This document shows positions 1-64,000 of a stretch of 64,000 bases of DNA, piece after piece. A program made the position numbers and the translations under genes. The number at the start of each line of letters is the position of its first letter. Within the stretch, counting starts at the first letter, position 1. The notes below the pieces were generated by a model that had not been told where the DNA came from, did not search any database, and saw nothing but the letters and a program-made list of their open reading frames with translations. Origin of the DNA: a virus. The stretch covers positions 1-64,000 of the IMG/VR virus record IMGVR_UViG_3300047374_000556; one strand, written 5' to 3'.

Positions 1-212
1 ATATAAGCACCAAACTCATCGTCATCCATGTGCGATGTTCCACCTTGAGGTTCGCAGAAAACAACTTCTGCATTTTGTCTCCACGCTTTACTAATCTCCG
101 AATCAGCATCTAGTTCAAGGAACGCTTTATTTTGAGCATCTTCGGGCGAATCTGCTTCAACCTCAAAAGTACGATATGTCGTACTTGCCATTTCTACTTC
201 GTATGTTTTCAT
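1..212 (-). CDS. small phage protein, C-terminus cut by the window edge
   Basis: The reading frame opens at an ATG at 212 and runs off the left edge, giving 70 visible codons (MKTYEVEMASTTYRTFEVEA...). The alternating pattern of a short beta-rich N-terminus followed by an acidic EDAQ helix is typical of small phage proteins that end in an 'xxEAxx' helix, but I recognise no named family. The promoter at 219-247 places the expected transcription start on the ATG. Function unknown. Confidence 0.75.
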   Translation of the reverse strand, partial: MKTYEVEMASTTYRTFEVEADSPEDAQNKAFLELDADSEISKAWRQNAEVVFCEPQGGTSHMDDDEFGAY

Positions 213-218
213 GTTATA

Positions 219-247
219 ATCCTAATTTAGTTTTTTGTTATTGTCAA
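219..247 (-). promoter_or_regulatory. sigma70-like promoter, leaderless type
   Basis: On the minus strand TTGACA, 17 bases, TAGGAT, then 6 bases to the ATG at 212. The expected start point falls on the A of the start codon. Confidence 0.7.
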
Positions 248-250
248 GTA

Positions 251-502
251 TTAATAGATATAAATTGGAGTGTATTCACCGACATACGCTCCATCAATAT
301 TAAAATAAAAATATTCTTGAGCTTCTTCCACGCTCATATTGTCTCTTTCTGTGAGAGTCTCAAGAATAGAATCAACAGAGTATACAACTCTACCTTTAGT
401 ATCATGACCAAGAATAGAATCATCAAACCCATCGGCAAACATTGCTTCGGGATTCATTTCTTTAATTTCTTCAAGCAACTCTTTTCTTCTGTTTTCGTTC
501 AT
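251..502 (-). CDS. conserved phage hypothetical protein (83 aa)
   Basis: An 83-residue acidic protein starting MNENRRKELL and ending in VGEYTPIYIY. The phrase NPEAMFADGFDDSILG followed by a regulatory-looking SVDSILETLTERDNMSVEEAQEYFYFN is a pattern I recall from many small phage proteins of unknown function. It starts directly downstream of its own promoter (509-537), with the -10 box only six bases from the ATG. No catalytic motif is visible. Confidence 0.8.
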   Translation of the reverse strand: MNENRRKELLEEIKEMNPEAMFADGFDDSILGHDTKGRVVYSVDSILETLTERDNMSVEEAQEYFYFNIDGAYVGEYTPIYIY

Positions 503-508
503 GATTTA

Positions 509-537
509 AGTATGAACCAACAAAAGTGATATGTCAA
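509..537 (-). promoter_or_regulatory. sigma70-like promoter, leaderless type
   Basis: TTGACA, 17 bases, CATACT, six bases, then the ATG at 502. The -35 box lies inside the 3' end of the small upstream gene at 534-629. Confidence 0.7.
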
Positions 538-629
538 GACTTTTTTTTCTGCTTATGGATTTTTGTTTCTGCTCGCAACTTGTGAAGGTCTTCTATAATC
601 TTCAAGCCTTTATAGTTTAAGCAGATCAT
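534..629 (-). CDS. tiny basic protein (31 aa)
   Basis: A 31-codon frame (MICLNYKGLK...) whose ATG overlaps the TGA of the preceding gene in an ATGA arrangement, the usual sign of translational coupling. The C-terminus is lysine-rich. It also carries the -35 box of the next promoter in its last codons. Coding status rests only on the coupling and on the dense packing around it. Confidence 0.45.
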   Translation of the reverse strand: MICLNYKGLKIIEDLHKLRAETKIHKQKKKS

Positions 630-829
630 TGATGGCAGTTGCCCCCACAACAATCATCAGTACCTTTATCCTCGCAAATTTGCTCCAACGAATCAATACT
701 TAAATTAACATTATTTTTTATTAAATTAAGTTCTATCTCTGACGCAATTATTTCTCTTGCCGAATCTGATTCTAGGTTTACTTGTAAGTCAGCAAAATTT
801 TTTAAAACTTTAATTATTATTTCTTTCAT
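626..829 (-). CDS. small protein with a cysteine-rich tail (67 aa)
   Basis: A 67-residue protein: a leucine- and glutamate-rich helical body and a C-terminal tail with C-E-D-K, then DDCCGGNCHQ, which could bind a metal ion. The stop codon overlaps the start of the 31-aa gene downstream. No family recognised; the clustered Cys/His tail is the only functional hint. Confidence 0.7.
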   Translation of the reverse strand: MKEIIIKVLKNFADLQVNLESDSAREIIASEIELNLIKNNVNLSIDSLEQICEDKGTDDCCGGNCHQ

Positions 830-832
830 TAT

Positions 833-949
833 TTAATCTTTTCCTGTTAATATATACACTACTAATAAATACATCATAATGATGAAAATTCCAATACAAG
901 CGAAGAGTTCGTATATTTGTTTTAATTTATGTTTTAACTTTTTTAGCAT
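833..949 (-). CDS. small single-span membrane protein (38 aa)
   Basis: A 38-codon frame starting MLKKLKHKLKQIYELF with one strongly hydrophobic segment (CIGIFIIMMYLLVVYIL) after a basic N-terminus, so it should be inner-membrane with the N-terminus in the cytoplasm. Its start lies 23 bases inside the end of the 93-aa gene upstream, and it leads into the 67-aa gene. It is one of several tiny membrane proteins in this region. Confidence 0.55.
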   Translation of the reverse strand: MLKKLKHKLKQIYELFACIGIFIIMMYLLVVYILTGKD

Positions 950-1208
950 ACTCTATATTTGATTTATACATCTCTTTCTGCATCTTTAGCTCGCTAGTAT
1001 CTTGTTTTAGTAGGCGAATACCTTTGTCTTCTGTCATCTTACCATCAAGAATCTCTCTTACAATTAACTCGATGTTACGAGTTGTAATGCGATACGGATG
1101 ACTTCTGCAAAGAAACTTATAAAAGCGACCACTAATTTTTCCATTCTTTAGTTTTTTGTGCAAGAACCTTCTGTAATTGCAGTTTTTAGTATTATGTATT
1201 GTTTTCAT
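927..1208 (-). CDS. basic hypothetical protein (93 aa)
   Basis: A 93-residue protein, strongly basic in the first 40 residues (KNCNYRRFLHKKLKNGK) and helical afterwards (MTEDKGIRLLKQD...). It overlaps the stop of the GIY-YIG gene by four bases, so it probably belongs to the same transcript. The positive N-terminus could touch nucleic acid, but no known domain is visible. Confidence 0.7.
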   Translation of the reverse strand: MKTIHNTKNCNYRRFLHKKLKNGKISGRFYKFLCRSHPYRITTRNIELIVREILDGKMTEDKGIRLLKQDTSELKMQKEMYKSNIEYAKKVKT

Positions 1209-1858
1209 TTATGTTGATTTTTTAATTCTTTCCAATTAACACCTAAGCGATTAATTTGTTGCCTTAGATTAACCTCATTGAAGCGAGTAAGTTGTTTATG
1301 TAAGTTTGATCCACTAAAGCAATGACCACTTCTTGTTTTTACTCCTTTATTATTAAGAAATTTGGCGACATTTTTAAGATTTGGGTTTTCTAAAGTGTCA
1401 ATAGCTTCTTGTATTAAACCAAATAGATTTACTTCTTTAGCCCAATTTATTGCATATTGCCTTCTCTTGGTAGCACTTTTTTGCCCAAGTAATTTAGCTT
1501 GCTCGTTATTAGATAAAAATTTTAATGGACTTTTAATTTTTTTGATTTCAGTAGAATTTAAATTTTTAAATGAGTTTTTAATTTCTTTTATTTTATTCAA
1601 AAATAATTCTTCGTTAAGATAAAACCATTCACCTCTATAATGAAATTCCATAAGATTTTTATGAAAAAAGGGTTCTAGCTTGTCGGCATTTGCATCATAT
1701 ATTTTTTCAATTAAATATAATTTTCTTGGGTTACCTATTTGTATATGTCTATACCTTCCTGCATCATATTTTCTTTTAGAATCACAACCTTTTCCTATCT
1801 TGAAATAATTTTTTGATCTTTTGTTGCTCTCTCTAAGTATATAAATGTATTCATTCAT
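1205..1858 (-). CDS. GIY-YIG / T5orf172-type nuclease-like protein
   Basis: The first 95 or so residues match the T5orf172/Mug113 branch of GIY-YIG nucleases: YIYILRES near the start, YFKIGKG about ten residues later (the GIY and YIG equivalents), then GNPRKLYLIEKI and GEWFYL. The C-terminal third contains FLNNKGVKTRSGHCFSGSNL, which resembles the DNA-binding helix module of serine recombinases and may target DNA. The layout suggests a site-selective or homing-type endonuclease. It starts in an ATGA overlap with the 54-aa gene upstream. Confidence 0.7.
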   Translation of the reverse strand: MNEYIYILRESNKRSKNYFKIGKGCDSKRKYDAGRYRHIQIGNPRKLYLIEKIYDANADKLEPFFHKNLMEFHYRGEWFYLNEELFLNKIKEIKNSFKNLNSTEIKKIKSPLKFLSNNEQAKLLGQKSATKRRQYAINWAKEVNLFGLIQEAIDTLENPNLKNVAKFLNNKGVKTRSGHCFSGSNLHKQLTRFNEVNLRQQINRLGVNWKELKNQHK

Positions 1859-2019
1859 AATTTAACATATCTTTTATTTTCGCCATTTAATGTAAGCAAC
1901 TTATTTAAATCATAAGCCTCATCTTTTGTTAAGATAATTGTTTTATTTGTTGGGATTCTTTCGTGACCATGTGGGCGATTCCAATCAATAATAATGTATT
2001 CACTTTTTTCTTGATTCAT
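1855..2019 (-). CDS. small hypothetical protein (54 aa)
   Basis: A 54-codon frame (MNQEKSEYIIIDWNRPHGHERIP...) bridging thyX and the GIY-YIG gene. Its start lies 20 bases inside the end of thyX and its TGA overlaps the downstream ATG. This two-sided coupling makes it very likely to be translated. It looks like a compact beta-hairpin plus helix; function unknown. Confidence 0.65.
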   Translation of the reverse strand: MNQEKSEYIIIDWNRPHGHERIPTNKTIILTKDEAYDLNKLLTLNGENKRYVKL

Positions 2020-2629
2020 TGAATGCTTCTAATGTATATTTGAATGGTTGTCCTTCAATATTAGTTACTAACTCTAACATCGTTAAGGCTATTTCTCTAA
2101 TTTCTTTTTGTGCGTGTTCACTATTTCTAAGATTTAAAAAATTTGCAAAGCTACGCATATTGAGCATCACATCTGCTTGTATCCGAGAATTGTAAGTCTT
2201 GAAGAATCTAGCAGACTCTTTCGCTCTTTTCCTGCCTAAGATTGGCTCAAGTTCTTCTAGGCATGAATGATATAAGTTATTACCTTCATCACTATAATCA
2301 ATTAATTTTTGCTTCCATTTATTTGGGAAATCATTGGGGATGAATATTTTATCTTCTTTTAATTCTTTGTACCTTGCTGACTCTGCATTAATCGAAGCAA
2401 TTCTATGCTTCAGTAAATGTATATGACTAGCAATTTCTGTATCGACTAAAAAATGAACAACACCTTTTTCAAAGGGAGTTTCGTGACCATTACTCCAAAG
2501 CATATTAATAAGCTTGGGAATGCGTTGTTTTTTTTCTTCAGTTAAATTCCTGCTTGTGCTTGTCCACGCTGAACAGGCAATAATTTCATCACTACCATAG
2601 TGACCTAATAATTCCACTTCATTATTCAT
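2000..2629 (-). CDS. thyX: FAD-dependent thymidylate synthase ThyX
   Basis: A 209-residue flavoprotein converting dUMP to dTMP with methylene-tetrahydrofolate and NADPH. The ThyX signature is present as HLLKHRIASINAESARY near residues 70-90; the usual RHR is KHR here, a conservative change. Further family phrases are ETPFEK near residue 50 and MRSFANFLNLRNSEHAQKEIR near residue 160. Length fits the family (about 200-250). Phage ThyX supplies dTMP during replication and fits with the dNMP kinase at 15.8 kb. Confidence 0.93.
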   Translation of the reverse strand: MNNEVELLGHYGSDEIIACSAWTSTSRNLTEEKKQRIPKLINMLWSNGHETPFEKGVVHFLVDTEIASHIHLLKHRIASINAESARYKELKEDKIFIPNDFPNKWKQKLIDYSDEGNNLYHSCLEELEPILGRKRAKESARFFKTYNSRIQADVMLNMRSFANFLNLRNSEHAQKEIREIALTMLELVTNIEGQPFKYTLEAFNESRKK

Positions 2630-2849
2630 GTAGTTTTCTTTTTTTAACTTCTTTAGTTAATTCTTTTAATTGTTCATCAGATAATTTTGGGGCATGATAT
2701 TTCCATACCTCGCCTTCTTTATCTAGCTTAGAACTTAGCAACATTATTTTGTTATAAAATGGATACAACCAACTAAGGCAATTAAAATACAAAAGCCGAC
2801 TAACCAAATCTCCACAATAATATAAAAATTTACTCAGAATTAATTTCAT
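2622..2849 (-). CDS. small amphipathic phage protein (75 aa)
   Basis: A 75-residue protein with an aromatic, moderately hydrophobic first half (KFLYYCGDLVSRLLYF...LYPFYNKIMLLS) and a charged helical end. Similar 'KLLYYxGDxxSR...YPxYNKxMLxS' proteins occur in many phages with no assigned function. It overlaps both neighbours by 8-20 bases, in line with one polycistronic unit with thyX. Membrane association is possible but not proven. Confidence 0.7.
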   Translation of the reverse strand: MKLILSKFLYYCGDLVSRLLYFNCLSWLYPFYNKIMLLSSKLDKEGEVWKYHAPKLSDEQLKELTKEVKKRKLHE

Positions 2850-3120
2850 CTAATTTTGATCTAATTGCGTCTTCGCAAAGTTGATTAAATGTAATTCCCG
2901 ATTCATGTGCAAACTTCATATATTTAAGAAGTTCTTCATCGTCAAATTCTAGCTCAACGCTTTCGTATTTAATTTTGCGAATCAGAACTGCACCATCCCT
3001 TTCTTCAAACTTTAACTCATCACCTTCTTCCCAACCTAATCGACCAAGAGCATCATCGGGTATACGAAAAAATAATTCACCTTCGGGAGTTTCTTTTAAT
3101 TCTATCTCGTATTCTGTCAT
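2830..3120 (-). CDS. AbrB/MazE-like DNA-binding protein with helical tail
   Basis: The first 50 residues follow the swapped-hairpin AbrB/SpoVT pattern (GELFFRIPDDALGRLGWEEGDELKF then GAVLIRK). The C-terminal half (DDEELLKYMKFAHESGITFNQLCEDAIRSKL) looks like a ribbon-helix-helix or helical dimerisation segment. Such proteins are usually transcription regulators or antitoxins. No partner toxin is visible beside it, so a phage regulator is more likely. Assignment is by pattern only. Confidence 0.6.
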   Translation of the reverse strand: MTEYEIELKETPEGELFFRIPDDALGRLGWEEGDELKFEERDGAVLIRKIKYESVELEFDDEELLKYMKFAHESGITFNQLCEDAIRSKLDEINSE

Positions 3121-3122
3121 AT

Positions 3123-3485
3123 CTATTTAAACATATCGTATTCATCGAAATCATCATCTTCGGGACGATAAAGATTATTTTGCCATTCCTCTACCCTCTT
3201 TTTTCTTTCTGAAAAAGACTCTTTAGATTCATGCAAACATTCGTTGTGCCATTTGTTCACTATCGCATTTGAGCCACTTTGATGACCTTGCAGATTCTGC
3301 TCTAATTCTTCTTCAGTAAACCATTTATACTCTGTATTAAATAATGCGTCTACATTGCATGGATGGTATCCCATACTTACAAGCAAGCTCTTGAACATAT
3401 CTGCAACACTCTCAACATCATGGTCTTCATCAGATTCAATAGTATATGTTTTCCCGTAGTTAGTTACTTGTATTTTCATTTCCAA
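3123..3485 (-). CDS. hypothetical protein (120 aa)
   Basis: A 120-residue acidic protein beginning MEMKIQVTNYGKTYTIES. The second in-frame ATG (MKIQV, 3479) is an equally good start. Residues 10-50 (DHDVESVADMFKSLLVSMGY) resemble small phage proteins of unknown role; the tail is highly acidic (PEDDDFDEYD). It lies three bases upstream of the AbrB-like gene. Confidence 0.7.
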   Translation of the reverse strand: MEMKIQVTNYGKTYTIESDEDHDVESVADMFKSLLVSMGYHPCNVDALFNTEYKWFTEEELEQNLQGHQSGSNAIVNKWHNECLHESKESFSERKKRVEEWQNNLYRPEDDDFDEYDMFK

Positions 3486-3652
3486 TCTTCCTCTAATATA
3501 TATTTTTTATTAACTCTATTCATCTTAAATGCACGATTCTTTGTATTGGCTTCAAATTTGGATAGATTAGCATGACCTAAATAAGCATAAGGCGGTTTTG
3601 CTAAAGTATTAATGAGAATGTATTTACTAATTTTTGTATTATCTTCTATCAT
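3476..3652 (-). CDS. small basic phage protein (58 aa)
   Basis: The frame can be extended to 3688, but the promoter at 3660-3688 lies inside that extension and its expected start point is at the ATG at 3652 (MIEDNTKISK), so I choose the 58-residue form. The phrase ILINTLAKPPYAYLGHANLSKFEANTKNRAFKMNR is compact and basic; similar proteins exist in phages without known function. Confidence 0.65.
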   Translation of the reverse strand: MIEDNTKISKYILINTLAKPPYAYLGHANLSKFEANTKNRAFKMNRVNKKYILEEDWK

Positions 3653-3659
3653 GTATATA

Positions 3660-3688
3660 ATGATATTATTTATTCTTGTTTTTGTCAA
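3660..3688 (-). promoter_or_regulatory. sigma70-like promoter, leaderless type
   Basis: TTGACA, 17 bases, TATCAT, seven bases, then the ATG at 3652. It overlaps the 3' end of the 47-aa gene upstream. Confidence 0.75.
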
Positions 3689-3809
3689 GAAGTTTTTTTG
3701 CCTTGCGAACTTTTCTCCAATTTATTTCAGAATAGTTGTCTCTAAATTTTTTTGAAGCATTATTTCTAGGCGAATCGCCTTTGCCATTTCCGCTTGATTT
3801 TTTCTTCAT
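3666..3809 (-). CDS. small GKGDSPR-motif phage protein (47 aa)
   Basis: A 47-codon basic protein beginning MKKKSSGNGKGDSPRNN and continuing KKFRDNYSEINW. The GKGD(S/K)PR...F...(Y/F)xxNxxxIxW pattern is widespread in phage genomes, although the function is unknown. Its ATG shares one base with the TAA of the 123-aa gene upstream (TAATG), supporting translation. Confidence 0.7.
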   Translation of the reverse strand: MKKKSSGNGKGDSPRNNASKKFRDNYSEINWRKVRKAKKLLDKNKNK

Positions 3810-4180
3810 TAGTTCCAATCAAAATCTATGTTGTATCCTATTGCCCTTCTTTTATTCCAACCTTTAGATGGGCAGGTTACTTCAATACAAATATCTCTGC
3901 CTAAGTGATCGCCATCTATAATTGGAGCACCCTCTTTATCCATTTCTTCCACCCAATCTATATTTAGGTCATTAAATGCAAAAAGATCATATTCCGATTC
4001 GTCATCTAACCACATAATCGGAGCAGACCAATCGTCCGTATTATCTTCTCGTCTGATTGTCAACCAACTTTGCGAGTAAGCGTTTGATATTTGATCCACA
4101 TTTGAGATATGTTCTGATGGTGGACGATTTCGATTGTATTGCTCTGTTAAATAATTATCTGATCTATTTTGCATATTCAT
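3809..4180 (-). CDS. hypothetical protein (123 aa)
   Basis: A 123-residue soluble acidic protein (MNMQNRSDNYLTEQYNRNRPP...). It has tryptophan-rich stretches (DDWSAPIMWLDDES) and an ending YNIDFDWN. No conserved domain recognised. It starts 17 bases before the end of the 195-aa gene upstream, so the two are probably co-translated. Confidence 0.65.
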   Translation of the reverse strand: MNMQNRSDNYLTEQYNRNRPPSEHISNVDQISNAYSQSWLTIRREDNTDDWSAPIMWLDDESEYDLFAFNDLNIDWVEEMDKEGAPIIDGDHLGRDICIEVTCPSKGWNKRRAIGYNIDFDWN

Positions 4181-4751
4181 ATTCCATTAATTCTTTTATT
4201 TGATCTCTTGCTGATTTCCAATAATGACTTTTCATTTCGTCAGTTTGACCACATTGTCCTGCTTTAACCATATTCATACTATAATCATGCCATATCTTGC
4301 ATATCTTGTCAATGTTTTTATCATCGGGTTTTACATTATAATGATTCCAACATCTTTCTCCATCAGCAGTTTCTGTCTCTATCCATTCCGCAGGAAAACC
4401 TTGGGAAAAATACATCAAGTTGTTATCTTTGGCGAACTTAAAAGCAAGAGACACAAAACTATCTTCTACTTCATACGACTCATAAAGATCAGCATCTTCG
4501 TACCAAGACTCATAAACACTAATCTCAAATTGAAAAGTGTCTTTAATTGCAACATATTCTTGTTGAAATTTTGGTCGGTTGTCGTCACCATGCTCTAGTA
4601 TGTCAACACTATTAAGTTTGCCATACCATTTCATGTGCCTCATAACTCTACTATTGTAGATGATCTTTTGAAACTCCTCAAGGAGTTCTGCATTAGACTT
4701 ATCCGTAAAGGATGTTCTTCTAAAACTAACTGATAAACCTTCTCCGCTCAT
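4164..4751 (-). CDS. hypothetical protein (195 aa)
   Basis: A 195-residue soluble protein, first gene of its unit, preceded by a leaderless-type promoter whose -10 box ends six bases before the ATG. The sequence is rich in Glu, Asp and aromatic residues (YESWYEDADLYESYEVED). No catalytic motif or membrane segment is visible, and no family is recognised. Confidence 0.7.
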   Translation of the reverse strand: MSGEGLSVSFRRTSFTDKSNAELLEEFQKIIYNSRVMRHMKWYGKLNSVDILEHGDDNRPKFQQEYVAIKDTFQFEISVYESWYEDADLYESYEVEDSFVSLAFKFAKDNNLMYFSQGFPAEWIETETADGERCWNHYNVKPDDKNIDKICKIWHDYSMNMVKAGQCGQTDEMKSHYWKSARDQIKELMEYEYAK

Positions 4752-4753
4752 AC

Positions 4754-4831
4754 TTAAAGACTAGCTATAATTATTAATATTGTCAACCCTATTATAAAAA
4801 ATAATTCAAATAAAAATATCCAATTATACAT
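4754..4831 (-). CDS. possible 25-aa hydrophobic peptide
   Basis: A 25-codon frame (MYNWIFLFELFFIIGL...) that is almost entirely hydrophobic, lying between the 53-aa gene and the 195-aa gene. An AAAGGT stretch sits upstream of the ATG. The promoter at 4758-4786 overlaps its second half, which may mean the frame is fortuitous. Listed as a possibility only. Confidence 0.25.
   Translation of the reverse strand: MYNWIFLFELFFIIGLTILIIIASL
4758..4786 (-). promoter_or_regulatory. sigma70-like promoter, leaderless type
   Basis: TTGACA, 17 bases, TAGTCT, six bases, then the ATG at 4751. Confidence 0.7.
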
Positions 4832-4832
4832 A

Positions 4833-4994
4833 TTAGCTTTTACCTTTTAAATAAAAATTCATTTCTTTTTTGATTGCCCTAGCAAGCTCTATTTGAGTTT
4901 GTTTTGATTGCAAGTTTGGAGAGAATGATGTTTCATAACCATTTTCTTTTAAAAAATTTTCAATGCCTTTCAATATTTGAGACTCAATGTTCAT
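4833..4994 (-). CDS. small hypothetical protein (53 aa)
   Basis: The upstream part of this frame shadows the neighbouring gene; the real gene probably begins at the ATG at 4994 (MNIESQILKGIENFLK...), 11 bases inside the end of the 128-aa gene. The 53-residue product looks helical and basic (ELARAIKKEMNFYLKGKS). No function assigned. Confidence 0.55.
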   Translation of the reverse strand: MNIESQILKGIENFLKENGYETSFSPNLQSKQTQIELARAIKKEMNFYLKGKS

Positions 4995-5370
4995 ATACAA
5001 TTTCTCCATTTCCATCTTTATTATAATTAAATAAATAATGTTCCCTATCTGTATCAATTTGATGATAAGGATTATCTTTATTTGGCGGATCAACTGCATA
5101 ACAAGCGACATCCCATGACCATTCACTAGGATCAGAATACTCAAACTCACCTGTTTCAGCATTTATTCTCCCTATGTCTTCGCCACAATGGATATTGTAA
5201 TCTACAAAAGTGCCATCTTCTAGCTTGTAACTATTCCAATAGTCAAAATTGTCACCTTCAGTTTCGACTTCGGGATTAAGCTCAACTTTTTTAATATGAG
5301 TTATCGCTAAATCAATTATTTCTAACGCAACTTTTTCGTCAACTCTCCAAAGTTTTCCTACTTCGATCAT
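4984..5370 (-). CDS. hypothetical protein (128 aa)
   Basis: A 128-residue acidic soluble protein (MIEVGKLWRVDEKVALEII...). The middle is rich in Asp, Glu and aromatic residues (FDYWNSYKLEDGTFVDYNIHCGED). It begins at the last base of the preceding 78-aa gene, so the two are coupled. No recognised domain. Confidence 0.7.
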   Translation of the reverse strand: MIEVGKLWRVDEKVALEIIDLAITHIKKVELNPEVETEGDNFDYWNSYKLEDGTFVDYNIHCGEDIGRINAETGEFEYSDPSEWSWDVACYAVDPPNKDNPYHQIDTDREHYLFNYNKDGNGEIVYEH

Positions 5371-5606
5371 TATTCTATGTCTCCTTCTTTATTTGATATA
5401 ATTCCTTTTTTAATTAACTGCTCAAAGACATTCCACATTTTTTGATAACGAGTCTCATGCAGTTGTTTTATGCCGATAAGCATATTTAATAATTGGTCTT
5501 CGGTATGTTTGATTGGAGAATCTCCAATCGCATATATCATTGTTTCTATATCTTCACCTACTTGGTGAACATCACTCATTGCATCTTCTAATTCAAATCT
5601 ATTCAT
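5370..5606 (-). CDS. conserved phage hypothetical protein (78 aa)
   Basis: A 78-residue, mainly helical protein. Its core EDQLLNMLIGIKQLHETRYQKMWNVFEQLIKKG belongs to a small phage protein type I recall from several genomes, with unknown role. It is the first gene after the promoter at 5615-5642, whose -10 ends eight bases before the ATG. Confidence 0.7.
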   Translation of the reverse strand: MNRFELEDAMSDVHQVGEDIETMIYAIGDSPIKHTEDQLLNMLIGIKQLHETRYQKMWNVFEQLIKKGIISNKEGDIE

Positions 5607-5614
5607 AGTATTTA

Positions 5615-5642
5615 ATTATGTAGGTTTTTTATTATTTGTCAA
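5615..5642 (-). promoter_or_regulatory. sigma70-like promoter, near-leaderless type
   Basis: TTGACA, 16 bases, CATAAT, eight bases, then the ATG at 5606. It overlaps the 3' end of the HNH gene. Confidence 0.6.
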
Positions 5643-6339
5643 GGGTTATTTTAAAATAAGGAGACAACGGATTTTTAAAAGACTCTTTATTTATAGCCCA
5701 ACGAGTTTTTATATAGGCGTATCGCTCATAACTATGATTACTTTTTGCTATGTTTTCAGAAAGTTTGATGATTTGTAAATTATCTTGATGATGTGAGCCG
5801 CCCTTCGAGATCGGTATTAAATGATCGACAGACCATTTAGTTTCTCCATAACTATCAAGGGCAATTCTATTATTGATTATTTGTTTGATTATTAAATTAT
5901 CAGAAGATAGTAAAATGGCGGATTTTTTCCTACACCTTCTTAACTGCTCATGGTGAGCTTTTAAAACAGGATCGATTGGTCTTCTTTTTTCTTTATTGTA
6001 GACTCTTTGAGTTCTGCGTCTTTTATTAATTACATCATTATGATTTTTTAAAACACAAAGCAAGATAAAAAAAAATAAATCAAGGTATTGTTTTAAATAA
6101 AAAAAGTGCGTCAAGTTTTCGTTAATAATTCGTAAGTATTTTTTACGATATTGCTTTGATATGCTTTTAATTAATCGTTCTTCATTGTAGTTAGTTTCAG
6201 CCTTCCATTTTGCAGTCCTTTTGTTTCTACAAGGAATGCAATAAATATTTTTGCCATCTTTTTTAGAAGAATCTTTAGTGAATTGATCTAAGGATTTTAA
6301 TTCTCCACAATCGAGACATTTTTTACAATCACAAGGCAT
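5632..6339 (-). CDS. HNH endonuclease with N-terminal zinc-finger-like motif
   Basis: A 235-residue protein. The N-terminus has paired cysteines (CDCKKCLDCG, then YCIPCRNKR) fitting a small zinc finger for DNA binding. Near residues 165-195 the HNH core reads WSVDHLIPISKGGSHHQDNLQIIKLSENIAKSN, with the first catalytic-type His in VDHL and the NLQ Asn. Between them, around residues 78-100, is an odd hydrophobic segment (FFYLKQYLDLFFFILLCVL) over a T/A-run-rich DNA stretch, unusual for this family. Phage HNH enzymes of this form are often homing or packaging-associated nucleases. It follows the UVDE gene by nine bases. Confidence 0.8.
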   Translation of the reverse strand: MPCDCKKCLDCGELKSLDQFTKDSSKKDGKNIYCIPCRNKRTAKWKAETNYNEERLIKSISKQYRKKYLRIINENLTHFFYLKQYLDLFFFILLCVLKNHNDVINKRRRTQRVYNKEKRRPIDPVLKAHHEQLRRCRKKSAILLSSDNLIIKQIINNRIALDSYGETKWSVDHLIPISKGGSHHQDNLQIIKLSENIAKSNHSYERYAYIKTRWAINKESFKNPLSPYFKITLDK

Positions 6340-6348
6340 GACAAGATT

Positions 6349-7359
6349 TTAGCTTAACCCCCCTGCCATTTGTTTTTGTAAGAGTTTAATAGCTTTATCC
6401 TTTGCCTTTGTTTCTACCTCGAAAATTGCAGGATATTGAGGGTCAATAGCAATATGTGGTGGAAAATTACCGAATGCGACATAGTCTGCATGAGAACGAG
6501 GCTTTTCGGGTTTACCCTCTGACCAATGAAAGACAGGAGAAATAAAATGATTGTCTCCTTCTCCATTATTAACCCATGTATATGCACAACGCTCGGCTTG
6601 CCATTTAATAGATGATTCCTCTGATGGATTGCAAGTATGATGTAAATTGTCAAAACAAACAGGAATATTTGCGTTGAATGTTTCAAATAAATACTCGCTA
6701 AATTTAATGCAGTTATCTACATTAAAGAAACCTTTGTCTTCGTTCTCAATAGTTATTCGATTGTAAACACCTCTATCGCACATAGAAAGATTGCGAAAGA
6801 ATCTAGTAGCAACAACTTCTAGCGTCTCATCCGCTTTGGGCGAATAATTAATATGTATATTCATTGGAGCAGTATGGTCTTGAGGTAATCCGACCATATC
6901 GAGAACTCTTGCTTGAAAATTCAGTTCATTTATTGTGCGATTAACTTTATCCCTATCGGGAGACGCAAGAACATTAAACTGATCGGGATGCGATCCTATT
7001 GATATATTAAAGCGTTTGGCGATTAAACCTATAAACTCTAACCCTTTTTCGATTCTTGCTTTGTGAGGCAATTCTGCCATAGAAATTTCTAAAGTCTGAT
7101 CGGTAAGGAGAGGGAAAAGAGCAGAGCTAAGACGATAATGCCTAATGTCCGAGGCATGGCAATGATTGACAATATATTGAGTAACAACAACATTGTGCAA
7201 AATTCTTTCAGATAATTGATTGATAGCTTCATCCCTGCCTTGAGAACTACACAAGTCATTAAATCTTTTGCGAGTCATAGTCCTAAAGGAATATTTAACT
7301 TTGTCTTTCTCTTTGAGTTGCTCGCTAATGCAAGTTAAGCCTAGTATTTGTTGTGACAT
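6349..7359 (-). CDS. uvsE: UV damage endonuclease (UVDE/UvsE family)
   Basis: A 336-residue TIM-barrel nuclease that cuts 5' of UV photoproducts and other lesions. Family motifs appear in order: YRLSSALFPLL, IGSHPDQFNVLASP, NIHINYSP, ITIENEDKG, PVCFDNLHHTCNPS, FHWSEG, HADYV and EVETKAKDKAI. The metal-binding His, Glu and Asp residues of the family are therefore kept. It is driven by a strong leaderless-type promoter (7366-7394). A second, degenerate copy of this fold lies at 34.1-35.2 kb. Confidence 0.93.
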   Translation of the reverse strand: MSQQILGLTCISEQLKEKDKVKYSFRTMTRKRFNDLCSSQGRDEAINQLSERILHNVVVTQYIVNHCHASDIRHYRLSSALFPLLTDQTLEISMAELPHKARIEKGLEFIGLIAKRFNISIGSHPDQFNVLASPDRDKVNRTINELNFQARVLDMVGLPQDHTAPMNIHINYSPKADETLEVVATRFFRNLSMCDRGVYNRITIENEDKGFFNVDNCIKFSEYLFETFNANIPVCFDNLHHTCNPSEESSIKWQAERCAYTWVNNGEGDNHFISPVFHWSEGKPEKPRSHADYVAFGNFPPHIAIDPQYPAIFEVETKAKDKAIKLLQKQMAGGLS

Positions 7360-7365
7360 ATTATA

Positions 7366-7394
7366 ACTATAAGGGACATGATCTAACCTGTCAA
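7366..7394 (-). promoter_or_regulatory. strong sigma70-like promoter, leaderless type
   Basis: TTGACA, 17 bases, TATAGT, then TATAAT and ATG. The -10, discriminator and start codon are identical in sequence to the promoter at 45600-45628. Confidence 0.85.
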
Positions 7395-7415
7395 GTTTTT
7401 TGTGTATTCCTTAGT

Positions 7416-7649
7416 ATGGAAATAAACGAAATATTGATGATCGCAATGGGAGTTATGGTATCTGTGATCGCTTTCTTTTTGAAAAGGGAAAGCATGAAAT
7501 TAGAAAAAATGTCTAACAAATTAAGAGACATTGAGGTCGATTTAGCAAAGAATGGGGCGAGGGATGCTGAAAGATGGGTTCAAACTAGCAGACTTTTAGA
7601 AGATAGAAGACAAGATGTAGTTAAAATATTTGAGAAAATAAACCAATAG
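7416..7649 (+). CDS. small membrane-anchored coiled-coil protein (77 aa)
   Basis: The frame is open from further upstream, but ATG at 7416 (MEINEILMIAMGVMVS) is preferred because the earlier part overlaps the divergent uvsE promoter. One N-terminal membrane helix is followed by a charged helix (KRESMKLEKMSNKLRDIEVDLAK...) likely to form a coiled coil in the cytoplasm. One of few plus-strand genes in this half; function unknown. Confidence 0.6.
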   Translation: MEINEILMIAMGVMVSVIAFFLKRESMKLEKMSNKLRDIEVDLAKNGARDAERWVQTSRLLEDRRQDVVKIFEKINQ

Positions 7650-7768
7650 TGAGCAACGAGTTAGAGAAAAATTTGTATGTAATTATTGGACTAACTTTAT
7701 TTTTCTTAGAAAGAGAAATTATAGTCGATGTAACATTTTTACTAATTAGCTTTTTAATCAACCTCTGA
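7649..7768 (+). CDS. tiny membrane protein with GTG start (39 aa)
   Basis: A 39-codon frame beginning GTG that shares the last base of the previous stop (TAGTG), ending 11 bases inside the convergent gene at 7758-7958. The product (MSNELEKNLYVIIGLTLFFLE...TFLLISFLINL) has two short hydrophobic stretches. The two plus-strand genes probably form one small operon. Confidence 0.5.
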   Translation: MSNELEKNLYVIIGLTLFFLEREIIVDVTFLLISFLINL

Positions 7769-7958
7769 TTTTGAGTTTAATTGCATTTACTATGGAATTA
7801 ACTCCCGCTTCATTGCGAGTATGTAATTGCTCACCATTAACAAAAGTAATTTTCCACCACTTTTCCCCCTTAACAGGATCGATTCTTGCTTTAACATAAA
7901 CCACATTATTTGGATTTATGTGGTAATTTTCATTATTTGAGTCCTCTATCTGAATCAT
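7758..7958 (-). CDS. small beta-rich hypothetical protein (66 aa)
   Basis: A 66-residue protein (MIQIEDSNNENYHINPNNVVYVKARID...) with alternating hydrophobic strands (KWWKITFVNGEQLHT) and a C-terminal helix. The pattern 'INPNNVVYVK...W.I.F.NGE' resembles small beta-barrel or response-regulator-like DNA-binding pieces, but is too short for confident assignment. Confidence 0.65.
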   Translation of the reverse strand: MIQIEDSNNENYHINPNNVVYVKARIDPVKGEKWWKITFVNGEQLHTRNEAGVNSIVNAIKLKIRG

Positions 7959-8262
7959 TATTTTTATATTTATTTGGGTCTAAGCCCATAAGTTTAGTAA
8001 AATCTTCTATCTCGATAGCTTCCTCTTTTTCATTTTCATCTATTAAAGAGGCAAATTTTATTTTATCCATTTCTAATATATTGTAAGATGATTTTTGTGC
8101 ATCGTCAAGCATTAATCTTAAAGTATCTAATAAGTCTTTAACGCTAGAACCTATCGCTTCTGGCTCTTCTGCGTGAGCAGATATTTCTCCATCATCGTTA
8201 TATATAGTTTCATATAAACCATATAATTGATCGCTTGATTGTATTATTCTATAATTCCACAT
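7933..8262 (-). CDS. conserved phage hypothetical protein (109 aa)
   Basis: I choose the ATG at 8262 (MWNYRIIQSSDQLYGLYETIYNDDG) over one five codons earlier. MWNYR(I/V)I...YETIYNDDG...(A/S)xxPEAxGSSxxDLLDTLRLMLDDA is a recurring phage protein pattern with unknown function. The second half is an acidic helix. It overlaps the 66-aa gene by 26 bases. Confidence 0.7.
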   Translation of the reverse strand: MWNYRIIQSSDQLYGLYETIYNDDGEISAHAEEPEAIGSSVKDLLDTLRLMLDDAQKSSYNILEMDKIKFASLIDENEKEEAIEIEDFTKLMGLDPNKYKNNDSDRGLK

Positions 8263-8263
8263 A

Positions 8264-8641
8264 TTATTTAATTGCAAATGGAGTTTGCCAACCCATTCCC
8301 GAATGAATTTCCGCAGTATCTTGAGGTTTCGTAAGTGGTAAATTCAAGGATTCGGCAAGATTTTTAACTTCTTGCCTATTTAAATTCACTCTTTTACCAT
8401 TAACCCAAACTACATATTCTCCCGAAATGCTAAAAGGGTGAGGGACAGGGTTGATTTGTATATGACCTTGATGCTCACTAAGATCAATTTCTTTATCAAA
8501 AAAGGGATCAACTTCTACCTGTTGAGGCTTGACATCGACTTTAGCAAGAAATTTATTCTTGGGGTTTATGGAAACGCTCGGACTATAAAATCCAAATGTC
8601 ATTATTAATGATAATATTACGATTAGGTTTGAGTATTTCAT
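8264..8641 (-). CDS. exported hypothetical protein (125 aa)
   Basis: A 125-residue protein with an N-terminal hydrophobic signal (MKYSNLIVILSLIMTFGF) followed by a polar mature part, so it should be secreted or periplasmic. The mature region is rich in Pro, Asp and His with no recognised domain. It lies between two small phage proteins in one unit. Confidence 0.65.
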   Translation of the reverse strand: MKYSNLIVILSLIMTFGFYSPSVSINPKNKFLAKVDVKPQQVEVDPFFDKEIDLSEHQGHIQINPVPHPFSISGEYVVWVNGKRVNLNRQEVKNLAESLNLPLTKPQDTAEIHSGMGWQTPFAIK

Positions 8642-8856
8642 TGTTTGTTTTCTTCTTTTAGTATTTCACTTTCGTCTATCCATTTTTCAGAATATTTACA
8701 AAATTTTTCTATTTTTAATATATCTATGTTCCAATTTTTATGCTCAATCATTTCCATTTGATAACCTAGTGCTTCGTTAGCGTCTGAAGCCATGTAGTAA
8801 TGAGAATTTGATAGCATATCTCCTCTTCTTTTGTAAGTTATTTTATATTCGAACAT
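8638..8856 (-). CDS. small conserved phage protein (72 aa)
   Basis: A 72-residue protein (MFEYKITYKRRGDMLSNSHYYMASDANEALGYQ...). It shows the beta-strand plus 'ASDANEAL' helix architecture common to small phage proteins, like the truncated gene at the left edge. Unlike most genes here, its promoter leaves a 22-base leader with GGGAG as a Shine-Dalgarno sequence. Confidence 0.7.
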   Translation of the reverse strand: MFEYKITYKRRGDMLSNSHYYMASDANEALGYQMEMIEHKNWNIDILKIEKFCKYSEKWIDESEILKEENKQ

Positions 8857-8859
8857 TTT

Positions 8860-8931
8860 CTACTCCCATAAAATATATATTATAATCAAAAGAAGCAATA
8901 ATGTCAAGCCCCAATTATGATTTTTCATCAT
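8860..8931 (-). CDS. possible 23-aa membrane peptide
   Basis: A 23-codon frame beginning with two ATGs that overlap the TGA of the 58-aa gene upstream, coding a short tail-anchored hydrophobic helix (NWGLTLLLLLIIIYILW). The promoter at 8879-8907 is embedded in it. The tight stop-start coupling supports it; the promoter overlap argues for caution. Confidence 0.35.
   Translation of the reverse strand: MMKNHNWGLTLLLLLIIIYILWE
8879..8907 (-). promoter_or_regulatory. near-consensus sigma70 promoter with a true leader
   Basis: TTGACA, 17 bases, TATAAT; the ATG at 8856 is 22 bases further on, with GGGAG seven bases before it. It contrasts with the leaderless type elsewhere. Confidence 0.8.
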
Positions 8932-9104
8932 ACTAATCCTTCGTATAGATTTCTGATTGACTTTACTGCGGATTTTAATTCTAAAGTATAATCTATCAAT
9001 TCTAATATCTGAGCATAAGTTTTTTTATCTTCGGAGCGATTTTTTGCGTTATACCATAAAGAATAAACTTCTTGCCTTAAATGTGAAAGTTCGTCTCTTG
9101 TCAT
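8928..9104 (-). CDS. small helical protein (58 aa)
   Basis: A 58-codon frame (MTRDELSHLRQEVYSLWYNAKNRSEDKKTY...) starting in an ATGA overlap with the RuvB-like gene. The sequence is helical with a regular leucine and charged pattern. Similar short 'ELxxLRxEVYxLWYNAKNRSEDKKxYAxIL' proteins occur in phages. Function unknown. Confidence 0.6.
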   Translation of the reverse strand: MTRDELSHLRQEVYSLWYNAKNRSEDKKTYAQILELIDYTLELKSAVKSIRNLYEGLV

Positions 9105-10033
9105 ACTAAATCCTCACAAAGTTTGATTCCATTTGAAGTGATTCTACGCTTACCATCAATTTCAATTAGATTTTTACCTAGCAAATAAAGTTCGTGATCT
9201 CTTTGCAGAGATGTTTTGCTCAGCCCTAACTTAGCAGAAAGACCTGTGAGGCTAATTGATCCGCACTCTTTTAATATTTGCAAAATTTGTTTCTCTGTCC
9301 GAGAAATACCTAGAGGTAAAATACCGATAGCGTCACGCAAGTCTTTAAAGTGATGAGACTCAAATCTTTCGATCTCTTTAGATTCGCAATATAACATGAT
9401 TTCTCTTGAACGCATTACAGCACTCCTAGCATTACTTCTAATTGTCGAGGCTACTTCATTTATACATTCATCAGAGAAAGAAATATTACCGCAACAAATT
9501 TTAATAATTTCGCCAATCTCCTCTTGGGAGTACGGATCGAAATCTATTGTTGTTAATCTATCTTTAAGTGGCGGAAATATTTTGTCACTCTCTGTTGTTG
9601 CGAAAATAAAGGTTTGCTTTCTGAAGTCAAACTCAAATGTCATTTCATTCCACTCAAAACGCTTTCTTGTATTTGTTTCAGTATTGAAAATAGTTAAAAA
9701 TGCCATTGTTAAATCTTTCGGCAAAGCATGGCATTCGTCAAAAAGAATTGTGATCTCATTATCCGCTACTAAAGGCAGAAAAATTTGCTCAAAAAATTGC
9801 TCATTGTTTTTAATTGTAGAGCAATTCAATTCTAAGAACGAACGCTTGCCTCCGTTTCTATTATACAGATTCTTGGCGAATGCTTTAGCAAATTCAGTCT
9901 TACCTAAACCTTTTGCACCAACTAGATTAAGAAATGGGCAAACGCTTGTTTTGTGAAACGCATCTAAATAAAAAGATAGTTTCTTCTTAACGCACTCTTG
10001 CCCGATCAAGCCATCGAAATAATTGTTGTCCAT
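9101..10033 (-). CDS. RuvB-like AAA+ ATPase
   Basis: A 310-residue AAA+ protein resembling the RuvB Holliday-junction motor: LIGQECVKKKLSFYLDA at the start, Walker A GAKGLGKT near residue 45, Walker B ILFDECHALP near residue 95, sensor 1 FATTESDKI and a PLKDRLT arginine-finger region. The C-terminal winged helix (GISRTEKQILQIL...GLSKTSLQRD) matches the RuvB domain layout. No RuvA or RuvC is visible nearby, though a resolvase-like nuclease sits at 30.4 kb. A role as a branch-migration motor or phage DNA-processing AAA protein is inferred. Confidence 0.8.
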   Translation of the reverse strand: MDNNYFDGLIGQECVKKKLSFYLDAFHKTSVCPFLNLVGAKGLGKTEFAKAFAKNLYNRNGGKRSFLELNCSTIKNNEQFFEQIFLPLVADNEITILFDECHALPKDLTMAFLTIFNTETNTRKRFEWNEMTFEFDFRKQTFIFATTESDKIFPPLKDRLTTIDFDPYSQEEIGEIIKICCGNISFSDECINEVASTIRSNARSAVMRSREIMLYCESKEIERFESHHFKDLRDAIGILPLGISRTEKQILQILKECGSISLTGLSAKLGLSKTSLQRDHELYLLGKNLIEIDGKRRITSNGIKLCEDLV

Positions 10034-10039
10034 AATATA

Positions 10040-10068
10040 AATCTAAAGTTAAAATTAGTAATTGTCAA
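10040..10068 (-). promoter_or_regulatory. sigma70-like promoter, leaderless type
   Basis: TTGACA, 17 bases, TAGATT, TATATT, then the ATG at 10033 directly. Confidence 0.8.
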
Positions 10069-10070
10069 GA

Positions 10071-10292
10071 TTAAAAATGAGTTATTTCATATTCGATCTT
10101 TGGAGTTTCTTCTTGATCTTCTTTTTCTGCGATAGACTCTTCTGCTGATCCAATATGAATTTCTTTGCCCATTAACGATTCTAGCCATTTTTTACAGACA
10201 ACTACTTTAGCTTTCCTGCCAACCCAATCAGCTAATTCCTCATAGGAAATTTCCACATAAGGAGTATATCCTTTTGGTCTACCTCTCTTCAT
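10071..10292 (-). CDS. RGRPKG-motif small DNA-binding-like protein (73 aa)
   Basis: Begins MKRGRPKGYTPY, with an AT-hook-like RGRPKG core, then ISYEELADWVGRKAKVVVCKKWLESLMG. The same arrangement recurs in the gene at 32773-32976, so the two are paralogues. The domain looks like a short AT-hook plus helical segment that would read AT-rich DNA, possibly a phage regulator. The C-terminal third is acidic. Confidence 0.65.
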   Translation of the reverse strand: MKRGRPKGYTPYVEISYEELADWVGRKAKVVVCKKWLESLMGKEIHIGSAEESIAEKEDQEETPKIEYEITHF

Positions 10293-10665
10293 ATTCTTTT
10301 ATTAGTTTATTTAAATCTTGCCTATACTTATTTGTATCATCTCGGAGATCGTTTGTCCATTGAGTCAAAACATTTAAAGAATTAATTGTTCGATTTTTCA
10401 ACTGCTCATCTTTTTCGTCAGATAAAGTTATTAGCATATCTTGAATAGATGATAGTTGTTTATTATATAATACTATTAATTGAGCAGTTACTTCAAGGGA
10501 TTTATTAAATATTTCTAAGTGATCTTGCTTGTTGCAGTACGACCCGCCTTGCAAAACATTTGTTACTTTGTCCATATTTGATAAATGATCCTGTTCGAGA
10601 TTAAATAATTGCTCGGTATAGAATTCATAGCTATCCCAAGCTATTTCATTACTTAAATCATCCAT
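10279..10665 (-). CDS. helical coiled-coil protein (128 aa)
   Basis: A 128-residue, almost entirely helical protein with regular Leu/Ile spacing (DLSNEIAWDSYEFYTEQLFNLEQ... and LNKLIKEYEER at the end). Coiled-coil formation is likely. It overlaps the RGRPKG gene by 14 bases. No family recognised. Confidence 0.65.
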   Translation of the reverse strand: MDDLSNEIAWDSYEFYTEQLFNLEQDHLSNMDKVTNVLQGGSYCNKQDHLEIFNKSLEVTAQLIVLYNKQLSSIQDMLITLSDEKDEQLKNRTINSLNVLTQWTNDLRDDTNKYRQDLNKLIKEYEER

Positions 10666-10666
10666 A

Positions 10667-10843
10667 TTATAGAAACTTATATAAAAGATTTAATTGATTA
10701 ACTCCAAGGTATTTATTAAAGTACGCACAAAATTCAGCAACCCTTGACGCACTCCAATTTTCTTCGTTAATGATATTTCCTACTTCAGCGTATTCGCCTT
10801 CGTTCCACAAGTCTGTTAGTTTGATATATTCTGTTTTCATCAT
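10667..10843 (-). CDS. small hypothetical protein (58 aa)
   Basis: The frame is open to 10882, but the promoter at 10850-10878 puts the expected start point at the double ATG at 10843 and 10840 (MMKTEYIKLTDLW...), so I use 10843. The 58-residue product is helical, with NIINEENWSASRVAEFCAYFNKYLG. Function unknown. Confidence 0.6.
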   Translation of the reverse strand: MMKTEYIKLTDLWNEGEYAEVGNIINEENWSASRVAEFCAYFNKYLGVNQLNLLYKFL

Positions 10844-10849
10844 GTAATA

Positions 10850-10878
10850 AGCATTGCACACAACGATCAGCTTGTCAA
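10850..10878 (-). promoter_or_regulatory. sigma70-like promoter, leaderless type
   Basis: TTGACA, 17 bases, AATGCT, six bases, then the ATG at 10843. The -10 box is weaker than most of its class. Confidence 0.55.
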
Positions 10879-10885
10879 ACAAAAA

Positions 10886-11068
10886 TTAATCTAAGAATAG
10901 ATTTTCGTGAGAAAAATAAACTCCTTTAGATAAAACTAGGTTTGAATTGGTTGGAGAATGGAATTCTACACCAACAGGCTCGCCTTCGGGTACGGGCATA
11001 TTAGAGTCTTCATAGAAAAATTCTTCTACTTCAGACGCACAAACTATATCGAATGATTGATTATTCAT
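10886..11068 (-). CDS. small acidic hypothetical protein (60 aa)
   Basis: A 60-residue acidic protein (MNNQSFDIVCASEVEEFFYEDSNMPVPEGEP...). No motif recognised. It lies between two short phage genes with an intergenic gap of about 20 bases on its upstream side, and its stop abuts the next promoter. Confidence 0.55.
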   Translation of the reverse strand: MNNQSFDIVCASEVEEFFYEDSNMPVPEGEPVGVEFHSPTNSNLVLSKGVYFSHENLFLD

Positions 11069-11087
11069 ATTATTTATTATTTATTTA

Positions 11088-11348
11088 TTAATTAAAAAGC
11101 TCTAGTTGATTTGGATCATCTTCTTCCTCTTCAATAGAGCCTAAAAGTTCTTCAGTTTTATTAAAAGAATCTGCACTTTTTAGCCAATTTCTTTGAGCCA
11201 TTCTAATCACAAAACGCATAAAAGAAAAAGCATAAATTTTATTTAATTCAATATAACCATTAAAGCCATCAGCTTCCATAATGGTGAATACTTTTTTCTC
11301 GTCATCATATATAAAAGTTGCGTTTTTTAATTCTTTTTTAATCTCCAT
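11088..11348 (-). CDS. conserved phage hypothetical protein (86 aa)
   Basis: An 86-residue protein with a beta-strand opening (ATFIYDDEKKVFTIMEADGFNGYIELNKIYAFSFMRFVIRMAQ) and an acidic tail ending DDPNQLELFN. Proteins with 'GFNGxIxLNKVYAFSxxRFxIRxAQ' recur in phages; function unknown. The acidic tip resembles short peptides used by phage DNA-processing proteins, which is speculation. Leaderless-type promoter directly upstream. Confidence 0.7.
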   Translation of the reverse strand: MEIKKELKNATFIYDDEKKVFTIMEADGFNGYIELNKIYAFSFMRFVIRMAQRNWLKSADSFNKTEELLGSIEEEEDDPNQLELFN

Positions 11349-11350
11349 AC

Positions 11351-11755
11351 TTATATTCTGACAGATTTTTGCTTATTTGTCAACTTTTTATTTGCACTTT
11401 GTTCGATAATATATTTATTCCCCCTATTAACTAGTGTTGATTCATATCTACTACTGAATAGTTTGTCTTTTAAGTCTTCTAAAACAATTTTATTATTTAA
11501 TTTATCGCAACAAGAAAATATATCAACTGCACAATAATTAAACTCATGCCATGTATGAATACTCATATGACTTTCTGCAATCACTAAGACTCCTGTGACC
11601 CCATAAGGACTGAAAGAATGAAATAGACTATTAACTATATTTGCGTTACCTAGTTTAGCAGATTCGATAAATATTTTTTTTATTAAATCAGAATCTTTTA
11701 AAATATCTTCATCGCAATTATAAAATTCAACTAATTCTTGACTACCTAAGTACAT
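11351..11755 (-). CDS. speD: S-adenosylmethionine decarboxylase proenzyme (copy 1)
   Basis: A 134-residue pyruvoyl enzyme making decarboxylated AdoMet for polyamine synthesis. The processing site is ESHMSIHTW near residue 60: the Ser becomes the pyruvoyl group, and the following His and the later Cys in VDIFSC match the prokaryotic 1B class, whose members are 110-140 residues. Second homologue at 13.0-13.4 kb. No spermidine synthase is visible in the window, so the product may feed the host enzyme. Confidence 0.9.
   Translation of the reverse strand: MYLGSQELVEFYNCDEDILKDSDLIKKIFIESAKLGNANIVNSLFHSFSPYGVTGVLVIAESHMSIHTWHEFNYCAVDIFSCCDKLNNKIVLEDLKDKLFSSRYESTLVNRGNKYIIEQSANKKLTNKQKSVRI
11355..11383 (-). 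promoter_or_regulatory. sigma70-like promoter, leaderless type
   Basis: TTGACA, 17 bases, CAGAAT, six bases, then the ATG at 11348. It lies inside the 3' end of speD copy 1. Confidence 0.65.
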
Positions 11756-11762
11756 AGGTATA

Positions 11763-11791
11763 AATATATCATATTATTTGAGAAAAGTCAA
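11763..11791 (-). promoter_or_regulatory. sigma70-like promoter, leaderless type
   Basis: TTGACT, 17 bases, TATATT, seven bases, then the ATG of speD copy 1 at 11755. Confidence 0.7.
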
Positions 11792-11821
11792 GAAAAAATT
11801 ACTTCATCCCACCTATTTTAC

Positions 11822-12274
11822 TCATAATCGACTTTTTACTATTTTATTATAATATTCCTTATCCCAAAATTCATAATAATTTGTTTTATGTAATTTTTCA
11901 GAATATTTATTTAATTCAGATAATTTTTGTATTAACAGAATAGCATATTCTTTATTATTTGTCTCAATTCCATTTATTTTATTTATTTGATCAGGATGAT
12001 CCCATATTAACCAAAGATCTTTACTGCGTGAATACTTTTTATTTATTTGACAAAATTTTTCAAGCCATTCTGTGCTATATTTATCCTTGTCTCCATATAC
12101 AAGGTAAAGCATTGGATGCTCTTCATTTTCCATACATTCTGTAGCGTCAATCCAAAAGTTTGTAGACTCTATTATTTGCACTTTATCCAAAAAAGCTTTA
12201 GCAAAAGGGCATATCGCATGACCGCCAATCTTTTTTCTTTGCAGGGAAATATAATCAATATAATCTTTAATCAT
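11822..12274 (-). CDS. CPFA-motif protein of unknown function (150 aa)
   Basis: A 150-residue soluble protein with a KKIGGHAICPFAKAF segment near the N-terminus and IWDHPDQINKINGI, then YYEFWDKEYYNKI, later. Proteins with the 'CP(F/Y)AK' start and 'DHPD' middle occur in marine phage genomes, to my memory without assigned function. The conserved Cys could be catalytic or metal-binding. It overlaps the arginyl-transferase-like gene by eight bases, suggesting a shared pathway. Confidence 0.6.
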   Translation of the reverse strand: MIKDYIDYISLQRKKIGGHAICPFAKAFLDKVQIIESTNFWIDATECMENEEHPMLYLVYGDKDKYSTEWLEKFCQINKKYSRSKDLWLIWDHPDQINKINGIETNNKEYAILLIQKLSELNKYSEKLHKTNYYEFWDKEYYNKIVKSRL

Positions 12275-13031
12275 TTATAAAAAAATTTTTATCATCGTAT
12301 CTTTTTATTTTATCTAAATCTTTTGTTTTTTCAATTTTAGAATCTCTCTCGCATAACCATTTATAATCTTCTGTGTTATTCGACCACGCTTCTCCGTTCC
12401 AAAATTGAAACCCTTGGTAGTCAGACTTATATATACAAGCTTTTTCATACCCTACTCCTGTATACATATAGTCTTTATTATTTGCAATACAATAGTCTAT
12501 TTCTGCAAGGTTTGCATATTTGCCTAAATATAATTTTGGATTTTCATAATTCCACGCAAACTGCGTTGAGAAAACACTATTCTCTCCGACATCTCTCAAA
12601 AATGTAAAAGCAATAGGTTCGTCATTTAAATAATAAATTAAAAAATGTTTTCTCTCAATCTCTAAACTTAGTAGAGGCTCTAGCTTCCAAGGCTTAAAGT
12701 TTCTGTATTCAAAATATTTATTAAATATATCTTTTAAAATTTCTATATTTGCTTTATTCGCTTTCGTATATTTGACCACAATATCTTTGCATTTTTTTCT
12801 AGCCTTTCGACTACTGCGAGTATCAATAAATTTGCTTAAATCAATTCTTGTTTGTCGAGCTTGATACCAATGGGATTTTACTGCATTTTTAGGAGCAAAA
12901 TAGTCATCAGGTAACCATCCTTCCTGCAAAGCTCGCTCTTCTTCGTCTAACGGAACTTCTGCCATGCAATCAAAAAATAAATAATCGTATTCAGTGATTG
13001 CTCCTGAGTAATGCCTAAAATATATTTTCAT
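12267..13031 (-). CDS. aminoacyl-tRNA-protein transferase-like (ATE/Bpt) GNAT protein
   Basis: A 254-residue protein matching the arginyl/leucyl-tRNA-protein transferase layout: EGWLPDDYF..., a WYQARQTRIDLSKFIDTRSSRKARKK linker (the family's 'CxxC...RxxVxxFxxxRSQRR' region), then a GNAT-like half with KHFLIYYLNDEPIAFTFLRDV and YLGKYANLAEIDYCI...YMYTGVGYEKACIYK. Such enzymes attach an amino acid to protein N-termini to create N-degrons. The cysteine cluster of cellular members is absent here, so the substrate may differ. It sits between two AdoMet-decarboxylase homologues. Confidence 0.65.
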   Translation of the reverse strand: MKIYFRHYSGAITEYDYLFFDCMAEVPLDEEERALQEGWLPDDYFAPKNAVKSHWYQARQTRIDLSKFIDTRSSRKARKKCKDIVVKYTKANKANIEILKDIFNKYFEYRNFKPWKLEPLLSLEIERKHFLIYYLNDEPIAFTFLRDVGENSVFSTQFAWNYENPKLYLGKYANLAEIDYCIANNKDYMYTGVGYEKACIYKSDYQGFQFWNGEAWSNNTEDYKWLCERDSKIEKTKDLDKIKRYDDKNFFIND

Positions 13032-13438
13032 GCCTTGCTTTCATCAAACATTGACCATCCTTTAGTATTTCGTACTCTTCTATCTAGGAATTTTAACCCA
13101 AGAGATATTGGATGAAATTTTTTAATTTCATACTCAATTAAATGAGGGTCAAAATCTTTACAACTATAGACATCAAGTTGTAATAAATTCGGAGTTTTTT
13201 TCTCCCAAGAATGCAAAGATAAATGACTCGTTGTTATTAAACAGAACCCGCTAACGCCCTCGTTATTTTTTTCATCACATCTCACCGAGACAGGTTCATG
13301 CAAAACTTCCATGTCAATTAATTTAACAATTTTTAAAAGCCATTTATTTGTGAAATCTGTATTCGTAAATGGGGTCTGCTCGAAAGTAGCATTAACTAAA
13401 AGATGTTTATGTTCCACAAAATATATTACACTTACCAA
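13028..13438 (-). CDS. AdoMet decarboxylase homologue (copy 2)
   Basis: A 136-residue pyruvoyl-enzyme homologue beginning with FVEHKHLLVNA, close to the usual MxHxxxDxxG opening. The processing site reads TTSHLSLHSWE: the Ser, the following His and a later VYSC Cys are all kept, although the Glu before the SH is Thr. Diverged AdoMetDC homologues that decarboxylate ornithine or arginine are known, so the substrate of this copy is open. It overlaps the ATE-like gene by four bases. Confidence 0.75.
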   Translation of the reverse strand: MVSVIYFVEHKHLLVNATFEQTPFTNTDFTNKWLLKIVKLIDMEVLHEPVSVRCDEKNNEGVSGFCLITTSHLSLHSWEKKTPNLLQLDVYSCKDFDPHLIEYEIKKFHPISLGLKFLDRRVRNTKGWSMFDESKA

Positions 13439-13689
13439 AAGTTTAAAGTGATGTTTTCTCTGTTACATTTATGGTCTTTTATTTGCGTTAAAACAGTTCG
13501 TAGAATATTTATTTCATTCAAAGTTTTTTTAGATTTTCTAGCTTCATATTTCTTTTCAAGCTCTATAATTTTGTCTTGTATTATTTGCCTGTCAAACTTT
13601 CCTTTATATGACCAGCCTAAATCAAATCCTCTATGCAAACCTTTCTGATGAGCTTTTTCGAATTCATTATTTAAGCCGCTGTCATACAT
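13432..13689 (-). CDS. helical hypothetical protein (85 aa)
   Basis: An 85-residue basic, helical protein (MYDSGLNNEFEKAHQKGLHRGFDLGWSYKGKF...). The middle (IIQDKIIELEKKYEARKSKKTLNEINILRTVL) looks like a coiled coil. It is coupled to speD copy 2 by a seven-base overlap. Function unknown. Confidence 0.6.
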   Translation of the reverse strand: MYDSGLNNEFEKAHQKGLHRGFDLGWSYKGKFDRQIIQDKIIELEKKYEARKSKKTLNEINILRTVLTQIKDHKCNRENITLNFW

Positions 13690-13692
13690 GAT

Positions 13693-14145
13693 TCATTTTA
13701 AAACCCAAGTTTTTACATCCTTCACAAAATCTTCTGTTTTAATTATAGATATAATGTCTTTTCTATTTTTACGCTGATAAAGTCTATACAAAGCTTCTTT
13801 CGGGCTTGAAACAAAAGATCGATTTGTAATTTTAGATTTGCACCAATCTAGTAAATCTTGGCGACTTACTATCAAAAAATGTTTTGAATGCTCAAAAGCT
13901 ATGTAATCAGCTTTTCCACGCAACCAACCTTTATTGCCTCGCACATTTTGCAACTCTATCCAAATTTCATCGTGATTAAAAAAGGCATCAGACCTAGAGG
14001 TTTTCTTGAATCCTTTTACATCAATTAAAGAATCTCTAACTTTAAAATCCCAATGTTCGTGCATGTCCTGATTTTTTGAGGCTTTTTCGACACTCCAATT
14101 TCTGGACACACACATGTCGTAGAACCTTTTTTCACTACTATTCAT
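13693..14145 (-). CDS. PD-(D/E)XK nuclease-like protein (paralogue A)
   Basis: A 150-residue protein with the pattern EHWDFKVRDSLIDVKGFKK near residues 30-48, which fits a D...(D/E)xK metal site, followed by IWIELQNVRGNKGWLRGKADYIAFE, then YRLYQRKNRKD. The same order recurs in the protein at 31846-32328 (IWIEFADKHGRKGWVYGRAKFIAFE), so they are paralogues. The IWIE...GW...G.AxxIAFE core resembles phage nucleases that recognise DNA ends or lesions. Activity is inferred from motifs. Confidence 0.65.
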   Translation of the reverse strand: MNSSEKRFYDMCVSRNWSVEKASKNQDMHEHWDFKVRDSLIDVKGFKKTSRSDAFFNHDEIWIELQNVRGNKGWLRGKADYIAFEHSKHFLIVSRQDLLDWCKSKITNRSFVSSPKEALYRLYQRKNRKDIISIIKTEDFVKDVKTWVLK

Positions 14146-14340
14146 TTACCAATTTTTTATTATATTTGCGACTATAAAAAAACAAGTTATTAAATTAACT
14201 ATTACAATTAAACTTCTTAATAAAAGACTTATTTGAGCGTCTCTTAATGATAATATAGGTATATCAGGTTCATCATTATCTGTTCTTCCCACTCTATGAT
14301 CGAGAGTTCTAGCCCATATAAGCCAAAATTTTCTAAGCAT
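14146..14340 (-). CDS. small membrane protein (64 aa)
   Basis: I take the ATG at 14340 (MLRKFWLIWARTLDHRVG...), leaving two earlier codons out. The C-terminal half is one membrane span (SLLLRSLIVIVNLITCFFIVANIIKNW). The 'KxWxxWRxxLG...RxxIxxxNxxTxFFIxxxIIKxW' pattern is common in phages, function unknown. It lies one base before the nuclease-like gene. Confidence 0.6.
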   Translation of the reverse strand: MLRKFWLIWARTLDHRVGRTDNDEPDIPILSLRDAQISLLLRSLIVIVNLITCFFIVANIIKNW

Positions 14341-14734
14341 GATCAAGTTCTTTATTTGGCTTAAAAGAGTTCATAGTCAAGAACCAAAAAATTGTAGCAC
14401 AAACTTCTTCATCTGACAAACTTGACGAATTTACTATATTTGATCCCAAAACTTCTTGCCAAGGAGCTTCATTGAAATTATGAAAAAGCTTGCTTTTGGT
14501 ATGACGAAGCTCTGCACAAGGAAAATCTTCGCTTTGGAAATCTTTACAGAATCCAACATGGATTTCGTGCTTTGATCTTTGGGGTTGAGCTTGTAATAAG
14601 AAATCCCATGCACTTCTAGCTTCTACATCGATTTCTCTAATACTTTTAGGTTCTTCGTATTTAAGTTGGCTGGAATATAGTTTATTAAATATCTTTTTGT
14701 AAGATTGCTTATTTATAAGTTGGCTGAAATTCAT
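14333..14734 (-). CDS. hypothetical protein (133 aa)
   Basis: The frame can start at 14776, but that overlaps the upstream gene by 68 bases; the second ATG (MNFSQLINKQSYKK, 14734) needs only a 26-base overlap and is preferred. The middle (EARSAWDFLLQAQPQRSKHEIHVGF) and C-terminus are mixed alpha-beta without a known domain. Function unknown. Confidence 0.55.
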   Translation of the reverse strand: MNFSQLINKQSYKKIFNKLYSSQLKYEEPKSIREIDVEARSAWDFLLQAQPQRSKHEIHVGFCKDFQSEDFPCAELRHTKSKLFHNFNEAPWQEVLGSNIVNSSSLSDEEVCATIFWFLTMNSFKPNKELDHA

Positions 14735-14963
14735 TTTGCGGATTATTTGGATACATGATTCTTTTTTGAAAATCAATTAAAACATTTTGTCTTTCTATCG
14801 CTTCATGCTGTATTTTAATGGTATCTTTTAAATATGTTATTTCGTGATTCTGTTTAAAAATATAAAAAACTACACAACACCCGATTATAGTCAATAGCAA
14901 ATTTATTATTCTCTCTTGCACAAATAATATTACACTTTTATTTGTCCCATTTCTCAAGATCAA
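14709..14963 (-). CDS. membrane-anchored helical protein (84 aa)
   Basis: An 84-residue protein with a membrane span near residues 14-38 (ILFVQERIINLLLTIIGCCVVFYIF) followed by a charged helix of about 40 residues (YLKDTIKIQHEAIERQNVLIDFQKRI). The architecture resembles inner-membrane phage proteins with cytoplasmic or periplasmic coiled coils. A spanin role cannot be assessed. Confidence 0.6.
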   Translation of the reverse strand: MILRNGTNKSVILFVQERIINLLLTIIGCCVVFYIFKQNHEITYLKDTIKIQHEAIERQNVLIDFQKRIMYPNNPQNEFQPTYK

Positions 14964-15159
14964 CTCCCCTTTCTTCGCAAAGAGCTACGGCATAACCTAC
15001 TCTAAAAGAATGTTTGTCTAAAAAACACAAAAGCCCCATAATTATATATGGCTGAACTTTATAAAATCCAAATTCAAAAAATACTAAAAAACTAATTAAA
15101 ACATATGGCATAAACTTATTTAAAGAATATTCAAGAATAGATAGGAATTTATTGTTCAT
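14938..15159 (-). CDS. small membrane protein (73 aa)
   Basis: A 73-residue protein with two hydrophobic spans (FMPYVLISFLVFFEFGFY and PYIIMGLLCFL) and a soluble ending HSFRVGYAVALCEERGVDLEKWDK; 'HSFRVGYAxALCxERGVDLxxW' is a recurring phage pattern. It is led by the strong promoter at 15167-15195. Function unknown. Confidence 0.6.
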   Translation of the reverse strand: MNNKFLSILEYSLNKFMPYVLISFLVFFEFGFYKVQPYIIMGLLCFLDKHSFRVGYAVALCEERGVDLEKWDK

Positions 15160-15166
15160 GTTATAA

Positions 15167-15195
15167 ATTATAAGTGTTTATTTGCGAAATGTCAA
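15167..15195 (-). promoter_or_regulatory. near-consensus sigma70 promoter, leaderless type
   Basis: TTGACA, 17 bases, TATAAT, seven bases, then the ATG at 15159. Confidence 0.8.
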
Positions 15196-15202
15196 GAAAA
15201 AA

Positions 15203-15841
15203 TTAGTCAAAATATAAAGTAGTTTTATTATTGTATATACTATAAGTGTCTAACAAAAAATCTAAAGATTTCATTTTGTCACACAAATCATTAGCATAAG
15301 AATTATCAAAGACTTTAGAATTATTATTTAAGTTAATTTGATTAACATTTGCGTCATCTTTGTTCATGATTGTGTTGTCGATCCCTACGGAATATTCTTT
15401 AGATTTTACCATATAGTTGTTTTTGAAGTTCGCGCGATCTACCAAAAACTCTTCGCAGTAAATATTGCGATAATCTGAGCTTAATTGATAAAACTTTATT
15501 AAATGATTTAAATAATCCCAACCTACTCCATAATAAAAAAAATTAACTTTTGAATTATGAATATTGATATTTAAGAAGTTGAACAGCTGCTCGACTAAGT
15601 TGTAGAAGTATTTATTTTTAGTCTTTTTACCAAAAGCAAATCTTCCATAATTAATTAATCCTGAGTTATCAACTGATGGACAAAAGGTATACGCAGAGAT
15701 ATGCTCATTTATAAAAATATCTTTTTCATCTATATTTGAAATACATTTACTAATAAATAAATTTTCTTCAATAGATAGGTTTGAATTTAAATTAAAAAAA
15801 TACTTGCTATATAGATCAAGTTTATATTTAATTTGATTCAT
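15203..15841 (-). CDS. hypothetical protein (212 aa)
   Basis: The ATG at 15841 (MNQIKYKLDLYSK) overlaps the kinase stop by one base (TAATG) and is preferred over one five codons earlier. The product is 212 residues, Asn- and Tyr-rich (YYGVGWDYLNHLIKFYQLSS), without membrane span or known motif. Coupling to dNMP kinase suggests co-expression, not necessarily shared function. Confidence 0.65.
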   Translation of the reverse strand: MNQIKYKLDLYSKYFFNLNSNLSIEENLFISKCISNIDEKDIFINEHISAYTFCPSVDNSGLINYGRFAFGKKTKNKYFYNLVEQLFNFLNINIHNSKVNFFYYGVGWDYLNHLIKFYQLSSDYRNIYCEEFLVDRANFKNNYMVKSKEYSVGIDNTIMNKDDANVNQINLNNNSKVFDNSYANDLCDKMKSLDFLLDTYSIYNNKTTLYFD

Positions 15842-16416
15842 TATGCTAAAACGCATTGAATATCAGACAAAAAAGAGCGAGCAAAACCTACGCACTCTGC
15901 CATGCTGTCATCGCCAAACGTAGGCCAAGAAACAACAAAATCTCTATAATTCATAAGCTTTAACGACTCTCTCTTTTCTTCTTCATTAGCAGGAGCAACA
16001 GACTGTCTAATAATCTCCACGATAACTCCATCATTTTCTTTAATCCATGCAGCCTCATTTTCATACCTAACATCTGTAATAACAGGTATTTCGCTGTTAG
16101 CAGAACAATATTCAACTGAATCTTTTATTTTATTGATCCAGCAATTTTGATCTAACTTTCTTCTTATATGAGTCCCATAAGTCACTAAAAAAGGGCGGAT
16201 TAATTCTTTAGATTCATTTTCTTGAGTCCAAGCAGATATTCCTATGTTATCAAGCAAAAAAGGGTCGCATTCTTTTTTTAATTCATCAGCAAAAGCGAAT
16301 CTTCGAAAATCTGGTAGACCCATCTCTCTTGAAAGCATGTTAATGGCGGTAAAAAAAGTATCTTTACCACTTCTAGCGAATCCTGTTAATCCAATAATTT
16401 TGGGTAATTTATTCAT
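15841..16416 (-). CDS. deoxynucleoside monophosphate kinase (T4 gp1-like)
   Basis: A 191-residue P-loop kinase phosphorylating dNMPs. The Walker A motif GFARSGKDT is near residues 11-19; family phrases KELIRPFLVTYGTHIRRKLDQNCWI and VITDVRYENEAAWIK match phage dNMP kinases of the T4 gene 1 type. The Arg- and Asp-rich DVRYENE patch is characteristic. Together with ThyX it should raise the dTTP and dNTP pool. Own strong promoter at 16423-16451. Confidence 0.9.
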   Translation of the reverse strand: MNKLPKIIGLTGFARSGKDTFFTAINMLSREMGLPDFRRFAFADELKKECDPFLLDNIGISAWTQENESKELIRPFLVTYGTHIRRKLDQNCWINKIKDSVEYCSANSEIPVITDVRYENEAAWIKENDGVIVEIIRQSVAPANEEEKRESLKLMNYRDFVVSWPTFGDDSMAECVGFARSFLSDIQCVLA

Positions 16417-16422
16417 CTAATG

Positions 16423-16451
16423 ATTATAGATGAATTTAAATTATTTGTCAA
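16423..16451 (-). promoter_or_regulatory. near-consensus sigma70 promoter, leaderless type
   Basis: TTGACA, 17 bases, TATAAT, CATTAG, then the ATG of dNMP kinase at 16416. It overlaps the 3' end of the DUF1501 gene by four bases. Confidence 0.85.
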
Positions 16452-17740
16452 GATAAAATATCAAACAAAGGCTCGCCTTTATGGGCTATAGTAAAAGGTC
16501 TTCCTGACGGGGAATATTGATAATTATTTAAAGATAAACCAAGGGTATGAGCTATAGTAGCATTCAAATCTTCTGGCTTGATAGGTTTTCCTTCAACAGG
16601 AGATCTGCCTGTTTTGTCTGTCTCACCATAAGTAAATCCACCTTTCACTCCACCTCCTGCGAGAAAAGCTGTGAAGCAATAAGGCCAATGGTCTCTCCCG
16701 CCTCTTCCATTTATGTTTGGCGTTCTGCCAAATTCAGAGGTTAATACAACCAAAGTCTCTGATAAAAGCCCTCTTCTGTCTAAATCAATAAGAAGTCCGC
16801 TTAAAGCTTGATCGATATCAGCACAATTTGCAGCAACTCTTTCAAAGTTATTATCATGAGTATCCCAACCTCCTCGCGTAACTTCTACATACCTAACACC
16901 ATGCTCAACTAGCCTTTTAGCTAACAAGCAACCTTTACCGAAGTTAGTGTTTCCATAAAGATCACTTGCAGATGCTGGCTCTTTAGTGATATCAAAAGCA
17001 TTTAGATCATTACTATTCATTAATTTTATTGCGTCTTTATATAAGTCACTGTAAGCTCTTACTTGTTTTAATGGAAATTCTGTAGAAAAATTTTGATTCA
17101 ATTGCTCGGCAATAGATATTCTGCTTTGAAAATGCTCATGATCTAAATACGAAGCCATTTTACTATTAGCTAGACCTGAGGAAGGGTTGTTAATGGGAAG
17201 AGCGCCGTATTTAGACTCTAGAAAGCCAGCTCCGCCTCCTCCACCTCCAATCTTAACATTGCTAGGTATTGTTTTATTCATTGAACCTGAAAGTTTTGAC
17301 ACCCAACTCCCGAATGTAGGATGCACAATTGTGCCCCTCTTAAGATAACTAGTGTGCATTAAATAACTTGCTTGCATGTGGGCTCCTTGACTAGTATTCA
17401 TTGTTTTGATAATTGACCCAAGATGCATTAGTTCCGCTGTTTTTGGTAGATTTTCGGATAAAATAACTCCATCAGCGCTTGTTGCAATTGATTTGGTAGG
17501 CCCTTGAATATCAGGAGCGTCAGGCTTTGGGGCAAATGTGTCAAGATGCGACATCGCTCCTGACATATTTAAATAAATGACATGCCTAGCTGTCGGAACT
17601 CTAGTACTAGGCTCAAGAGCGCTCACTGTATTGTTAATATAAGCTCCTGCCATCGGCATAAGCCCTACTCCGAAGCATGCTTTTGCGGCATGCGCTATAA
17701 ATTCTCTTCTCCCTAATTCATCAATTGTATTTAAGTTCAT
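16448..17740 (-). CDS. DUF1501 sulfatase-like protein with twin-arginine signal
   Basis: I prefer the ATG at 17740 (MNLNTIDELGRREF), giving 430 residues, six codons shorter than the longest frame. The start is a twin-arginine signal (GRREFIAHAAKACFGVGL...AGA), so the protein should be exported folded. The body is DUF1501: HVIYLNMSGAMSHLDTF, GWDTHDNNF, LDRRGLLSETLVVLTSEFGRTPNINGRGGRDHW and an end GLSLNNYQYSPSGRPF. DUF1501 proteins are abundant in Planctomycetes and Verrucomicrobia, encoded beside DUF1549 proteins, as here. Exact substrates are not established to my knowledge. Confidence 0.9.
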   Translation of the reverse strand: MNLNTIDELGRREFIAHAAKACFGVGLMPMAGAYINNTVSALEPSTRVPTARHVIYLNMSGAMSHLDTFAPKPDAPDIQGPTKSIATSADGVILSENLPKTAELMHLGSIIKTMNTSQGAHMQASYLMHTSYLKRGTIVHPTFGSWVSKLSGSMNKTIPSNVKIGGGGGGAGFLESKYGALPINNPSSGLANSKMASYLDHEHFQSRISIAEQLNQNFSTEFPLKQVRAYSDLYKDAIKLMNSNDLNAFDITKEPASASDLYGNTNFGKGCLLAKRLVEHGVRYVEVTRGGWDTHDNNFERVAANCADIDQALSGLLIDLDRRGLLSETLVVLTSEFGRTPNINGRGGRDHWPYCFTAFLAGGGVKGGFTYGETDKTGRSPVEGKPIKPEDLNATIAHTLGLSLNNYQYSPSGRPFTIAHKGEPLFDILS

Positions 17741-17793
17741 AATATTATTATTACACATTTTAAAGAAAAATCAACACAAGTGTAATATAATAT

Positions 17794-18180
17794 ATGAGGT
17801 TTTCGCTTCTTTTTATATTAATATATATTTGTCTAGAAGCAAGGGTGGAAAGAAAAGATTTTCTAGATAATTGCGATTGGTGCAAAAATCAAGCTAAATC
17901 TACTCAACCGTTAGATCTTGGCGAATGGATGGCAAGATGCGGTAAAAAACCGAAAGGCTTGTGGTTCACAATGAAAACTTTGGGGAGAGTTTATGGAACT
18001 TACAAAAAATCTATTTCTAGAAGTTGGTTGTATTCTGAAAAATTAGGATGGATATATAATGCTCCAAGCTATAAAGGGTATTTTTATACAGAGAAATGGG
18101 GTTGGATTTATATAAAAGATGATATGATTTATTTTTTTAAATATAATAGATGGGATTACCTAACAAACATAAATTCATGA
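17794..18180 (+). CDS. secreted GWIY-repeat protein (128 aa)
   Basis: A 128-residue protein with a signal-like start (MRFSLLFILIYICLEA) and a C-terminal block of short aromatic repeats: SWLYSEKLGWIY, YFYTEKWGWIY, IYFFKYNRWDYL. This 'WxY...GWIY...' pattern occurs, to my memory, at C-termini of verrucomicrobial exported proteins. It lies between the DUF1501 and DUF1549 genes on the opposite strand, overlapping the latter by 25 bases. It may bind polymers or cell wall; that is inference. Confidence 0.75.
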   Translation: MRFSLLFILIYICLEARVERKDFLDNCDWCKNQAKSTQPLDLGEWMARCGKKPKGLWFTMKTLGRVYGTYKKSISRSWLYSEKLGWIYNAPSYKGYFYTEKWGWIYIKDDMIYFFKYNRWDYLTNINS

Positions 18181-20426
18181 CTATTAATTAATACCCATAT
18201 TATTTCTTTATATGCATCTTTCGTATTTTTTAAATTATCAGTAAATATCCTTAATTCTTTAGAAGTAGGCTCTCGGTTTAATATATATTTATAACCTACT
18301 GTTATTTTATCACTTAACGCCTTTTGGGATTCAATTGCTTTAATAACTTCAAAGTTTTTATTTTTCAATAGTCTTGTTTCAACGAAGCCGTTTAATAAAT
18401 TTAATACCTGTGTCGCCGAGGCGCTGTTTTCTGCATTTTCGATCTGCTCTCTATCTGAGCCACCAAACTCTCTGATTAAATGACCAATCGGAGCAGGAGA
18501 AGATAGTTCGGAGGCTCTAACTGAATTTCTATCTTTCACAAAATTCTGCTTGTATTGTTGCTCTCTGACTTTCTTTTGAGATTTGTATTTATCTACGCAA
18601 GATTCACAACAAAATGCTAAAGTTTCTCCATTTTCGTTTAAAGCTAACAACGTTGGGTCGATTGCTCTACCAGGCTTAATAGGACAATCAGTATTTATAG
18701 GTTTACCAAATTTTGTTTTACTTGCCTCTTTAGGCCTTTCAGTTTTATTTATTTTAGCCATTATATCTTTAAATAATTCTTCTCCAGTCATAGACGAAAG
18801 AGTTTCGAATTGTTCATAGCCTTTTGTATTCTGCTCTAATTTTCTAGAATCTATATTATCAAATGTTAAATTTACTAAAGAATCCCAAATTTGCTCCCCA
18901 CTCATTCTTTCTAATATCGGCCCTTGATAAAAATAAGGGACAGCTCCTTTAGACTGAGCTTTGGTATTTGGCCCTGCGATAATCCACTCAACTTCTACAG
19001 GCATAGATTGATCTTTATTATCCTTAGGTATTACATCTCTGGTTACAGACTCTTTTTGGAATGTTTTAGTGTTATACAATATTCTTAAAAACTCTCTTAA
19101 ATCATAATTTAAGGCAACCATGACTTTTTCTAGATGTAATTGCAATTTTGGGTCGGTAGCAAGAGTGTCATCGAACATATTATCAATTGGCTCTATTAAA
19201 GCTAATCCAAAAACTTCCTTCCACAAGCGATTTACAATAACAGCTGTAAATCTTGGATTTGATTCAGACGCCAACCAATTAGCATAAATTTCCCTAGAAC
19301 CTGCATTTGGAGCAACAGTTTTAATATCTACCTCTTTACCGAAAATCGTTTTCCCTAGTAAAGCTTCATTAGGTTTTGCATTATCATACTGATAATCTTT
19401 AGGCAAACTGATCTTTCCGTTACCTAAACTCGTTAATCCAGTTTGCAAAATATCTTGGATATCTCTTATGCTATTTTGTAGCTGTCTAGATTTTTGAGGT
19501 TGATCGGACTGCTCTAATTTTCTTCTTTCATCTCTCGCTAATCTATTTAAGACACTTAAATTTTCTGGACTTTTTGTTCTCAAATTAGTCGAACCACTTG
19601 TGAATGCAGCCATTTCGTAAAATTGTTTTTGAGTCCAACGATCAAAAGGATGGTCATGGCATTGGGCGCACTCGAGGCTTGTGCCTAAAAAAATACGTAC
19701 TGTGTTAGCCATGCTATCAAGAGGCATATTGACATCACGAGCAAAATAACTTACTCCTTCGTTGCCTTTAACCCATAGAGAGCCTGATGAGGATAACATT
19801 TCTCTAACCCATTCATCGTATGGTCTGTTATTTGATATAAACTCTTTTACATAATTCTTATAAGGCACTCCAGATATTCTATTGGTTAACCTATCTTTAA
19901 TTCTTAATATATCCGCCCAAAAATTAAACCAGTGACTTACATATCCTTCACTACCTAATAACTGATCAACTAATTTTGATCTTTTATTTTTATCTTTATC
20001 ATCAAAAAAAGAGTTTACTTCTGCTAAAGAAGGGGTCCTCCCGATAATTTTAAGATATGCTCTACGTAAATATATAGCATCATCGACCTCCTTATTTGGC
20101 CTAAGATTATATCCTCTGAGTTTTGCTTCAATTAAGCTATCAATATAATAAGCATGAGTTTTTAAATCTCTATCAGATAATGGTCTTTTAAATTTAGGCA
20201 AGGCTTCATGACTGGGTGGAAAATTATTTTTAATATAAGCTTGGTTGTCTTTTGTTAAAGAATCAATTGAAATCCTGAATAATTGCAGATCACTTGATCT
20301 TTTAATTAACGCGTGTGTAGCATTCGCCTCTACAATATCGCCTTTCAGATTTTTTCCGTTATTAAAATATAGCGTATCCCCAAAACAGAAAATTGAAGAT
20401 AAAAACAATAAGATTAAAATTTTCAT
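18156..20426 (-). CDS. DUF1549/DUF1553 protein with SHD1-like N-terminus and YHS/TRASH-like insert
   Basis: About 756 residues, starting MKILILLFLSSIFCFG (signal peptide), preferred over an ATG three codons upstream. The opening TLYFNNGKNLKGDIVEANATHALIKR resembles the SHD1 domain. Next comes DUF1549 with a haem-like CAQCHDHPFDRWTQKQFYEM, then DUF1553 (SNPRFTAVIVNRLWKEVFG, ALNYDLREFLRILYNTKTFQ). A Cys-rich insert (CPIKPGRAIDPTLLALNENGETLAFCCESCVDKYK in short pieces) looks like a YHS/TRASH metal site. DUF1549, DUF1553 and DUF1501 genes pair in PVC bacteria. Confidence 0.9.
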   Translation of the reverse strand: MKILILLFLSSIFCFGDTLYFNNGKNLKGDIVEANATHALIKRSSDLQLFRISIDSLTKDNQAYIKNNFPPSHEALPKFKRPLSDRDLKTHAYYIDSLIEAKLRGYNLRPNKEVDDAIYLRRAYLKIIGRTPSLAEVNSFFDDKDKNKRSKLVDQLLGSEGYVSHWFNFWADILRIKDRLTNRISGVPYKNYVKEFISNNRPYDEWVREMLSSSGSLWVKGNEGVSYFARDVNMPLDSMANTVRIFLGTSLECAQCHDHPFDRWTQKQFYEMAAFTSGSTNLRTKSPENLSVLNRLARDERRKLEQSDQPQKSRQLQNSIRDIQDILQTGLTSLGNGKISLPKDYQYDNAKPNEALLGKTIFGKEVDIKTVAPNAGSREIYANWLASESNPRFTAVIVNRLWKEVFGLALIEPIDNMFDDTLATDPKLQLHLEKVMVALNYDLREFLRILYNTKTFQKESVTRDVIPKDNKDQSMPVEVEWIIAGPNTKAQSKGAVPYFYQGPILERMSGEQIWDSLVNLTFDNIDSRKLEQNTKGYEQFETLSSMTGEELFKDIMAKINKTERPKEASKTKFGKPINTDCPIKPGRAIDPTLLALNENGETLAFCCESCVDKYKSQKKVREQQYKQNFVKDRNSVRASELSSPAPIGHLIREFGGSDREQIENAENSASATQVLNLLNGFVETRLLKNKNFEVIKAIESQKALSDKITVGYKYILNREPTSKELRIFTDNLKNTKDAYKEIIWVLINSHEFMFVR

Positions 20427-20464
20427 AACAATCAATAGACAATTATGATTAAATTACACCGTTT

Positions 20465-20629
20465 TTATTTCCACTTGCAATAATTCGGGTCTTCTTCTCT
20501 TTTGCGACGCATGTAATCTCGCTTCTGTTGCCTACGTTTTTCCTTGTCTGCTTCATCATATTTTTTTCTAGCTCTAGATAATGATTCTTTCCCTTTATCT
20601 GTTTGTTGGTATTTTTTATTTCTATCCAT
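20465..20629 (-). CDS. small basic protein (54 aa)
   Basis: A 54-codon basic, helical protein (MDRNKKYQQTDKGKESLSRARKKYDEADKEKRRQQ...). It overlaps the end of the acidic 79-aa gene by eight bases, supporting translation. Similar KY...TDKGKESLSRARKKY proteins occur in phages. Function unknown; nucleic-acid contact is plausible from the charge. Confidence 0.6.
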   Translation of the reverse strand: MDRNKKYQQTDKGKESLSRARKKYDEADKEKRRQQKRDYMRRKREEDPNYCKWK

Positions 20630-20861
20630 CTAGATTAAAATCGTCAAGGTTTTCATCATCTTCTTCTTCATCTGGCTCATCTAAATTAAAAACTATATCG
20701 TCTCCAAGTAACTCTTTAATTTTTTCCATCAAAGCTCCAGCTATTGTAAAAACATTAATGTCAAACTCTTCTAAATATCTATCACACATATCATCAAGAT
20801 CAAAACGAAATGCATCGGTTTGCTCATCAAAATCTCTTGGGCCAGTATATTTGTCAGACAT
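20622..20861 (-). CDS. very acidic small protein (79 aa)
   Basis: A 79-residue protein, acidic throughout, with DFDEQTDAFRFDLDDMCDRYLEEF and an extremely acidic tail (DEPDEEEDDENLDDF). It starts eight bases inside the end of the GDP-fucose synthase gene. Unknown function. The charge makes a nucleic-acid-mimic or chaperone-like role possible, which is speculation. Confidence 0.6.
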   Translation of the reverse strand: MSDKYTGPRDFDEQTDAFRFDLDDMCDRYLEEFDINVFTIAGALMEKIKELLGDDIVFNLDEPDEEEDDENLDDFNLDG

Positions 20862-21801
20862 TTTTAAGATACCAGTTGTATGTTTGGCGAATGCCTTCTG
20901 TTAAGGCTATTGATGGAGTAAAGCCAAATTTGAACATACGATTGCTGTTCATTAATTTTCTAAAAGTTCCATCTGGCTTCGTTTTGTCATATCTGATTTC
21001 CCCACGAAACCCTACTATAGATTTAATTATATTAGCTAATTCAAGTATAGAAAATTCTTGATAAGATCCACAATTTAAATGCGAAATATTATATTTATAA
21101 ATATCTTCGGCGTTAATTTTCTGAAGGCATAACAAAATTGCGCTCGCTAAGTCTCTTACATGAAGAAACTCTCTTCTTGGTTTACCTGAGCCCCAAATCT
21201 TAACAAACCCCAATTCATCTTGCTTCGCTGTGTGAAACTTATTGATTAACGCGGGTAAGACATGAGAGCTGTATAGGTCGAAATTATCATTCTCGCCATA
21301 AAGGTTGCATGGCATTATGGAATAAAAATTGTCTCCATATTGGTGATAGTAGGCTTCGCACATTTTGAGAGCTGCAATTTTTGCAACGGCATAAGGCTCG
21401 TTCGTTTTCTCTAGAAGTCCAGTCAGTAACTGCTCTTCTGTTATAGGCAGTTTTGGGCTTTTAGGGTAAATGCAAGAAGATCCTAAATTAATTAATTTTT
21501 TAACTGAGGAATTGTGAGCTGATTTAATTATATTTGTGGCAATTTGTAAATTATCATATAGAAAATCCGCTCTATAAACATTATTAGATTCAATTCCTCC
21601 AACTTTTGCGGCGCATAAAATCACTGCGTCAATTGAATTATTTTTAAAAAAGGAGTGAACTTTACTTTGGTCTCTTAAATCCAGCTCGCTTCTGGATCGG
21701 GTAATGATATTTTCATAACCAGATTTTTTGAGCAAATTAAGGACTGCGGAACCTACCATGCCTTTATGCCCTGCAATAAAAATTTTAGATTTTTTATCCA
21801 T
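20854..21801 (-). CDS. fcl: GDP-L-fucose synthase
   Basis: A 315-residue SDR enzyme converting GDP-4-keto-6-deoxymannose to GDP-L-fucose by epimerisation and NADPH reduction. It shows IFIAGHKGMVGSAV for nucleotide binding, LGSSCIYPK (Ser and Cys of the active site), NEPYAVAKIAALK (the YxxxK pair), CNLYGENDNFDLYSSHVLPA with a catalytic-type His, and REFLHVRDLA. It directly follows gmd with an eight-base overlap. The fucose branch would feed the downstream glycosyltransferases. Confidence 0.93.
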   Translation of the reverse strand: MDKKSKIFIAGHKGMVGSAVLNLLKKSGYENIITRSRSELDLRDQSKVHSFFKNNSIDAVILCAAKVGGIESNNVYRADFLYDNLQIATNIIKSAHNSSVKKLINLGSSCIYPKSPKLPITEEQLLTGLLEKTNEPYAVAKIAALKMCEAYYHQYGDNFYSIMPCNLYGENDNFDLYSSHVLPALINKFHTAKQDELGFVKIWGSGKPRREFLHVRDLASAILLCLQKINAEDIYKYNISHLNCGSYQEFSILELANIIKSIVGFRGEIRYDKTKPDGTFRKLMNSNRMFKFGFTPSIALTEGIRQTYNWYLKNV

Positions 21802-22846
21802 TTAAAATTGCATAATCATTATTATACATTTTAAGCACTAAATGTTCAAATGAAGTCTTTCGCTTCCAGCCTAACTCAGATTCTGCTTTAGATGGATCTC
21901 CGCAAAGTTTGTGGACTTCTGCTGGTCGATAAAACTTCGGGTCAACTTCAAAAAATAACTGTCCAGATTCGGTATAATATTTTTCTGAGTCACTTTCTCC
22001 TTCAGGATAAAATTTAATATCAGCATGACTTAAGCATGTATTTAAGAAATGTCTCACCGTAAACATTTCCCCACTCCCTAAAACATAATTCTCTGGCTTA
22101 TCTTGATTTAACATTAACCAAACTCCTTCCATAAAATCTTCTGCATCGCTCCAGTCCCTCTGAGCTTCTAAGTTGCCAAGTTTAAGAATCGGTAGAGGTT
22201 TATTATTTTCGAGGGCAATTTTTATCTTGGCAATTGTATGGGTGATTTTACGAGTAACAAAATCCAACCCTCTTCTCGAACCTTCATGGTTAAATAACCA
22301 GCCTTGCACTGCATATAGGCCATATGACTCTCTATAAACTCTAACGATATGCCTTGCGGCACACTTGGCTGCACCATATGGAGACTGAGGTAGTAGCGGA
22401 TGATTTTCATCTTGTGGCGTATATACGACATCGCCAAACTCCTCAGAAGAACCTGCGTTATAAAATCGGCAATGAGGAGCAAATCTACGGATAGATTCAA
22501 GTATATGCAACACCGAGCTTGCGTCTGTATCCCATGTTTGAATAGGGTATTCCCAGCTACCTGCAACGAAAGATTGAGCTGCAAAGTTAATAAAATAATC
22601 TGGCTGAATGTCAATGACTACATCTCGAATACTATGGGCGTCGTTTAAATCCATATTAATTAGTTGAAATCTAGGCTCATCTTCTAAATGCAAAATATTT
22701 TCATGATTTTTAACGCTAAGCCTGCGCGCAGTGCCGTAAAGCATGAAATCAGTTTTACCAAATTCTTGTTTAAATAATTTCAAAAGATAGTCCACCATGT
22801 GGCTACCATCTTGACCCGTTACTCCTGTTATAATTATTTTTTTCAT
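21794..22846 (-). CDS. gmd: GDP-mannose 4,6-dehydratase
   Basis: A 350-residue SDR dehydratase turning GDP-mannose into GDP-4-keto-6-deoxymannose. It has ITGVTGQDGSHMVDYLL for NAD(P) binding, NFAAQSFVAGSWE, NAGSSEEFGD, SPYGAAKCAARHIVRVYRESY (catalytic Tyr and Lys) and FNHEGSRRGLDFVTRKI, all Gmd phrases. It opens the sugar-nucleotide block; its product can go to GDP-L-fucose through fcl or, with the aminotransferase at 23.7-24.9 kb, to GDP-perosamine. Confidence 0.94.
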   Translation of the reverse strand: MKKIIITGVTGQDGSHMVDYLLKLFKQEFGKTDFMLYGTARRLSVKNHENILHLEDEPRFQLINMDLNDAHSIRDVVIDIQPDYFINFAAQSFVAGSWEYPIQTWDTDASSVLHILESIRRFAPHCRFYNAGSSEEFGDVVYTPQDENHPLLPQSPYGAAKCAARHIVRVYRESYGLYAVQGWLFNHEGSRRGLDFVTRKITHTIAKIKIALENNKPLPILKLGNLEAQRDWSDAEDFMEGVWLMLNQDKPENYVLGSGEMFTVRHFLNTCLSHADIKFYPEGESDSEKYYTESGQLFFEVDPKFYRPAEVHKLCGDPSKAESELGWKRKTSFEHLVLKMYNNDYAILNG

Positions 22847-22877
22847 TCTATAAAATTATATTACATTATTAAGGTTT

Positions 22878-23738
22878 TTAAAGTGGTGTATCTTTATTTA
22901 AGTCTTTTATCATTTCATTTAAATTTATATACTCAGGATAATCTCCGCAGTATTGTTTAAGTCCCTTAGGTAATGATGGATGCATATTAGGATACCCAAA
23001 GATATCATCAGATTTTATTTTTGATTTAAAATCTTCAAACTTATTCCAAACATTTTTAGTCCATTTTTCATATAGTGGAATATTATTCGAGTTTCCTGTT
23101 GGTGGTTTTGTGTAATGATTAATTTTACTCTTTACCCTAGTCTCACCTACCCATGCAAAATGATAACATGATTCATCTTCTACTTTACAACTATTGCAAT
23201 ATTGTGAAGAAATGTTGCAGTGTCCGTAAATATTTCCTGGTTTATGTCTCGCAATTCTAGAGAAAAAGTTCCATCTATCTGATTGCTCATCAACAGTGAT
23301 TGTTTTATGATCCTTTAAAAAAACATAATGATCTATTTCAATGGAGTTTACTTCTAGGTTTTTTTTAAAAATGTCATCAACTTTTTCAAGTAATGACTTG
23401 TTGAAAAATTCATCTAAATCAAAGCACCAAAAAGAATCAATATCATCCCGAACATAAGATGATCCAACTGCAAACATTTTTCTTTTCTGAAAAGAGCCGT
23501 CTCCTTTGAAATTTGTTACATCGGACAGATCAGTCTTTTCGATTAAAATAATTTTGCTATCTGGATCTGGATAATCTTTTATAAACTCATGAGATCCATC
23601 GGTAGAGAAATGGAAGTTTGGAGTTCCTACATTTAAATCATAAAAAATTAATTGATCAAAATTATCATACAGAAAATCCATTTTTTGTTTTAAAAATGGA
23701 AGTTCATTGTAAAGAATGCTAAAGTGACATTTTCTCAT
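22878..23738 (-). CDS. glycosyltransferase-like protein (286 aa)
   Basis: A 286-residue soluble protein starting MRKCHFSILYNELPFLKQKMDFLYDNFDQLIFYD. SFWCFDLDEFF near residues 100-110 resembles the DxD metal site of GT-A glycosyltransferases (family 17/92 type), and a Cys-rich CNISSQYCNSCKVEDESC segment lies later. It lies nine bases downstream of the aminotransferase gene. A transferase role is likely, the donor and acceptor unknown. Confidence 0.65.
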   Translation of the reverse strand: MRKCHFSILYNELPFLKQKMDFLYDNFDQLIFYDLNVGTPNFHFSTDGSHEFIKDYPDPDSKIILIEKTDLSDVTNFKGDGSFQKRKMFAVGSSYVRDDIDSFWCFDLDEFFNKSLLEKVDDIFKKNLEVNSIEIDHYVFLKDHKTITVDEQSDRWNFFSRIARHKPGNIYGHCNISSQYCNSCKVEDESCYHFAWVGETRVKSKINHYTKPPTGNSNNIPLYEKWTKNVWNKFEDFKSKIKSDDIFGYPNMHPSLPKGLKQYCGDYPEYINLNEMIKDLNKDTPL

Positions 23739-23747
23739 TTAGTAAAG

Positions 23748-24878
23748 CTATTGTTTAAAATAATCTTTAATATGTTTGCAAATGTATACAACCTCAGGCT
23801 TTGTCAATTCAGGGTAGCTGGGCAACATTAAAACGCTCTTCCATAGCTCATCTGCGACACAGTCATTAGGGTATTGACTTAAGTGTTTGTGCTGATTTAT
23901 TGGTGGGAACATACTGCGTGAGTCAATCTTGTTTCTGTATAAATTTAATTGTAAATCTGCCGCTGATTTTAATTTGCATTTTATAGAAAACATCCAATTT
24001 GAATGTGATGTATCTACTTCGGCTTCCTGAAAATCTACTTCATCAACCATGCACAATTCTTGTTTATAAGTATTGAATATTGTCCGCTTTTTTTCCAATA
24101 TTTCATCTAAGATTTCTAGTTGCCCTAGGAGTATGGCAGCTTGAACATTGGTCATGCGATAATTGTAACCTAATTTATTGAAAATATAATTACCAGAACA
24201 GTTTCCTTGATTTTTAACGGAGTTGAGGTGCTCAAATAATTCTTCGTCATTAGTGAAAACTGCTCCGCCCTCGCCACTTGTTATGGTTTTATTTCCAAAA
24301 AAAGAGACAGAAGAAAGTAATGAAGCGTTACCGCTTAAGGTGTTGTTGTACGAACCTAAAAAACCCTCGCAATTATCTTCAACAAAAATGGTACGATTAC
24401 TCCAATCGCGAATGCTGTTTTGAATTTTAGGTACATTTACTATATTCCCAAGATTGTGAACGACGAGAACGCCGATCATTCTTGCGTGATCTAAATGAGG
24501 CATGATGTCTTTTAGGTTATGCTCTGCATGTATTGCGTCAATATAGTTTGAGTTCCAGGTGTCTGGATTCATTTCGGCAACTCTAAAAATATAATCTTCT
24601 GACATCATAAAGCTATTCCACGCGGCAACATATACGCCGTTTGGAACAATCAATGTATCTATGTCAGGGTATTTGTGCTTTAGACCTATAGAAAGTAAAT
24701 GGGTCGCAGAAGTTCCGCTATTGGTTAAGAGGGCGAATTTAGATTGATTTTTTTCTTTAACCATATCTTCTGCCTGAGAGACGTATTTTCCTTGAGAAGA
24801 TATCCAGCCAGAATCTATAGCTTCGTGCGCATATCGCAGACTATTGGGAGGTAAATAAGGCTTGTAAATTGGTATCAT
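23748..24878 (-). CDS. DegT-family sugar aminotransferase, GDP-perosamine synthase candidate
   Basis: A 376-residue PLP enzyme of the DegT/DnrJ/EryC1/StrS family. MIPIYKPYLPPNS...AIDSGWISSQGKYVSQAED closely follows perosamine synthetases; later come LTNSGTSATHL, VEDNCEGFLGSYNN and FFGNKTITSGEGGAVF, the last with the PLP Lys. With gmd in the same block, conversion of GDP-4-keto-6-deoxymannose to GDP-perosamine is the natural reading; other 4-amino sugars cannot be excluded. A formyltransferase-like gene follows upstream. Confidence 0.8.
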   Translation of the reverse strand: MIPIYKPYLPPNSLRYAHEAIDSGWISSQGKYVSQAEDMVKEKNQSKFALLTNSGTSATHLLSIGLKHKYPDIDTLIVPNGVYVAAWNSFMMSEDYIFRVAEMNPDTWNSNYIDAIHAEHNLKDIMPHLDHARMIGVLVVHNLGNIVNVPKIQNSIRDWSNRTIFVEDNCEGFLGSYNNTLSGNASLLSSVSFFGNKTITSGEGGAVFTNDEELFEHLNSVKNQGNCSGNYIFNKLGYNYRMTNVQAAILLGQLEILDEILEKKRTIFNTYKQELCMVDEVDFQEAEVDTSHSNWMFSIKCKLKSAADLQLNLYRNKIDSRSMFPPINQHKHLSQYPNDCVADELWKSVLMLPSYPELTKPEVVYICKHIKDYFKQ

Positions 24879-24908
24879 TGTCTGCCGCTAAATTCGACTG
24901 ATATTTTT

Positions 24909-25217
24909 TTAATAAGTTTTGTGTTTTCGTTGAATAAACTTTCCGTCATCTAAATCTTTTCCAGATAAGCCAGATTTTATAATGTCTATGATTTTTTCAT
25001 CTATCTCATCGATAATTGAATTTCTTTGGACATTAAGGTCTGCAACTTTTTTGAAACAATTAAAGATCGCTTCTTGATCTTTTTCGTTAGACAAGTATTC
25101 TTTTTTGAATTGATCGAAATCCATGTGTCTAATTGCGTAATAAATCTCTTGATTATTCCACATTTTAAGATCAGCTGTAATTAATTTATCTATTAAACTG
25201 CCTATTGTATCTGCCAT
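24909..25217 (-). CDS. DUF4254-like small protein (102 aa)
   Basis: A 102-residue helical protein beginning MADTIGSLIDKLITADLKMWNNQE, which matches the opening of DUF4254 proteins found in LPS and polysaccharide loci. The form here is shorter than typical members. Preceded by a TATATAATAATATT box ending at the ATG. It sits inside the sugar block, which fits a glycan-related role; no reaction is established. Confidence 0.65.
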   Translation of the reverse strand: MADTIGSLIDKLITADLKMWNNQEIYYAIRHMDFDQFKKEYLSNEKDQEAIFNCFKKVADLNVQRNSIIDEIDEKIIDIIKSGLSGKDLDDGKFIQRKHKTY

Positions 25218-25263
25218 AATATTATTATATAGTTAAATTTATTTATTTCCATAATTTTAAAAT

Positions 25264-25965
25264 TTAAAGTTCATTTATCGACTTAATTTCTTTCCCTTTA
25301 TATGTTGCACATTTTAAAGGAGGGTATATCATGGCTCTTATAAAACGCTCTTTTTTGTCAATGGCCCAGGATTCATCTATTTCTCCGCTATGAGGGCAGC
25401 CTCTTTTATTATATGTTATGGTTCCTTTTTGTTCTGAGCCTGCGTAACCATTTTCAATTAACGATAACACTTTATTGAAAAATTTTAAGGCTTCAAACAT
25501 TGTTCTTTGATATAAGGTTTCTTGAGTATCGAATTCCTCTATTAATACTCTTTCTTGAAGAATTATTTTACCATCATCGATTTTTTCATTCATGAAGTGA
25601 TATGTAAAGCCAGCTTCTTTATCTCCATTTATTAAGGCCCAAGTTAGACTACTACAACCTCTGTATTTTGGCAATAACGACGGATGGAGATTGAAGCTGT
25701 TTTTTGTCAATACCTCCGCTGGAATGATATAAGAGTAATATACTGAAATCACTATGTCTGGATTAAAAGGAAGGTTCTCTTTTTTAATTTTTTCTAAAGA
25801 ATAATTTATTTTTAATTTTTTACAGTAGTTTTCCATATCATTAATATAATAAGGTCTTCGCTCTGTATAAACATATAGATTTACATCTTTTCTCGAATGC
25901 AGGATCTCTAAGGCTTTGCAGCCTGCCCAGTTTGTTCCGCATAATATAACGTTTTTTATTTTCAT
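25264..25965 (-). CDS. sugar N-formyltransferase-like protein
   Basis: A 233-residue member of the methionyl-tRNA formyltransferase-like superfamily using N10-formyl-tetrahydrofolate. The active core reads FNLHPSLLPKYRGCSSLTWALINGDKEAGFTYHFM, with the Asn, His and downstream DDGKII Asp of the family. It is too short to include an anticodon-type domain, unlike Fmt. With gmd and a perosamine synthase-like gene alongside, GDP-perosamine N-formylation (as by WbkC in Brucella) is a reasonable inference. Confidence 0.78.
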   Translation of the reverse strand: MKIKNVILCGTNWAGCKALEILHSRKDVNLYVYTERRPYYINDMENYCKKLKINYSLEKIKKENLPFNPDIVISVYYSYIIPAEVLTKNSFNLHPSLLPKYRGCSSLTWALINGDKEAGFTYHFMNEKIDDGKIILQERVLIEEFDTQETLYQRTMFEALKFFNKVLSLIENGYAGSEQKGTITYNKRGCPHSGEIDESWAIDKKERFIRAMIYPPLKCATYKGKEIKSINEL

Positions 25966-26645
25966 GTAGAAATTATTTTGTATTTTTCTTTATTTCTGAA
26001 ATTTAAATTGTCCCTAATCGGGTAAAAAAATGCTTTTTGGTTTTCTTTTGGTATATCTAACATTTCAATTAAGCAGAGTAGGCCGCCATTCATTATATGA
26101 AGCTCTTTAGCTCTTTTTATTATAGGCTCCATTTCAAAAATATTCAAGTCTGGTATATTTTTTACTACTTGTAGGTTAGTTGAAGCTTGAAATGTAAAGC
26201 CTCTGCGCTCATCATCAAAAACGAAGGCGAAATCTTCTTTTGGGCAATATTTTTCAATTATATGCCGCTCATTAAGTTTAGGAGATGACCAGTGTGTATA
26301 TTTTATATTGTAGTCTAAATTTAAGAGGTCATAAAAAGCTTTGTCCCAGTATATATCTGAAAGATGTCTGCCATGCGGTATTAAAGTTCTAATTACATTT
26401 AAATTTAAATCTTTTGATATTTGATTGGATTCTTGATCTTCATTTATTCCTGGTATCTCTACGACTTCAATGTCTTCGTAATCCTTGTATAAAAAAGATA
26501 TATTTTGCACATTCCGAGTTTTAGTTAGTACATGTATTTTCTTTTGAAGTTCAATTCTAAGGTAGTGAACAATGCCACAGCAAGATATTTGATCTCCAAG
26601 CCCTAGGTGGGATCTGAATAAAATGTCTTTATTAAAAAACTTCAT
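25962..26645 (-). CDS. glycan-related transferase-like protein (227 aa)
   Basis: A 227-residue protein opening LFRSHLGLGDQISCCGIVHYLRIELQKKIHV, like the N-terminus of GT9-like or polysaccharide proteins. The rest (DERRGFTFQASTNLQVVKNIPDLNIFEMEPIIKRAKELHIMNGGLLCLIEML) resembles a substrate-binding C-terminus. It overlaps the formyltransferase gene by four bases. Role in glycan assembly is likely from context; the reaction is unknown. Confidence 0.55.
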   Translation of the reverse strand: MKFFNKDILFRSHLGLGDQISCCGIVHYLRIELQKKIHVLTKTRNVQNISFLYKDYEDIEVVEIPGINEDQESNQISKDLNLNVIRTLIPHGRHLSDIYWDKAFYDLLNLDYNIKYTHWSSPKLNERHIIEKYCPKEDFAFVFDDERRGFTFQASTNLQVVKNIPDLNIFEMEPIIKRAKELHIMNGGLLCLIEMLDIPKENQKAFFYPIRDNLNFRNKEKYKIIST

Positions 26646-27283
26646 TGACTATAAGATATGAGCGGTACATTAAGGAAAATGCCCCTGTATCCATTGCGCA
26701 CTAAGTCTTGGCAGAATTTACCATCTTCTCCCATTTCCTTTTTACCGAAAGAAATTTGCTGATACTTTAATGATTTAAATATTTCTGATTTTACTGTAAG
26801 GTGCCCGTGGCAAATTGCGAAATTATTATCTACAATTAAATTTGTATGAGTAGAATTTATACTGAAGTTATGATATGTGTCAATATTTAATGATTTAATA
26901 TTTTCAAACTTTGAATTGTTGATTTGATAGTTGTGAAGCAAGAAATCGTAACCTTGTATGTGATGTTTACAAAATTCAATTTTTTGAGGATGCGGAATAT
27001 CGTCAACATCAAAAAACATAATATAATCAGATTCGCTCATCGATGCTCCAGCGTTTCTCGCAACTGATTGAACACACCTTTGTTCTTGATTTGTGTTTTT
27101 TATTGGGACGTTTTTATTATTAATTTGTACGTTTTTATACTTTTTAAGTAAATGATTCTTTATGCCGCTAGAGGATATTATAATCTCGTCAGGAGTGTCA
27201 GTTTGGTTTTTGAATTGCTCCAGTAATCCGTCAAGCAAATAAAAATCTAAATCATAACATGTAATACATAAAGCAATACTCAT
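26642..27283 (-). CDS. GT2-like glycosyltransferase (213 aa)
   Basis: A 213-residue GT-A-type protein: SIALCITCYDLDFYLLDGLLEQFKNQTDTPDEIIISSSG, then RNAGASMSESDYIMFFDVDDIPHPQKIE, with the DVDD metal site near residue 95. It overlaps the neighbour by four bases. The donor and acceptor are not predictable. Confidence 0.75.
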   Translation of the reverse strand: MSIALCITCYDLDFYLLDGLLEQFKNQTDTPDEIIISSSGIKNHLLKKYKNVQINNKNVPIKNTNQEQRCVQSVARNAGASMSESDYIMFFDVDDIPHPQKIEFCKHHIQGYDFLLHNYQINNSKFENIKSLNIDTYHNFSINSTHTNLIVDNNFAICHGHLTVKSEIFKSLKYQQISFGKKEMGEDGKFCQDLVRNGYRGIFLNVPLISYSQ

Positions 27284-27284
27284 T

Positions 27285-27941
27285 TTACCATCTTTCTATT
27301 GGGCCCACTTGATTGTCTGCAGTTATACGTTCTCCTATAAAAGAGCCATGTTTAAATGGTTGGTGATTTGGGAATTTTATGCCGTTATGTCTTTGCCTAT
27401 CGTCGTGTTCCAAGAAATTTTTGTTATATTTTTCGTATAAAAAATGCAATGATCTTTGATCGTCATTATAATGGGTTCCAAAAGATGAATTAATCACTTG
27501 TTGGTATGCTTGAACTGTGTCGATAGGACCTTGCGTTTTTGCGCCCCATAATCCACCCATAACATAAAGATGGTGATGAAAGTGATCACGCATTGAATGA
27601 AACTGAAAATCACTATTCTCCCATTCTAAAACAGCTTGGTATTCTTTATCTGAAATTCTAGAATCACAATCCCTACTCACAAAGATTGAAATTTCGGAGT
27701 CTAACATTGGTTTGAATCTTTCAAAAAGCATTGAAAAATCTTTAGAGCTTTCTGATAAAATAATTTTGCCTCCGACTTCTTTGATTTTTTCTTGAATATC
27801 TTGGCTTACTGATGGGTGAGTATAAAACCAGCTTTCCCAACCTGAATAAAATTCACTACCAATACTTTTGGCGTTTTCGATTGCACCGACTGTATAATGC
27901 TCGCAGTCTCCCCAGAGTGAAAATGATACTACTTTTTTCAT
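27285..27941 (-). CDS. glycosyltransferase-like protein (218 aa)
   Basis: A 218-residue protein with FSLWGDCEHYTVGAIENAKSIGSEFYSGWE at the start and FVSRDCDSRISDKEYQAVLEWENSDFQFHSMRDHFHHHLYVMGGLWG in the middle. The 'SRD(S/C)DSR...RDH..H...MGG(L/M)WG' pattern is known to me from viral and bacterial glycosyltransferase-like proteins. The DxDSR cluster would bind metal and nucleotide. Role inferred from context. Confidence 0.65.
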   Translation of the reverse strand: MKKVVSFSLWGDCEHYTVGAIENAKSIGSEFYSGWESWFYTHPSVSQDIQEKIKEVGGKIILSESSKDFSMLFERFKPMLDSEISIFVSRDCDSRISDKEYQAVLEWENSDFQFHSMRDHFHHHLYVMGGLWGAKTQGPIDTVQAYQQVINSSFGTHYNDDQRSLHFLYEKYNKNFLEHDDRQRHNGIKFPNHQPFKHGSFIGERITADNQVGPIERW

Positions 27942-28666
27942 GTTTTATATTTTGATTGTATTTCTTTATCGTGCGATTCTGACTCTTTGATTTTAGCTTG
28001 AGAGGCTGAATCAGGCCTATATAAAAAGTCACCAATGATATCTTGAGTTCTTTTAAATCTCATGCCCATCGAAAACATTCGCAACCACATGTCATAATCC
28101 GCAGAAGAAAAATATTTTTCATCAAATTCACCAGCGTCCATCAGGGAGGCTTTTTTGACTAAAGGAAATGGCCCACAGGGATTAATTGTAAACATTAATT
28201 TTTTCTCTGATTCAGATAGTAGGGAGTCAGTTAAGTTTTTCCAATATTCACCTATAGGTAGGTTGTTTCCGCCAATTTCAGATACGAAATTGTGAACTCC
28301 GTAAAATAAATCTATCTCTGGAAACTCTTCGATATACCTATGATAGGTTGAAAGGGCGCAAAAATTAAGCCTATCGTCTGTGTTAAAATTCATAACATAT
28401 GGAGTGCTAGCTTTAGCTACTGCCAAATTCCATGCTCCATAAATGGATAAAAATCCAGGTTCAAAAATAGACACATTAATATGTGAGTTGAATTTAAAAT
28501 TTTTAATTTTCTCAAGAGAGCCATCTGTTGAGCCCGCGTCTATGAAAAATAATTCAAAGGCTGCGCAAATCTGAGAGTTGATATTATTTAAATAACCTTC
28601 AATCCATTTAATTGAATTATAAGTAGAGCAGTAAACCGTAATTTTACTTGTGGATAAAGTAGACAT
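27938..28666 (-). CDS. GT2 family glycosyltransferase (242 aa)
   Basis: The frame extends to 28861, but that part overlaps the upstream gene by over 200 bases and lacks the family. The start at 28666 (MSTLSTSKITVYCSTYNSIKW), with AGAGAA just before it, is preferred. GT-A features: VYCSTYNSIKWIEGYLNNINSQ, ELFFIDAGSTDGSLEKIKNF, VMNFNTDDRLNF and EFDEKYFSSADYDMWLRM. A GT2 fold is therefore likely; acceptor unknown. Confidence 0.75.
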   Translation of the reverse strand: MSTLSTSKITVYCSTYNSIKWIEGYLNNINSQICAAFELFFIDAGSTDGSLEKIKNFKFNSHINVSIFEPGFLSIYGAWNLAVAKASTPYVMNFNTDDRLNFCALSTYHRYIEEFPEIDLFYGVHNFVSEIGGNNLPIGEYWKNLTDSLLSESEKKLMFTINPCGPFPLVKKASLMDAGEFDEKYFSSADYDMWLRMFSMGMRFKRTQDIIGDFLYRPDSASQAKIKESESHDKEIQSKYKT

Positions 28667-29399
28667 CTTCTCTTTCATTTTGGTATTGTTTAAATTCACT
28701 ACAAACAGGTTCGCCCATAATAAACTTTTTATCTTTGAATTGTGATCTAAGTAAATACTGGCAAAGCCACATATCTGAATTGAATTCTGGAACACCCATA
28801 GATTCTCTAACCTCCACAAATTTAGAGTAAAAGTTAGACATATCTTCATAAGCTCCACCAACTACTCCCATATTAATTAAATCCCACAAATCAATGTTTA
28901 GCATAAACATCATTTTATCCTCGAAATTAAATTTGTCATGAACATTTAAATAATCCCCAAAATGCTTAAGTTTAATGCTGTCTTTGCATGCGAAGTAAGA
29001 TATGTCGGGATGATCCTTGATTAAGTTCAATGGGCTCTTTACGACCTTTACATCTGAAGCATCAGCATGAAAAACGTAATCAAATTTATTCTTTTTTAAA
29101 AAATCATTGAAACAAAAAAACCGATAATCATTATTTGAGTATTCGAAGTCTCCTACTTTTATAAATTTTATATCTTCTGTTGTATATTCCTCAATAAAAG
29201 CGTCAGAAAGATTATCGTGAAATATAAAACCTTTTAATTTTAATTTATCAACTGATTCGTACCAAGGTTTAATGTATTCAATTTCATTGTTCTGCACTTT
29301 ACCATCCGCAGCCCTTCCTACGACATAAGCATCAGTTGGGCTATTTGGGTGTTTCTTTTTAGAAAAATAAGAAGTTAGAATAGCTATTGAATCTGACAT
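28644..29399 (-). CDS. glycosyltransferase-like protein (251 aa)
   Basis: A 251-residue protein at the head of the glycosyltransferase run. It has SIAILTSYFSKKKHPNSP at the start, KFDYVFHADASDVKVVKSPLNLI near residue 115 (an ADASDV metal-site-like motif) and a C-terminal DMWLCQYLLRS. The pattern resembles small GT-A enzymes. Preceded by a TATATAATAATATA box that ends at the ATG. Confidence 0.65.
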   Translation of the reverse strand: MSDSIAILTSYFSKKKHPNSPTDAYVVGRAADGKVQNNEIEYIKPWYESVDKLKLKGFIFHDNLSDAFIEEYTTEDIKFIKVGDFEYSNNDYRFFCFNDFLKKNKFDYVFHADASDVKVVKSPLNLIKDHPDISYFACKDSIKLKHFGDYLNVHDKFNFEDKMMFMLNIDLWDLINMGVVGGAYEDMSNFYSKFVEVRESMGVPEFNSDMWLCQYLLRSQFKDKKFIMGEPVCSEFKQYQNEREDVYFIHK

Positions 29400-29433
29400 T
29401 ATATTATTATATATTAACTTAGATAAAAATCCA

Positions 29434-29458
29434 TAAAAAAGGGGCGCAAAGCGCCCCT
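29434..29458 (-). terminator. rho-independent terminator for the porin-like operon
   Basis: On the minus strand an 8-bp perfect stem (AGGGGCGC pairing with GCGCCCCT) around a 3-base loop is followed by six T. It stands 28 bases after the stop of the small membrane gene at 29486, so it ends the transcript of the 29.5-30.4 kb genes. Confidence 0.92.
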
Positions 29459-29485
29459 AAATTAAACTCAATAAAGAGTTAGTTG

Positions 29486-29728
29486 TTACTTATCAGAACT
29501 TGTAGATTTCTGGAATAAGGCAACAATTAGCAAAAGCGTAATAACTCCTGCAAGACTTGCGCCTTGTCCTACAAATCCAGTAACTACTTCTTGGAGATTT
29601 CCAATTACATCAATTGGAGCTCCAGTACCGAATACAACTTGAGCGACAACAAGAAGCCCAATTAGCGTTAATAACAAGCTAGTGACTCCACCAGCATAAG
29701 TTTTGATTATTTCTAACGTATTTTTCAT
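29486..29728 (-). CDS. two-span small membrane protein, holin-like candidate (80 aa)
   Basis: An 80-residue protein with two hydrophobic spans (residues about 14-34 GGVTSLLLTLIGLLVVAQVVF and 58-73 LAGVITLLLIVALF), a Gly-rich loop and a charged SSDK ending. The small size and two helices are like holins, but also like small coat or channel proteins, so holin is only a candidate. It directly follows the TorF-like gene and is closed by a strong terminator. Confidence 0.55.
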   Translation of the reverse strand: MKNTLEIIKTYAGGVTSLLLTLIGLLVVAQVVFGTGAPIDVIGNLQEVVTGFVGQGASLAGVITLLLIVALFQKSTSSDK

Positions 29729-29733
29729 AATAA

Positions 29734-30387
29734 TTAAAATTTAACAGTTAAAGCAGTTCCGAACACAAATTCGCGTTCATCCAAGTCATCTGCATCTACA
29801 TAATCTACTCCGACAGAGAGTTCTGCATTTTCCGAAATACTTTTGGAGATGTCAGCTCCAGCGGCATAATATGTTCGATCTGTACTGTTTGTTAAATCTG
29901 TATTACCAACTGCGGCTGACAAGTCGAGAGAGGCAATCGACAGATCGAAAGAATGACCTACTCCTAGCTCTACAGTATACAAAGACTCATCAAAGTCTCT
30001 ATAGACTGAAACAGATGGATTTAGCGCTACATTTGAAGAGACTCTAACCTGAAATTCAGAGAGAGCATCTCCAGGGCGATCTTCGAAATGATTTACTCCA
30101 GCATAAACAGATAGCAAGCCGTCCGAGAAAGATTTGCCTACTCCTGCTCCAAGATTATAACTATCTACTCCTGTATCAACAGATTGGTTCGTGCAAGCAT
30201 GGGCGCTTAAATCCACACCTCCAAGCGCTGAACCAAGTTTTACGGAAGATTGAACTGATTGTTCTGCCTTTTGAACTCCTCTGTAAAAGAAGTCAGATGC
30301 GTAACCTACTTTCGCAGAGTTGCCAGAAAAGGCGGCGTTAGTTGTAAGCCCTAAGGCTAGTAATAATGATACGATTTTTGTTTTCAT
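29734..30387 (-). CDS. TorF-like outer-membrane beta-barrel (porin-like)
   Basis: A 217-residue exported protein: signal MKTKIVSLLLALGLTTNAAFSG, then VGYASDFFYRGVQKAEQSV (the 'YxSDYxxRG' opening of the TorF/Gcw_chp porin family). Alternating strands such as SVKLGSALGGVDLSAHA, SLSVYAGVNHF and ASLDLSAAVGNTDL follow, and it ends on a Phe (LTVKF), the barrel closing signal. A phage-encoded outer-membrane barrel is unusual; it may alter host surface traits. It shares a short operon with the small membrane gene. Confidence 0.85.
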   Translation of the reverse strand: MKTKIVSLLLALGLTTNAAFSGNSAKVGYASDFFYRGVQKAEQSVQSSVKLGSALGGVDLSAHACTNQSVDTGVDSYNLGAGVGKSFSDGLLSVYAGVNHFEDRPGDALSEFQVRVSSNVALNPSVSVYRDFDESLYTVELGVGHSFDLSIASLDLSAAVGNTDLTNSTDRTYYAAGADISKSISENAELSVGVDYVDADDLDEREFVFGTALTVKF

Positions 30388-30406
30388 ATATTTTTTATAA
30401 TTAAAT

Positions 30407-30952
30407 TTATTTTATTCTAATTTCTTTCCAGCCTACTTTTTTGTCTTTGATTAAATCCCTTACTCTTCTTTGATTATTGTTTAATTGACTGTTTCCGCTT
30501 TTTACTTCTATAAAGGTAATTTCTTCTTCGCCGAATGATATATAATCTATGGGTTTTCCTAAAAATGTACAAGCTTCTGGATCGAATTCAAATTGATCGA
30601 GGAAAGGAGCTAGAGTTTCTGCGATATGACCGAGCCTTACTTCGCTACTCTTTTTTTGTGATGTGACTTTCTTTTTTGCTTCTTTTTCTTTAGCTAATTG
30701 TATTTCTAAATCATTTAAAGTTAAAACTATACCTTTCTCTTTTTTATCTAATTCAATTTTTCGTTCTTGAATAATTTCTTGTTCACGTTTTAATGATGCG
30801 TTAAGTTCAGATATTGTTGTATTTAATTGATCCTCTCTAGTTTTTAATAATTTATTTTCAGATGATAATAAACTGACGTTGTTTTTATATTGAGATTGAA
30901 AGTATAAACTTGCTATTAGTATAATTATAGATATAAAAGCGATAATTTCCAT
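30407..30952 (-). CDS. membrane-anchored Holliday-junction resolvase-like nuclease
   Basis: A 181-residue protein in three parts: an N-terminal membrane helix (EIIAFISIIILIASLYFQ), a coiled coil of about 80 residues, and a C-terminal PD-(D/E)XK domain beginning VRLGHIAETLAPFLDQFEFDPEACTFLGKPIDYISFG. The metal site is the Asp of PIDYISF and the Glu-Val-Lys of ITFIEVKSG. It matches proteins annotated as 'endonuclease related to archaeal Holliday junction resolvase'. The anchor and coil are known in that group. Substrate not proven. Confidence 0.8.
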   Translation of the reverse strand: MEIIAFISIIILIASLYFQSQYKNNVSLLSSENKLLKTREDQLNTTISELNASLKREQEIIQERKIELDKKEKGIVLTLNDLEIQLAKEKEAKKKVTSQKKSSEVRLGHIAETLAPFLDQFEFDPEACTFLGKPIDYISFGEEEITFIEVKSGNSQLNNNQRRVRDLIKDKKVGWKEIRIK

Positions 30953-30959
30953 ATTTTTT

Positions 30960-31502
30960 TTAGTTTGATCTTAGAAAGAGAGTTAAATCTCTGTCTTTTC
31001 CTAGAATATTAACCTCATTTTTGAGCTCACACTCTACCTCTAAATAACCTTTTTTAACTAGAGTATGGCACATTCTTAATGATTGAACATTATCATTAAC
31101 GACAAAAGCTCTTAATTTTTTGCATTGAAAAATTTCTCTGAATTTATCCACTAAATAAAAATATGTAGGCACAGCTCTAATAAATTCTATTCCGTTAATG
31201 CCTGAGTTTGGGGGATTAAATACATCTAATGTCCACGCATTGTTGAAGTCTTGAGGTTTATTGAATAACCAATACATTTTATTATTGTTTTTGCTGAAGC
31301 TGAAACCTTTTGTTGTGAAAGATTTTAATTTAAAAAATAATTCTCCATCAGTCTGATCCCAAAACATAAGCTTTCTGGATTCTTTGTCTAGGTCTCTTAA
31401 ATCTTTTAAGAAATTATCTACCCACAATGTTGATGGGGAGATTTTAAATCCTTTATGCTGATATGTTTTTTGAGAATTTGACGGATCAAATTCGCCAATC
31501 AC
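30960..31502 (-). CDS. hypothetical protein (180 aa), weakly GNAT-like
   Basis: A 180-residue soluble protein. The C-terminal third, KLRAFVVNDNVQSLRMCHTLVKKGYLEVE, has the 'AxVxxxNxxSLRxCxKxGY' ring seen at the end of GNAT acetyltransferase folds. The N-terminal two thirds do not show the acetyl-CoA loop clearly. It overlaps the small gene downstream by four bases. Treat as uncharacterised. Confidence 0.5.
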   Translation of the reverse strand: MIGEFDPSNSQKTYQHKGFKISPSTLWVDNFLKDLRDLDKESRKLMFWDQTDGELFFKLKSFTTKGFSFSKNNNKMYWLFNKPQDFNNAWTLDVFNPPNSGINGIEFIRAVPTYFYLVDKFREIFQCKKLRAFVVNDNVQSLRMCHTLVKKGYLEVECELKNEVNILGKDRDLTLFLRSN

Positions 31503-31687
31503 TTAATTAAATGAGGCTTTTCAGTTTCTACTACTTCTACTTTATTCTTATCTTTATCTTTCCATTTTTTTAAAGTAGTTATAAGAGAATCTGCTCTCTT
31601 AAGCGCTCTGTCTTTAGTCCAATAGTCTTTCTCTTCTACTCTGCGACCATTTCGTGTTACAACATAGAATTTATCTTGATTATTCAT
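31499..31687 (-). CDS. small basic phage protein (62 aa)
   Basis: A 62-residue protein opening FYVVTRNGRRVEEKDYWTKDRALKRADSLITTLKKW. The 'FYVVTRNGRRVE...A..RA..L...LKKWD...NKVxVVETxKP' pattern is a recurrent small phage protein. The strand-helix arrangement may bind nucleic acid. Function unknown. Confidence 0.65.
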   Translation of the reverse strand: MNNQDKFYVVTRNGRRVEEKDYWTKDRALKRADSLITTLKKWKDKDKNKVEVVETEKPHLIK

Positions 31688-31853
31688 ATAGTTTTGATTT
31701 GATTATTTTTAATAAGTTTGATGATTGTAGCTGTTTATTCCTAAAGTAAACACTCACTGGTAATGATATTGCTAATCCAATAGTAATAATTAATACAATA
31801 GTTCCAAAAAAATGCCACACATTAAAAAGCGCGACTTCTAATAAATTACTCAT
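31680..31853 (-). CDS. small membrane protein (57 aa)
   Basis: A 57-codon frame (MSNLLEVALFNVWHFFGTIVLIITIGLAISLPVSVYF...) with one strong membrane span and a basic tail. It overlaps both neighbours by eight bases, which supports translation. No function assigned. Confidence 0.6.
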   Translation of the reverse strand: MSNLLEVALFNVWHFFGTIVLIITIGLAISLPVSVYFRNKQLQSSNLLKIIKSKLYE

Positions 31854-32328
31854 ATTTTTTCCAAACTTGTACAGATTTTAATTTTAATAAATCATGCGTT
31901 TTGATTTGAGTCAAAGTTTCTTTTGTCTGAGGTCTTCTGAAGACTCTATATTTAGCCTTCCAAGGTTGATCTACGAAAGGGAGATCAAAGCGAGCTACAT
32001 TTGTTCTCTGTAAAAATTCGGCAAGCTCAGATCTATTTACTAGAATAAAAGAGTCTGCTGTTTCGAAAGCGATAAATTTCGCCCTACCATAAACCCATCC
32101 TTTTCTGCCATGCTTGTCTGCAAATTCAATCCAAATCCATTTATCAAAAGATTTATTTTTAAAACGTTTTTTAGTTTTTAAATCTACCTCAATATCTTTA
32201 TGGGTCGGCGTTTGAAATAGAAATTGCACATTTTCTTTTTTTAAAGAAGTGGTGGCTCTTTTAGGTCTATATCCTTTTTTTTCTGCTAAATCTTGAAACA
32301 CGGAGAATGGGGTTGGGTTTTTATCCAT
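31846..32328 (-). CDS. PD-(D/E)XK nuclease-like protein (paralogue B)
   Basis: A 160-residue protein sharing its whole core with the protein at 13693-14145: DIEVDLKTKKR (metal-site Glu and Lys equivalents), IWIEFADKHGRKGWVYGRAKFIAFE, YRVFRRPQTKE. Both carry the same order of strands and the same G-W-x-x-G-x-A core. Two diverged copies in one phage suggest separate targets or times of use. Confidence 0.65.
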   Translation of the reverse strand: MDKNPTPFSVFQDLAEKKGYRPKRATTSLKKENVQFLFQTPTHKDIEVDLKTKKRFKNKSFDKWIWIEFADKHGRKGWVYGRAKFIAFETADSFILVNRSELAEFLQRTNVARFDLPFVDQPWKAKYRVFRRPQTKETLTQIKTHDLLKLKSVQVWKKYE

Positions 32329-32329
32329 A

Positions 32330-32749
32330 TCAAAGGCCTAGTAAAAATCGTTTTTTATGATTTTGTTGAAAGCCTGAAGGATCTTTTATGTTTGAGTTAA
32401 TATAATCAATTATATTCATTGATTGAGATTTTTCAATATTTTCGACATCGAAAGTTACATAATTTTCGACATACTGTTCTTCGGCATAATCATATTCATA
32501 TATGTGTGGGGGCTGATCCCACTTGTTGATCATTTTAAGTCTGCTACCACTGACTAAAGGCATGTGATAAAGCTTTACTCGCGCAGGGACCGACTCTTTA
32601 AGAGCGTCTCCAGCTTCTCCAATTTCTCTGATGATCGGCGGGTCGAATTCTCTGACGAGTTCATTATTTTGCCCTTTATGGATTTTTGTGATTGAACTGG
32701 AGCAGCCAATTGAATAAAAAAAGATTGTTGCAAGTAAAATTTTAGACAT
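32330..32749 (-). CDS. putative lipoprotein (139 aa)
   Basis: A 139-residue protein starting MSKILLATIFFYSIGCSSS: a short hydrophobic signal ending in a lipobox (SIG-C), so it should be lipidated at Cys16 and sit in a membrane. The mature part is rich in Asn, Glu and Tyr (EYDYAEEQYVENYVTF) with no known domain. A spanin-like role is possible only by location and cannot be supported from sequence. Confidence 0.6.
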   Translation of the reverse strand: MSKILLATIFFYSIGCSSSITKIHKGQNNELVREFDPPIIREIGEAGDALKESVPARVKLYHMPLVSGSRLKMINKWDQPPHIYEYDYAEEQYVENYVTFDVENIEKSQSMNIIDYINSNIKDPSGFQQNHKKRFLLGL

Positions 32750-32772
32750 TGTAAGTATTTGTTACACAATTA

Positions 32773-32976
32773 TTAAAGCTTTTTTTGAGTGTACTTTTCG
32801 ATTTGTTCTTTAGTATAGATATCAAAACCTAATTGTTCTAGCCACGACTTATGAACAGGAACCAAAGTTTCGGCGCCAACAAATTTACCTAAGTCTTTAT
32901 AAGTTAAATGAGTGAAAGATGTAGAGCCTTTTTTTCTTCCTCTTTTAGTAGAGTTTGAGTTGTTTTCAATTTTCAT
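32773..32976 (-). CDS. RGRKKG-motif small DNA-binding-like protein (67 aa)
   Basis: A 67-residue paralogue of the protein at 10071-10292: TKRGRKKGSTSFTHLTYKDLGKFVGAETLVPVHKSWLEQLG follows the same layout (AT-hook-like RGRxKG, then YxxLxxxVG..., then KxWLExLG). Its promoter at 32985-33013 is near-consensus and leaderless. A DNA-binding regulator role is inferred from the pair of copies and the motif. Confidence 0.65.
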   Translation of the reverse strand: MKIENNSNSTKRGRKKGSTSFTHLTYKDLGKFVGAETLVPVHKSWLEQLGFDIYTKEQIEKYTQKKL

Positions 32977-32984
32977 ATATATAG

Positions 32985-33013
32985 ATTATATTTTAAAAGT
33001 ATTAAAATGTCAA
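32985..33013 (-). promoter_or_regulatory. sigma70-like promoter, near-leaderless type
   Basis: TTGACA, 17 bases, TATAAT, eight bases, then the ATG at 32976. Confidence 0.8.
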
Positions 33014-33026
33014 TAAAAAAATAATT

Positions 33027-34058
33027 TTATATCATTGATATGGAAATCATATTAGCAAAATTAACACCATTTTTGTTTACTAAATCAAGGTCGGGATGCA
33101 TTACACTTAGAAAGAAATTGTGAGGAAAGTGTTCTGCGAGTTCATATTTGTTTTCGTCTGAAATTTCATCGTGCAAGGGAAATAGGAAACTTCCATCGAG
33201 CATAGAAAAGTCTAAATAATTAATTAATTTATTATTTGGAGGGTTTTTAAACTTTATTGTAGTTGTATTATCTATTTTATTGACTTCATCAATAACTAAT
33301 TTAATTTTAGAATCTGTGTCTTGTATTCCTGTTTCGGCATAAATTAATCTGCTATTATTCGTTACAGTAAAATATTCTGAAATATTAAGAGATGGCGCGG
33401 AATCAATTGACCTAAAATACTTTGTAATATCTGTTGAATTATCGGGAGATCGAAAAGTTATGATTTTTAATCTTAAAAAATCTGATAATTCTTTTTTTAT
33501 GTTTTTATATTGCTTCTCAAGCGCCGTAGATATGATCGCATAATGCTTTGTTATGCAAATTTCATTCAAAGAAATTTTTTGAGGTAAATAACAAAAGTTT
33601 GTAATTTCGTCGGGCTGATTAAATAATTGTCGGAAGTCTGTTAGATACTCTTCATGCATGAAACTATCTGAGCGAGAGCAACTGATTAGTTCTTGTTTGT
33701 TTCCAATTTTGTAAAATAAATAATTTCTTGGATTTAGATTTAGATGTCTAATTTCATAATGATCAGGAGTATTTATAATAAGTTTATGATCTTCAACTAT
33801 ATATTTTTCAGTTATTTTTAAAAACTTGTGGGGCGTGATAACTTTAACTTTAAATAAATACTGCAAAGTACCACAAATATGATTAAATAATTCTACATAT
33901 CTTCTTTTAATGTCATCATTTTTGAATTCAATACAATAAGGCGTAATAAGTGAAGATAATTTTGTATGCTCCAATTTTTCATAATCATGAGACAAATTTT
34001 CATCCCTGAGGGAAATTTTTAATCTGATTAAATCAAAATCTATTAAGGTTTCTGCCAT
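33027..34058 (-). CDS. hypothetical protein (343 aa)
   Basis: A 343-residue soluble protein rich in Asn, Ile and Lys, without membrane span. A short HYEIRHLNLNPRNYLFYKIG strand cluster and FPHNFFLSVMHPDLDLVNKNGVN near the end give no recognisable domain. It follows the UVDE-like gene by 14 bases and precedes the RGRKKG regulator, so it may be co-transcribed with the UVDE-like protein. Confidence 0.6.
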   Translation of the reverse strand: MAETLIDFDLIRLKISLRDENLSHDYEKLEHTKLSSLITPYCIEFKNDDIKRRYVELFNHICGTLQYLFKVKVITPHKFLKITEKYIVEDHKLIINTPDHYEIRHLNLNPRNYLFYKIGNKQELISCSRSDSFMHEEYLTDFRQLFNQPDEITNFCYLPQKISLNEICITKHYAIISTALEKQYKNIKKELSDFLRLKIITFRSPDNSTDITKYFRSIDSAPSLNISEYFTVTNNSRLIYAETGIQDTDSKIKLVIDEVNKIDNTTTIKFKNPPNNKLINYLDFSMLDGSFLFPLHDEISDENKYELAEHFPHNFFLSVMHPDLDLVNKNGVNFANMISISMI

Positions 34059-34072
34059 ATTTGAAAACTTAT

Positions 34073-35176
34073 CTAGAACCCGTATATCGAGTTGAAGCCG
34101 CTACCGCCTTTAGTTTCGAGAGCTTCTTTAATCTTTTTATGAGCAATATCAATTTCTGTTTCGTTAATCTCGCTATCGTCAATCTCAACTTTAACTGAGA
34201 GCAAGTCATCAAAACTGCTAAGATTAAGGTTTTCATCTTTTATGACGATGCCTTTCATTTGAAAAATATTCTGATCGCTATTAATCCCGCAACATATCCA
34301 CCCTATATCCTTTCCAAAAGACGGTATTTCTTTTGAAAAAGCATCATCTAAAGGTTCTTCATCCCAAAAGAAGCAAGGTACATTATTTTCTGGCCAAGTG
34401 TGTTTAAAAGCTTCGACATTCTGCTTATCAGAAACTTCTTTCCCCCCAATAATAGAAGGGTTTAATTTATGATTTAAGTTGTTATAAACTAAAGGAAAAA
34501 ACTTACCATATTCTCCACCACAATAAAGATGAAGCCATTTAAATAAATTTTGACAATTCCAGCAACCTTCTTTTTCGTTTGTAACTGAAACTCTTGATTG
34601 AGAAGATTCTGGTAGGTTTTCAAAAGAATTATAAAATTTATCAATTACGTTTTTTAATTTTAGCTCTTCCGACTCATTAACAGAATTATTCACCTGTATA
34701 ATAATCGGTGATTCCAATCCTTGATCTAGCTCAAATAAGTCAAAAATTGTAGACCATAAATTAATTAAATTTAAAGATTTTTTAATAGTTGTTTCTGTGC
34801 CTGATAATAAAACTTGCTTTCTTAACTCGACACAAATTTTAACATTAAATTTTCTAGCTATAATTCCTATTTTTTTAAGCTCTTTTATTATTGATTCATA
34901 ATCCGCGAGATCCTTGATGGAGCAAGGAATCGAATCATCATGCAATAAAGGAATTAAGTCGTTGAAGATAGAATATAGTTTAATGTTATTTTGCGCACAA
35001 AATTTAATATGGTTTTGAGCACATATTGCATTATGCATTATGATTTGGCTAAGCTCCGAGATAGCTTCATTCAAAGGTTTTGCATTAAAAGCTTTCTTAG
35101 ATAAACTTCTAAAAGAGTTTTCGCTAGACGATTGAGATAAAGTAGAGCTCGAGCTTAGTAAACCATAAGTATTCAT
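34073..35176 (-). CDS. UVDE-fold protein lacking the metal-ligand residues
   Basis: A 367-residue protein that aligns along its length with the active UVDE at 6.3-7.4 kb: FRSLSKKAFN for FRTMTRKRFN, SQIIMHNAIC for SERILHNVVV, IGIIARKFNVKIC for IGLIAKRFNISIG, LVYNNLNHKLNP for VCFDNLHHTCNP. The ligand positions are changed: GSHPDQF becomes VELRKQV, HINYS becomes QVNNS, TIENEDKG becomes SVTNEKEG, FDNLHH becomes YNNLNH, FHWSEG becomes FFWDEE. It is therefore probably inactive as a nuclease and may keep only a binding or structural role. Confidence 0.75.
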   Translation of the reverse strand: MNTYGLLSSSSTLSQSSSENSFRSLSKKAFNAKPLNEAISELSQIIMHNAICAQNHIKFCAQNNIKLYSIFNDLIPLLHDDSIPCSIKDLADYESIIKELKKIGIIARKFNVKICVELRKQVLLSGTETTIKKSLNLINLWSTIFDLFELDQGLESPIIIQVNNSVNESEELKLKNVIDKFYNSFENLPESSQSRVSVTNEKEGCWNCQNLFKWLHLYCGGEYGKFFPLVYNNLNHKLNPSIIGGKEVSDKQNVEAFKHTWPENNVPCFFWDEEPLDDAFSKEIPSFGKDIGWICCGINSDQNIFQMKGIVIKDENLNLSSFDDLLSVKVEIDDSEINETEIDIAHKKIKEALETKGGSGFNSIYGF

Positions 35177-35194
35177 AATAAAAGTATTTACACT

Positions 35195-35500
35195 TTAAAA
35201 CAAGTTATCAGGGACTTCATCTTCAGAGCCTACAGAAGCTGCTACTGCTTGAGGTTCAACTTGTTGACTTTCTGTAACATTGTTAGGTTTAGACTTATAG
35301 ATGATTAAGTCTGGAGCCCTTTCATTATCTTTTTTATTTTTGTTAGCAAAAATAACAACTTTATGGACGACTTCTTGGCCAAGCTCTGTAGTCTTGAAGT
35401 GCCCTGTTAAATAGTCGGTATTACCGCTTTTGCGCCAAAGTGCCCCCATTTCTCTGGAAGACCACTCAGTAGAAGTTTTTGATTTATTTTCAGTATTCAT
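35195..35500 (-). CDS. DUF736-like small protein with acidic tip (101 aa)
   Basis: The true start is the ATG at 35500 (MNTENKSKTSTEW), set by the promoter; the frame can be read 12 codons further but lies over that promoter. The core EMGALWRKSGNTDYLTGHF...HKVVIFANKNKKDNERAPDLIIYKSK follows DUF736-type phage proteins thought to bind nucleic acid. The last residues are acidic (SEDEVPDNLF), resembling a short protein-contact tip. Function not established. Confidence 0.6.
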   Translation of the reverse strand: MNTENKSKTSTEWSSREMGALWRKSGNTDYLTGHFKTTELGQEVVHKVVIFANKNKKDNERAPDLIIYKSKPNNVTESQQVEPQAVAASVGSEDEVPDNLF

Positions 35501-35507
35501 GTTTATA

Positions 35508-35536
35508 ATCATAATGCATATTAAGTAATTTGTCAA
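35508..35536 (-). promoter_or_regulatory. sigma70-like promoter, leaderless type
   Basis: TTGACA, 17 bases, TATGAT, seven bases, then the ATG at 35500. It fixes the start of the DUF736-like gene. Confidence 0.75.
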
Positions 35537-35616
35537 GTATTATTTTTGTATATCGTCCACTATGATTTTAAATTTGTTCGAAAAAATTTTTAAGTTGTTT
35601 AAGTGTAAAAAAAAAT

Positions 35617-35928
35617 ATGGATTTAATTGTAGATGGTAGTTTGACGGCTCCGCCTAGTCAAGTATACTGTTTTAGAGACCTAAGTTTATATGTAAAATGT
35701 TTTTTAAATAAAAATTTATTAATAGAATGCCAAGAAGAAGAGATTGATTTGTATTGGTCTTGGCTGAAGCAAAATAATTCATATGATTTTGTTGACGCTA
35801 TAGTAAGCAGAGACGAAGTTCAAGGTTTTTATATAGGCCCGCGCCGAAAAAGTAATTTGAAGATAGAATTAATTAATTACAATAACCAATCTTTTGTATT
35901 GAAGAAAATATTAAATAGATTAACATAA
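35617..35928 (+). CDS. hypothetical protein (103 aa) at the head of the tail operon
   Basis: A 103-residue protein starting MDLIVDGSLTAPPSQVYCFRDLSLYVKCFLN with a conserved-looking FVDAIVSRDEVQGFYIGPRRKSNLKI. No family recognised. It is the first plus-strand gene of the tail-tip block, four bases before the JmjC-like gene. The 80-base divergent region upstream (35537-35616) holds no obvious strong plus-strand promoter. Confidence 0.65.
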   Translation: MDLIVDGSLTAPPSQVYCFRDLSLYVKCFLNKNLLIECQEEEIDLYWSWLKQNNSYDFVDAIVSRDEVQGFYIGPRRKSNLKIELINYNNQSFVLKKILNRLT

Positions 35929-35931
35929 AGT

Positions 35932-36678
35932 ATGTTAAATGTTAAAAATACTGATAATATAACACATTTGTTTAAAAAAAATCAACCATTTGTTTTAAGT
36001 CATGATTTTGGATTGAGTGAAATTATCAACGTTGATAAAATATTAAAAGATTATGGAGGCCTTAAAGTTATTGTACCAGAGATAGTAGAGGGAGGTCAGT
36101 TGTCAAATTTGCAAGAAATAAATCGTATAGAGATAACTATAGAACAATATGTTAAAGAATATATAAACAAAAAAAATAACAAATATTACCTGCGCTCAGA
36201 AAATCCTTTTGGATTTGTACAACCTGAGAAAATTTTAAAATTAGAAAAAGAAATTATTAATAAGTATAATTTTGGTAAAGCAGGAGATATATCATTATGG
36301 TGGGGAGGGAAAGGTACTACCACTCCTTTGCATTACGATTCCTATAGCTATAAAATCGACAAAACCCTTAAGCAGATTCATAAAGAAAACTTCTATAAAA
36401 AACCAATAGCTCATTCTTTGTTAAGTGTTGTGAGTGGCATTAAAGAAGTATTGTTAATTAGCCCTCAATATAATGAATTAATAGAAAATTTAGATTTAGA
36501 TCATTCTGGAGCCATGTATTCTAAGACAGAAATTTCAAAAATTTTAATTAAAAATAATATAAAACAAAATATAATAATATTAAATGAAAACCAAAGTTTA
36601 AATATACCTAGGTTTTGGTGGCATAGAATAAATAATATAAAACAAGGAATTTCAATAACTTATAATTTTAAACTATAG
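35932..36678 (+). CDS. JmjC/cupin_8-like Fe(II)/2-oxoglutarate dioxygenase
   Basis: A 248-residue protein with the double-stranded beta-helix signature of cupin_8/JmjC enzymes: SLWWGGKGTTTPLHYDSYS near residues 122-140 gives the HxD iron ligands, and IPRFWWHRINNIKQGISITYNF near the end gives the distal His. Such enzymes hydroxylate proteins or small molecules using 2-oxoglutarate. Its place right before the tail-tip genes is unusual and suggests modification of a tail or host surface protein; no substrate can be named. Confidence 0.75.
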   Translation: MLNVKNTDNITHLFKKNQPFVLSHDFGLSEIINVDKILKDYGGLKVIVPEIVEGGQLSNLQEINRIEITIEQYVKEYINKKNNKYYLRSENPFGFVQPEKILKLEKEIINKYNFGKAGDISLWWGGKGTTTPLHYDSYSYKIDKTLKQIHKENFYKKPIAHSLLSVVSGIKEVLLISPQYNELIENLDLDHSGAMYSKTEISKILIKNNIKQNIIILNENQSLNIPRFWWHRINNIKQGISITYNFKL

Positions 36679-36691
36679 TGTAAATAATTAT

Positions 36692-37894
36692 ATGGAAGAT
36701 TATCAAAAACAAGGATTAAACATGGAGCAAGCTTTTGGACTAGCTCCCACAGCTTTAATTTCTTTGTACGAGATATATTATTTAGAAGGATATCAAGACG
36801 TAGATGTTTATGATAATAGAAATTATGCGCTGCGCATGTGTTCTGCTGATAACTTGTCTGATATAGACGCTCAATCAGCTCAATACATACAAGAAAATGG
36901 ATTAAAATGGGCTGGGTTTTCTTATTTTCCAATAGGTATTCAAGCTTCAAATTTCGCATCATCTTCTCAGGGCTTGCCTAGACCTTTGCTTTCAATATCA
37001 AATAAAAAAATATATGAACTAATCGCAGGAGTCGGTCATAAAGGGACGGTATTAGAGACTCTCTCCACTTACAATAAATATTTTAATGACATGACTAATG
37101 CAAGAGTCATGAGGAGGCAAGTGTTTGCTAAATTTTTGGATGGAGATAATTTTCCTCAAAATAATAACACAAATCCTTGGGGCGTAAGATCAGCGGGATC
37201 TGGAGGTTCAGCAGACTCAGCTTATGAATTTTCTTCAAGCTTGTTTTTTATATCAAAAAAAGCCAATGAAACAAAAGAGTCGGTTGAGTACGAGCTAACA
37301 TCATCATTAGACGTTGAAAATGTAACCATACCAAATAGAAGTATTTTAGGGGGATATTGCTCCTGGTGTTACAGGGGCGAGGGTTGTTATTTTACTGGAC
37401 CAGCCGTATCTACAGAATTAGACGAAACTAACTTTATGCTAGGACCTCAAGACTCTTATGAGAACTCTGCAGCTTTAGCTCGATTAAATTCTACAAGACC
37501 AAAAAAAAGAGGGGGATCTTCTATAATTGGAGAGTTCGACTACGTGAACAGTATAGGAGATTGGAGTTTAGATATTAATTACCAAGCAGGGGACGTGGTT
37601 AAAACTCCTCCTGCTTCTGCTGGAGAAGGTTTCGTAGCAGGAACTAAACAAGTTCAGTTAACTGCTGGAGGCCAAATAACTCAAAAAAACGATAAAACTG
37701 TATGGGTATGCGTCGTAGATCATATGTCTACTTTAAATAATGCTCCCGAAAAGAAGAACGGACAGTGGGTTGCTGACCAATGTTCGAAAAGTATAGATGC
37801 CTGTAGATTAAGATTTAGGTCTGGCTATACAAAAAACAACACATTAAGATTTGGAGGCTTCCCCGCCACAGAAGGTTATGACACAGATTCTTAA
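36692..37894 (+). CDS. minor tail protein L (lambda gpL-like, iron-sulfur)
   Basis: A 400-residue protein following lambda gpL: a first half ending with LPRPLLSISN (gpL-type 'TRPTLTVSN'), then ADSAYEFSSSLFFISKKAN and the cysteine set CSWCYRGEGC ... CSKSIDACRLRF, which would hold the Fe-S cluster, and FGGFPATEG near the end. It acts at the tail tip in siphovirus assembly. About 170 residues longer than lambda gpL, mostly through an insert between the cysteine pairs. Confidence 0.85.
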   Translation: MEDYQKQGLNMEQAFGLAPTALISLYEIYYLEGYQDVDVYDNRNYALRMCSADNLSDIDAQSAQYIQENGLKWAGFSYFPIGIQASNFASSSQGLPRPLLSISNKKIYELIAGVGHKGTVLETLSTYNKYFNDMTNARVMRRQVFAKFLDGDNFPQNNNTNPWGVRSAGSGGSADSAYEFSSSLFFISKKANETKESVEYELTSSLDVENVTIPNRSILGGYCSWCYRGEGCYFTGPAVSTELDETNFMLGPQDSYENSAALARLNSTRPKKRGGSSIIGEFDYVNSIGDWSLDINYQAGDVVKTPPASAGEGFVAGTKQVQLTAGGQITQKNDKTVWVCVVDHMSTLNNAPEKKNGQWVADQCSKSIDACRLRFRSGYTKNNTLRFGGFPATEGYDTDS

Positions 37895-38249
37895 TAAAAT
37901 TAAAATACATGCCTTAAGTAAACTAAAAGAAGAAGTTTGCGGCTTTGTTGTCCAACTCAATGAAGAAGTTTTTATTAAAGAATGCAAAAACATTTCCACA
38001 ACTCCTCATAAGAAATTTGAAATTCATCCCGAAGCATATCTTCAGACAAAACTAGAGTACGATATACTGGCTATATATCACAGTCATCCAAATTCAGAAT
38101 CTTTTTCAGAAACAGATAAAATAATGTCTAGAATTAATTGCTTGCCAAATATTTTATATATAAACGAAAAAGATAAATTTGAAGCTTTTTATCCAGATCT
38201 TTGCAAAGAATATAAAATAAAAAAAATAAAGGAGATTATTGATGGTTGA
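37878..38249 (+). CDS. tail assembly protein K-like, JAMM/MPN domain only
   Basis: The start at 37878 (MTQILNKIKIHAL) overlaps the gpL end by 17 bases and is preferred over one nine codons earlier. The JAMM-type motif appears as IYHSHPNSESFSETDK near residue 70, matching the first half of lambda gpK, whose second (NlpC/P60) half is missing. So this is a compact 123-residue form. Its location between L and I matches lambda gene order. Confidence 0.75.
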   Translation: MTQILNKIKIHALSKLKEEVCGFVVQLNEEVFIKECKNISTTPHKKFEIHPEAYLQTKLEYDILAIYHSHPNSESFSETDKIMSRINCLPNILYINEKDKFEAFYPDLCKEYKIKKIKEIIDG

Positions 38250-38736
38250 GGTATATTTACATGGCATTTTTGAGGAAAAGTTCCGTTCAAAATATAATTT
38301 TGAGTTAGACTCTATAGCTGACGTATTAAAAGCGATTGACGCTGTAGAGAGTAATTTTATGACTTTTTTAGCGCGAAACCATGATCAAATGGAATTCTCT
38401 ATACTGGTTGACGGGAAAGTTTTATCTCTAGAAGACGCTAATAAAAAAGATATGAAAAGGATAGATATTTTACCCGCAGTAAAAGGAGGTTTATTTTGGT
38501 TTATTGTCGGCTTAATTGTGTCTATCGGGATTAGCGTCATCATGGCAGCTAATTCTGTCCAAGCCCCAACTATGGATAACGCGTCAACTCAATCAGCAAA
38601 GACATCCTCCTACTCTTTTAGGGGAGAAACTAATGTAGAAAGCCAAGGAAAGCCTGTGCCGTTAGGTTACGGTAGATTGAGGGTAGGTAGTAATGTTATA
38701 GGCAATCAGACATGGAATAGGAATTTGTTTAGATGA
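38242..38736 (+). CDS. tail assembly protein I-like
   Basis: A 164-residue protein: a beta-grasp-like opening (VEVYLHGIFEEKF...ADVLKAIDAVESNFMTFLARN), a KRIDILPAVKGG hinge, one hydrophobic stretch (GLFWFIVGLIVSIGISVIMAA) and a GKPVPLGYGRLRVGSNVI end, as in lambda gpI. The start is the ATG at 38242 with GGAG upstream; a TTG one codon earlier is less likely. Helps assemble the tail tip. Confidence 0.85.
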   Translation: MVEVYLHGIFEEKFRSKYNFELDSIADVLKAIDAVESNFMTFLARNHDQMEFSILVDGKVLSLEDANKKDMKRIDILPAVKGGLFWFIVGLIVSIGISVIMAANSVQAPTMDNASTQSAKTSSYSFRGETNVESQGKPVPLGYGRLRVGSNVIGNQTWNRNLFR

Positions 38737-41700
38737 TAAATGTAAAATTTTATGGCATTCTCAGTAAAACGCTTGGGAAGAGGAAGTATAAAAATTTAGA
38801 TGAATTAAAATTTTTTGTAAAGTATAATATATATCCTTGTAAAATTATTGAGCAAAAAAAAAGCTACGCAGTCCTGCCATTAGTTTCTGGAGAAGGGGGA
38901 GGAAAAGGAAAAGGATCGCCTCCCACTCCTTTGTTGAAGCCTCCTGCTCCAGACGAAAATTCTTTACAAAGCTTTTCTCAATCTGAAACACTTGACTTAA
39001 TATGCGAAGGCCCAATTGAAGGCTTTTGCGACTCTAATGGTAATTTAATTACAAACAATAGTAATATAGCTAAAGGAGTGTACTTTAATGGAACTGTAGT
39101 TCAAAATGCCAACGATACTTATAATTACAGAAGGTTAGCTTTGAACTATGTAAAGGGAGACCATAAAGGTATAAACCCGTATTCCCAAACTCACAATTGG
39201 TCTCGAAGTAAAATTTATAATACCCAATCAATTAAACAAAAACTTGTTGGACCAAATATGGCTTCTACAGAAGATGGAGCTCCTCGACTTTATGGTGGAG
39301 GGACGCCAAATTTTGCAGGCATGGTTTCTTTAATGCAGCAAAGTGGAGAGTCAAAAGTAAAGTCAGATTTTAATACATCTCATTGGTATCAAAAAAATGG
39401 AGCCCATATAGGATATTTTTTAGGGGGAACAGGCGGTTTAGACAACGCAATAAAATACGGATATGCCGCGAGCCAAGTAGAGCACGGATCAGATATTAGG
39501 ACTCATACATCAACACGAGACTTTACTGCGTGGAGCGCTGGCCACTCAGAATTTACAGAAGGAGGATTTCCTGTTTCGCATACAATTAAAAATAACGAAG
39601 TTGACTTTGCGTATATTACTATATCTATAGATGATTTAAAAGACACTGTAGATCATGGAGCAGGCGCTGGCAAAGTTGGGATTATGACAACAAGCCGAGA
39701 GCATAAAGTTGGCTTTCAGGTAGAGATTGGAGTAAATGGCCTGACCGATGAAGAAGCTCAGTCACCTGAATTTAAGGAATGGCTAAGCCATCACGGATTT
39801 AATCAAAGCTCATCAAATCCTAGAAGATCAATCTCAAGAAATTATTTTGTACAAGGTCTGGTCGCTGGAAGTAGTTATTTAGTTGATGTAGGTAGGGCTA
39901 GCTTTGGCGCTGATGGAGAAGTGATATTCGGGGAAGATAATGATTTTGATGAAGGCATGAATTCTATTGATGAGGGAACTAATCCTGCAGCAGTTTTTGA
40001 CGCATCTGATATGGAAGCACTTAAGCCAGATCAATCTCTGCCCCATAATTTTGCACCATCCCAAGGCGAAGCCGCTTTAGGCTTGAATAGATTTCAACAG
40101 TTTGGAGAAAACACGACTTTAAGGGATTATTATGAAAGAGGTATGAAAACTTTTTTTATGCCAATGACCGATGCGAATAACGCTTTTAATTGTTTTAGAT
40201 TACCTCCCTCTACCGTAACAGTTAATGAAGATAAAATTTCTAAAACAAGATACATTAAAGTAACGAGAACAGGAAGAGAGTTGATATCTCCAATTATGAG
40301 CGCAAAAATCAGCTTAGATAGCGTTACGGAGATTATAGACGAAAAAATAGCTTACCCTTATAGCGCAATTATACAACAATCTTTTAATTCTAGATATTTT
40401 TCAGAAAAACCAGAGAGAACCTATCATTTAAGACTTAAGAAAATTTTGATACCATCTAATTATAATCCAGATAATAGATCAACAGTTGGAGCTAATGTAT
40501 ACAATGGAGCTTGGGATGGAACTTTTAAATATGCTTGGTCTGATAATCCAGCATGGGTTTTATATGATTTAATGACTAATAATAGGTATGGTATAGGCGC
40601 CTATTTAGATATTAATAAAATTGATAAATGGACTCTATATAGAATAGGTAGGTATTGTGATGCTGTGGATGATGATGGAAACTTTGTAGGGGTTGATGAT
40701 ACATACAATGGTAAAGAGCCTAGATACTCAATGAACGTACTAATTTCAGAAGAAGAAGAAGCTTATGAACTTTTAAAAACTATAGCAGAAACATTTCACG
40801 GAATAGCTTATTGGGATGGCAGAGGAGTTTCTATATCTATGGACGGAGGAGGCAATACTATAACTTACGATGATTTTTCGAATTCTGCAAATTACGTTAT
40901 AGGAACAAAAGTAGAGTTTCCTCGCTCAACTTTTAATATATACGAAAAAATTGCAAACGGAGGTAGAGGCATTAGGCCTGGAGTAGATCAGGATTGGAAA
41001 AAATATTGGAATAAAATACCTGGAATCGAAATTGACGAACCCGCCATTAACTTTAGCAACACCAATGTTGAAGGAGGCACTTTTTCATATTTTACTAGTT
41101 CAAAAGCCTCAAGATATACAGTTGCTAGAGTTGGTTACATGGATAAAACTGATAGTTATAGAAAAAAATATGAGTATGTAGAGGACAAGCAAGGCGTAAA
41201 AGAATTAGGGGTCATACGAAAAAATATTGAACCATTAGGATGCACGTCAAGAGGGCAAGCGCGTAGAATGGGGCGGTGGTTTTTCCTCACTTCTTCTGTA
41301 AACACAGAAACAATTACTTTTTCTACAGATTATAGAGCTTTGTTTTTAAAACCAGGAAATATTATAGGAGTAACTGATACTCTCAAAAACACAAATCAAT
41401 CCATAGGGAAAATAGTAGATGTAGAGGGGACTGAGACTTTAGTGTTGACACATCCTATTTCTGTGCAGACCCGCAATCAAACTACCAGGCAAAATAAATA
41501 TTATGACATAATACTAGGGAATATTGACCCAAGTTATAATATGGATTTTTTAGATAATAAAGGATCTGTTACTGGGGACGATATCGCTAATTTAAATAAA
41601 GCTCAAAGATTGCAAGGGTCAATTTTTCCAGCAGACGGATCAAGTACAACTACAAATAAAATTAAAGTCAAGGATCTTCAGGGTAATTTTTTAAAATTTA

Positions 41701-44531
41701 CTAATTCTTTATTAGATAGTTATGACAATGGATATAATGTAGTATCCAAAGGTACGGATTGGGCTTTAGTTAATCCAACTGATGGAGGTGAATACAGTAA
41801 TGATTGGCAAGAAAGAAAATATAGGATTCAAGCAATAGAGGAAGAGGGTGAAGGTAAGTATAAAGTCATCGCTGTATTGTTTGACGAAGAGAAGCTATCA
41901 TCTATGGATCAAACTTTCCCAGTAATATCTTCAAATTATGAAATAACATTAGGTGATTCAGCCGAAATTGCAAACGCAACCCCTCCAGTCGTTGAGAAGT
42001 TTAAAGAAACCAGCTCGTCAACCCTCACTTTTAAAGTTAAATTTTCCACCACTATAGATGAATCCAAGTTTAATAGCATAACTAATAATATTATCTTGTC
42101 AAGCCCAAATGGCACACAGACTACTCACAATAATTCAAGCAGAAACGGTGGCGGAACAAAAGAATTTACAATAAATACTGGTATTGCAAAAACATCTAGC
42201 GCAGCCTCTGGAGTATGGAGCGTGTACGTTACGACAACTGGCATTCAGTCTTCTACATCCCAATCAAAAACTTCTGCCGCAGGCATATTATCAAGAGTTA
42301 TAGCTGATGCGAGTTATAGTAATAGTCCCCCTGGCGTTTTGAATGTTGGTGTATTATCTGACGATGGGCAAACTAAAAGTAATTATAATACTATTACCGC
42401 TCCTGGATTAAGTTTTGATATAAGTTGGGAGTATCAAGATATTGACGGAGGAAGGACGCAATATGATAGTATCTCAACGCTACTTGGTAGTAGTCCATTT
42501 TTCGAAGGGTTTAGGGTAGGACTATGCCCAGTAGATAGAAGCGGTTTGACAAGCGCAAGAAGCGCGGGAACCCCCCAAACAACTAATGTGAGATGGATTT
42601 ATGGTGATGATAATCTACTCAATAGGCTAAGCTTTAGCTTTAATTATGAAAGAAGATTTGATAAGCAAGCCGACGATGATGGTGTAGAAAGCTTTATATA
42701 CAGTAATCTACAGGATGAGAGAGGTATAGCTGTAGTAGTTCAAGCTGTAGCAAGAGCAGGTAATAGTAGGAGATATAGCAGCAGAGAAACTTTTATTATG
42801 TATGACCCACCAGTTATATATACTCCTGTTATTACTTCAATCGTTCCAAGATTTATACCAAACAGCGATGTATTTTATGATTTAAATAAAGATAAAACAA
42901 TATCAATCATTGTAACAGATGATGACGGAAATGAGTCTCAATCAGAAACCAGTCCACACGGAAAAATACCTGATGGCGCAGTATTTGATTTTGAAACTGA
43001 GGCCTCTAAGAACTCAAACGTTCCCTCAAGGATATATTCTGTAGACGAAGCTTTGGCATTGTGGACTGAAATAAAAAATAATACTATTAATTCTAATGTT
43101 GTCAACCAAAAGAGTAGAAAAATAAGCAGATGGTTTGGAGGAAATGCTCAAACAATATATATAGATATATCTTATGATAATATTAAGCTCGCTGCTGAAG
43201 CGTGGGAGGAATATCAGTATATAGACCCAAAATATGGAGACCAAGTCGATACTCACTGGGAGAATTTCACTATTGTAAATTACGCTCACCAAGAAGAAAT
43301 CTCTGATACAGAAATGGTGTCTGAATTAGGAGATTGGACTACTGAAGATATAGTCTTTAATGATGCAAATAAACAAATTTTGAGAAAAAATCTTCCAGAG
43401 GGTGCTGGGGCAAATACACTATCAGCATTTGAGTCTATGTCTTTATTTGCTTCAGGTAGTTTTCATAAGCCTAGCTTAATGAATCCAAATAGGTATTTAG
43501 AAAGCTCGGCAATAGGATATATGCAAGTATTTATAGGCAAAGATAATCCAGATTATGAACCTGCAGAAGATAATTTATTTACCGCTTTAGCTGGAGTAAA
43601 CAAAACAATCATTCCTTATGATGATGAATTAGAAGATGGGATTAACTACGACAATGATTTTTTTGTGAAACTTAAAATTTGGGACTATTTTGATTGGAAC
43701 AATTCCTCGTTAGATCATTTAACTAAATTAACAGAGATCGCTCCGCAAGAAATTGATTTTGGCGTTACTGGTTTCATGGTTATACCTGAGGAAGATTTAG
43801 CTGATTTAGCATCAGAAGATGAAGAAGACGCAACTGTAGAGGAATTAGGTCATGCTTTTATTAATACTTTTGGTGACGAAAGGTTGATGGGAATGAAACA
43901 ATTTAGAGAAGGTTTAATCATAGGAGGAACAGAAACTTGGTCGTCTGCAGACGGCGCACAAAATAATCCAGACTCTTTCGTAAAGTATCCATTAGGGAAT
44001 CATGTAAATTCATATCAAGGCACTCCTGTCGGCATAGGTCAATATAATTTAGAAAATGTAACAAGCAAAACTTATCAAGACTTATTAGGCGAAGGAGACA
44101 GTAGTAATCAATTTGCCCTAACAAAAGGTGAATTAAATAATGATATGCTTGATTTTCATGTCAACATTAAAGGGATGAATATTAGGTGTGTGCCTGGCGA
44201 CAACGGAAACTACGATGGCGTTGGAGGAGTAATTTCTGGACAAACTATAAAAACTAACGGTTTCGAAGCTGGAGAGATTGTGGCTTTTTCTCAAGAGCCT
44301 ACAATTAACGGTTCGCCAATGTCAACTTACTTCTCTGAAGGAGAAGGAATATCTGGAAAAATAGATGAAGCTTTAAATAACACAAATATTTTTGACGATA
44401 AAATACAAGATACAAACTTTACTGAAAATTTAGTTATATCTGGAGACTCAAGATTAAAAGTTGAAGATGGTAATCTTCATATAGAAGTTAATGGTATATG
44501 GTATAGGATTGAGCCCGATGGCACATCTTAA
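38733..44531 (+). CDS. tail tip / host specificity protein J-like
   Basis: A 1932-residue protein, larger than lambda gpJ (1132). The opening MINVKFYGILSKTLGKRKYKN is a short extra domain. SQSETLDLICEGPIEGF at about residue 90 starts the gpJ core; DNPAWVLYDLMTNNRYGIGAYLD and TISFSTDYRALFLKPGN are later gpJ phrases. An insert of several hundred residues lies between the first motif and the core. The end has low-complexity, acidic stretches and a short VEDGNLHIEVNGIWYRIE tip. It should bind the host receptor at the tail end. Confidence 0.88.
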   Translation: MINVKFYGILSKTLGKRKYKNLDELKFFVKYNIYPCKIIEQKKSYAVLPLVSGEGGGKGKGSPPTPLLKPPAPDENSLQSFSQSETLDLICEGPIEGFCDSNGNLITNNSNIAKGVYFNGTVVQNANDTYNYRRLALNYVKGDHKGINPYSQTHNWSRSKIYNTQSIKQKLVGPNMASTEDGAPRLYGGGTPNFAGMVSLMQQSGESKVKSDFNTSHWYQKNGAHIGYFLGGTGGLDNAIKYGYAASQVEHGSDIRTHTSTRDFTAWSAGHSEFTEGGFPVSHTIKNNEVDFAYITISIDDLKDTVDHGAGAGKVGIMTTSREHKVGFQVEIGVNGLTDEEAQSPEFKEWLSHHGFNQSSSNPRRSISRNYFVQGLVAGSSYLVDVGRASFGADGEVIFGEDNDFDEGMNSIDEGTNPAAVFDASDMEALKPDQSLPHNFAPSQGEAALGLNRFQQFGENTTLRDYYERGMKTFFMPMTDANNAFNCFRLPPSTVTVNEDKISKTRYIKVTRTGRELISPIMSAKISLDSVTEIIDEKIAYPYSAIIQQSFNSRYFSEKPERTYHLRLKKILIPSNYNPDNRSTVGANVYNGAWDGTFKYAWSDNPAWVLYDLMTNNRYGIGAYLDINKIDKWTLYRIGRYCDAVDDDGNFVGVDDTYNGKEPRYSMNVLISEEEEAYELLKTIAETFHGIAYWDGRGVSISMDGGGNTITYDDFSNSANYVIGTKVEFPRSTFNIYEKIANGGRGIRPGVDQDWKKYWNKIPGIEIDEPAINFSNTNVEGGTFSYFTSSKASRYTVARVGYMDKTDSYRKKYEYVEDKQGVKELGVIRKNIEPLGCTSRGQARRMGRWFFLTSSVNTETITFSTDYRALFLKPGNIIGVTDTLKNTNQSIGKIVDVEGTETLVLTHPISVQTRNQTTRQNKYYDIILGNIDPSYNMDFLDNKGSVTGDDIANLNKAQRLQGSIFPADGSSTTTNKIKVKDLQGNFLKFTNSLLDSYDNGYNVVSKGTDWALVNPTDGGEYSNDWQERKYRIQAIEEEGEGKYKVIAVLFDEEKLSSMDQTFPVISSNYEITLGDSAEIANATPPVVEKFKETSSSTLTFKVKFSTTIDESKFNSITNNIILSSPNGTQTTHNNSSRNGGGTKEFTINTGIAKTSSAASGVWSVYVTTTGIQSSTSQSKTSAAGILSRVIADASYSNSPPGVLNVGVLSDDGQTKSNYNTITAPGLSFDISWEYQDIDGGRTQYDSISTLLGSSPFFEGFRVGLCPVDRSGLTSARSAGTPQTTNVRWIYGDDNLLNRLSFSFNYERRFDKQADDDGVESFIYSNLQDERGIAVVVQAVARAGNSRRYSSRETFIMYDPPVIYTPVITSIVPRFIPNSDVFYDLNKDKTISIIVTDDDGNESQSETSPHGKIPDGAVFDFETEASKNSNVPSRIYSVDEALALWTEIKNNTINSNVVNQKSRKISRWFGGNAQTIYIDISYDNIKLAAEAWEEYQYIDPKYGDQVDTHWENFTIVNYAHQEEISDTEMVSELGDWTTEDIVFNDANKQILRKNLPEGAGANTLSAFESMSLFASGSFHKPSLMNPNRYLESSAIGYMQVFIGKDNPDYEPAEDNLFTALAGVNKTIIPYDDELEDGINYDNDFFVKLKIWDYFDWNNSSLDHLTKLTEIAPQEIDFGVTGFMVIPEEDLADLASEDEEDATVEELGHAFINTFGDERLMGMKQFREGLIIGGTETWSSADGAQNNPDSFVKYPLGNHVNSYQGTPVGIGQYNLENVTSKTYQDLLGEGDSSNQFALTKGELNNDMLDFHVNIKGMNIRCVPGDNGNYDGVGGVISGQTIKTNGFEAGEIVAFSQEPTINGSPMSTYFSEGEGISGKIDEALNNTNIFDDKIQDTNFTENLVISGDSRLKVEDGNLHIEVNGIWYRIEPDGTS

Positions 44532-44692
44532 TCTTTGAATGTAGATTCTATATCTTGCAATAATTTAATCTTTTCTGATTTAGGTAAACTATTATATTTT
44601 TTCTTTAACTTTTTAAACACTCTTTTGTGTTCAGCTGATGAACCATCATAGGAAATTAATTTTTTAATTAATAACGCTTTTTGTTTATTCAC
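44528..44692 (-). CDS. small basic protein with GTG start (54 aa)
   Basis: A 54-codon frame starting at a GTG at 44692, overlapping the TAA of the gene upstream by a few bases, and ending four bases inside the convergent gpJ gene. The product is basic and helical (KKLISYDGSSAEHKRVFKKLKKKYNSLPKSEKIKLLQ). Function unknown. Confidence 0.5.
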   Translation of the reverse strand: MNKQKALLIKKLISYDGSSAEHKRVFKKLKKKYNSLPKSEKIKLLQDIESTFKD

Positions 44693-44906
44693 TTTTTTCT
44701 TCTTCTTTAGGAATTAAATTATTCAATGTAGATATAAGAGAATCGTAGCTATCAATTTCTTGGATAATTTTTTTAATCGTACCACTTAAATCTCCGTGCT
44801 CACCTACACCTACAGGAGAGTTAAGCATAACATTTAGATCTGCAATTTTCTGGTCTCTTAACCCAATGTATTCAGAATAAATTCCTCTAAGATAAACTTC
44901 TTTCAT
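44685..44906 (-). CDS. helical phage protein (73 aa)
   Basis: A 73-residue helical protein (MKEVYLRGIYSEYIGLRDQKIADLNVMLNSP...). The Shine-Dalgarno GAAGGAGG lies upstream of its ATG, inside the preceding 32-aa gene. 'LREIYxEYxxLRDxKIxDLxxxLxxPVGVGEHxD' proteins occur in several phages with no assigned function. Confidence 0.65.
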   Translation of the reverse strand: MKEVYLRGIYSEYIGLRDQKIADLNVMLNSPVGVGEHGDLSGTIKKIIQEIDSYDSLISTLNNLIPKEEEKSE

Positions 44907-45004
44907 TAAAGCTTTCCTCCTTCTGAATATTTAATACATAAGCAAATGCAATAAATTGCTGCTCCCGCTAAAATAAAATAACCTTGTAATTCTGAATTGT
45001 CCAT
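44906..45004 (-). CDS. tiny membrane protein (32 aa)
   Basis: A 32-codon frame (MDNSELQGYFILAGAAIYCICLCIKYSEGGKL) with one hydrophobic span. Its TAA overlaps the ATG of the 73-aa gene by one base, and its last codons hold that gene's Shine-Dalgarno sequence. Leaderless promoter directly upstream. Confidence 0.55.
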   Translation of the reverse strand: MDNSELQGYFILAGAAIYCICLCIKYSEGGKL

Positions 45005-45011
45005 ATATATA

Positions 45012-45040
45012 ATTATATTAAAAAAGTTTTAAAAAGTCAA
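45012..45040 (-). promoter_or_regulatory. sigma70-like promoter, leaderless type
   Basis: TTGACT, 17 bases, TATAAT, seven bases, then the ATG at 45004. Confidence 0.75.
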
Positions 45041-45053
45041 GAAATATTTTCAT

Positions 45054-45593
45054 TTATCTATATTCATGCCTTAATAATCTCCAACGATCAGAATCAATTG
45101 GCTTTGATCCGTCATTGATTGCAAATAGCATATCCACAATTTCTTCTACCGAATCATAAATGTACTTGTGAGGTAACATACCAAGCATCCAAAGTGGAGT
45201 TTTTGACTTGCCCCCTTCCATGCTTATAAAGATTGGCTTCTTCATCCTAACAGCAGTTACAATTTCTTCAGCGCTACCCCAAGAAGCTACAGAGGGGACA
45301 AGATGAGCAATAATAAAGTCACTTCTATCTACTAAGTTTAAATCATATGCTCTTACGGTTTTCATTCTTTGGGCTGCCCTATCGTATTGCTTAGTTTTCA
45401 TCCAATTTTCCATCTCAAGCCTAGACGCTTCATCTTCTTCTACGTCTTTCATAAATGGCTTTTCGTAAGGGTCAAAACAAGTTACATTGATTTCAGAGAG
45501 CTTTTGAGTAACTTCAGTTCTCCAATTTCTTCCGCTAATATATTGCATATGGCCGACTAGATAAGTTTTAGTTTTTTCTAGAATATTTTTCAT
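45054..45593 (-). CDS. nucleoside 2-deoxyribosyltransferase-like protein
   Basis: A 179-residue protein; the ATG at 45593 (MKNILEKTKTYLVGHMQY), fixed by the promoter, is preferred over a 40-codon upstream extension. The pattern YLVGHMQYISGRNWR, FDPYEKPF, DLNLVDRSDFIIAHLVPSVASWGSAEEIVTAV fits the nucleoside deoxyribosyltransferase superfamily, with the Glu of SWGSAEE in the nucleophile position. It would exchange or remove bases from deoxynucleosides, perhaps in host DNA salvage or base modification. Reaction unproven. Confidence 0.7.
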   Translation of the reverse strand: MKNILEKTKTYLVGHMQYISGRNWRTEVTQKLSEINVTCFDPYEKPFMKDVEEDEASRLEMENWMKTKQYDRAAQRMKTVRAYDLNLVDRSDFIIAHLVPSVASWGSAEEIVTAVRMKKPIFISMEGGKSKTPLWMLGMLPHKYIYDSVEEIVDMLFAINDGSKPIDSDRWRLLRHEYR

Positions 45594-45599
45594 ATTATA

Positions 45600-45628
45600 A
45601 CTATAATATATATAAACAAATTTGTCAA
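45600..45628 (-). promoter_or_regulatory. strong sigma70-like promoter, leaderless type
   Basis: TTGACA, 17 bases, TATAGT, TATAAT, then the ATG at 45593. The -10 and discriminator sequence equals that of the uvsE promoter at 7366-7394. Confidence 0.85.
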
Positions 45629-45633
45629 GAAAA

Positions 45634-45855
45634 ATGAATAATAGTACGCCAGAAGAAATGAATTTAATAACGATATTTATGGATGTAAATAAAACTCCAG
45701 AGCAAACTTGCAAGGAAATTGATTTTGAAGGTTGCGAACAAATGAAAAGAGATTATCTTTCTGAAGTTAATACTCCTGGCGGATGCTCATCGTGCAGGAA
45801 AGCTAGCGTGAGGAGAAAATACACATCTTTTATTAAACCAAAAATTAAAAAATGA
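45634..45855 (+). CDS. small protein with a C-terminal CxxC (73 aa)
   Basis: The ATG at 45634 (MNNSTPEEMNLITIF) is used because the earlier codons overlap the divergent promoter. Helical N-terminus, then CEQMKRDYLSEVNTPGGCSSCRKASVRRKYT with a CSSC pair that could form a zinc knuckle. Coupled to the membrane gene downstream by a four-base overlap. Function unknown. Confidence 0.6.
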   Translation: MNNSTPEEMNLITIFMDVNKTPEQTCKEIDFEGCEQMKRDYLSEVNTPGGCSSCRKASVRRKYTSFIKPKIKK

Positions 45856-46181
45856 TAAATTATTTATTAATTTATATCGCTTCTGTTTTAGTTGTATCTA
45901 ATGTTATTGCTATATTGGAATATACTAATTTAAAGGTATATGCTCTGTCGTTATTTATAAAAGAAAAAATATATACATTAGATGATTTGCATGATTATAT
46001 TGTAGATAATTGGGGAAAACTTGGAGAATTATTAAGCTGCCCTTTATGTTATAGCACTTGGCTGTCTTTGTTTTTAGGGTTGTGGTGTGTTTGGTTTTTT
46101 AATTTAAATATTATTTATGCTTTGCTTTGTATGTTTTCAATTCCTAGTCTCGCATGTTTAATAAATAAAAAAATAATTTAA
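45852..46181 (+). CDS. DUF1360-like membrane protein (109 aa)
   Basis: A 109-residue membrane protein with spans near residues 3-20, 70-88 and 90-105. The GELLSCPLCYSTWLSLFLGL stretch matches the 'L(L/T)CPxCxGTWxG' signature of DUF1360 (prophage-linked membrane proteins). It ends three bases before the tmRNA 3' end on the other strand. Function unknown. Confidence 0.65.
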   Translation: MINYLLIYIASVLVVSNVIAILEYTNLKVYALSLFIKEKIYTLDDLHDYIVDNWGKLGELLSCPLCYSTWLSLFLGLWCVWFFNLNIIYALLCMFSIPSLACLINKKII

Positions 46182-46183
46182 AT

Positions 46184-46581
46184 TGGTGGACGTGGCGGGA
46201 GTCGAACCCGCGTCTTTAAATTTTCTGTAGATATACATCTACAAGTTTAGTTAATTTTTTTTACAGTTATGATATTAACATCCAACTAACCATTTCAATT
46301 ATTCACTCAAACTTGAGGCCTTCGAATACTCAATGGTACAGTTTATGAAACGGATAAACTTTTATCTGTTTTGCAGATTGATGACCTCGTAATCTCTTTA
46401 TCTGCGTCAAAAGTTACGAGGTAGCAGAACTAAGCTGCTAAGGCAAGCTTTTTAGCTTTTAAGCCAAAAGCTTTAACACGGTTTTTGTTGCCATGTAATT
46501 GTTTGCACCTTTTTTAGGAGCCAGATGCAACTCCTACTTGCAGTATACTAATCCAATTTAAATCGAATCCAGTACACGCCC
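46184..46581 (-). ncRNA. ssrA: transfer-messenger RNA (tmRNA, ssrA)
   Basis: A roughly 398-base tmRNA on the minus strand. The 5' end GGGCGTG pairs with CACGTCC before an encoded CCA; GTGTACTGGATTCGAT and GCGGGTTCGACTCCCGCC are the D- and T-arm regions. The tag frame ends TTA GCA GCT TAG (stop at 46430-46432), the same LAA ending as in E. coli. Read back in that frame to a GGC resume codon, it gives GNKNRVKAFG then LKAKKLALAA. The tag CDS is therefore about 46430-46492. Likely full-length and functional in trans-translation. Confidence 0.93.
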
Positions 46582-46617
46582 ATAAATTTTTCAAAGAACT
46601 TCGAAGGTTACACCTAA

Positions 46618-47406
46618 TTAAGATGAGTGTAGCGCTTTGAGTAGAGCTCTCGCTTCTTTAGGAGGAATGTCTGAAAAGTCTGACCAATTTTTAGTGTCAG
46701 CATTTTTATACAAATCATTTTGCCACAATTCCCGAAGTTTGCTTTTGAAGTCGGTATAGTTATTGATGCCAAATTTATCTTTTGCTAGGCTAGCGAGTAT
46801 TCCAGCAGGAGAGATGTCTGAATTTGACTGCGCTTCAGTTTCTCTCTGGGTAAGATTCTGCTGAGTATTGTTTGATTTATCGATTTCGTCATCTCCGACA
46901 ATATGGACATTTAAAAAGTTTCTAACGCAGCGCACAAATGATCTATTACAAGCGATTGTTTCTAGAAATTTAGTTGCGAAGCTGCTAGTATTGTTCAGTG
47001 TTGCATTGGCCATATCTTCAAACACAATAGGCTCATTGTTGGTTTCATAGTTGGCTAAAAAAGTAATCGAACAAGATACAGCTACATGGTCTTCTTCGCA
47101 TTTTACAGTTTTATAGTTAACCGAAGAAAATCCTCTGAGTTTAGCTAGTTCTTTTATGCCACTTAATTTTATTAAAAGTTGGTGATCCGCGAGACCTTCT
47201 ATAGTTTTAGGATAATCTTTTCCTCTAGTTTGAAACCAAGATCTATTTGGAAATAAATGCTCATCTTTAATCATGGCTCTCCAATTGATTGAGCCATCGT
47301 CATTAAATTCATATTGATGGTTTTGTAGTAATCCGTTTTCGTCTCTAGTATAAAGATTTGGACCAGAGCTATTATCTATTTTTGTTTGCTTAGTTGTTTT
47401 TTTCAT
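46618..47406 (-). CDS. hypothetical protein, possibly recombination-related (262 aa)
   Basis: A 262-residue soluble protein. The middle (IKLSGIKELAKLRGFSSVNYKTVKCEEDHVAVSCSITFLANYETNNEPIVFEDMANATLNNTSSFATKFLETIACNRSFVRCVRNFLNVHIV in phrases) has the broad 'TxFAxKFLETIAxNRxFVRxVRNFL' look of ssDNA-annealing or recombination proteins, though I am unsure. The last third is a disordered linker plus a small helical domain. It lies between the tmRNA and a glycosyltransferase, transcribed from 47416-47444. Confidence 0.4.
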   Translation of the reverse strand: MKKTTKQTKIDNSSGPNLYTRDENGLLQNHQYEFNDDGSINWRAMIKDEHLFPNRSWFQTRGKDYPKTIEGLADHQLLIKLSGIKELAKLRGFSSVNYKTVKCEEDHVAVSCSITFLANYETNNEPIVFEDMANATLNNTSSFATKFLETIACNRSFVRCVRNFLNVHIVGDDEIDKSNNTQQNLTQRETEAQSNSDISPAGILASLAKDKFGINNYTDFKSKLRELWQNDLYKNADTKNWSDFSDIPPKEARALLKALHSS

Positions 47407-47415
47407 TGTTTATAT

Positions 47416-47444
47416 ATAATAACATATATTATAAACTAAGTCAA
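47416..47444 (-). promoter_or_regulatory. sigma70-like promoter, near-leaderless type
   Basis: TTGACT, 17 bases, TATTAT, nine bases, then the ATG at 47406. Same form as the promoter at 58641-58669. Confidence 0.6.
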
Positions 47445-48604
47445 TTACTTTTTGAAATAATTCTATAATGATCTGATTCTGACCAAAATAAATCGCTATC
47501 TATGATTTTATTTACTCCAGTAGAACTTTCTACGTCGTTTACGGCATGCTCAATGGAAGGGTATTTTTTCCCATTTGAGAAGATCAGTTTGCCAGAATAA
47601 AAAAACAGATCTTTATTGTTTAAAACATCATCGCCAGGTTTCTTTTGAGATAAAACTTCAACATTCCAGTCAAAATAGTGCAATCTAAGTTTTTCTATAA
47701 ACTCAGTTGTTTTTCTGAATAAACTAATGTTTATGCCGAATTTTTTAATAGTTTTAAAATACTGTTGATTTTCTGAGATAACTTCTTCACTACAATCATC
47801 TGGTATTTGAAAATGGATAACCTGCAAAGAACTTTTAATGGCATTAATTAAATTTAAATCTATCTTTCTATCTGTAATCAAATTGACCTTACGACCTGAG
47901 GCCCAAGAAGGAATGTGATCATCTGATTCTTCATAGTCCGCTCTAATTGTAATAAATGAATTTTTCAGAAAATCAGGGTTCGGCGAAAAATTAGGTATTA
48001 CTTCAAAAATTTTGTTGTCATAAAGTTGACCTATAAATTGTGTATTTTGATCGCTTTCAAATGGAATTTTCAACCTTTTAAGTATAGCGTTTGCTATATC
48101 TTCAGGCTTAATTTGATCAATTGATTTCTCTAACTCTTTAGAGGAATAAGAAAATTTTTCTGTTTCACACAAAATATCAAATTTATCCTTGTTCCAGAAG
48201 GGCGCGGTGCAGGAGGGAGGGATCGGCCCGAATAAAAGCACTCCTGGAGTGTTAAAATGCGATGCAATGTTTGAATAAAAAATGTCAGAACCTATGAATA
48301 ATTCAGATCTATTAATTATATAAGCTCCTTGATGTCTAGTCTGTATATGTCGGAAATCTTCACAGCTTGGTAGTAGCTGGTCTTTGGGTGAACCTATTTG
48401 GATGATTTTAATATTAGATTTGTCAAGATAAGGTTTGATTATATCAAATACGTCAGACCAATAAGAATAATTAAATGAACTGATAGAATGGTCATTATTA
48501 ATACATATAAACTTATCACAAGCTACTGGGATAAAGTCTTCCTGGATGAATGCCTCTGCAGATTTAATTCCGCAATTAAGAGAAAAGTGTTCAAGTATGT
48601 GCAT
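47441..48604 (-). CDS. GT9 heptosyltransferase-like C-terminal piece with extra domain
   Basis: A 387-residue frame. The first 180 residues read as the C-terminal half of a GT9-like transferase (KIIQIGSPKDQLLP, AYIINRSELFIGSDIFYSNIASHFNTPGVLLFGPIPPSCTAPFW), continuing the GT9 N-terminal half that ends the upstream gene. The rest is an uncharacterised alpha-beta region. The ATG overlaps the end of the previous frame by 14 bases (+1 frame relation), so the two may be one coupled or shifted product. Confidence 0.65.
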   Translation of the reverse strand: MHILEHFSLNCGIKSAEAFIQEDFIPVACDKFICINNDHSISSFNYSYWSDVFDIIKPYLDKSNIKIIQIGSPKDQLLPSCEDFRHIQTRHQGAYIINRSELFIGSDIFYSNIASHFNTPGVLLFGPIPPSCTAPFWNKDKFDILCETEKFSYSSKELEKSIDQIKPEDIANAILKRLKIPFESDQNTQFIGQLYDNKIFEVIPNFSPNPDFLKNSFITIRADYEESDDHIPSWASGRKVNLITDRKIDLNLINAIKSSLQVIHFQIPDDCSEEVISENQQYFKTIKKFGINISLFRKTTEFIEKLRLHYFDWNVEVLSQKKPGDDVLNNKDLFFYSGKLIFSNGKKYPSIEHAVNDVESSTGVNKIIDSDLFWSESDHYRIISKSN

Positions 48605-50501
48605 ATTCTGTTTTATATTCTATTTTATCTCTTCCTTGATGACAATAGCGAAATGCTCCTGAAGAAGCATCTGATGGATAATAGACTACATCAAAGAAAT
48701 TCTCGCCTTCCCTTTTCTTTTCCAGAGAAATACAATCAAAAAGATCTTCCGAGACGGGTAGGCTTTTATATATATGAGGATTACCCTTAAGTATATCTAG
48801 GCTATTTTCAGGGGCAAAGAAATATATATTATGATCTGCGTACAGTCTCTTTATTGAAGGTAGTAAGGATGTGCAGAGAAATGTTTCTGTAGCGTTTTCA
48901 TTTACGACTATAGCAATTTTTTTAGAAGTATCTTCTCGTAGGATCCTATCAAGAGAATCCACAATTTCTTGGTTTTCTTTATTTGCTACCGAAATGAAGT
49001 AGTTGTGAATACTTTCTCTTGAGCCTCCCTGCTGTATCTTTGCCATCCAATGCTTGATACCGTCATCGTTTTCATCAACATCTCTTATTAAAATATTTTT
49101 ATAGAGATCTATAAGCCATTCTAGATTATCTTCTATTTTTTGTAATGGATAATTGTTGTTTCTTTTTTTGTTATGAGGCTTGATGTCAAAATTATATTCA
49201 ATTTCAGGACAAGAATCAATAAACTCTTCTACTTGCCTTCCTATGACTTCTATTGAAAAGTTTTTTAAGACAAACTCACGGGCAATTTTACCTTTTTGCT
49301 CTAAGTCTTTTTCATTCATTTTATAAACTTTATTTAATTGTTTATAAATACTGAAAGGATCTGTGGTAGCTTTGATAAATTGTGTGCCAGGCTCTCGATA
49401 TTCTTTCCAGTTGAGTGGCAAACCTCCACTTTCTTCAGTACAACAGTCTTCCCCGCAACTATAGTTAGTTACTAAAGTAATTAATTCAGTTAATTTAGCT
49501 TCTTGAATCGGAATCTCTTGCCCGCCAGATGTAAAAGGGTGACAATAGACATCCATTAAATTATAAACTTGATTTAATTGATCTTCTGACACACCAGCAT
49601 TAACGCTAGTAGTATTTTGTGTTTTTTCTGAACCACAAAACTTACAATTTTGTTGTTGACCTACAAATGTTTTGACTTCATAATTTTTACATTTAGAGCA
49701 ATAGTAAGTGGTTAAAACTAATGATGGGTCTATTTCCTTCTCTTTTAAAAGCCTAGGAATGTCCCAGCCTTCTGACCAGTTTGTGTGCAGTAAAAGCTTA
49801 GCTTTGGATTCAGGATTTTTATCTCTGAATATTTTAAAACCATCTAATAGATTGGGAACGCTTTTGCGGAGTTGGTTTCTAAATACAAAGCCTATAATGA
49901 ATTCTTTTTCGTCTATCCCGAATGCAGACCTTAGTTTTAGCTTATCATTTTTATTTAATTTAAAAAATTGATTTGTTTCTAAAGAACCTCTTATCATTTT
50001 GACGTGACCGTGCCCAAGCTCTTTCATAGCCTTTTCCGCAAAAGAAGCCCAAACAAAATAGTTTTTAATTCTAGGAGCAGCGCTAACTGCTTCAGGTAGA
50101 ATAGGTAAACTGTCAAGGGTTGTCCAAACTGCATGATTAATTTTATCCCACCAAGGCTTTTCCCAGTAGCCACTAAAGGCCCATATATCTTCTATCCCTA
50201 TGTAAACATCAGGTTTTTCTTTTTCTATAACTTCGTCTATCATGATGCCCCCGTAACCTAGCTGACGTTTTAACTTGGGGTCTCTTGAGGCTTTTTGAGT
50301 AGCTATATCGCTATCAGGCGCAGAGCCATATGTTTTCCATGGCATTTTAGATAAAGTAGGGTCTGACCACTTTCTACCGTTAGCAAACTCTATTAATTCA
50401 TACTTACCTGTCTTTTGCAAAAAGATTAATAAATTTTTAGTATGTTTGCCGAAACCTGTAAAGGCTTTTGAGTGATTGCTGTGAATTAGAACTTTCTTCA
50501 T
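48591..50501 (-). CDS. GT4-type glycosyltransferase with zinc-ribbon insert, DUF4214-like and GT9 N-terminal parts
   Basis: A 636-residue multidomain protein. Residues 1-400 are GT4-like (LIHSNHSKAFTGFGKHTKNLLIFL, VFRNQLRKSVPNLLDGFKIF, DVYCHPFTSGGQEIPIQEAKL) with a CSKC...CKFC zinc ribbon inserted. Around residue 465 is a DUF4214-like helix pair (WLIDLYKNILIRDVDENDDGIKHWMAKIQQGG). The C-terminus (KKIAIVVNENATETFLCTSLLPSIKRLY) opens a GT9 fold that appears to continue in the next frame. An LPS- or capsule-type enzyme is likely. Confidence 0.7.
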   Translation of the reverse strand: MKKVLIHSNHSKAFTGFGKHTKNLLIFLQKTGKYELIEFANGRKWSDPTLSKMPWKTYGSAPDSDIATQKASRDPKLKRQLGYGGIMIDEVIEKEKPDVYIGIEDIWAFSGYWEKPWWDKINHAVWTTLDSLPILPEAVSAAPRIKNYFVWASFAEKAMKELGHGHVKMIRGSLETNQFFKLNKNDKLKLRSAFGIDEKEFIIGFVFRNQLRKSVPNLLDGFKIFRDKNPESKAKLLLHTNWSEGWDIPRLLKEKEIDPSLVLTTYYCSKCKNYEVKTFVGQQQNCKFCGSEKTQNTTSVNAGVSEDQLNQVYNLMDVYCHPFTSGGQEIPIQEAKLTELITLVTNYSCGEDCCTEESGGLPLNWKEYREPGTQFIKATTDPFSIYKQLNKVYKMNEKDLEQKGKIAREFVLKNFSIEVIGRQVEEFIDSCPEIEYNFDIKPHNKKRNNNYPLQKIEDNLEWLIDLYKNILIRDVDENDDGIKHWMAKIQQGGSRESIHNYFISVANKENQEIVDSLDRILREDTSKKIAIVVNENATETFLCTSLLPSIKRLYADHNIYFFAPENSLDILKGNPHIYKSLPVSEDLFDCISLEKKREGENFFDVVYYPSDASSGAFRYCHQGRDKIEYKTEYAHT

Positions 50502-51070
50502 TAAAAAGGAGGATCTTCAGATAAATTTTCAGTTGGAGTAGCGGATGATTTATTTTTGTCTAAATTTTCTGCTTTTGATTTAAAGAAATCAATCAAATAA
50601 TTTTTTAAAAACTCTTCAATTACCCTAACTTCTCCTGGCTCAATTGAAATTTTAAAACTTTGATTCCCATTTCTTGTAATTGTTAAACCGAAGGCGCTTA
50701 CTGTAACGCTTGTTTCATCGAAAGTTTTGCTTTTAGGATTGTATTTAGAAATTTTTCTTTGCTTGTCCCATGGTGTGAATTTAATCACTGTTTGGTTATC
50801 ATCAAATTTATGAAAAGTTGAATACTCCACCCGATCCTTTATTGAGTTTAAGATTTCGCCACACTCAAATTCGTTTAACTTAATATTGATTGTTTTGTCG
50901 GGGTTTTTTGCATTCTCGCTAAAAGAGCCTAGCTTTCTAGAGTCGTCCCAGCTATGCTGTTGAATTGCGCCTATGTAAAGGGCAGGTACATTATATTTGC
51001 CTGAGCCAATTCTTAAATTAACTGCAGTTCCAGTGTTTTTACTGTTTGGTTTATAAAGGGCTATGCTCAT
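50501..51070 (-). CDS. ssDNA-binding-like protein with SSB-type acidic tip
   Basis: A 189-residue protein. The body (VNLRIGSGKYNVPALYIGAIQQHSW, GEILNSIKDRVEYSTFHKFDDNQTVIKFTPW, FGLTITRNGNQSFKISIEPGEVRVIEEFLK) resembles the PC4/whirly-like fold that binds single strands. The end NLSEDPPF is like the SSB tip that recruits replication partners. It is encoded between glycosyltransferases and the replisome, and preceded by a TATATAATAATTC box with TTGAAT 16 bases upstream. A replisome SSB role is inferred. Confidence 0.6.
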   Translation of the reverse strand: MSIALYKPNSKNTGTAVNLRIGSGKYNVPALYIGAIQQHSWDDSRKLGSFSENAKNPDKTINIKLNEFECGEILNSIKDRVEYSTFHKFDDNQTVIKFTPWDKQRKISKYNPKSKTFDETSVTVSAFGLTITRNGNQSFKISIEPGEVRVIEEFLKNYLIDFFKSKAENLDKNKSSATPTENLSEDPPF

Positions 51071-51110
51071 GAATTATTATATATAGAAATATAAAAAATT
51101 CAATACATAA

Positions 51111-52268
51111 TTAACCGTATAAAAGTAATTCTTGCAGAGGGATATCGTCCGCGTTTTGAATATATTCAAATTGTTTTTTATGAGAAAATTCTGGAGATTT
51201 AATAATATTTAAAAACCTGTCCTTGAGGTATTTTAATTCAGAGCTTCTAGATCGGAATTTTAACAATGCATTTGATTGAAATAAGGCGACTGGCGGAAAA
51301 TTATTTTCATAAATGAGTAATAAAATTCTTTGAACTGTATTTAAGAACCTAATATCAACAGAAAAGTCAATTTCAACTCCAGCAATTTTTTCATAAACTT
51401 TTTTAATTTCAGAGAAGCTATCTCTTGAGAAGCTACTATGGTAGTCATCTTCTTCTAGAGATAGCCTGTGATATATTGACAGTAAATCAATAGCAGGAGG
51501 AGCTATTATTGATTTATGAAAATTTATAAATTTAAATTTCTCTTTTGAGTTTGGCTCAAACAAAACAGAAGACTTGCATAAATTATTATGGCACAGAACA
51601 AATTCCTTCTTATCTAATTTCGAACATATATCCAAGCAGCTATCTTTACATTTTAAAATGAAATCATAAAAAGCGGGATCCGAGTCTGACTGAAAAACAA
51701 AATCAAATAAATTTTCTTCTTCAAACAAAACGTTTTCGAAAAAATCGGAAATAAAAATATCTTCATACCGCGAAACGGATATGTTATTTTTTAGTTTGTG
51801 CAGTAATAGTAATCTCTCTAGTAAAATTTCTTTATGATTTGCCCACCAAAAATCAGGATTTGTTCCATTTAAATTGTTATTAACACCTTCTACGGTAGTA
51901 AACAAAAAATTTACGTCAGAGCCATCTTGTAGTTCTCCATAGTATAAAAGTTCAGGAGAAACATCTAAATCTTTAAGACCTTTTAATATAACTGATTCTT
52001 TTTTAATATCTGCCCCATCTGATACTAGGGAAAATTTACCCAGATATGAAGGTTTTTCGGGTTTCGAAAAGAAAACTGTAAGATAAGTTTTATTGGTGGT
52101 AGGCGCAGAAATTCTAAAACCTTGTTCGTCTAAAAATCTAATTTCTTTAGGTAGCTCGTTATTTTCAAAGTTTGACTTAAATATTTCGAAATATTCATTT
52201 ACAAAATTATGGGAGTCTGGTTCATACTCCTCTTGAAATGTTTTAATATAGTTTAATTCCTCTTCCAT
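51111..52268 (-). CDS. aminoglycoside-phosphotransferase-fold pseudokinase
   Basis: A 385-residue protein with APH/choline-kinase order: KKESVILKGLKDLDVSPELLYYGEL in the N-lobe, then LCHNNLCKSSVLFEPNSKEKFKFINFHKSIIAPPAIDLLSIYHRL. The catalytic-loop HxD of the family is HNN here, and the second metal Asp (DxE/DWE) is INFH, so it is probably inactive and may bind a nucleotide or small molecule. It starts 26 bases inside the end of the ClpC-like gene. Confidence 0.6.
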   Translation of the reverse strand: MEEELNYIKTFQEEYEPDSHNFVNEYFEIFKSNFENNELPKEIRFLDEQGFRISAPTTNKTYLTVFFSKPEKPSYLGKFSLVSDGADIKKESVILKGLKDLDVSPELLYYGELQDGSDVNFLFTTVEGVNNNLNGTNPDFWWANHKEILLERLLLLHKLKNNISVSRYEDIFISDFFENVLFEEENLFDFVFQSDSDPAFYDFILKCKDSCLDICSKLDKKEFVLCHNNLCKSSVLFEPNSKEKFKFINFHKSIIAPPAIDLLSIYHRLSLEEDDYHSSFSRDSFSEIKKVYEKIAGVEIDFSVDIRFLNTVQRILLLIYENNFPPVALFQSNALLKFRSRSSELKYLKDRFLNIIKSPEFSHKKQFEYIQNADDIPLQELLLYG

Positions 52269-54690
52269 TTTTCGTAGTGGTAATATTGATTTTCTTTTGT
52301 TGGTAATTTTTAAGTATAAAGTCAGATAGAGGGTTTTGTAGCTCGTTTTTTAATGTTCTTGATATAAATCTTGCTCCATATTTTTTATCAAAATTTAAAT
52401 TATATAAATACTCTAAAGCTTTTTCGTCTACATTGATTTGTATTTTAGAATGCTTAAGCATTGATTTAATTTTAGATATTTCTATATTTATAATTGATTT
52501 AAAGTCATCGTCCTTCAATTGATTGAATACTATAATTTCATCGAACCTATTGATTAGTTCTGGCCTCATTGATTTTTCTAAATCTTTAATAGCCAAAGAC
52601 TCTGCACTTTCTGGGGAAGACATAAAACCTAATGATTTATTTTCTATTATTTTTTCAGAGCCGATATTGCTGGTCGCAATAACAATAGACTTCGAGAAAT
52701 CTGCAGAATATCCAGTATTATCAGTTAAAGATCCCTCTTCTAGAATTTGTAATAGGATATTCAAGACATCGGGATGAGCTTTTTCTATCTCGTCAAAAAG
52801 AACAACTGCATGAGGGTTTGCTCTCAATTTTTCAACTAACCCTCCTCCTTCTTCATAGCCTACATAACCAGGAGCTGATCCTATAAATTTAGATATTGAA
52901 TTTTTTTCAGAGTATTCTGACATATCTATCGAAATAAAAGAATCTTTTGATTGAAATAAGTGAGATGAAAGAAGTTTTGAAAGATAAGTTTTACCCACTC
53001 CTGTAGACCCTAAAAATAAAAATGATCCCAAAGGTTTATTGGGCTCTTTTAATCCACATAAATTACGCTTTAAGCAATTGGACAAAGATTTTATTGCATC
53101 TTTCTGGTTAATTAATTTCCTAGATAAAAACCTATTTAATGATTTAGCTTTTTCTACGGTAGATTCATCCATATCTTTTATTGATACATTGCACTTTTCA
53201 GAAACTATATCAAGTATTTCTTTTTTAGAAATTATAGGTAAATTTTTTTCATAATCTTTGTCCCACTCTTTCAGCATTGACTCATACTTTTCGAAAAGTT
53301 CTTCAAGGTCTCCTGTCATAGATCCATTATGGAGATAGGAGGTGGAATCTATTCTCTCTGATATAGTTTTTTCTAAGTCTTTTATAGCGTCAGGTATATT
53401 GAAGTTTTTAATTTTACATTTTGATCCTGCATGATCTAGAATATCTATAGCCTTGTCTGGAAAATTTCCTTCATTTACATATTTTTCGGCTAGGTTAACG
53501 CAATAAGTTAAAGCTTCATCTCGGTACTTAACTTTGTGGTATTTTTCGTAAAACGGGCTAATGCCTTTGAGGATTTTGAGAGTCTCTTCTGTGGAAGGCT
53601 CATTTACTTTAATAGGATGAAATCGTCTAGACAGAGCTCCATCTTTCCTGATAGTTTTTTTGTATTCAGACAAAGTGGTGGCGCCGATGCAAGAGACTTC
53701 GCCCCTAGCTAAGGCTGGCTTTAGTATGTTACAGGCATCCATTGATCCTTCTGCACCACCTGCCCCGATAATAGTGTGTATTTCATCTATAAATAAAATA
53801 GAGTTTTTGAAATTCTTAAACTCATTTAATAATTTTTTGAGACGTTCTTCAAATTGACCTCTGTACTTTGTGCCAGCGACTAACAGCCCTAGATCTAGGG
53901 AAAATATACTTTTATTTAATAGAATATTTGGGCAAGTTTGATTTACTATTGAGGAGGCTAAACCTTCAATAATGGCAGTTTTACCAACCCCTGGCTCTCC
54001 TAGCAGTATAGGATTATTTTTATTTTTTCTACAAAGTATTTCGCATAGAACTTTAAGTTCTGCATCTTTACTAACTAACTTAGCGAACCCATCTTGCTCT
54101 GCAACTTTATTTAAATTTTTACAATATTTCTCAATTGCGGGATAGGATGATTGGGATTTATGCTTGGCGCTTGCAGAGCTTTCTTGGTTAACTGATGATT
54201 GGCTAGGGCTCCATCCGATATTATCAACTCCTGAGGCTAAAAATAACTGATTATGCAAAAGAACGTGAAACTCTTTATAGTTAATTTCAAGAGATTCTAA
54301 AACTGCAGAAGTTAGGGGGTCTTTTTGCTCTAGTATTGATATTAATAAGTGCTCTACCCCAACATAAGGATGCAACAGCTGCTCTGAAATTTCAATAGCT
54401 GAAAATATAACCTCTTTACAGTCTTTGGAGAAATGTATATTGAAAGTGCTATTCCTATCTATTGGTTTTACTTTTTGAAGATTTGCCGAAACGCAAGTAA
54501 TAGCTTCGTCAATGCTAATAGAGTAAGTGGCCAATAAATCAGGTATTACGCTAAATTGATTACTAAGAATACAAGAAAATAAATGAATTGGCTCTACTGA
54601 ATCATGCCTTAGTTTAGAGCATAATTTTTTAGATTCATTTATGATGGCTTGGCATCTTGGCGTAAAATTAGCTTGGGGTTCTGCGTTCAT
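52243..54690 (-). CDS. ClpC/ClpB-like AAA+ unfoldase with a ClpP-type loop
   Basis: An 815-residue Hsp100 protein: a double Clp-N domain (residues 1-150), AAA1 with Walker A GEPGVGKT, YRGQFEERL and ILFIDEIHT, a short middle region (about 100 residues shorter than ClpB), and AAA2 with GSTGVGKT and VVLFDEIEKAHPDV. After AAA2 an SLGF loop follows IATSNIGSEKII, as in ClpC proteins that dock to ClpP. So it may deliver substrates to the host ClpP. Preceded by a TATATAATAATATATC box. Confidence 0.88.
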   Translation of the reverse strand: MNAEPQANFTPRCQAIINESKKLCSKLRHDSVEPIHLFSCILSNQFSVIPDLLATYSISIDEAITCVSANLQKVKPIDRNSTFNIHFSKDCKEVIFSAIEISEQLLHPYVGVEHLLISILEQKDPLTSAVLESLEINYKEFHVLLHNQLFLASGVDNIGWSPSQSSVNQESSASAKHKSQSSYPAIEKYCKNLNKVAEQDGFAKLVSKDAELKVLCEILCRKNKNNPILLGEPGVGKTAIIEGLASSIVNQTCPNILLNKSIFSLDLGLLVAGTKYRGQFEERLKKLLNEFKNFKNSILFIDEIHTIIGAGGAEGSMDACNILKPALARGEVSCIGATTLSEYKKTIRKDGALSRRFHPIKVNEPSTEETLKILKGISPFYEKYHKVKYRDEALTYCVNLAEKYVNEGNFPDKAIDILDHAGSKCKIKNFNIPDAIKDLEKTISERIDSTSYLHNGSMTGDLEELFEKYESMLKEWDKDYEKNLPIISKKEILDIVSEKCNVSIKDMDESTVEKAKSLNRFLSRKLINQKDAIKSLSNCLKRNLCGLKEPNKPLGSFLFLGSTGVGKTYLSKLLSSHLFQSKDSFISIDMSEYSEKNSISKFIGSAPGYVGYEEGGGLVEKLRANPHAVVLFDEIEKAHPDVLNILLQILEEGSLTDNTGYSADFSKSIVIATSNIGSEKIIENKSLGFMSSPESAESLAIKDLEKSMRPELINRFDEIIVFNQLKDDDFKSIINIEISKIKSMLKHSKIQINVDEKALEYLYNLNFDKKYGARFISRTLKNELQNPLSDFILKNYQQKKINITTTKNGRGIKLY

Positions 54691-54713
54691 GATATATTAT
54701 TATATATTACACT

Positions 54714-57290
54714 CTATTTTAAATCACTAAGTTTCATGTAAATCTTGTCATCCATTATAGACATTCGATCTACAAATATTATGTCATCACTTTTTTCTCC
54801 TACTATAACAATAATATTATCTTTTTTAGGAGTGACTCCTCCAGAATCTTTATATTTAGTTAAATTAGGAGTTCTAAAATCACCTATCATTGCTTGGACT
54901 GAGCCGATTTCGTCATGTAAAGATAATTTGATATATTTATTTCCATTCCGACTCACTCCAGATAAAACATCTTCTACTACACATACCATTTTTACTCTTT
55001 CGCCTTTTTGAAAAGTTGAATGCTCATAGGTGTTGTAAAACCTGTTTTTGTCCGTACTGAATACTTTTTGTAGAGTTGTAGAATAGCTGTAACCCAACAA
55101 CTTTGTTTCAAAATACCAATTAGCAAACTGTTCGTAAGACTTGTTTTTTTCATAAATCTCTTTATATGGAGATAGTTTAGTCTTAAAGGTTTGAAATCTT
55201 TTTTCCGACATAATTGGTTTTCCATTGTCTCCGAGGAGGTTTTTTGATATACATGTTGATACTGCAGTTAGTATGTCGTAATCAAAGTCAGAGCCGATTT
55301 GTGTAAATAAACGCTTTTCTCTATCTGTTAAAATATTGAAGGCTTGTGCTTCAAGTACTGTGCGAGCTCTGGATTTATTTTCTGTATGCAAAGCCCCTGC
55401 CTGGATTAAACCACATAATATTCCAATATTAATTCCGCATTCTTTTGCGCATAAAAATAACTCAAACTTATTAGAAGTGTTTTCGTTTTCTTTGATGAAA
55501 GAGTTGATATTAGCTAAAGACTTATTACTTACCCCTTTAATACTATTTAATCCAAATCTTATATTGTCTTTCTCTATAGAGAATTCCATATTTGATCTTA
55601 TTAAATCAGGTTGTAAAAGTTGTATGTTGAAAAAGCTTAATTCTCTGGAAACTTTACTTATTTCTTCTTGTGGAGATGGTTCGTATTCCGTCATCTTTAA
55701 AAGGCTTAAGAAGAATTGTTTTGGGTGCTTAAATTTTAAATAAACTGTCCATGCTGCAAGAGTTGCATAGGATATAGAATGAGATTTATTAAAAGAGTAA
55801 TTTGCACTATCTTCTGCGACCTTCCACAAAACTTCTCCAATTTCTTCATCTAAATTCTTCTCTCGAATTTTTTCTGAAATTTTAGACTTCCATTGAGGCA
55901 TTTCTTTAACTTTCTTTTTTCCAACTATTCTCCTTAGCTGCTCTGCTTCATCAAGAGTGAATCCGACTTTAACGGCCATTTTCATTAATTGTTCTTGGTA
56001 AAGAGGTATACCGCCTGTATAATTCAATACTTCATCAAAAAATGGATGAACACTTTGAAAGTCACCTGTTCGAGTATAGTCCGAATAATTATCCATGAAC
56101 TCTAGAGCTCCTGGACGAGCAATGGCAACAACAGCACTGAGCTCCTCTAGGCTTGAGGGCTTAATTTTTCTACACACCCGAAAGTTTGTGTCGGCTTCGA
56201 TTTGAAATAAGCCATGTGGGTTTTCTAGATTCTTGAGTGGTTTAAAAATTGCTTTTGAATTTAGATCAATACTTTCTGGGGAAATATTTAACTGCTTACA
56301 AGTGTCATGAATAACTGTCAGTGTTCTCAATCCTAAGATATCGAATTTAACCATTAACTCTGCGACCCAATTCATATCATATCCTGTAACAAGAGCTCCG
56401 TCATTAGTCTTTTGGATGGGACAAGCTCTACTAATATCTTGATGGCAAATTGCTATACCTGAAGGATGGACTCCAGTATTTTTATTTAAACCTTCTATTT
56501 TCTTTGCAATTTTGAATATTTTTTCATTAGAATCTACCCATTCTTTAAATTTTTGAGATTCATTATAGGCATCTCTTAAAGGAGCTACTTCGCCAAATCT
56601 TTTAGGTATATAAGAGCTAACTAAATTTACGTCTTGTTCGGACAATTCTTTTACAATTTTGCCACATTCTTTAATACAAAGTTTTCCGCTTAATGTATTT
56701 AGTGTTAAAATCTTAGCGGTTCTGCCTGGGAATCTGTTTTCTATATAAGAAATAACGTCTTTTCTTCTTTCGTAGGAAATATCATTATCAATATCTGCTA
56801 ATAAGCTGCCATCTAAATACGTGACTCCATTTTTTTCAATTTTCTTAGCTCGACTCTCACTTACAAACCTCTCAAAAAATAAATCATATTTAACAGGATC
56901 AATATTAGTTACTCTGATTAAAAAAAGAACCAAAGATCCTGCAGCTGACCCTCTTCCTGGGCCTGTTGGGATATCGTTTTCGTGACAATAATTAAGAATG
57001 TCCCAATTTAATAAAATGTAATCAACGAACCCAAGCTTGTCTAGAATTTCTAACTCTGTTTTAGCTCTGTCATAATAGTCTTGCTTGTTCTTGAGTTTGT
57101 CTACACCTTTGTCCCTGACCCCCTTCCAGCACAAAGCCTTAAGGTAGTCTAGGTTTGAACAGTCAGGTTTACATTTAAGCTCTTTTTTTTGTTTCAAAGT
57201 GATATTGATCTCGGGAAGTTTTACTCCTGGATCAATACAGTCATCGTAGTTGGAAAAGTTTTCTTTAAATTTTAAATATCTATTTGCCAT
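54714..57290 (-). CDS. C-family DNA polymerase III alpha, polymerase core without PHP
   Basis: An 858-residue protein beginning in the polymerase part of DnaE-type enzymes: TGPGRGSAAGSLVLFLIRVTNIDPVKYDLFFERFVSES (palm), LADIDNDISYERR with the DxD metal Asp pair near residue 165, KFDILGLRTLTVIHD with the third Asp near residue 312, then LYQEQLMKMAVKVGFTLDEAEQLRRIVGKK. A C-terminal OB-like KMVCVVEDVLSGVSRNGNKYIKLSLHDEIGSVQAMI follows. The PHP and exonuclease domains lie in the next two genes upstream, so the polymerase is split. Confidence 0.9.
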   Translation of the reverse strand: MANRYLKFKENFSNYDDCIDPGVKLPEINITLKQKKELKCKPDCSNLDYLKALCWKGVRDKGVDKLKNKQDYYDRAKTELEILDKLGFVDYILLNWDILNYCHENDIPTGPGRGSAAGSLVLFLIRVTNIDPVKYDLFFERFVSESRAKKIEKNGVTYLDGSLLADIDNDISYERRKDVISYIENRFPGRTAKILTLNTLSGKLCIKECGKIVKELSEQDVNLVSSYIPKRFGEVAPLRDAYNESQKFKEWVDSNEKIFKIAKKIEGLNKNTGVHPSGIAICHQDISRACPIQKTNDGALVTGYDMNWVAELMVKFDILGLRTLTVIHDTCKQLNISPESIDLNSKAIFKPLKNLENPHGLFQIEADTNFRVCRKIKPSSLEELSAVVAIARPGALEFMDNYSDYTRTGDFQSVHPFFDEVLNYTGGIPLYQEQLMKMAVKVGFTLDEAEQLRRIVGKKKVKEMPQWKSKISEKIREKNLDEEIGEVLWKVAEDSANYSFNKSHSISYATLAAWTVYLKFKHPKQFFLSLLKMTEYEPSPQEEISKVSRELSFFNIQLLQPDLIRSNMEFSIEKDNIRFGLNSIKGVSNKSLANINSFIKENENTSNKFELFLCAKECGINIGILCGLIQAGALHTENKSRARTVLEAQAFNILTDREKRLFTQIGSDFDYDILTAVSTCISKNLLGDNGKPIMSEKRFQTFKTKLSPYKEIYEKNKSYEQFANWYFETKLLGYSYSTTLQKVFSTDKNRFYNTYEHSTFQKGERVKMVCVVEDVLSGVSRNGNKYIKLSLHDEIGSVQAMIGDFRTPNLTKYKDSGGVTPKKDNIIVIVGEKSDDIIFVDRMSIMDDKIYMKLSDLK

Positions 57291-57913
57291 AATAATTTCT
57301 CGAATAATAGTTTGTTGATTCTGATATCATATAATGCATCATGCAGTTTTGATTCGTCAAAGGGTATATCGTACAATTTGCACATAACTTTTAAGCTACA
57401 CTTCATTCCTCTTTCTCTAAAAGAGTTTAATCTGTATTGCCAATTAATTAAAGTTTGATTTTTGTCAAATTTAATTTCTTTTAATTTAGCTTTCGATAAA
57501 GACAATGTATCTATACATCTATTTATGTAAGAATAGTCTGTATCTCTGCCTAGTAGTTTTCTGAATATATTATGTATATAAACATCAAAGCCTAGTATAT
57601 TGTGCCCTATAATTAAATATTGATCGTCATAAATGTATTTCTCGAATTCATCGAGAACCATTGTTGGATCAACAGAGAGTTTGTTGTATTTAGCTCTAGA
57701 GAATCCTGTTGTTTTTGCGGCTCCATCAGAAATATCAAGAGTGTCCCACTTGATTAAATAATCTTTTTCTGAAACAATCTTAGTTCCGTCGGATACTATA
57801 AACGCAAGCTGCCAAGGCTTGTTTTCTTTTGAGGCTAAATTTAAGCCACAAGTTTCGAAATCAAAATATATATATTTTTGTTTTTTATTAAATCTAAGAA
57901 GTTTGTCTGTCAT
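57272..57913 (-). CDS. DnaQ-like 3'-5' exonuclease (replicase proofreading subunit)
   Basis: The ATG at 57913 (MTDKLLRFNKKQKYIYFDFETCG) is preferred, giving 213 residues; the longer frame shadows the PHP gene. The DnaQ motifs are YFDFETCG (DxE), GHNILGFDVYIHN, and HDALYDIRINKLLF (the HxAxxD pair). It overlaps the polymerase gene by 19 bases and the PHP gene by 20, so all three are co-translated. It proofreads the split Pol III. Confidence 0.88.
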   Translation of the reverse strand: MTDKLLRFNKKQKYIYFDFETCGLNLASKENKPWQLAFIVSDGTKIVSEKDYLIKWDTLDISDGAAKTTGFSRAKYNKLSVDPTMVLDEFEKYIYDDQYLIIGHNILGFDVYIHNIFRKLLGRDTDYSYINRCIDTLSLSKAKLKEIKFDKNQTLINWQYRLNSFRERGMKCSLKVMCKLYDIPFDESKLHDALYDIRINKLLFEKLLWQIDI

Positions 57914-58631
57914 TTTTATTGAGGTAAGATTCGAAGCAAAATTCATCACTACCAAGGTGATCAAAATTAGGGCAATATAATGATTGATTCTTTCCAAAGC
58001 GTCTATTTGTCGCAATTTTATAAGTTAACCAAGCATCAAAGTCAGATTTGTTTTTATAATAAATACTTTTAGCTTCTAATGTTTCAAGTTGATTTGTATT
58101 GCAGTAATCTAATACTTTTTTTCTTATTATATGGTCAAATGGCAAGCCGTTGTCTTCTAGTAAAAAAGATGGATTTGTAAAATTAAAATCAGGCATGCAT
58201 CCCGCAAAAGATAATGTATTGTTAAATATAAAAGAATCGTAAAAAGGTATAACTAGCAAAAGATTATCTGTCCATAAAGATTTAAGTGAATCTATAGAAA
58301 ATTTTTCTTCTGAACAAAATTTGTCACTATATATACTGTTTAAGTCTTTGATGCCTTCACTGTTTTTGGCGAAGATAATAACCTTATAGGAACTACCATT
58401 CTCAATTTCCATCCTGAGGCCGAAATATAAATTAATACCTAACTCTTCGGAGGTTTTTTTCGCCTCTAAAAAGCCCACTAAAGAGTCCTCCACTAAGCAA
58501 ACTTGTTTGAGTTTGTACTCTTGAGCTATAGAGAAAACGCTATCAGCGCCATCTTCTTCAACTTTTTCTGGATTTTTTAAAGTTAAGATAGATTTTCCAA
58601 TCGAATAATGACTTTTGAAAATTGGTATCAT
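57894..58631 (-). CDS. PHP-domain part of the split DNA polymerase III alpha
   Basis: A 245-residue protein resembling the PHP N-terminal domain of DnaE/PolC: MIPIFKSHYSIGKSILTLKNPEKV, DSVFSIAQEYKLKQVCLVEDSLVGFLEAKKTSEELGINLYFGLRMEIE. Only one His of the usual His cluster is kept at the start, so the PHP active site may be weak. Leaderless promoter TTGACT-N17-TATTAT lies upstream (58641-58669). With the exonuclease and polymerase genes it rebuilds a full replicase. Confidence 0.78.
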   Translation of the reverse strand: MIPIFKSHYSIGKSILTLKNPEKVEEDGADSVFSIAQEYKLKQVCLVEDSLVGFLEAKKTSEELGINLYFGLRMEIENGSSYKVIIFAKNSEGIKDLNSIYSDKFCSEEKFSIDSLKSLWTDNLLLVIPFYDSFIFNNTLSFAGCMPDFNFTNPSFLLEDNGLPFDHIIRKKVLDYCNTNQLETLEAKSIYYKNKSDFDAWLTYKIATNRRFGKNQSLYCPNFDHLGSDEFCFESYLNKNDRQTS

Positions 58632-58640
58632 ATAAATATA

Positions 58641-58669
58641 ATAATAACATGTTGATTGAGTTAAGTCAA
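58641..58669 (-). promoter_or_regulatory. sigma70-like promoter, near-leaderless type
   Basis: TTGACT, 17 bases, TATTAT, nine bases, then the ATG at 58631. It drives the PHP-exonuclease-polymerase unit. Confidence 0.65.
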
Positions 58670-59203
58670 GATAATTGTCGTTCTGATGAAATAGAAAACG
58701 ACCCTATGTTTCTTCATATAGGCAAGCGATATAATGTAAATTATTGCAAAGAATATAATTCTGTGAACCTGGGAGGCGGGTATCAGTTAAACTATCTTAA
58801 TTATTGCCCAATTAACCACAAAAGATCTAATACTAATATCATATTGTTCGACTGGCTTTTTTTAAAGAAGGGATTTAACCCGAAGCAGGATGGTATGATT
58901 AGGGGGAGAAAATTAATTAAATATATGGAGGAGTGCCCTCTTAATCCATATAAAATTATAATATTTAATGCAATCGGGTTTGAAAAAGATAAAAAACCAG
59001 ATAAGAATTTTTCCAAAACAAAGCATTCTACTGACGATTTAATTAAAATGTATACATATTGGGGTAAAGCGCAAGAAACTAATCAACCAACTCCAGATCA
59101 ATCTAGTTATTTCTATAGGTTGGATTGTTATCAACCTAAGTATCTTGATGCGATTAACGATGATGAAAGGTATTTCAAATTATACAATAACAAAACAGTG
59201 TAA
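58649..59203 (+). CDS. hypothetical protein (184 aa)
   Basis: The ATG at 58649 (MLIELSQDNCRSDEIENDPMF) is used, as the frame upstream overlaps the divergent promoter. The product is a basic, Tyr/Asn-rich protein (NVNYCKEYNSVNLGGGYQLNYLNYC) without membrane segments or a recognised domain. It precedes the LamG protein by 11 bases, so it may be a tail or capsid accessory protein; unproven. Confidence 0.6.
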   Translation: MLIELSQDNCRSDEIENDPMFLHIGKRYNVNYCKEYNSVNLGGGYQLNYLNYCPINHKRSNTNIILFDWLFLKKGFNPKQDGMIRGRKLIKYMEECPLNPYKIIIFNAIGFEKDKKPDKNFSKTKHSTDDLIKMYTYWGKAQETNQPTPDQSSYFYRLDCYQPKYLDAINDDERYFKLYNNKTV

Positions 59204-59214
59204 TAAATATTGAA

Positions 59215-60213
59215 ATGGTAGACAAATTAAATTCTGATCAAACTCAAGTAGATCTTAATGAAGCAAGAAACAAGGTAAACGAGATCATTGATGAAGTGGA
59301 CTCGATTACTATAAAGAGTTATGATGCTGGCTCATTGCCTCTTGTTGCTGATAATGGTTCTACTGTTTTAGTTACAGATGGCACTGAAGATAATACTCAA
59401 TGTATGGCGTATTACTTTCAAAATAAATGGTACAGACATTTCGATAACACGGCTATAGAGCTAGAGCTCTGGACTCCAGCAGAAATAGCTACAGAACTTT
59501 GGTTAGACGCAAGTGACAGTGGATCCATTACCCATTCATCCAGTACTGTAAGCCAGTGGAATGATAAAAGTGGGAAAAATAATCATGTAGTCGCAAACGG
59601 AGACCCTTCCACAGGATCGAGCACACAGAACTTGTTAAATGTTATTGACTTTGATGGAAATGATTATTTTATAAAGCAGAATTTTGCGAATCCTTCAAGC
59701 GGGGACGTGGTTCTTTTTATTGTTTGTGAAGTAACTGGAGTTGATTCCGTTTTTGATTCAATAATTGCACAAGATTCTAATAATAACGACTGGCAACTAG
59801 GAGCAAATAATTCTACGAAATTTTATGGACTTTTAAAAAATACAAACCTAGGAACTACTTCAGCGGGCAATACTGAAATCACGGGCTTTAATATATTTTG
59901 CGTCTCCTTTGATAAAACAGAAGATCAAAAAATTGAATTATTAGTGAATGGCTCTTTATTAAGTGGAACAACATCTATTTCATATACTAATAACGTTGCA
60001 TCAACAGCACACTTAGCGATTTTTGCTAATCGAGCCCTAAATCACTCACCGTCAGGAAAAGTTGCTGAAGTTATTATATATGAATCTCCAAGCAATTCAC
60101 AGAGGCAGCAAGTCGAAGGATATCTAGCTCACAAATGGGGAATTACTGGTAATTTAAATGGTTCTCACCCTTATAAAACCAATGTCCCAAAAGTAGCTTC
60201 TGGGCCAGGTTAA
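59215..60213 (+). CDS. LamG/concanavalin-like tail fibre or surface protein (332 aa)
   Basis: A 332-residue protein. A short coiled start (NEARNKVNEIIDEVDSITIK) is followed by a LamG-like jelly roll: ELWLDASDSGSITHSSSTVSQWNDKSGKNNHV, DFDGNDYFIKQNF, FSFDKTEDQKIELLVNGSLL, LAIFANRALNHSPSGKVAEVIIYES, then QRQQVEGYLAHKWGITGNLNGSHPYK. The last phrase is typical of LamG proteins in Verrucomicrobia and Planctomycetes. A sugar-binding receptor or tail-fibre role is likely. Confidence 0.75.
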   Translation: MVDKLNSDQTQVDLNEARNKVNEIIDEVDSITIKSYDAGSLPLVADNGSTVLVTDGTEDNTQCMAYYFQNKWYRHFDNTAIELELWTPAEIATELWLDASDSGSITHSSSTVSQWNDKSGKNNHVVANGDPSTGSSTQNLLNVIDFDGNDYFIKQNFANPSSGDVVLFIVCEVTGVDSVFDSIIAQDSNNNDWQLGANNSTKFYGLLKNTNLGTTSAGNTEITGFNIFCVSFDKTEDQKIELLVNGSLLSGTTSISYTNNVASTAHLAIFANRALNHSPSGKVAEVIIYESPSNSQRQQVEGYLAHKWGITGNLNGSHPYKTNVPKVASGPG

Positions 60214-60236
60214 TATATTGCCTTGGAATAAAGAAT

Positions 60237-61268
60237 TTAATTAACCCATTTTGGGCAACCTTTATACTCTCTTAATTCAACAGTTTCACCTTCTTTGGCG
60301 ACAAGCTTATCTTTCTCATCTTCAAATGAGCTTTTGATTATTTTATTTTCCGAATTAATTAATACATAATAATTGAAACCTTTTCTAAAAGGGCAGATAA
60401 ATGCTTTTATCGGTTCTCCATTCTCGTCTAGAACTGGAGACCCTCGACTCATTTTAAAACCATCTTTACCGCAAGCTAATAAACCTCCAAAGCTTCCATC
60501 TTTGGGGAATCCTTGGTCTGCTGCGAAATTAGACATAGCGTCTTTTTCCGAAAAATTTTCTAAGTAGTCTTGGATTTGCGTGAGTTCATATTCGAACCCA
60601 TCTAACTCGTCATCAAGAATTGTAGGCATCATTACTTTGCCCTTTGATTCGAGATTGAACTTAAGAAACAGAAACTCCATTACTCTATTTTTGTATTCAG
60701 GAAACATTCTTTTCACTGCCAAGCAGTAGATTAAATCTTGCAGGTTATCTTCAAGGTCTTTGCCTTTGAATACACTCTTGCTGCTTTTAAAGTCCCTGAT
60801 TAAAGCTTTGCTTGCAGATTTATAAAGAAATAATTTATCAATAAAACCTAAAACTTTATACTTTTTGCCATCTTCGTCCACATCGAGTAGAAATTCTTTT
60901 TCAGAAATAGCTAAATCGGGTTTTGCGAATGTGTCCCCGAAGAAATCAAAGTTTAAACCAGCCATTGTCATATCGCTAATGAGCTGAAGATTTTCTGTGT
61001 CATCAACATTCATTTTACGAGCATGATGCATTACGAGCCTCTTGATTGATTCAACCTCAAAAATATCTTTCGCTACTAAAAGCCGATCATAAACTTTTTT
61101 GTGTCGCGGCTCACCAAGAATTTCAAAGATCAAGTGGCAGATCCAACCTCTACTTGCTCCAGCATTGGTTGTGTCAGGAAGCTTGAGTACGTACTTTACC
61201 CAATATGTCCAACTGCATTTTTTTAATGTACTAATTCTACTGGCGGATAATCTAACATCACGTTTCAT
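60237..61268 (-). CDS. RecB/Cas4-like PD-(D/E)XK exonuclease
   Basis: A 343-residue nuclease of the PDDEXK_1 type: SASRISTLKKCSWTYWVKYVLKL at the start, a G-x-x-x-H-x-x-x-E block (ASRGWICHLIFEILGE), GFIDKLFLYKSASKALIRDFKSSK with the Asp and DxK motif near residue 145-165, and QDLIYCLAVKRMF. Cysteines near the start and the end (ICPF, GCPKW) could ligate an Fe-S cluster as in Cas4/AddB. It is coupled to the primase by a four-base overlap and so belongs to the replication unit. Confidence 0.83.
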   Translation of the reverse strand: MKRDVRLSASRISTLKKCSWTYWVKYVLKLPDTTNAGASRGWICHLIFEILGEPRHKKVYDRLLVAKDIFEVESIKRLVMHHARKMNVDDTENLQLISDMTMAGLNFDFFGDTFAKPDLAISEKEFLLDVDEDGKKYKVLGFIDKLFLYKSASKALIRDFKSSKSVFKGKDLEDNLQDLIYCLAVKRMFPEYKNRVMEFLFLKFNLESKGKVMMPTILDDELDGFEYELTQIQDYLENFSEKDAMSNFAADQGFPKDGSFGGLLACGKDGFKMSRGSPVLDENGEPIKAFICPFRKGFNYYVLINSENKIIKSSFEDEKDKLVAKEGETVELREYKGCPKWVN

Positions 61269-62317
61269 AATTTTATTTTTTTTGTTTTTTTGTATAAGCT
61301 TTCAGCTAATTTTTTATTAGATCTTAATTCGCTTGATCTTTTTAAAATATATTGTTGTTGTTTTAGTTGGTCTATATTGGATAATTTAATTTGCCATTGT
61401 GATACTTCATCTATATTCATATCTCCAAAATCATTTTTTGTGGGCAGGCATATGCATAATGAATTTTGATCAAAATAATCTAATAGCTTTAAATAGTTTT
61501 TGACGCAGGCATCTGCACCTCTATTCTCTTCTTTGTCTGAGTCATTATTAAAAGATAATATTATTTTTTTAGGAGCTAAAGAGACTAAGGCGCATATCAT
61601 TTTAGGAGAAACAGAGAGCCCGAAAGTTACAAGGCAATTATAAATACCTGACTCGTGTAAAGATAATAAATCTCCTATACTTTCAACTAAAATAACTTCT
61701 TCTTTATTGTTTATATATTCTCTAGCTAGAGAGTCTGCGTCATATAAGGGGTATATCCAGTTGTTTTTCTGCCCCATGTGTTTCCATTTGGGTCTATTCG
61801 GAGCATCTTTAAGCATATCTCTACCAGCTAATCCATGAATCATTCCGCTTTCATTAAAAATAGGAAATACAAATCGATTATGCATCTTACCTTCTGTACA
61901 GAATCCTGACTTTAGTTTTTGTAGAATAGATTTAGATATACCTTTATTTTCATAAAATTTATAATGAGGTAAAAATTTATCTATATCGGATTTTGGGTAT
62001 ATTTCTTCTGACATAATTTTTTGAGTAGGTTTATATTGACGTTCGACGCTATCTAAGTCAAGAGTGTCAATGTTTTTTAAATATTTATTTATAATTTCTT
62101 TATCATTAGTTTTTAATGTAGCTTGAATTAAAGTTTTGAAAGGCATAAAGGAGGTTCCTGAGACGTAATCTTTCCATACTCCAGAGTTTTTATATATCTG
62201 GATAGCGGTCGAGTTGTCTCCATTGCGGAAGAGAGCATTAGTTTGCCAGTAAGAACCTCGGTCTACTAAATTGTAGCCGAGCTCACTTAACACAGATTTA
62301 ATAGTATCAGGGCTCAT
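61265..62317 (-). CDS. DNA primase with Toprim domain
   Basis: A 350-residue primase. The Toprim core is VILVESIGDLLSLHESGIYNCLVTFG, with the catalytic-type Glu, then KKIILSFNNDSDKEENRGADACVKNYLKLLDYF with the DxD. The N-terminal part (YWQTNALFRNGDNSTAIQIYKNSGVWKDYVSGTSFM) has the CHC2-like strand order but without the zinc cysteines. The primer-making part upstream fits (KFYENKGISKSILQKLKSGF). It follows the helicase gene by two bases. Confidence 0.85.
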   Translation of the reverse strand: MSPDTIKSVLSELGYNLVDRGSYWQTNALFRNGDNSTAIQIYKNSGVWKDYVSGTSFMPFKTLIQATLKTNDKEIINKYLKNIDTLDLDSVERQYKPTQKIMSEEIYPKSDIDKFLPHYKFYENKGISKSILQKLKSGFCTEGKMHNRFVFPIFNESGMIHGLAGRDMLKDAPNRPKWKHMGQKNNWIYPLYDADSLAREYINNKEEVILVESIGDLLSLHESGIYNCLVTFGLSVSPKMICALVSLAPKKIILSFNNDSDKEENRGADACVKNYLKLLDYFDQNSLCICLPTKNDFGDMNIDEVSQWQIKLSNIDQLKQQQYILKRSSELRSNKKLAESLYKKTKKIKL

Positions 62318-62319
62318 TA

Positions 62320-63834
62320 TTAAGAAAATAAATCAGGCAACTCTGAATCTCCATCCATTATAGGCTCTCCTGTAGCCTCTAGATGTTCGACTAGATCTCT
62401 TAAATCTCCTACTTCTGTTATGCCAAAATTATCAAAATTTAAATTGATATAATTTTTCTTCAATCTACCATCTGGCATTTTAACTGGCTCTAGGGCACCA
62501 AAAACGTCATCACCTAAATGTCTAGATTTTAGATTTATTAGTTTATGGGTTCCGAAGCCCATATCTGATTCTACCTCATCGGTAGTTTTTGGCCTTAAGA
62601 AAAACATATGAGAGCAAAACTGAGTAATTCTGTCTGATAATGATACCACGCTTTCATCTTCAACAACAGCGTCCGAATTTCTGTTTTGACTGATCCCCAT
62701 TCGATTAGTTTGTACGCTAGTAATCATAGGTATGACTGGTTTTCCATCAACAACAATATCTCTTTGTATGCACTTCTTAAAGTCATTTACCATTTTACCA
62801 ATTTGCTCCCACTCTTTCATGTTGGAGCCATTTTCCGAATAAGAGGTTTTAATATAATCAAAACTTAATATTAGCGGATTACCTCTTCCGATTTTCCCGT
62901 AATAAAATCTTTTTACTAAGCTAATCATTTCATTAACAGAAAGACCCCCGACGTTTTGATAGTAAAACTGTAGACCTTTAACTTTAGGGAACACTGATCT
63001 AATTTTATTACATACTTCTTCTCCCGCAGTCCTCCACTTGCCTGTTTCACAAAGATGTAAGGGTACTCCGCTGAGTGCTGCACACTGCCTCATTGTGAGC
63101 TCTTCGAAACTCATCTCGCCGTTATCAAAGTGTAATATAGGAACATTATGTTCTGCTGAAACTTTCGTGCAAAAATCCATACAAAATTGAGTCTTACCCA
63201 CTCCAGACCTAGCTGTTATGACTGTAATGTTGCCTGGTCTAAGAAGCGATCCATATAGATCATGTAATTTCTTATGCGGGCCTTTCATTCCAAAATCAGT
63301 TACGGGGTTATTCCCTAACTCTTCAATCATGGACTCCATATTTTCATAGATGTTCATAGGGGCGTCTTGCCCCGAGTCAAAAACGTTGATAGTTTTATTG
63401 AATACCGCATCAGCTTCTCCCACAATTTCTGAATAAGAAGATTCAGCTGGCATTCTTTTAACTGAAGAAATTACTTCTTTAGCAGAATTACAAATCTCTC
63501 TTTTTACTGTCAGCTTCTTAAGCTCTTTACAGGAAGACATAACTTGATTCTTTGCTACTCTCCGCATTGATAATGCTTGGACATAATCAGATACATTTAT
63601 ATTATCTTCAAAACTAATTCCGATAGAATTAATTCTTTCTGCTATAATAACTGGATCTATAGGTTCAGATGCGTTTGCTAATTGTTTTATGATTTTAAAT
63701 ATAGTTTTATGCACTATAGAGTCTTCATCATAAAAATCTTTTTCATCTATAAAATATTCAATGTCATGGAATATATCTGGATACCTTATTAATCCAGCCA
63801 ATACATGTTGTTCTAGTTCGTTTGACGATATCAT
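62320..63834 (-). CDS. dnaB: replicative DnaB-like helicase
   Basis: A 504-residue RecA-fold helicase. The N-terminal domain is SSNELEQHVLAGLIRYPDIF...; the motor has Walker A ITARSGVGKTQF near residue 208, PILHFDNGEMSFEELTMRQCAALSGVPL, Walker B-like PLILSFDYIKT, and motif ITSVQTNRMGISQN. The ending PIMDGDSELPDLFS is acidic. Leaderless promoter TTGACT-N17-TATCAT lies upstream (63841-63869). It unwinds DNA at the phage fork. Confidence 0.93.
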   Translation of the reverse strand: MISSNELEQHVLAGLIRYPDIFHDIEYFIDEKDFYDEDSIVHKTIFKIIKQLANASEPIDPVIIAERINSIGISFEDNINVSDYVQALSMRRVAKNQVMSSCKELKKLTVKREICNSAKEVISSVKRMPAESSYSEIVGEADAVFNKTINVFDSGQDAPMNIYENMESMIEELGNNPVTDFGMKGPHKKLHDLYGSLLRPGNITVITARSGVGKTQFCMDFCTKVSAEHNVPILHFDNGEMSFEELTMRQCAALSGVPLHLCETGKWRTAGEEVCNKIRSVFPKVKGLQFYYQNVGGLSVNEMISLVKRFYYGKIGRGNPLILSFDYIKTSYSENGSNMKEWEQIGKMVNDFKKCIQRDIVVDGKPVIPMITSVQTNRMGISQNRNSDAVVEDESVVSLSDRITQFCSHMFFLRPKTTDEVESDMGFGTHKLINLKSRHLGDDVFGALEPVKMPDGRLKKNYINLNFDNFGITEVGDLRDLVEHLEATGEPIMDGDSELPDLFS

Positions 63835-63840
63835 ATTTTA

Positions 63841-63869
63841 ATGATATCAATAAACTCCTTAAAAGTCAA
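63841..63869 (-). promoter_or_regulatory. sigma70-like promoter, leaderless type
   Basis: TTGACT, 17 bases, TATCAT, six bases, then the ATG of dnaB at 63834. It should drive dnaB, the primase and the nuclease. Confidence 0.75.
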
Positions 63870-63871
63870 GA

Positions 63872-64000
63872 TTAATCTTCTGACGGAGGAGGCATATCTT
63901 CTTGAGATTCCATTTGAATAAGGAATTGCTCGATAGCCTTAATCAACCCCATATGCACTATTTGATTTGGGGCTTTAGAATGTATTATTGGTTCTCCTTC
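63872..64000 (-). CDS. C-terminal part of an unknown gene (42 aa visible)
   Basis: The frame enters from the right edge and ends at the TAA at 63872-63874. The visible 42 residues (EGEPIIHSKAPNQIVHMGLIKAIEQFLIQ... PPSED) are helical with an acidic end. Too little is seen to name a family. It lies immediately upstream of the dnaB promoter. Confidence 0.6.
   Translation of the reverse strand, partial: EGEPIIHSKAPNQIVHMGLIKAIEQFLIQMESQEDMPPPSED

Follow-up and report, generated by a model that had tools for sequence, protein, structure and literature searches.

Gene trees and substitution rates show that a pair of host genes, encoding a DUF1501 protein and a PSCyt2/PSD1 (DUF1549/DUF1553) protein, has been captured by phages on several separate occasions, and that both genes are under purifying selection. 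Judged by gene phylogeny, the hosts of these phages are probably marine Opitutales (Verrucomicrobiota). We analyzed the pair in a stretch of 64,000 nucleotides (hereafter the window) taken from a linear IMG/VR record of 64,361 bp, which also codes for lambda-like tail genes, Pol III alpha, DnaB and primase. The features discussed below are collected in Table 1.

Table 1. Positions of the gene pair, its motifs and its neighbours in the window
Feature	Position	Strand	Evidence
Deoxynucleoside monophosphate (dNMP) kinase	15841..16416	-	PF21448; PHROG 139, E 6e-31
Perfect sigma-70-type promoter pattern TTGACA-N17-TATAAT, upstream of the kinase	16423..16451	-	Pattern search
DUF1501 protein, 436 aa, twin-arginine-signalled	16448..17758	-	Pfam PF07394, fold search, tree
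N-terminal twin-arginine leader region of DUF1501 (R17 R18)	17624..17758	-	Alignments; structure model
Small ORF of 128 aa with hydrophobic leader, antisense, between the pair genes	17794..18180	+	Relatives at the same place
PSCyt2-PSD1 (DUF1549/DUF1553), predicted exported mono-haem protein, partner of DUF1501	18156..20426	-	Pfam, alignment
YHS/TRASH-like Cys segment (CPIKPG...FCCESC), within the DUF1553 half	18597..18686	-	Alignment
CAQCH haem c attachment motif of PSCyt2	19656..19670	-	CxxCH conservation
GDP-L-fucose synthase-like epimerase	20854..21801	-	PF01370
GDP-mannose 4,6-dehydratase	21794..22846	-	PF16363
Outer-membrane beta-barrel-like protein	29734..30387	-	tblastn neighbourhoods of related phages

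The first-pass annotation of this DNA had placed a PVC-type pair of DUF1501 and DUF1549/DUF1553 genes at 16448-20426, and Pfam bears this out. All three profiles score above their cut-offs: PF07394 (DUF1501) with 362 bits over profile positions 1-389 of 390 (cut-off 27), PF07583 (PSCyt2/DUF1549) with 155.8 bits (cut-off 29.8) and PF07587 (PSD1/DUF1553) with 87.5 bits (cut-off 28.5). Both genes are intact. The open reading frame of the PSCyt2/PSD1 gene spans 18156-20435 on the minus strand, and its ATG at 20426 agrees with the start given in the annotation. The PVC-type character is confirmed by the closest cellular relatives, which are marine Opitutales with 60-79% identity. The flanks are likewise as described, with the dNMP kinase on one side and the GDP-L-fucose synthase/GDP-mannose dehydratase cluster on the other (Pfam and PHROG).

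IMG/VR is built from metagenomes and the record is linear and unassigned, which could point to an assembly artefact or to host contamination of virus contigs. We regard this explanation as refuted, with practically no chance of being correct. The pair sits inside a collinear block of 11,041 bp that is shared, with 98.65% identity, with a separate phage contig of 193.8 kb bearing terminase, rIIA and UvsX. We looked for a chimeric join and found no break, and the block running across the pair supports the assignment of the DNA to a single genuine phage. The same arrangement recurs in separate contigs, the longest of 205 kb, and the genes around it are in every case those of phage replication. 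Base composition is phage-like, as the GC3 of the pair (0.24-0.27) is similar to that of phage genes (0.25-0.30) and unlike that of the hosts (0.35-0.45), and the sequence of the pair is 21-40% diverged from any host copy sampled.

The search of other phage contigs returned 52 virus contigs carrying DUF1501 of this type, and the matches are not solely chromosomal. We also ran a Pfam survey, for which the DUF1501 gene did not serve as a seed, over 50 records from the same phage group, each 40 kb or longer, and detected DUF1501 in 26 records and PSCyt2 in 17. All 17 records with PSCyt2 also had DUF1501, and PSCyt2 never occurred alone. The feature is wider in extent than the first-pass annotation had stated. 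Neither protein had a tblastn match among the annotated phage genomes of INPHARED, and neither family was matched in PHROGs; as phage genes, DUF1501 and PSCyt2/PSD1 are therefore known only from the uncultivated phages reported here.

The number of DUF1501 paralogues per host genome ranges from 6 to over 45, and one group of these, subfamily A, is present once each in 36 of the 42 host-family genomes. When the Pfam survey was combined with the tree, 22 of the 26 phage DUF1501 copies turned out to be subfamily A orthologues. Five phage DUF1501 clades interleave with host clades, and a single phage clade is rejected (p-AU 9e-65). The PSCyt2/PSD1 partner accompanies DUF1501 in three phage clades, and the DUF1549 of one clade (contigs L017-L023) nests with the same hosts as the DUF1501 of that clade. 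We also considered host subfamily B, which is 47-51% identical and also occurs about once per genome, as the source of the deep phage clade (L255-L276). After the addition of 12 B copies to the tree, B was separate and the main phage copies all grouped with A, and this origin was rejected. Comparing L017 with L020 gives dS values of 0.20 and 0.07 for the two genes of the pair, in contrast to a saturated Pol III alpha (82% at the amino-acid level). This difference shows the pair to be a cassette swapped between phage backbones.

About half of the phage-group contigs have no DUF1501, most of these contigs being fragments, and such an absence would fit neutral passenger (moron) DNA that was picked up by chance and is under no selection. 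The dN/dS of the pair is, however, about 0.02-0.05 and there are no stop codons, the same orthologue was captured repeatedly out of dozens of paralogues, and the haem and ligand-like residues are invariant, all of which makes this explanation very improbable. The earlier description of the pair as auxiliary genes thus gains support from phylogeny, selection and recurrence.

The chromosomal pair of Verrucomicrobiota and Planctomycetes has the same genes, order, orientation, signals and motifs as the phage pair. The host locus has the tri-haem PSCyt1 as a third gene downstream, and its neighbours include SufS (25 out of 28) and a sulfatase (19 out of 28). The conserved core of the host locus consists of DUF1501 and PSCyt2/PSD1, which are adjacent in 51 out of 52 Planctomycetes relatives, whereas the other host neighbours are not kept there. 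Compared with the chromosomal pair, the phage copies come without the downstream tri-haem PSCyt1 and SufS, have lost one or all of the Cys-rich C-terminal segments and have A+T-rich third positions, and in the phage clade of the window they have gained the antisense ORF of 128 aa. The idea that further genes of the host operon travel with the phages was rejected, as homologues of the tri-haem PSCyt1, SufS, sulfatase, c554 and glyoxalase are absent from the phage loci examined.

The twin-arginine signal attributed to DUF1501 is corroborated by R17 and R18, which are invariant in 51 aligned DUF1501 sequences and conserved at about 98-100% in 116. The superfamily-invariant residues H127, D299, H301, E342, R345, D356 and H357 are all kept in the phage, orthologue and paralogue groups. 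The AlphaFold2 model of the protein has a pLDDT of 84.5, with low confidence in the twin-arginine leader region. In a Foldseek search with this model, the top matches were all sulfatases or alkaline phosphatases (E 3e-8, probability 1.00), at a TM score of only 0.35-0.42 that marks them as remote. DUF1501 thus models as an alkaline-phosphatase/sulfatase-superfamily-like fold. By sequence, neither DUF1501 nor PSCyt2/PSD1 had a convincing relative among solved structures, and the matches to HtrA were dismissed as a glycine-rich coincidence. Since, to our knowledge, no DUF1501 or PSCyt2/PSD1 protein has a known biochemical function, a redox or hydrolase role is read from fold and motif only.

The predicted fold, the conserved ligand-like D/H residues and the SufS and sulfatase genes at the host locus would all fit nutrient scavenging, with DUF1501-A acting as a phosphatase or sulfatase to release phosphate or sulfate beyond the cytoplasm and PSCyt2/PSD1 as an accessory. 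Phage-borne auxiliary genes of the phoA/sulfatase type are exported hydrolases of the alkaline phosphatase superfamily, and phoA or pstS are carried by cyanophages; DUF1501, in contrast, is a separate family and travels with a haem protein. We consider scavenging quite unlikely, as it leaves unexplained the invariant haem partner and the tri-haem third gene of the host, and the SufS and sulfatase neighbours are not kept in Planctomycetes.

The CxxCH motif is present in every full-length phage and host PSCyt2 copy listed (CAQCHDHP in the window), and the N-terminus of PSCyt2/PSD1 has a hydrophobic Sec-like leader, MKILILLFLSSIFCFG, read by eye. The Cys-rich segment in the DUF1553 half had gone unmentioned in the first-pass annotation. 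It occurs once in the window protein and once or twice in most hosts, and is absent from both other phage clades having DUF1549; a host copy gives a weak match to the TRASH profile, below the profile cut-off. The loss of this C-terminal segment in two phage clades may indicate a phage version differing in function. The fold search with DUF1549 found no whole-chain match; its only matches were to a small N-terminal piece of SHD1/Sm-like type and to helical pieces resembling phycobilisome linkers.

The repeated capture, keeping and swapping of one pair suggests that it does something that the phage needs while multiplying. Our preferred reading, to which we give somewhat less than an even chance, takes the pair as an auxiliary module of host origin that maintains a limiting exported redox/hydrolase step in infection; origin and selection follow from the trees and rates above, and we infer the biochemical role. 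Its carriers would be large phages of one family, reaching about 200 kb, that infect marine Opitutales. Fold and motif suggest that the host DUF1501-A may be a Tat-exported metal-dependent hydrolase, which would act together with the haem protein in the periplasm and with the tri-haem cytochrome encoded by the host operon. When host gene expression is shut down by the infection, this exported step would become limiting. The subunit with the greatest need for replacement would then come from the phage, which always brings DUF1501 and in about two thirds also its cytochrome partner. The infected cell would go on using its own tri-haem protein, its Tat machinery and its apparatus for assembling c-type cytochromes. 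The supply of energy or nutrients would thereby be kept going, as with psbA/psbD in cyanophages, and candidate substrates are a sulfate ester, a phosphate ester or an envelope glycan.

An effect on the host envelope had been raised as a possibility in the first-pass annotation. The pair might accordingly act in envelope remodelling or superinfection exclusion instead, altering surface glycans together with the outer-membrane barrel and the GDP-fucose/glycosyltransferase genes and so blocking re-infection. Both proteins have predicted export leaders, GDP-fucose genes flank the pair in the window, and homologues of the barrel protein, itself with no Pfam or PHROG match, directly adjoin the pair in the related phages L004, L007-L011, L013, L016 and L034 (tblastn neighbourhoods). 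In addition, the predicted fold of DUF1501 resembles glycan sulfatases and lipoteichoic-acid synthases, and work on other bacteria connects DUF1501 with chitin synthase and with a sugar epimerase (PMC5122149). We nevertheless find this role unlikely, if far from negligible. The GDP-fucose and barrel genes adjoin the pair in some relatives only, and an orthologue already present in almost all genomes of the host family should alone create no new surface. Because the phage copies are orthologues of a single-copy gene of the probable host, supplementing an existing function fits better than changing the envelope.

The distribution of the pair has a parallel in cyanophages, where psbD never occurs apart from psbA and both were gained several times (PMC2984593). 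In both systems, host core genes are involved, the second gene occurs only with the first, there are several independent gains, phage-phage swaps and purifying selection, and the phages also carry speD. The two systems differ in that photosystem II has an established function, with phage D1 detected in infected cells, whereas the role of the pair is predicted, and in that the host of the pair-bearing phages is heterotrophic. By analogy, DUF1501-A and PSCyt2/PSD1 could be the Verrucomicrobiota counterpart of D1/D2, a fast-turnover, rate-limiting exported redox complex whose supply limits phage yield. We see this as possible but rather doubtful; if true, phage capture would mark the one core member among dozens of PVC DUF1501 paralogues.

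Few protein families of PVC bacteria are as expanded, or as poorly understood, as DUF1501 and PSCyt/PSD. A study of freshwater Verrucomicrobia reported that nothing was known on PSCyt gene function (PMC5615132), and we found no functional study of these families in the literature since 2018. Kamneva et al. (2012, via PMC4452313 and PMC4960237) described a genomic module with DUF1501 in compartmentalised PVC bacteria, which concerns the same signal-peptide-bearing family; as excerpted there, it consists of chromosomal clusters, with no mention of phage copies, whereas the pair reported here is phage-borne. No paper in the searched literature describes either family as phage genes, and DUF1501 appears with phages only in incidental mentions, one of them a weak match of 61 aa. 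Repeated independent capture of one orthologue provides natural-selection evidence for which copy matters, and for which two genes make up a minimal unit, with DUF1501 first, PSCyt2/PSD1 second and the tri-haem third gene dispensable for transfer. Biochemical work gains a well-defined target of two genes. The pair can further serve as a marker for marine Opitutales phages, and with it one can ask whether heterotrophs, too, show host maintenance of the psbA type.

The phage promoter noted earlier next to the kinase is real as a pattern. It begins within the end of DUF1501 and is predicted to serve the kinase, not the pair. Promoter-like sites with at most one mismatch number 9 in the window against 1.4 expected, and none of 100 shuffles had as many. 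The plus-strand ORF of 128 aa between the two genes, also unmentioned in the annotation, has no match in Pfam or PHROG. It is kept in part of the phage clade of the window, with counterparts 58-100% identical at the same place in the related phages L002-L005, L007 and L013.

The DUF1501 gene and the PSCyt2(DUF1549)/PSD1(DUF1553) gene lie together in the window, which takes in 64,000 bases of a 64,361-base IMG/VR virus record. Over 58.1 kb, the window is collinear with the virus contig G002 (193,844 bp; 95-99% identity), and the block holding the pair and both its flanks (11821-22861) is 98.65% identical. Since G002 also encodes the terminase large subunit, rIIA, a UvsX-like recombinase and NrdB, the pair, which the first-pass annotation had read as carried by a phage, belongs to a large tailed phage, and an assembly join at the pair is ruled out. 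Only the adjacent sugar/glycosyltransferase region (22862-28640) has no nucleotide counterpart in G002, which has other ORFs at this place; the region is probably a hypervariable surface-glycan cassette.

Features of the window and further DUF1501 genes of phages
Feature	Position	Strand	Remarks
DUF1501	16448-17758	-	Pfam 362 bits, over cut-off
PSCyt2(DUF1549)/PSD1(DUF1553)	18156-20426	-	both Pfam domains over cut-off
dNMP kinase	15841-16416		flank of pair
GDP-L-fucose synthase/GDP-mannose dehydratase cluster	20854-22846		other flank of pair
128-aa ORF	17794-18180	+	antisense between DUF1549 and DUF1501
tmRNA	46184-46581	-	tag ANNYMATKTVLKLLA; Rfam 131 bits
ClpA-type ATPase	52243-54690	-	same phage as tmRNA
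Perfect TTGACA-N17-TATAAT sites (n = 4)	8879-8907, 15167-15195, 16423-16451, 32985-33013	all -	probable promoters
Beta-barrel-like ORF, outer membrane	29734-30387	-	GYASDFFYRG motif
S-adenosylmethionine decarboxylase (SpeD); second SpeD-like ORF	11351-11755; 13028-13438	-	second ORF by eye
UV-endonuclease-like gene; diverged second copy	6349-7359; 34073-35176	-	second copy by eye
Further DUF1501, L022	12917-14251		neighbour: 561-aa protein with hydrophobic N-terminal segment
Further DUF1501, L271	6814-8193		neighbour: radical SAM gene
Further DUF1501, L272	8240-9523		neighbours: TSP3-repeat and HMA-domain proteins
Further DUF1501, L273	7982-9256		neighbour: TSP3-repeat protein

The window also encodes lambda-like tail proteins (J, K, I and L homologues) and replication genes (a DNA polymerase III alpha-type polymerase, DnaB and primase). 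A perfect sigma-70-type promoter pattern precedes the dNMP kinase; sites of this type occur in the window six times as often as expected, and the four listed are probably phage promoters read by host sigma-70. The 128-aa ORF is leader-bearing, with repeated G-W-I-Y motifs; it is conserved at 58-66% in phage loci L004, L005, L007 and L013 and was not seen in host loci. As for the SpeD genes, speD is an auxiliary gene in cyanophages too.

Searches with the DUF1501 protein and profile matched 35 and 52 virus loci, respectively, on contigs of up to about 205 kb, and the loci examined adjoin phage replication genes. In a survey seeded instead with the polymerase and scanned by Pfam, 50 records had a length of 40 kb or more; DUF1501 occurred in 26 of them and PSCyt2 in 17 (in 11 and 6, respectively, of the 17 that reach 100 kb). 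Most of the surveyed records are fragments, so that absence of a gene counts weakly. All 17 PSCyt2 carriers also had DUF1501. Presence is scattered on the polymerase tree (nine changes for 'none', at least seven forced), which indicates that the cassette was gained, lost and moved.

The nearest cellular proteins come from metagenome-assembled and single-cell genomes of marine Opitutales/Opitutia (Verrucomicrobiota; 60-79% identity), followed by Planctomycetota (40-49%). Although DUF1501 genes number from 6 to over 45 in each of the 28 Opitutales genomes, the phage type (subfamily A) is one gene per genome. Within the GTDB family of the host genome G051, the A copy (60-79%) is present exactly once in 36 of 42 genomes, and a sister copy B (47-51%) is also single in most. 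Of the 26 phage copies in the polymerase-seeded survey, 22 were of type A; the remaining four (G021, G033, G039 and G040) belong to other subfamilies and represent further captures. Trees placed type-A phage copies in five clades among and beside host clades: that of the window (n = 16) is sister to TMED40-type Opitutales, L017-L036 group with host loci L073-L079, L247/L249/L251 group with the added host genomes G079-G086, and two clades are without a sampled host. Grouping of all phage copies in one clade was rejected (p-AU 9e-65, or 7e-48 when the deepest clade is left out), with the caveat that the data were in view when the groups were named. The DUF1549 tree has three phage clades; in one of them, DUF1549 is nested among the hosts that also surround its DUF1501, so the pair travelled together in that clade.

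Among close phages, pairwise dN/dS is about 0.02-0.05 in both genes, with synonymous sites saturated or nearly so. Similarity in the pair can greatly exceed that in the phage backbone: between L017 and L020, dS is 0.20 and 0.07 in the pair, whereas the polymerase, saturated in dS, is only 82% identical; between the window and L004, identity is 91% in DUF1501 but 64% in the polymerase. GC3 of the window copies (0.24-0.27) agrees with that of the window's other phage genes and lies below that of host copies (0.35-0.45), so both genes have resided in the phage for a long time; L017 is intermediate (0.34). Origin, recurrence and selection of the phage pair are well supported.

The twin arginine of DUF1501 is invariant, and phages keep every polar residue that does not vary among orthologues and paralogues; H127, D299, H301, E342, R345, D356 and H357 are among these. 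An AlphaFold2 model (pLDDT 84.5) matched sulfatases, alkaline phosphatases and lipoteichoic-acid synthases in Foldseek (E to 3e-8, probability 1.00, TM 0.35-0.42), and DUF1501 is therefore predicted to belong to the alkaline phosphatase superfamily as a distant member. All copies of the partner keep CA[QM]CH[DN]HPFD; it has phycobilisome-linker/DUF4214-like helical pieces and an SHD1-like N-terminal piece. Many host partners have two YHS/TRASH-like Cys segments, or one plus a second CxxCH; the window's clade has one, and the segment is absent from both remaining phage clades that carry DUF1549. In host DUF1549-A (Opitutales loci L060-L087), the Cys-rich segment varies between two FCCxxC repeats and one FCCxxC with a second CxxCH haem motif. 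This segment looks like a modular slot trimmed by phages. The host locus reads DUF1549-DUF1501-tri-haem PSCyt1, then SufS in most, and the phage loci examined contained no homologue of any host neighbour beyond the pair; in Planctomycetota the two-gene pair alone is constant (51/52).

DUF1501 may act as a Tat-dependent exported metal hydrolase that, outside the cytoplasm, cooperates with a haem protein. What the phage supplies would be an orthologue of the core copy already present in the host: DUF1501 in the first place, and in many cases the partner as well. Because this adds to what the host has, the pair may well supplement a limiting function during infection, as psbA and psbD do in cyanophages. 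There, psbD is confined to phages with psbA, and each gene was acquired on several occasions (PMC2984593); likewise, PSCyt2 occurs only with DUF1501 in the records surveyed, with several gains. The main rivals are nutrient scavenging and an action on the envelope, such as superinfection exclusion. An action on the envelope may be indicated by the GDP-fucose genes flanking the pair, the barrel protein adjoining it in several relatives and, in other bacteria, the association of DUF1501 with chitin synthase loci (PMC5122149). In many relatives, homologues of the barrel ORF are immediate neighbours of DUF1549 or DUF1501.

Phages are already known to carry auxiliary host genes. Neither DUF1501 nor PSCyt2/PSD1 matched INPHARED or PHROGs, and the literature searched held no description of the pair as phage genes; as far as the tools show, the gene family and host group are new among phage auxiliary genes. 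The literature found gives no biochemical role for any member of either family (PMC5615132). The further DUF1501 genes in the table come from related phages and are of other, unrelated subfamilies; in L022, about 1.6 kb separates two distinct DUF1501 genes.
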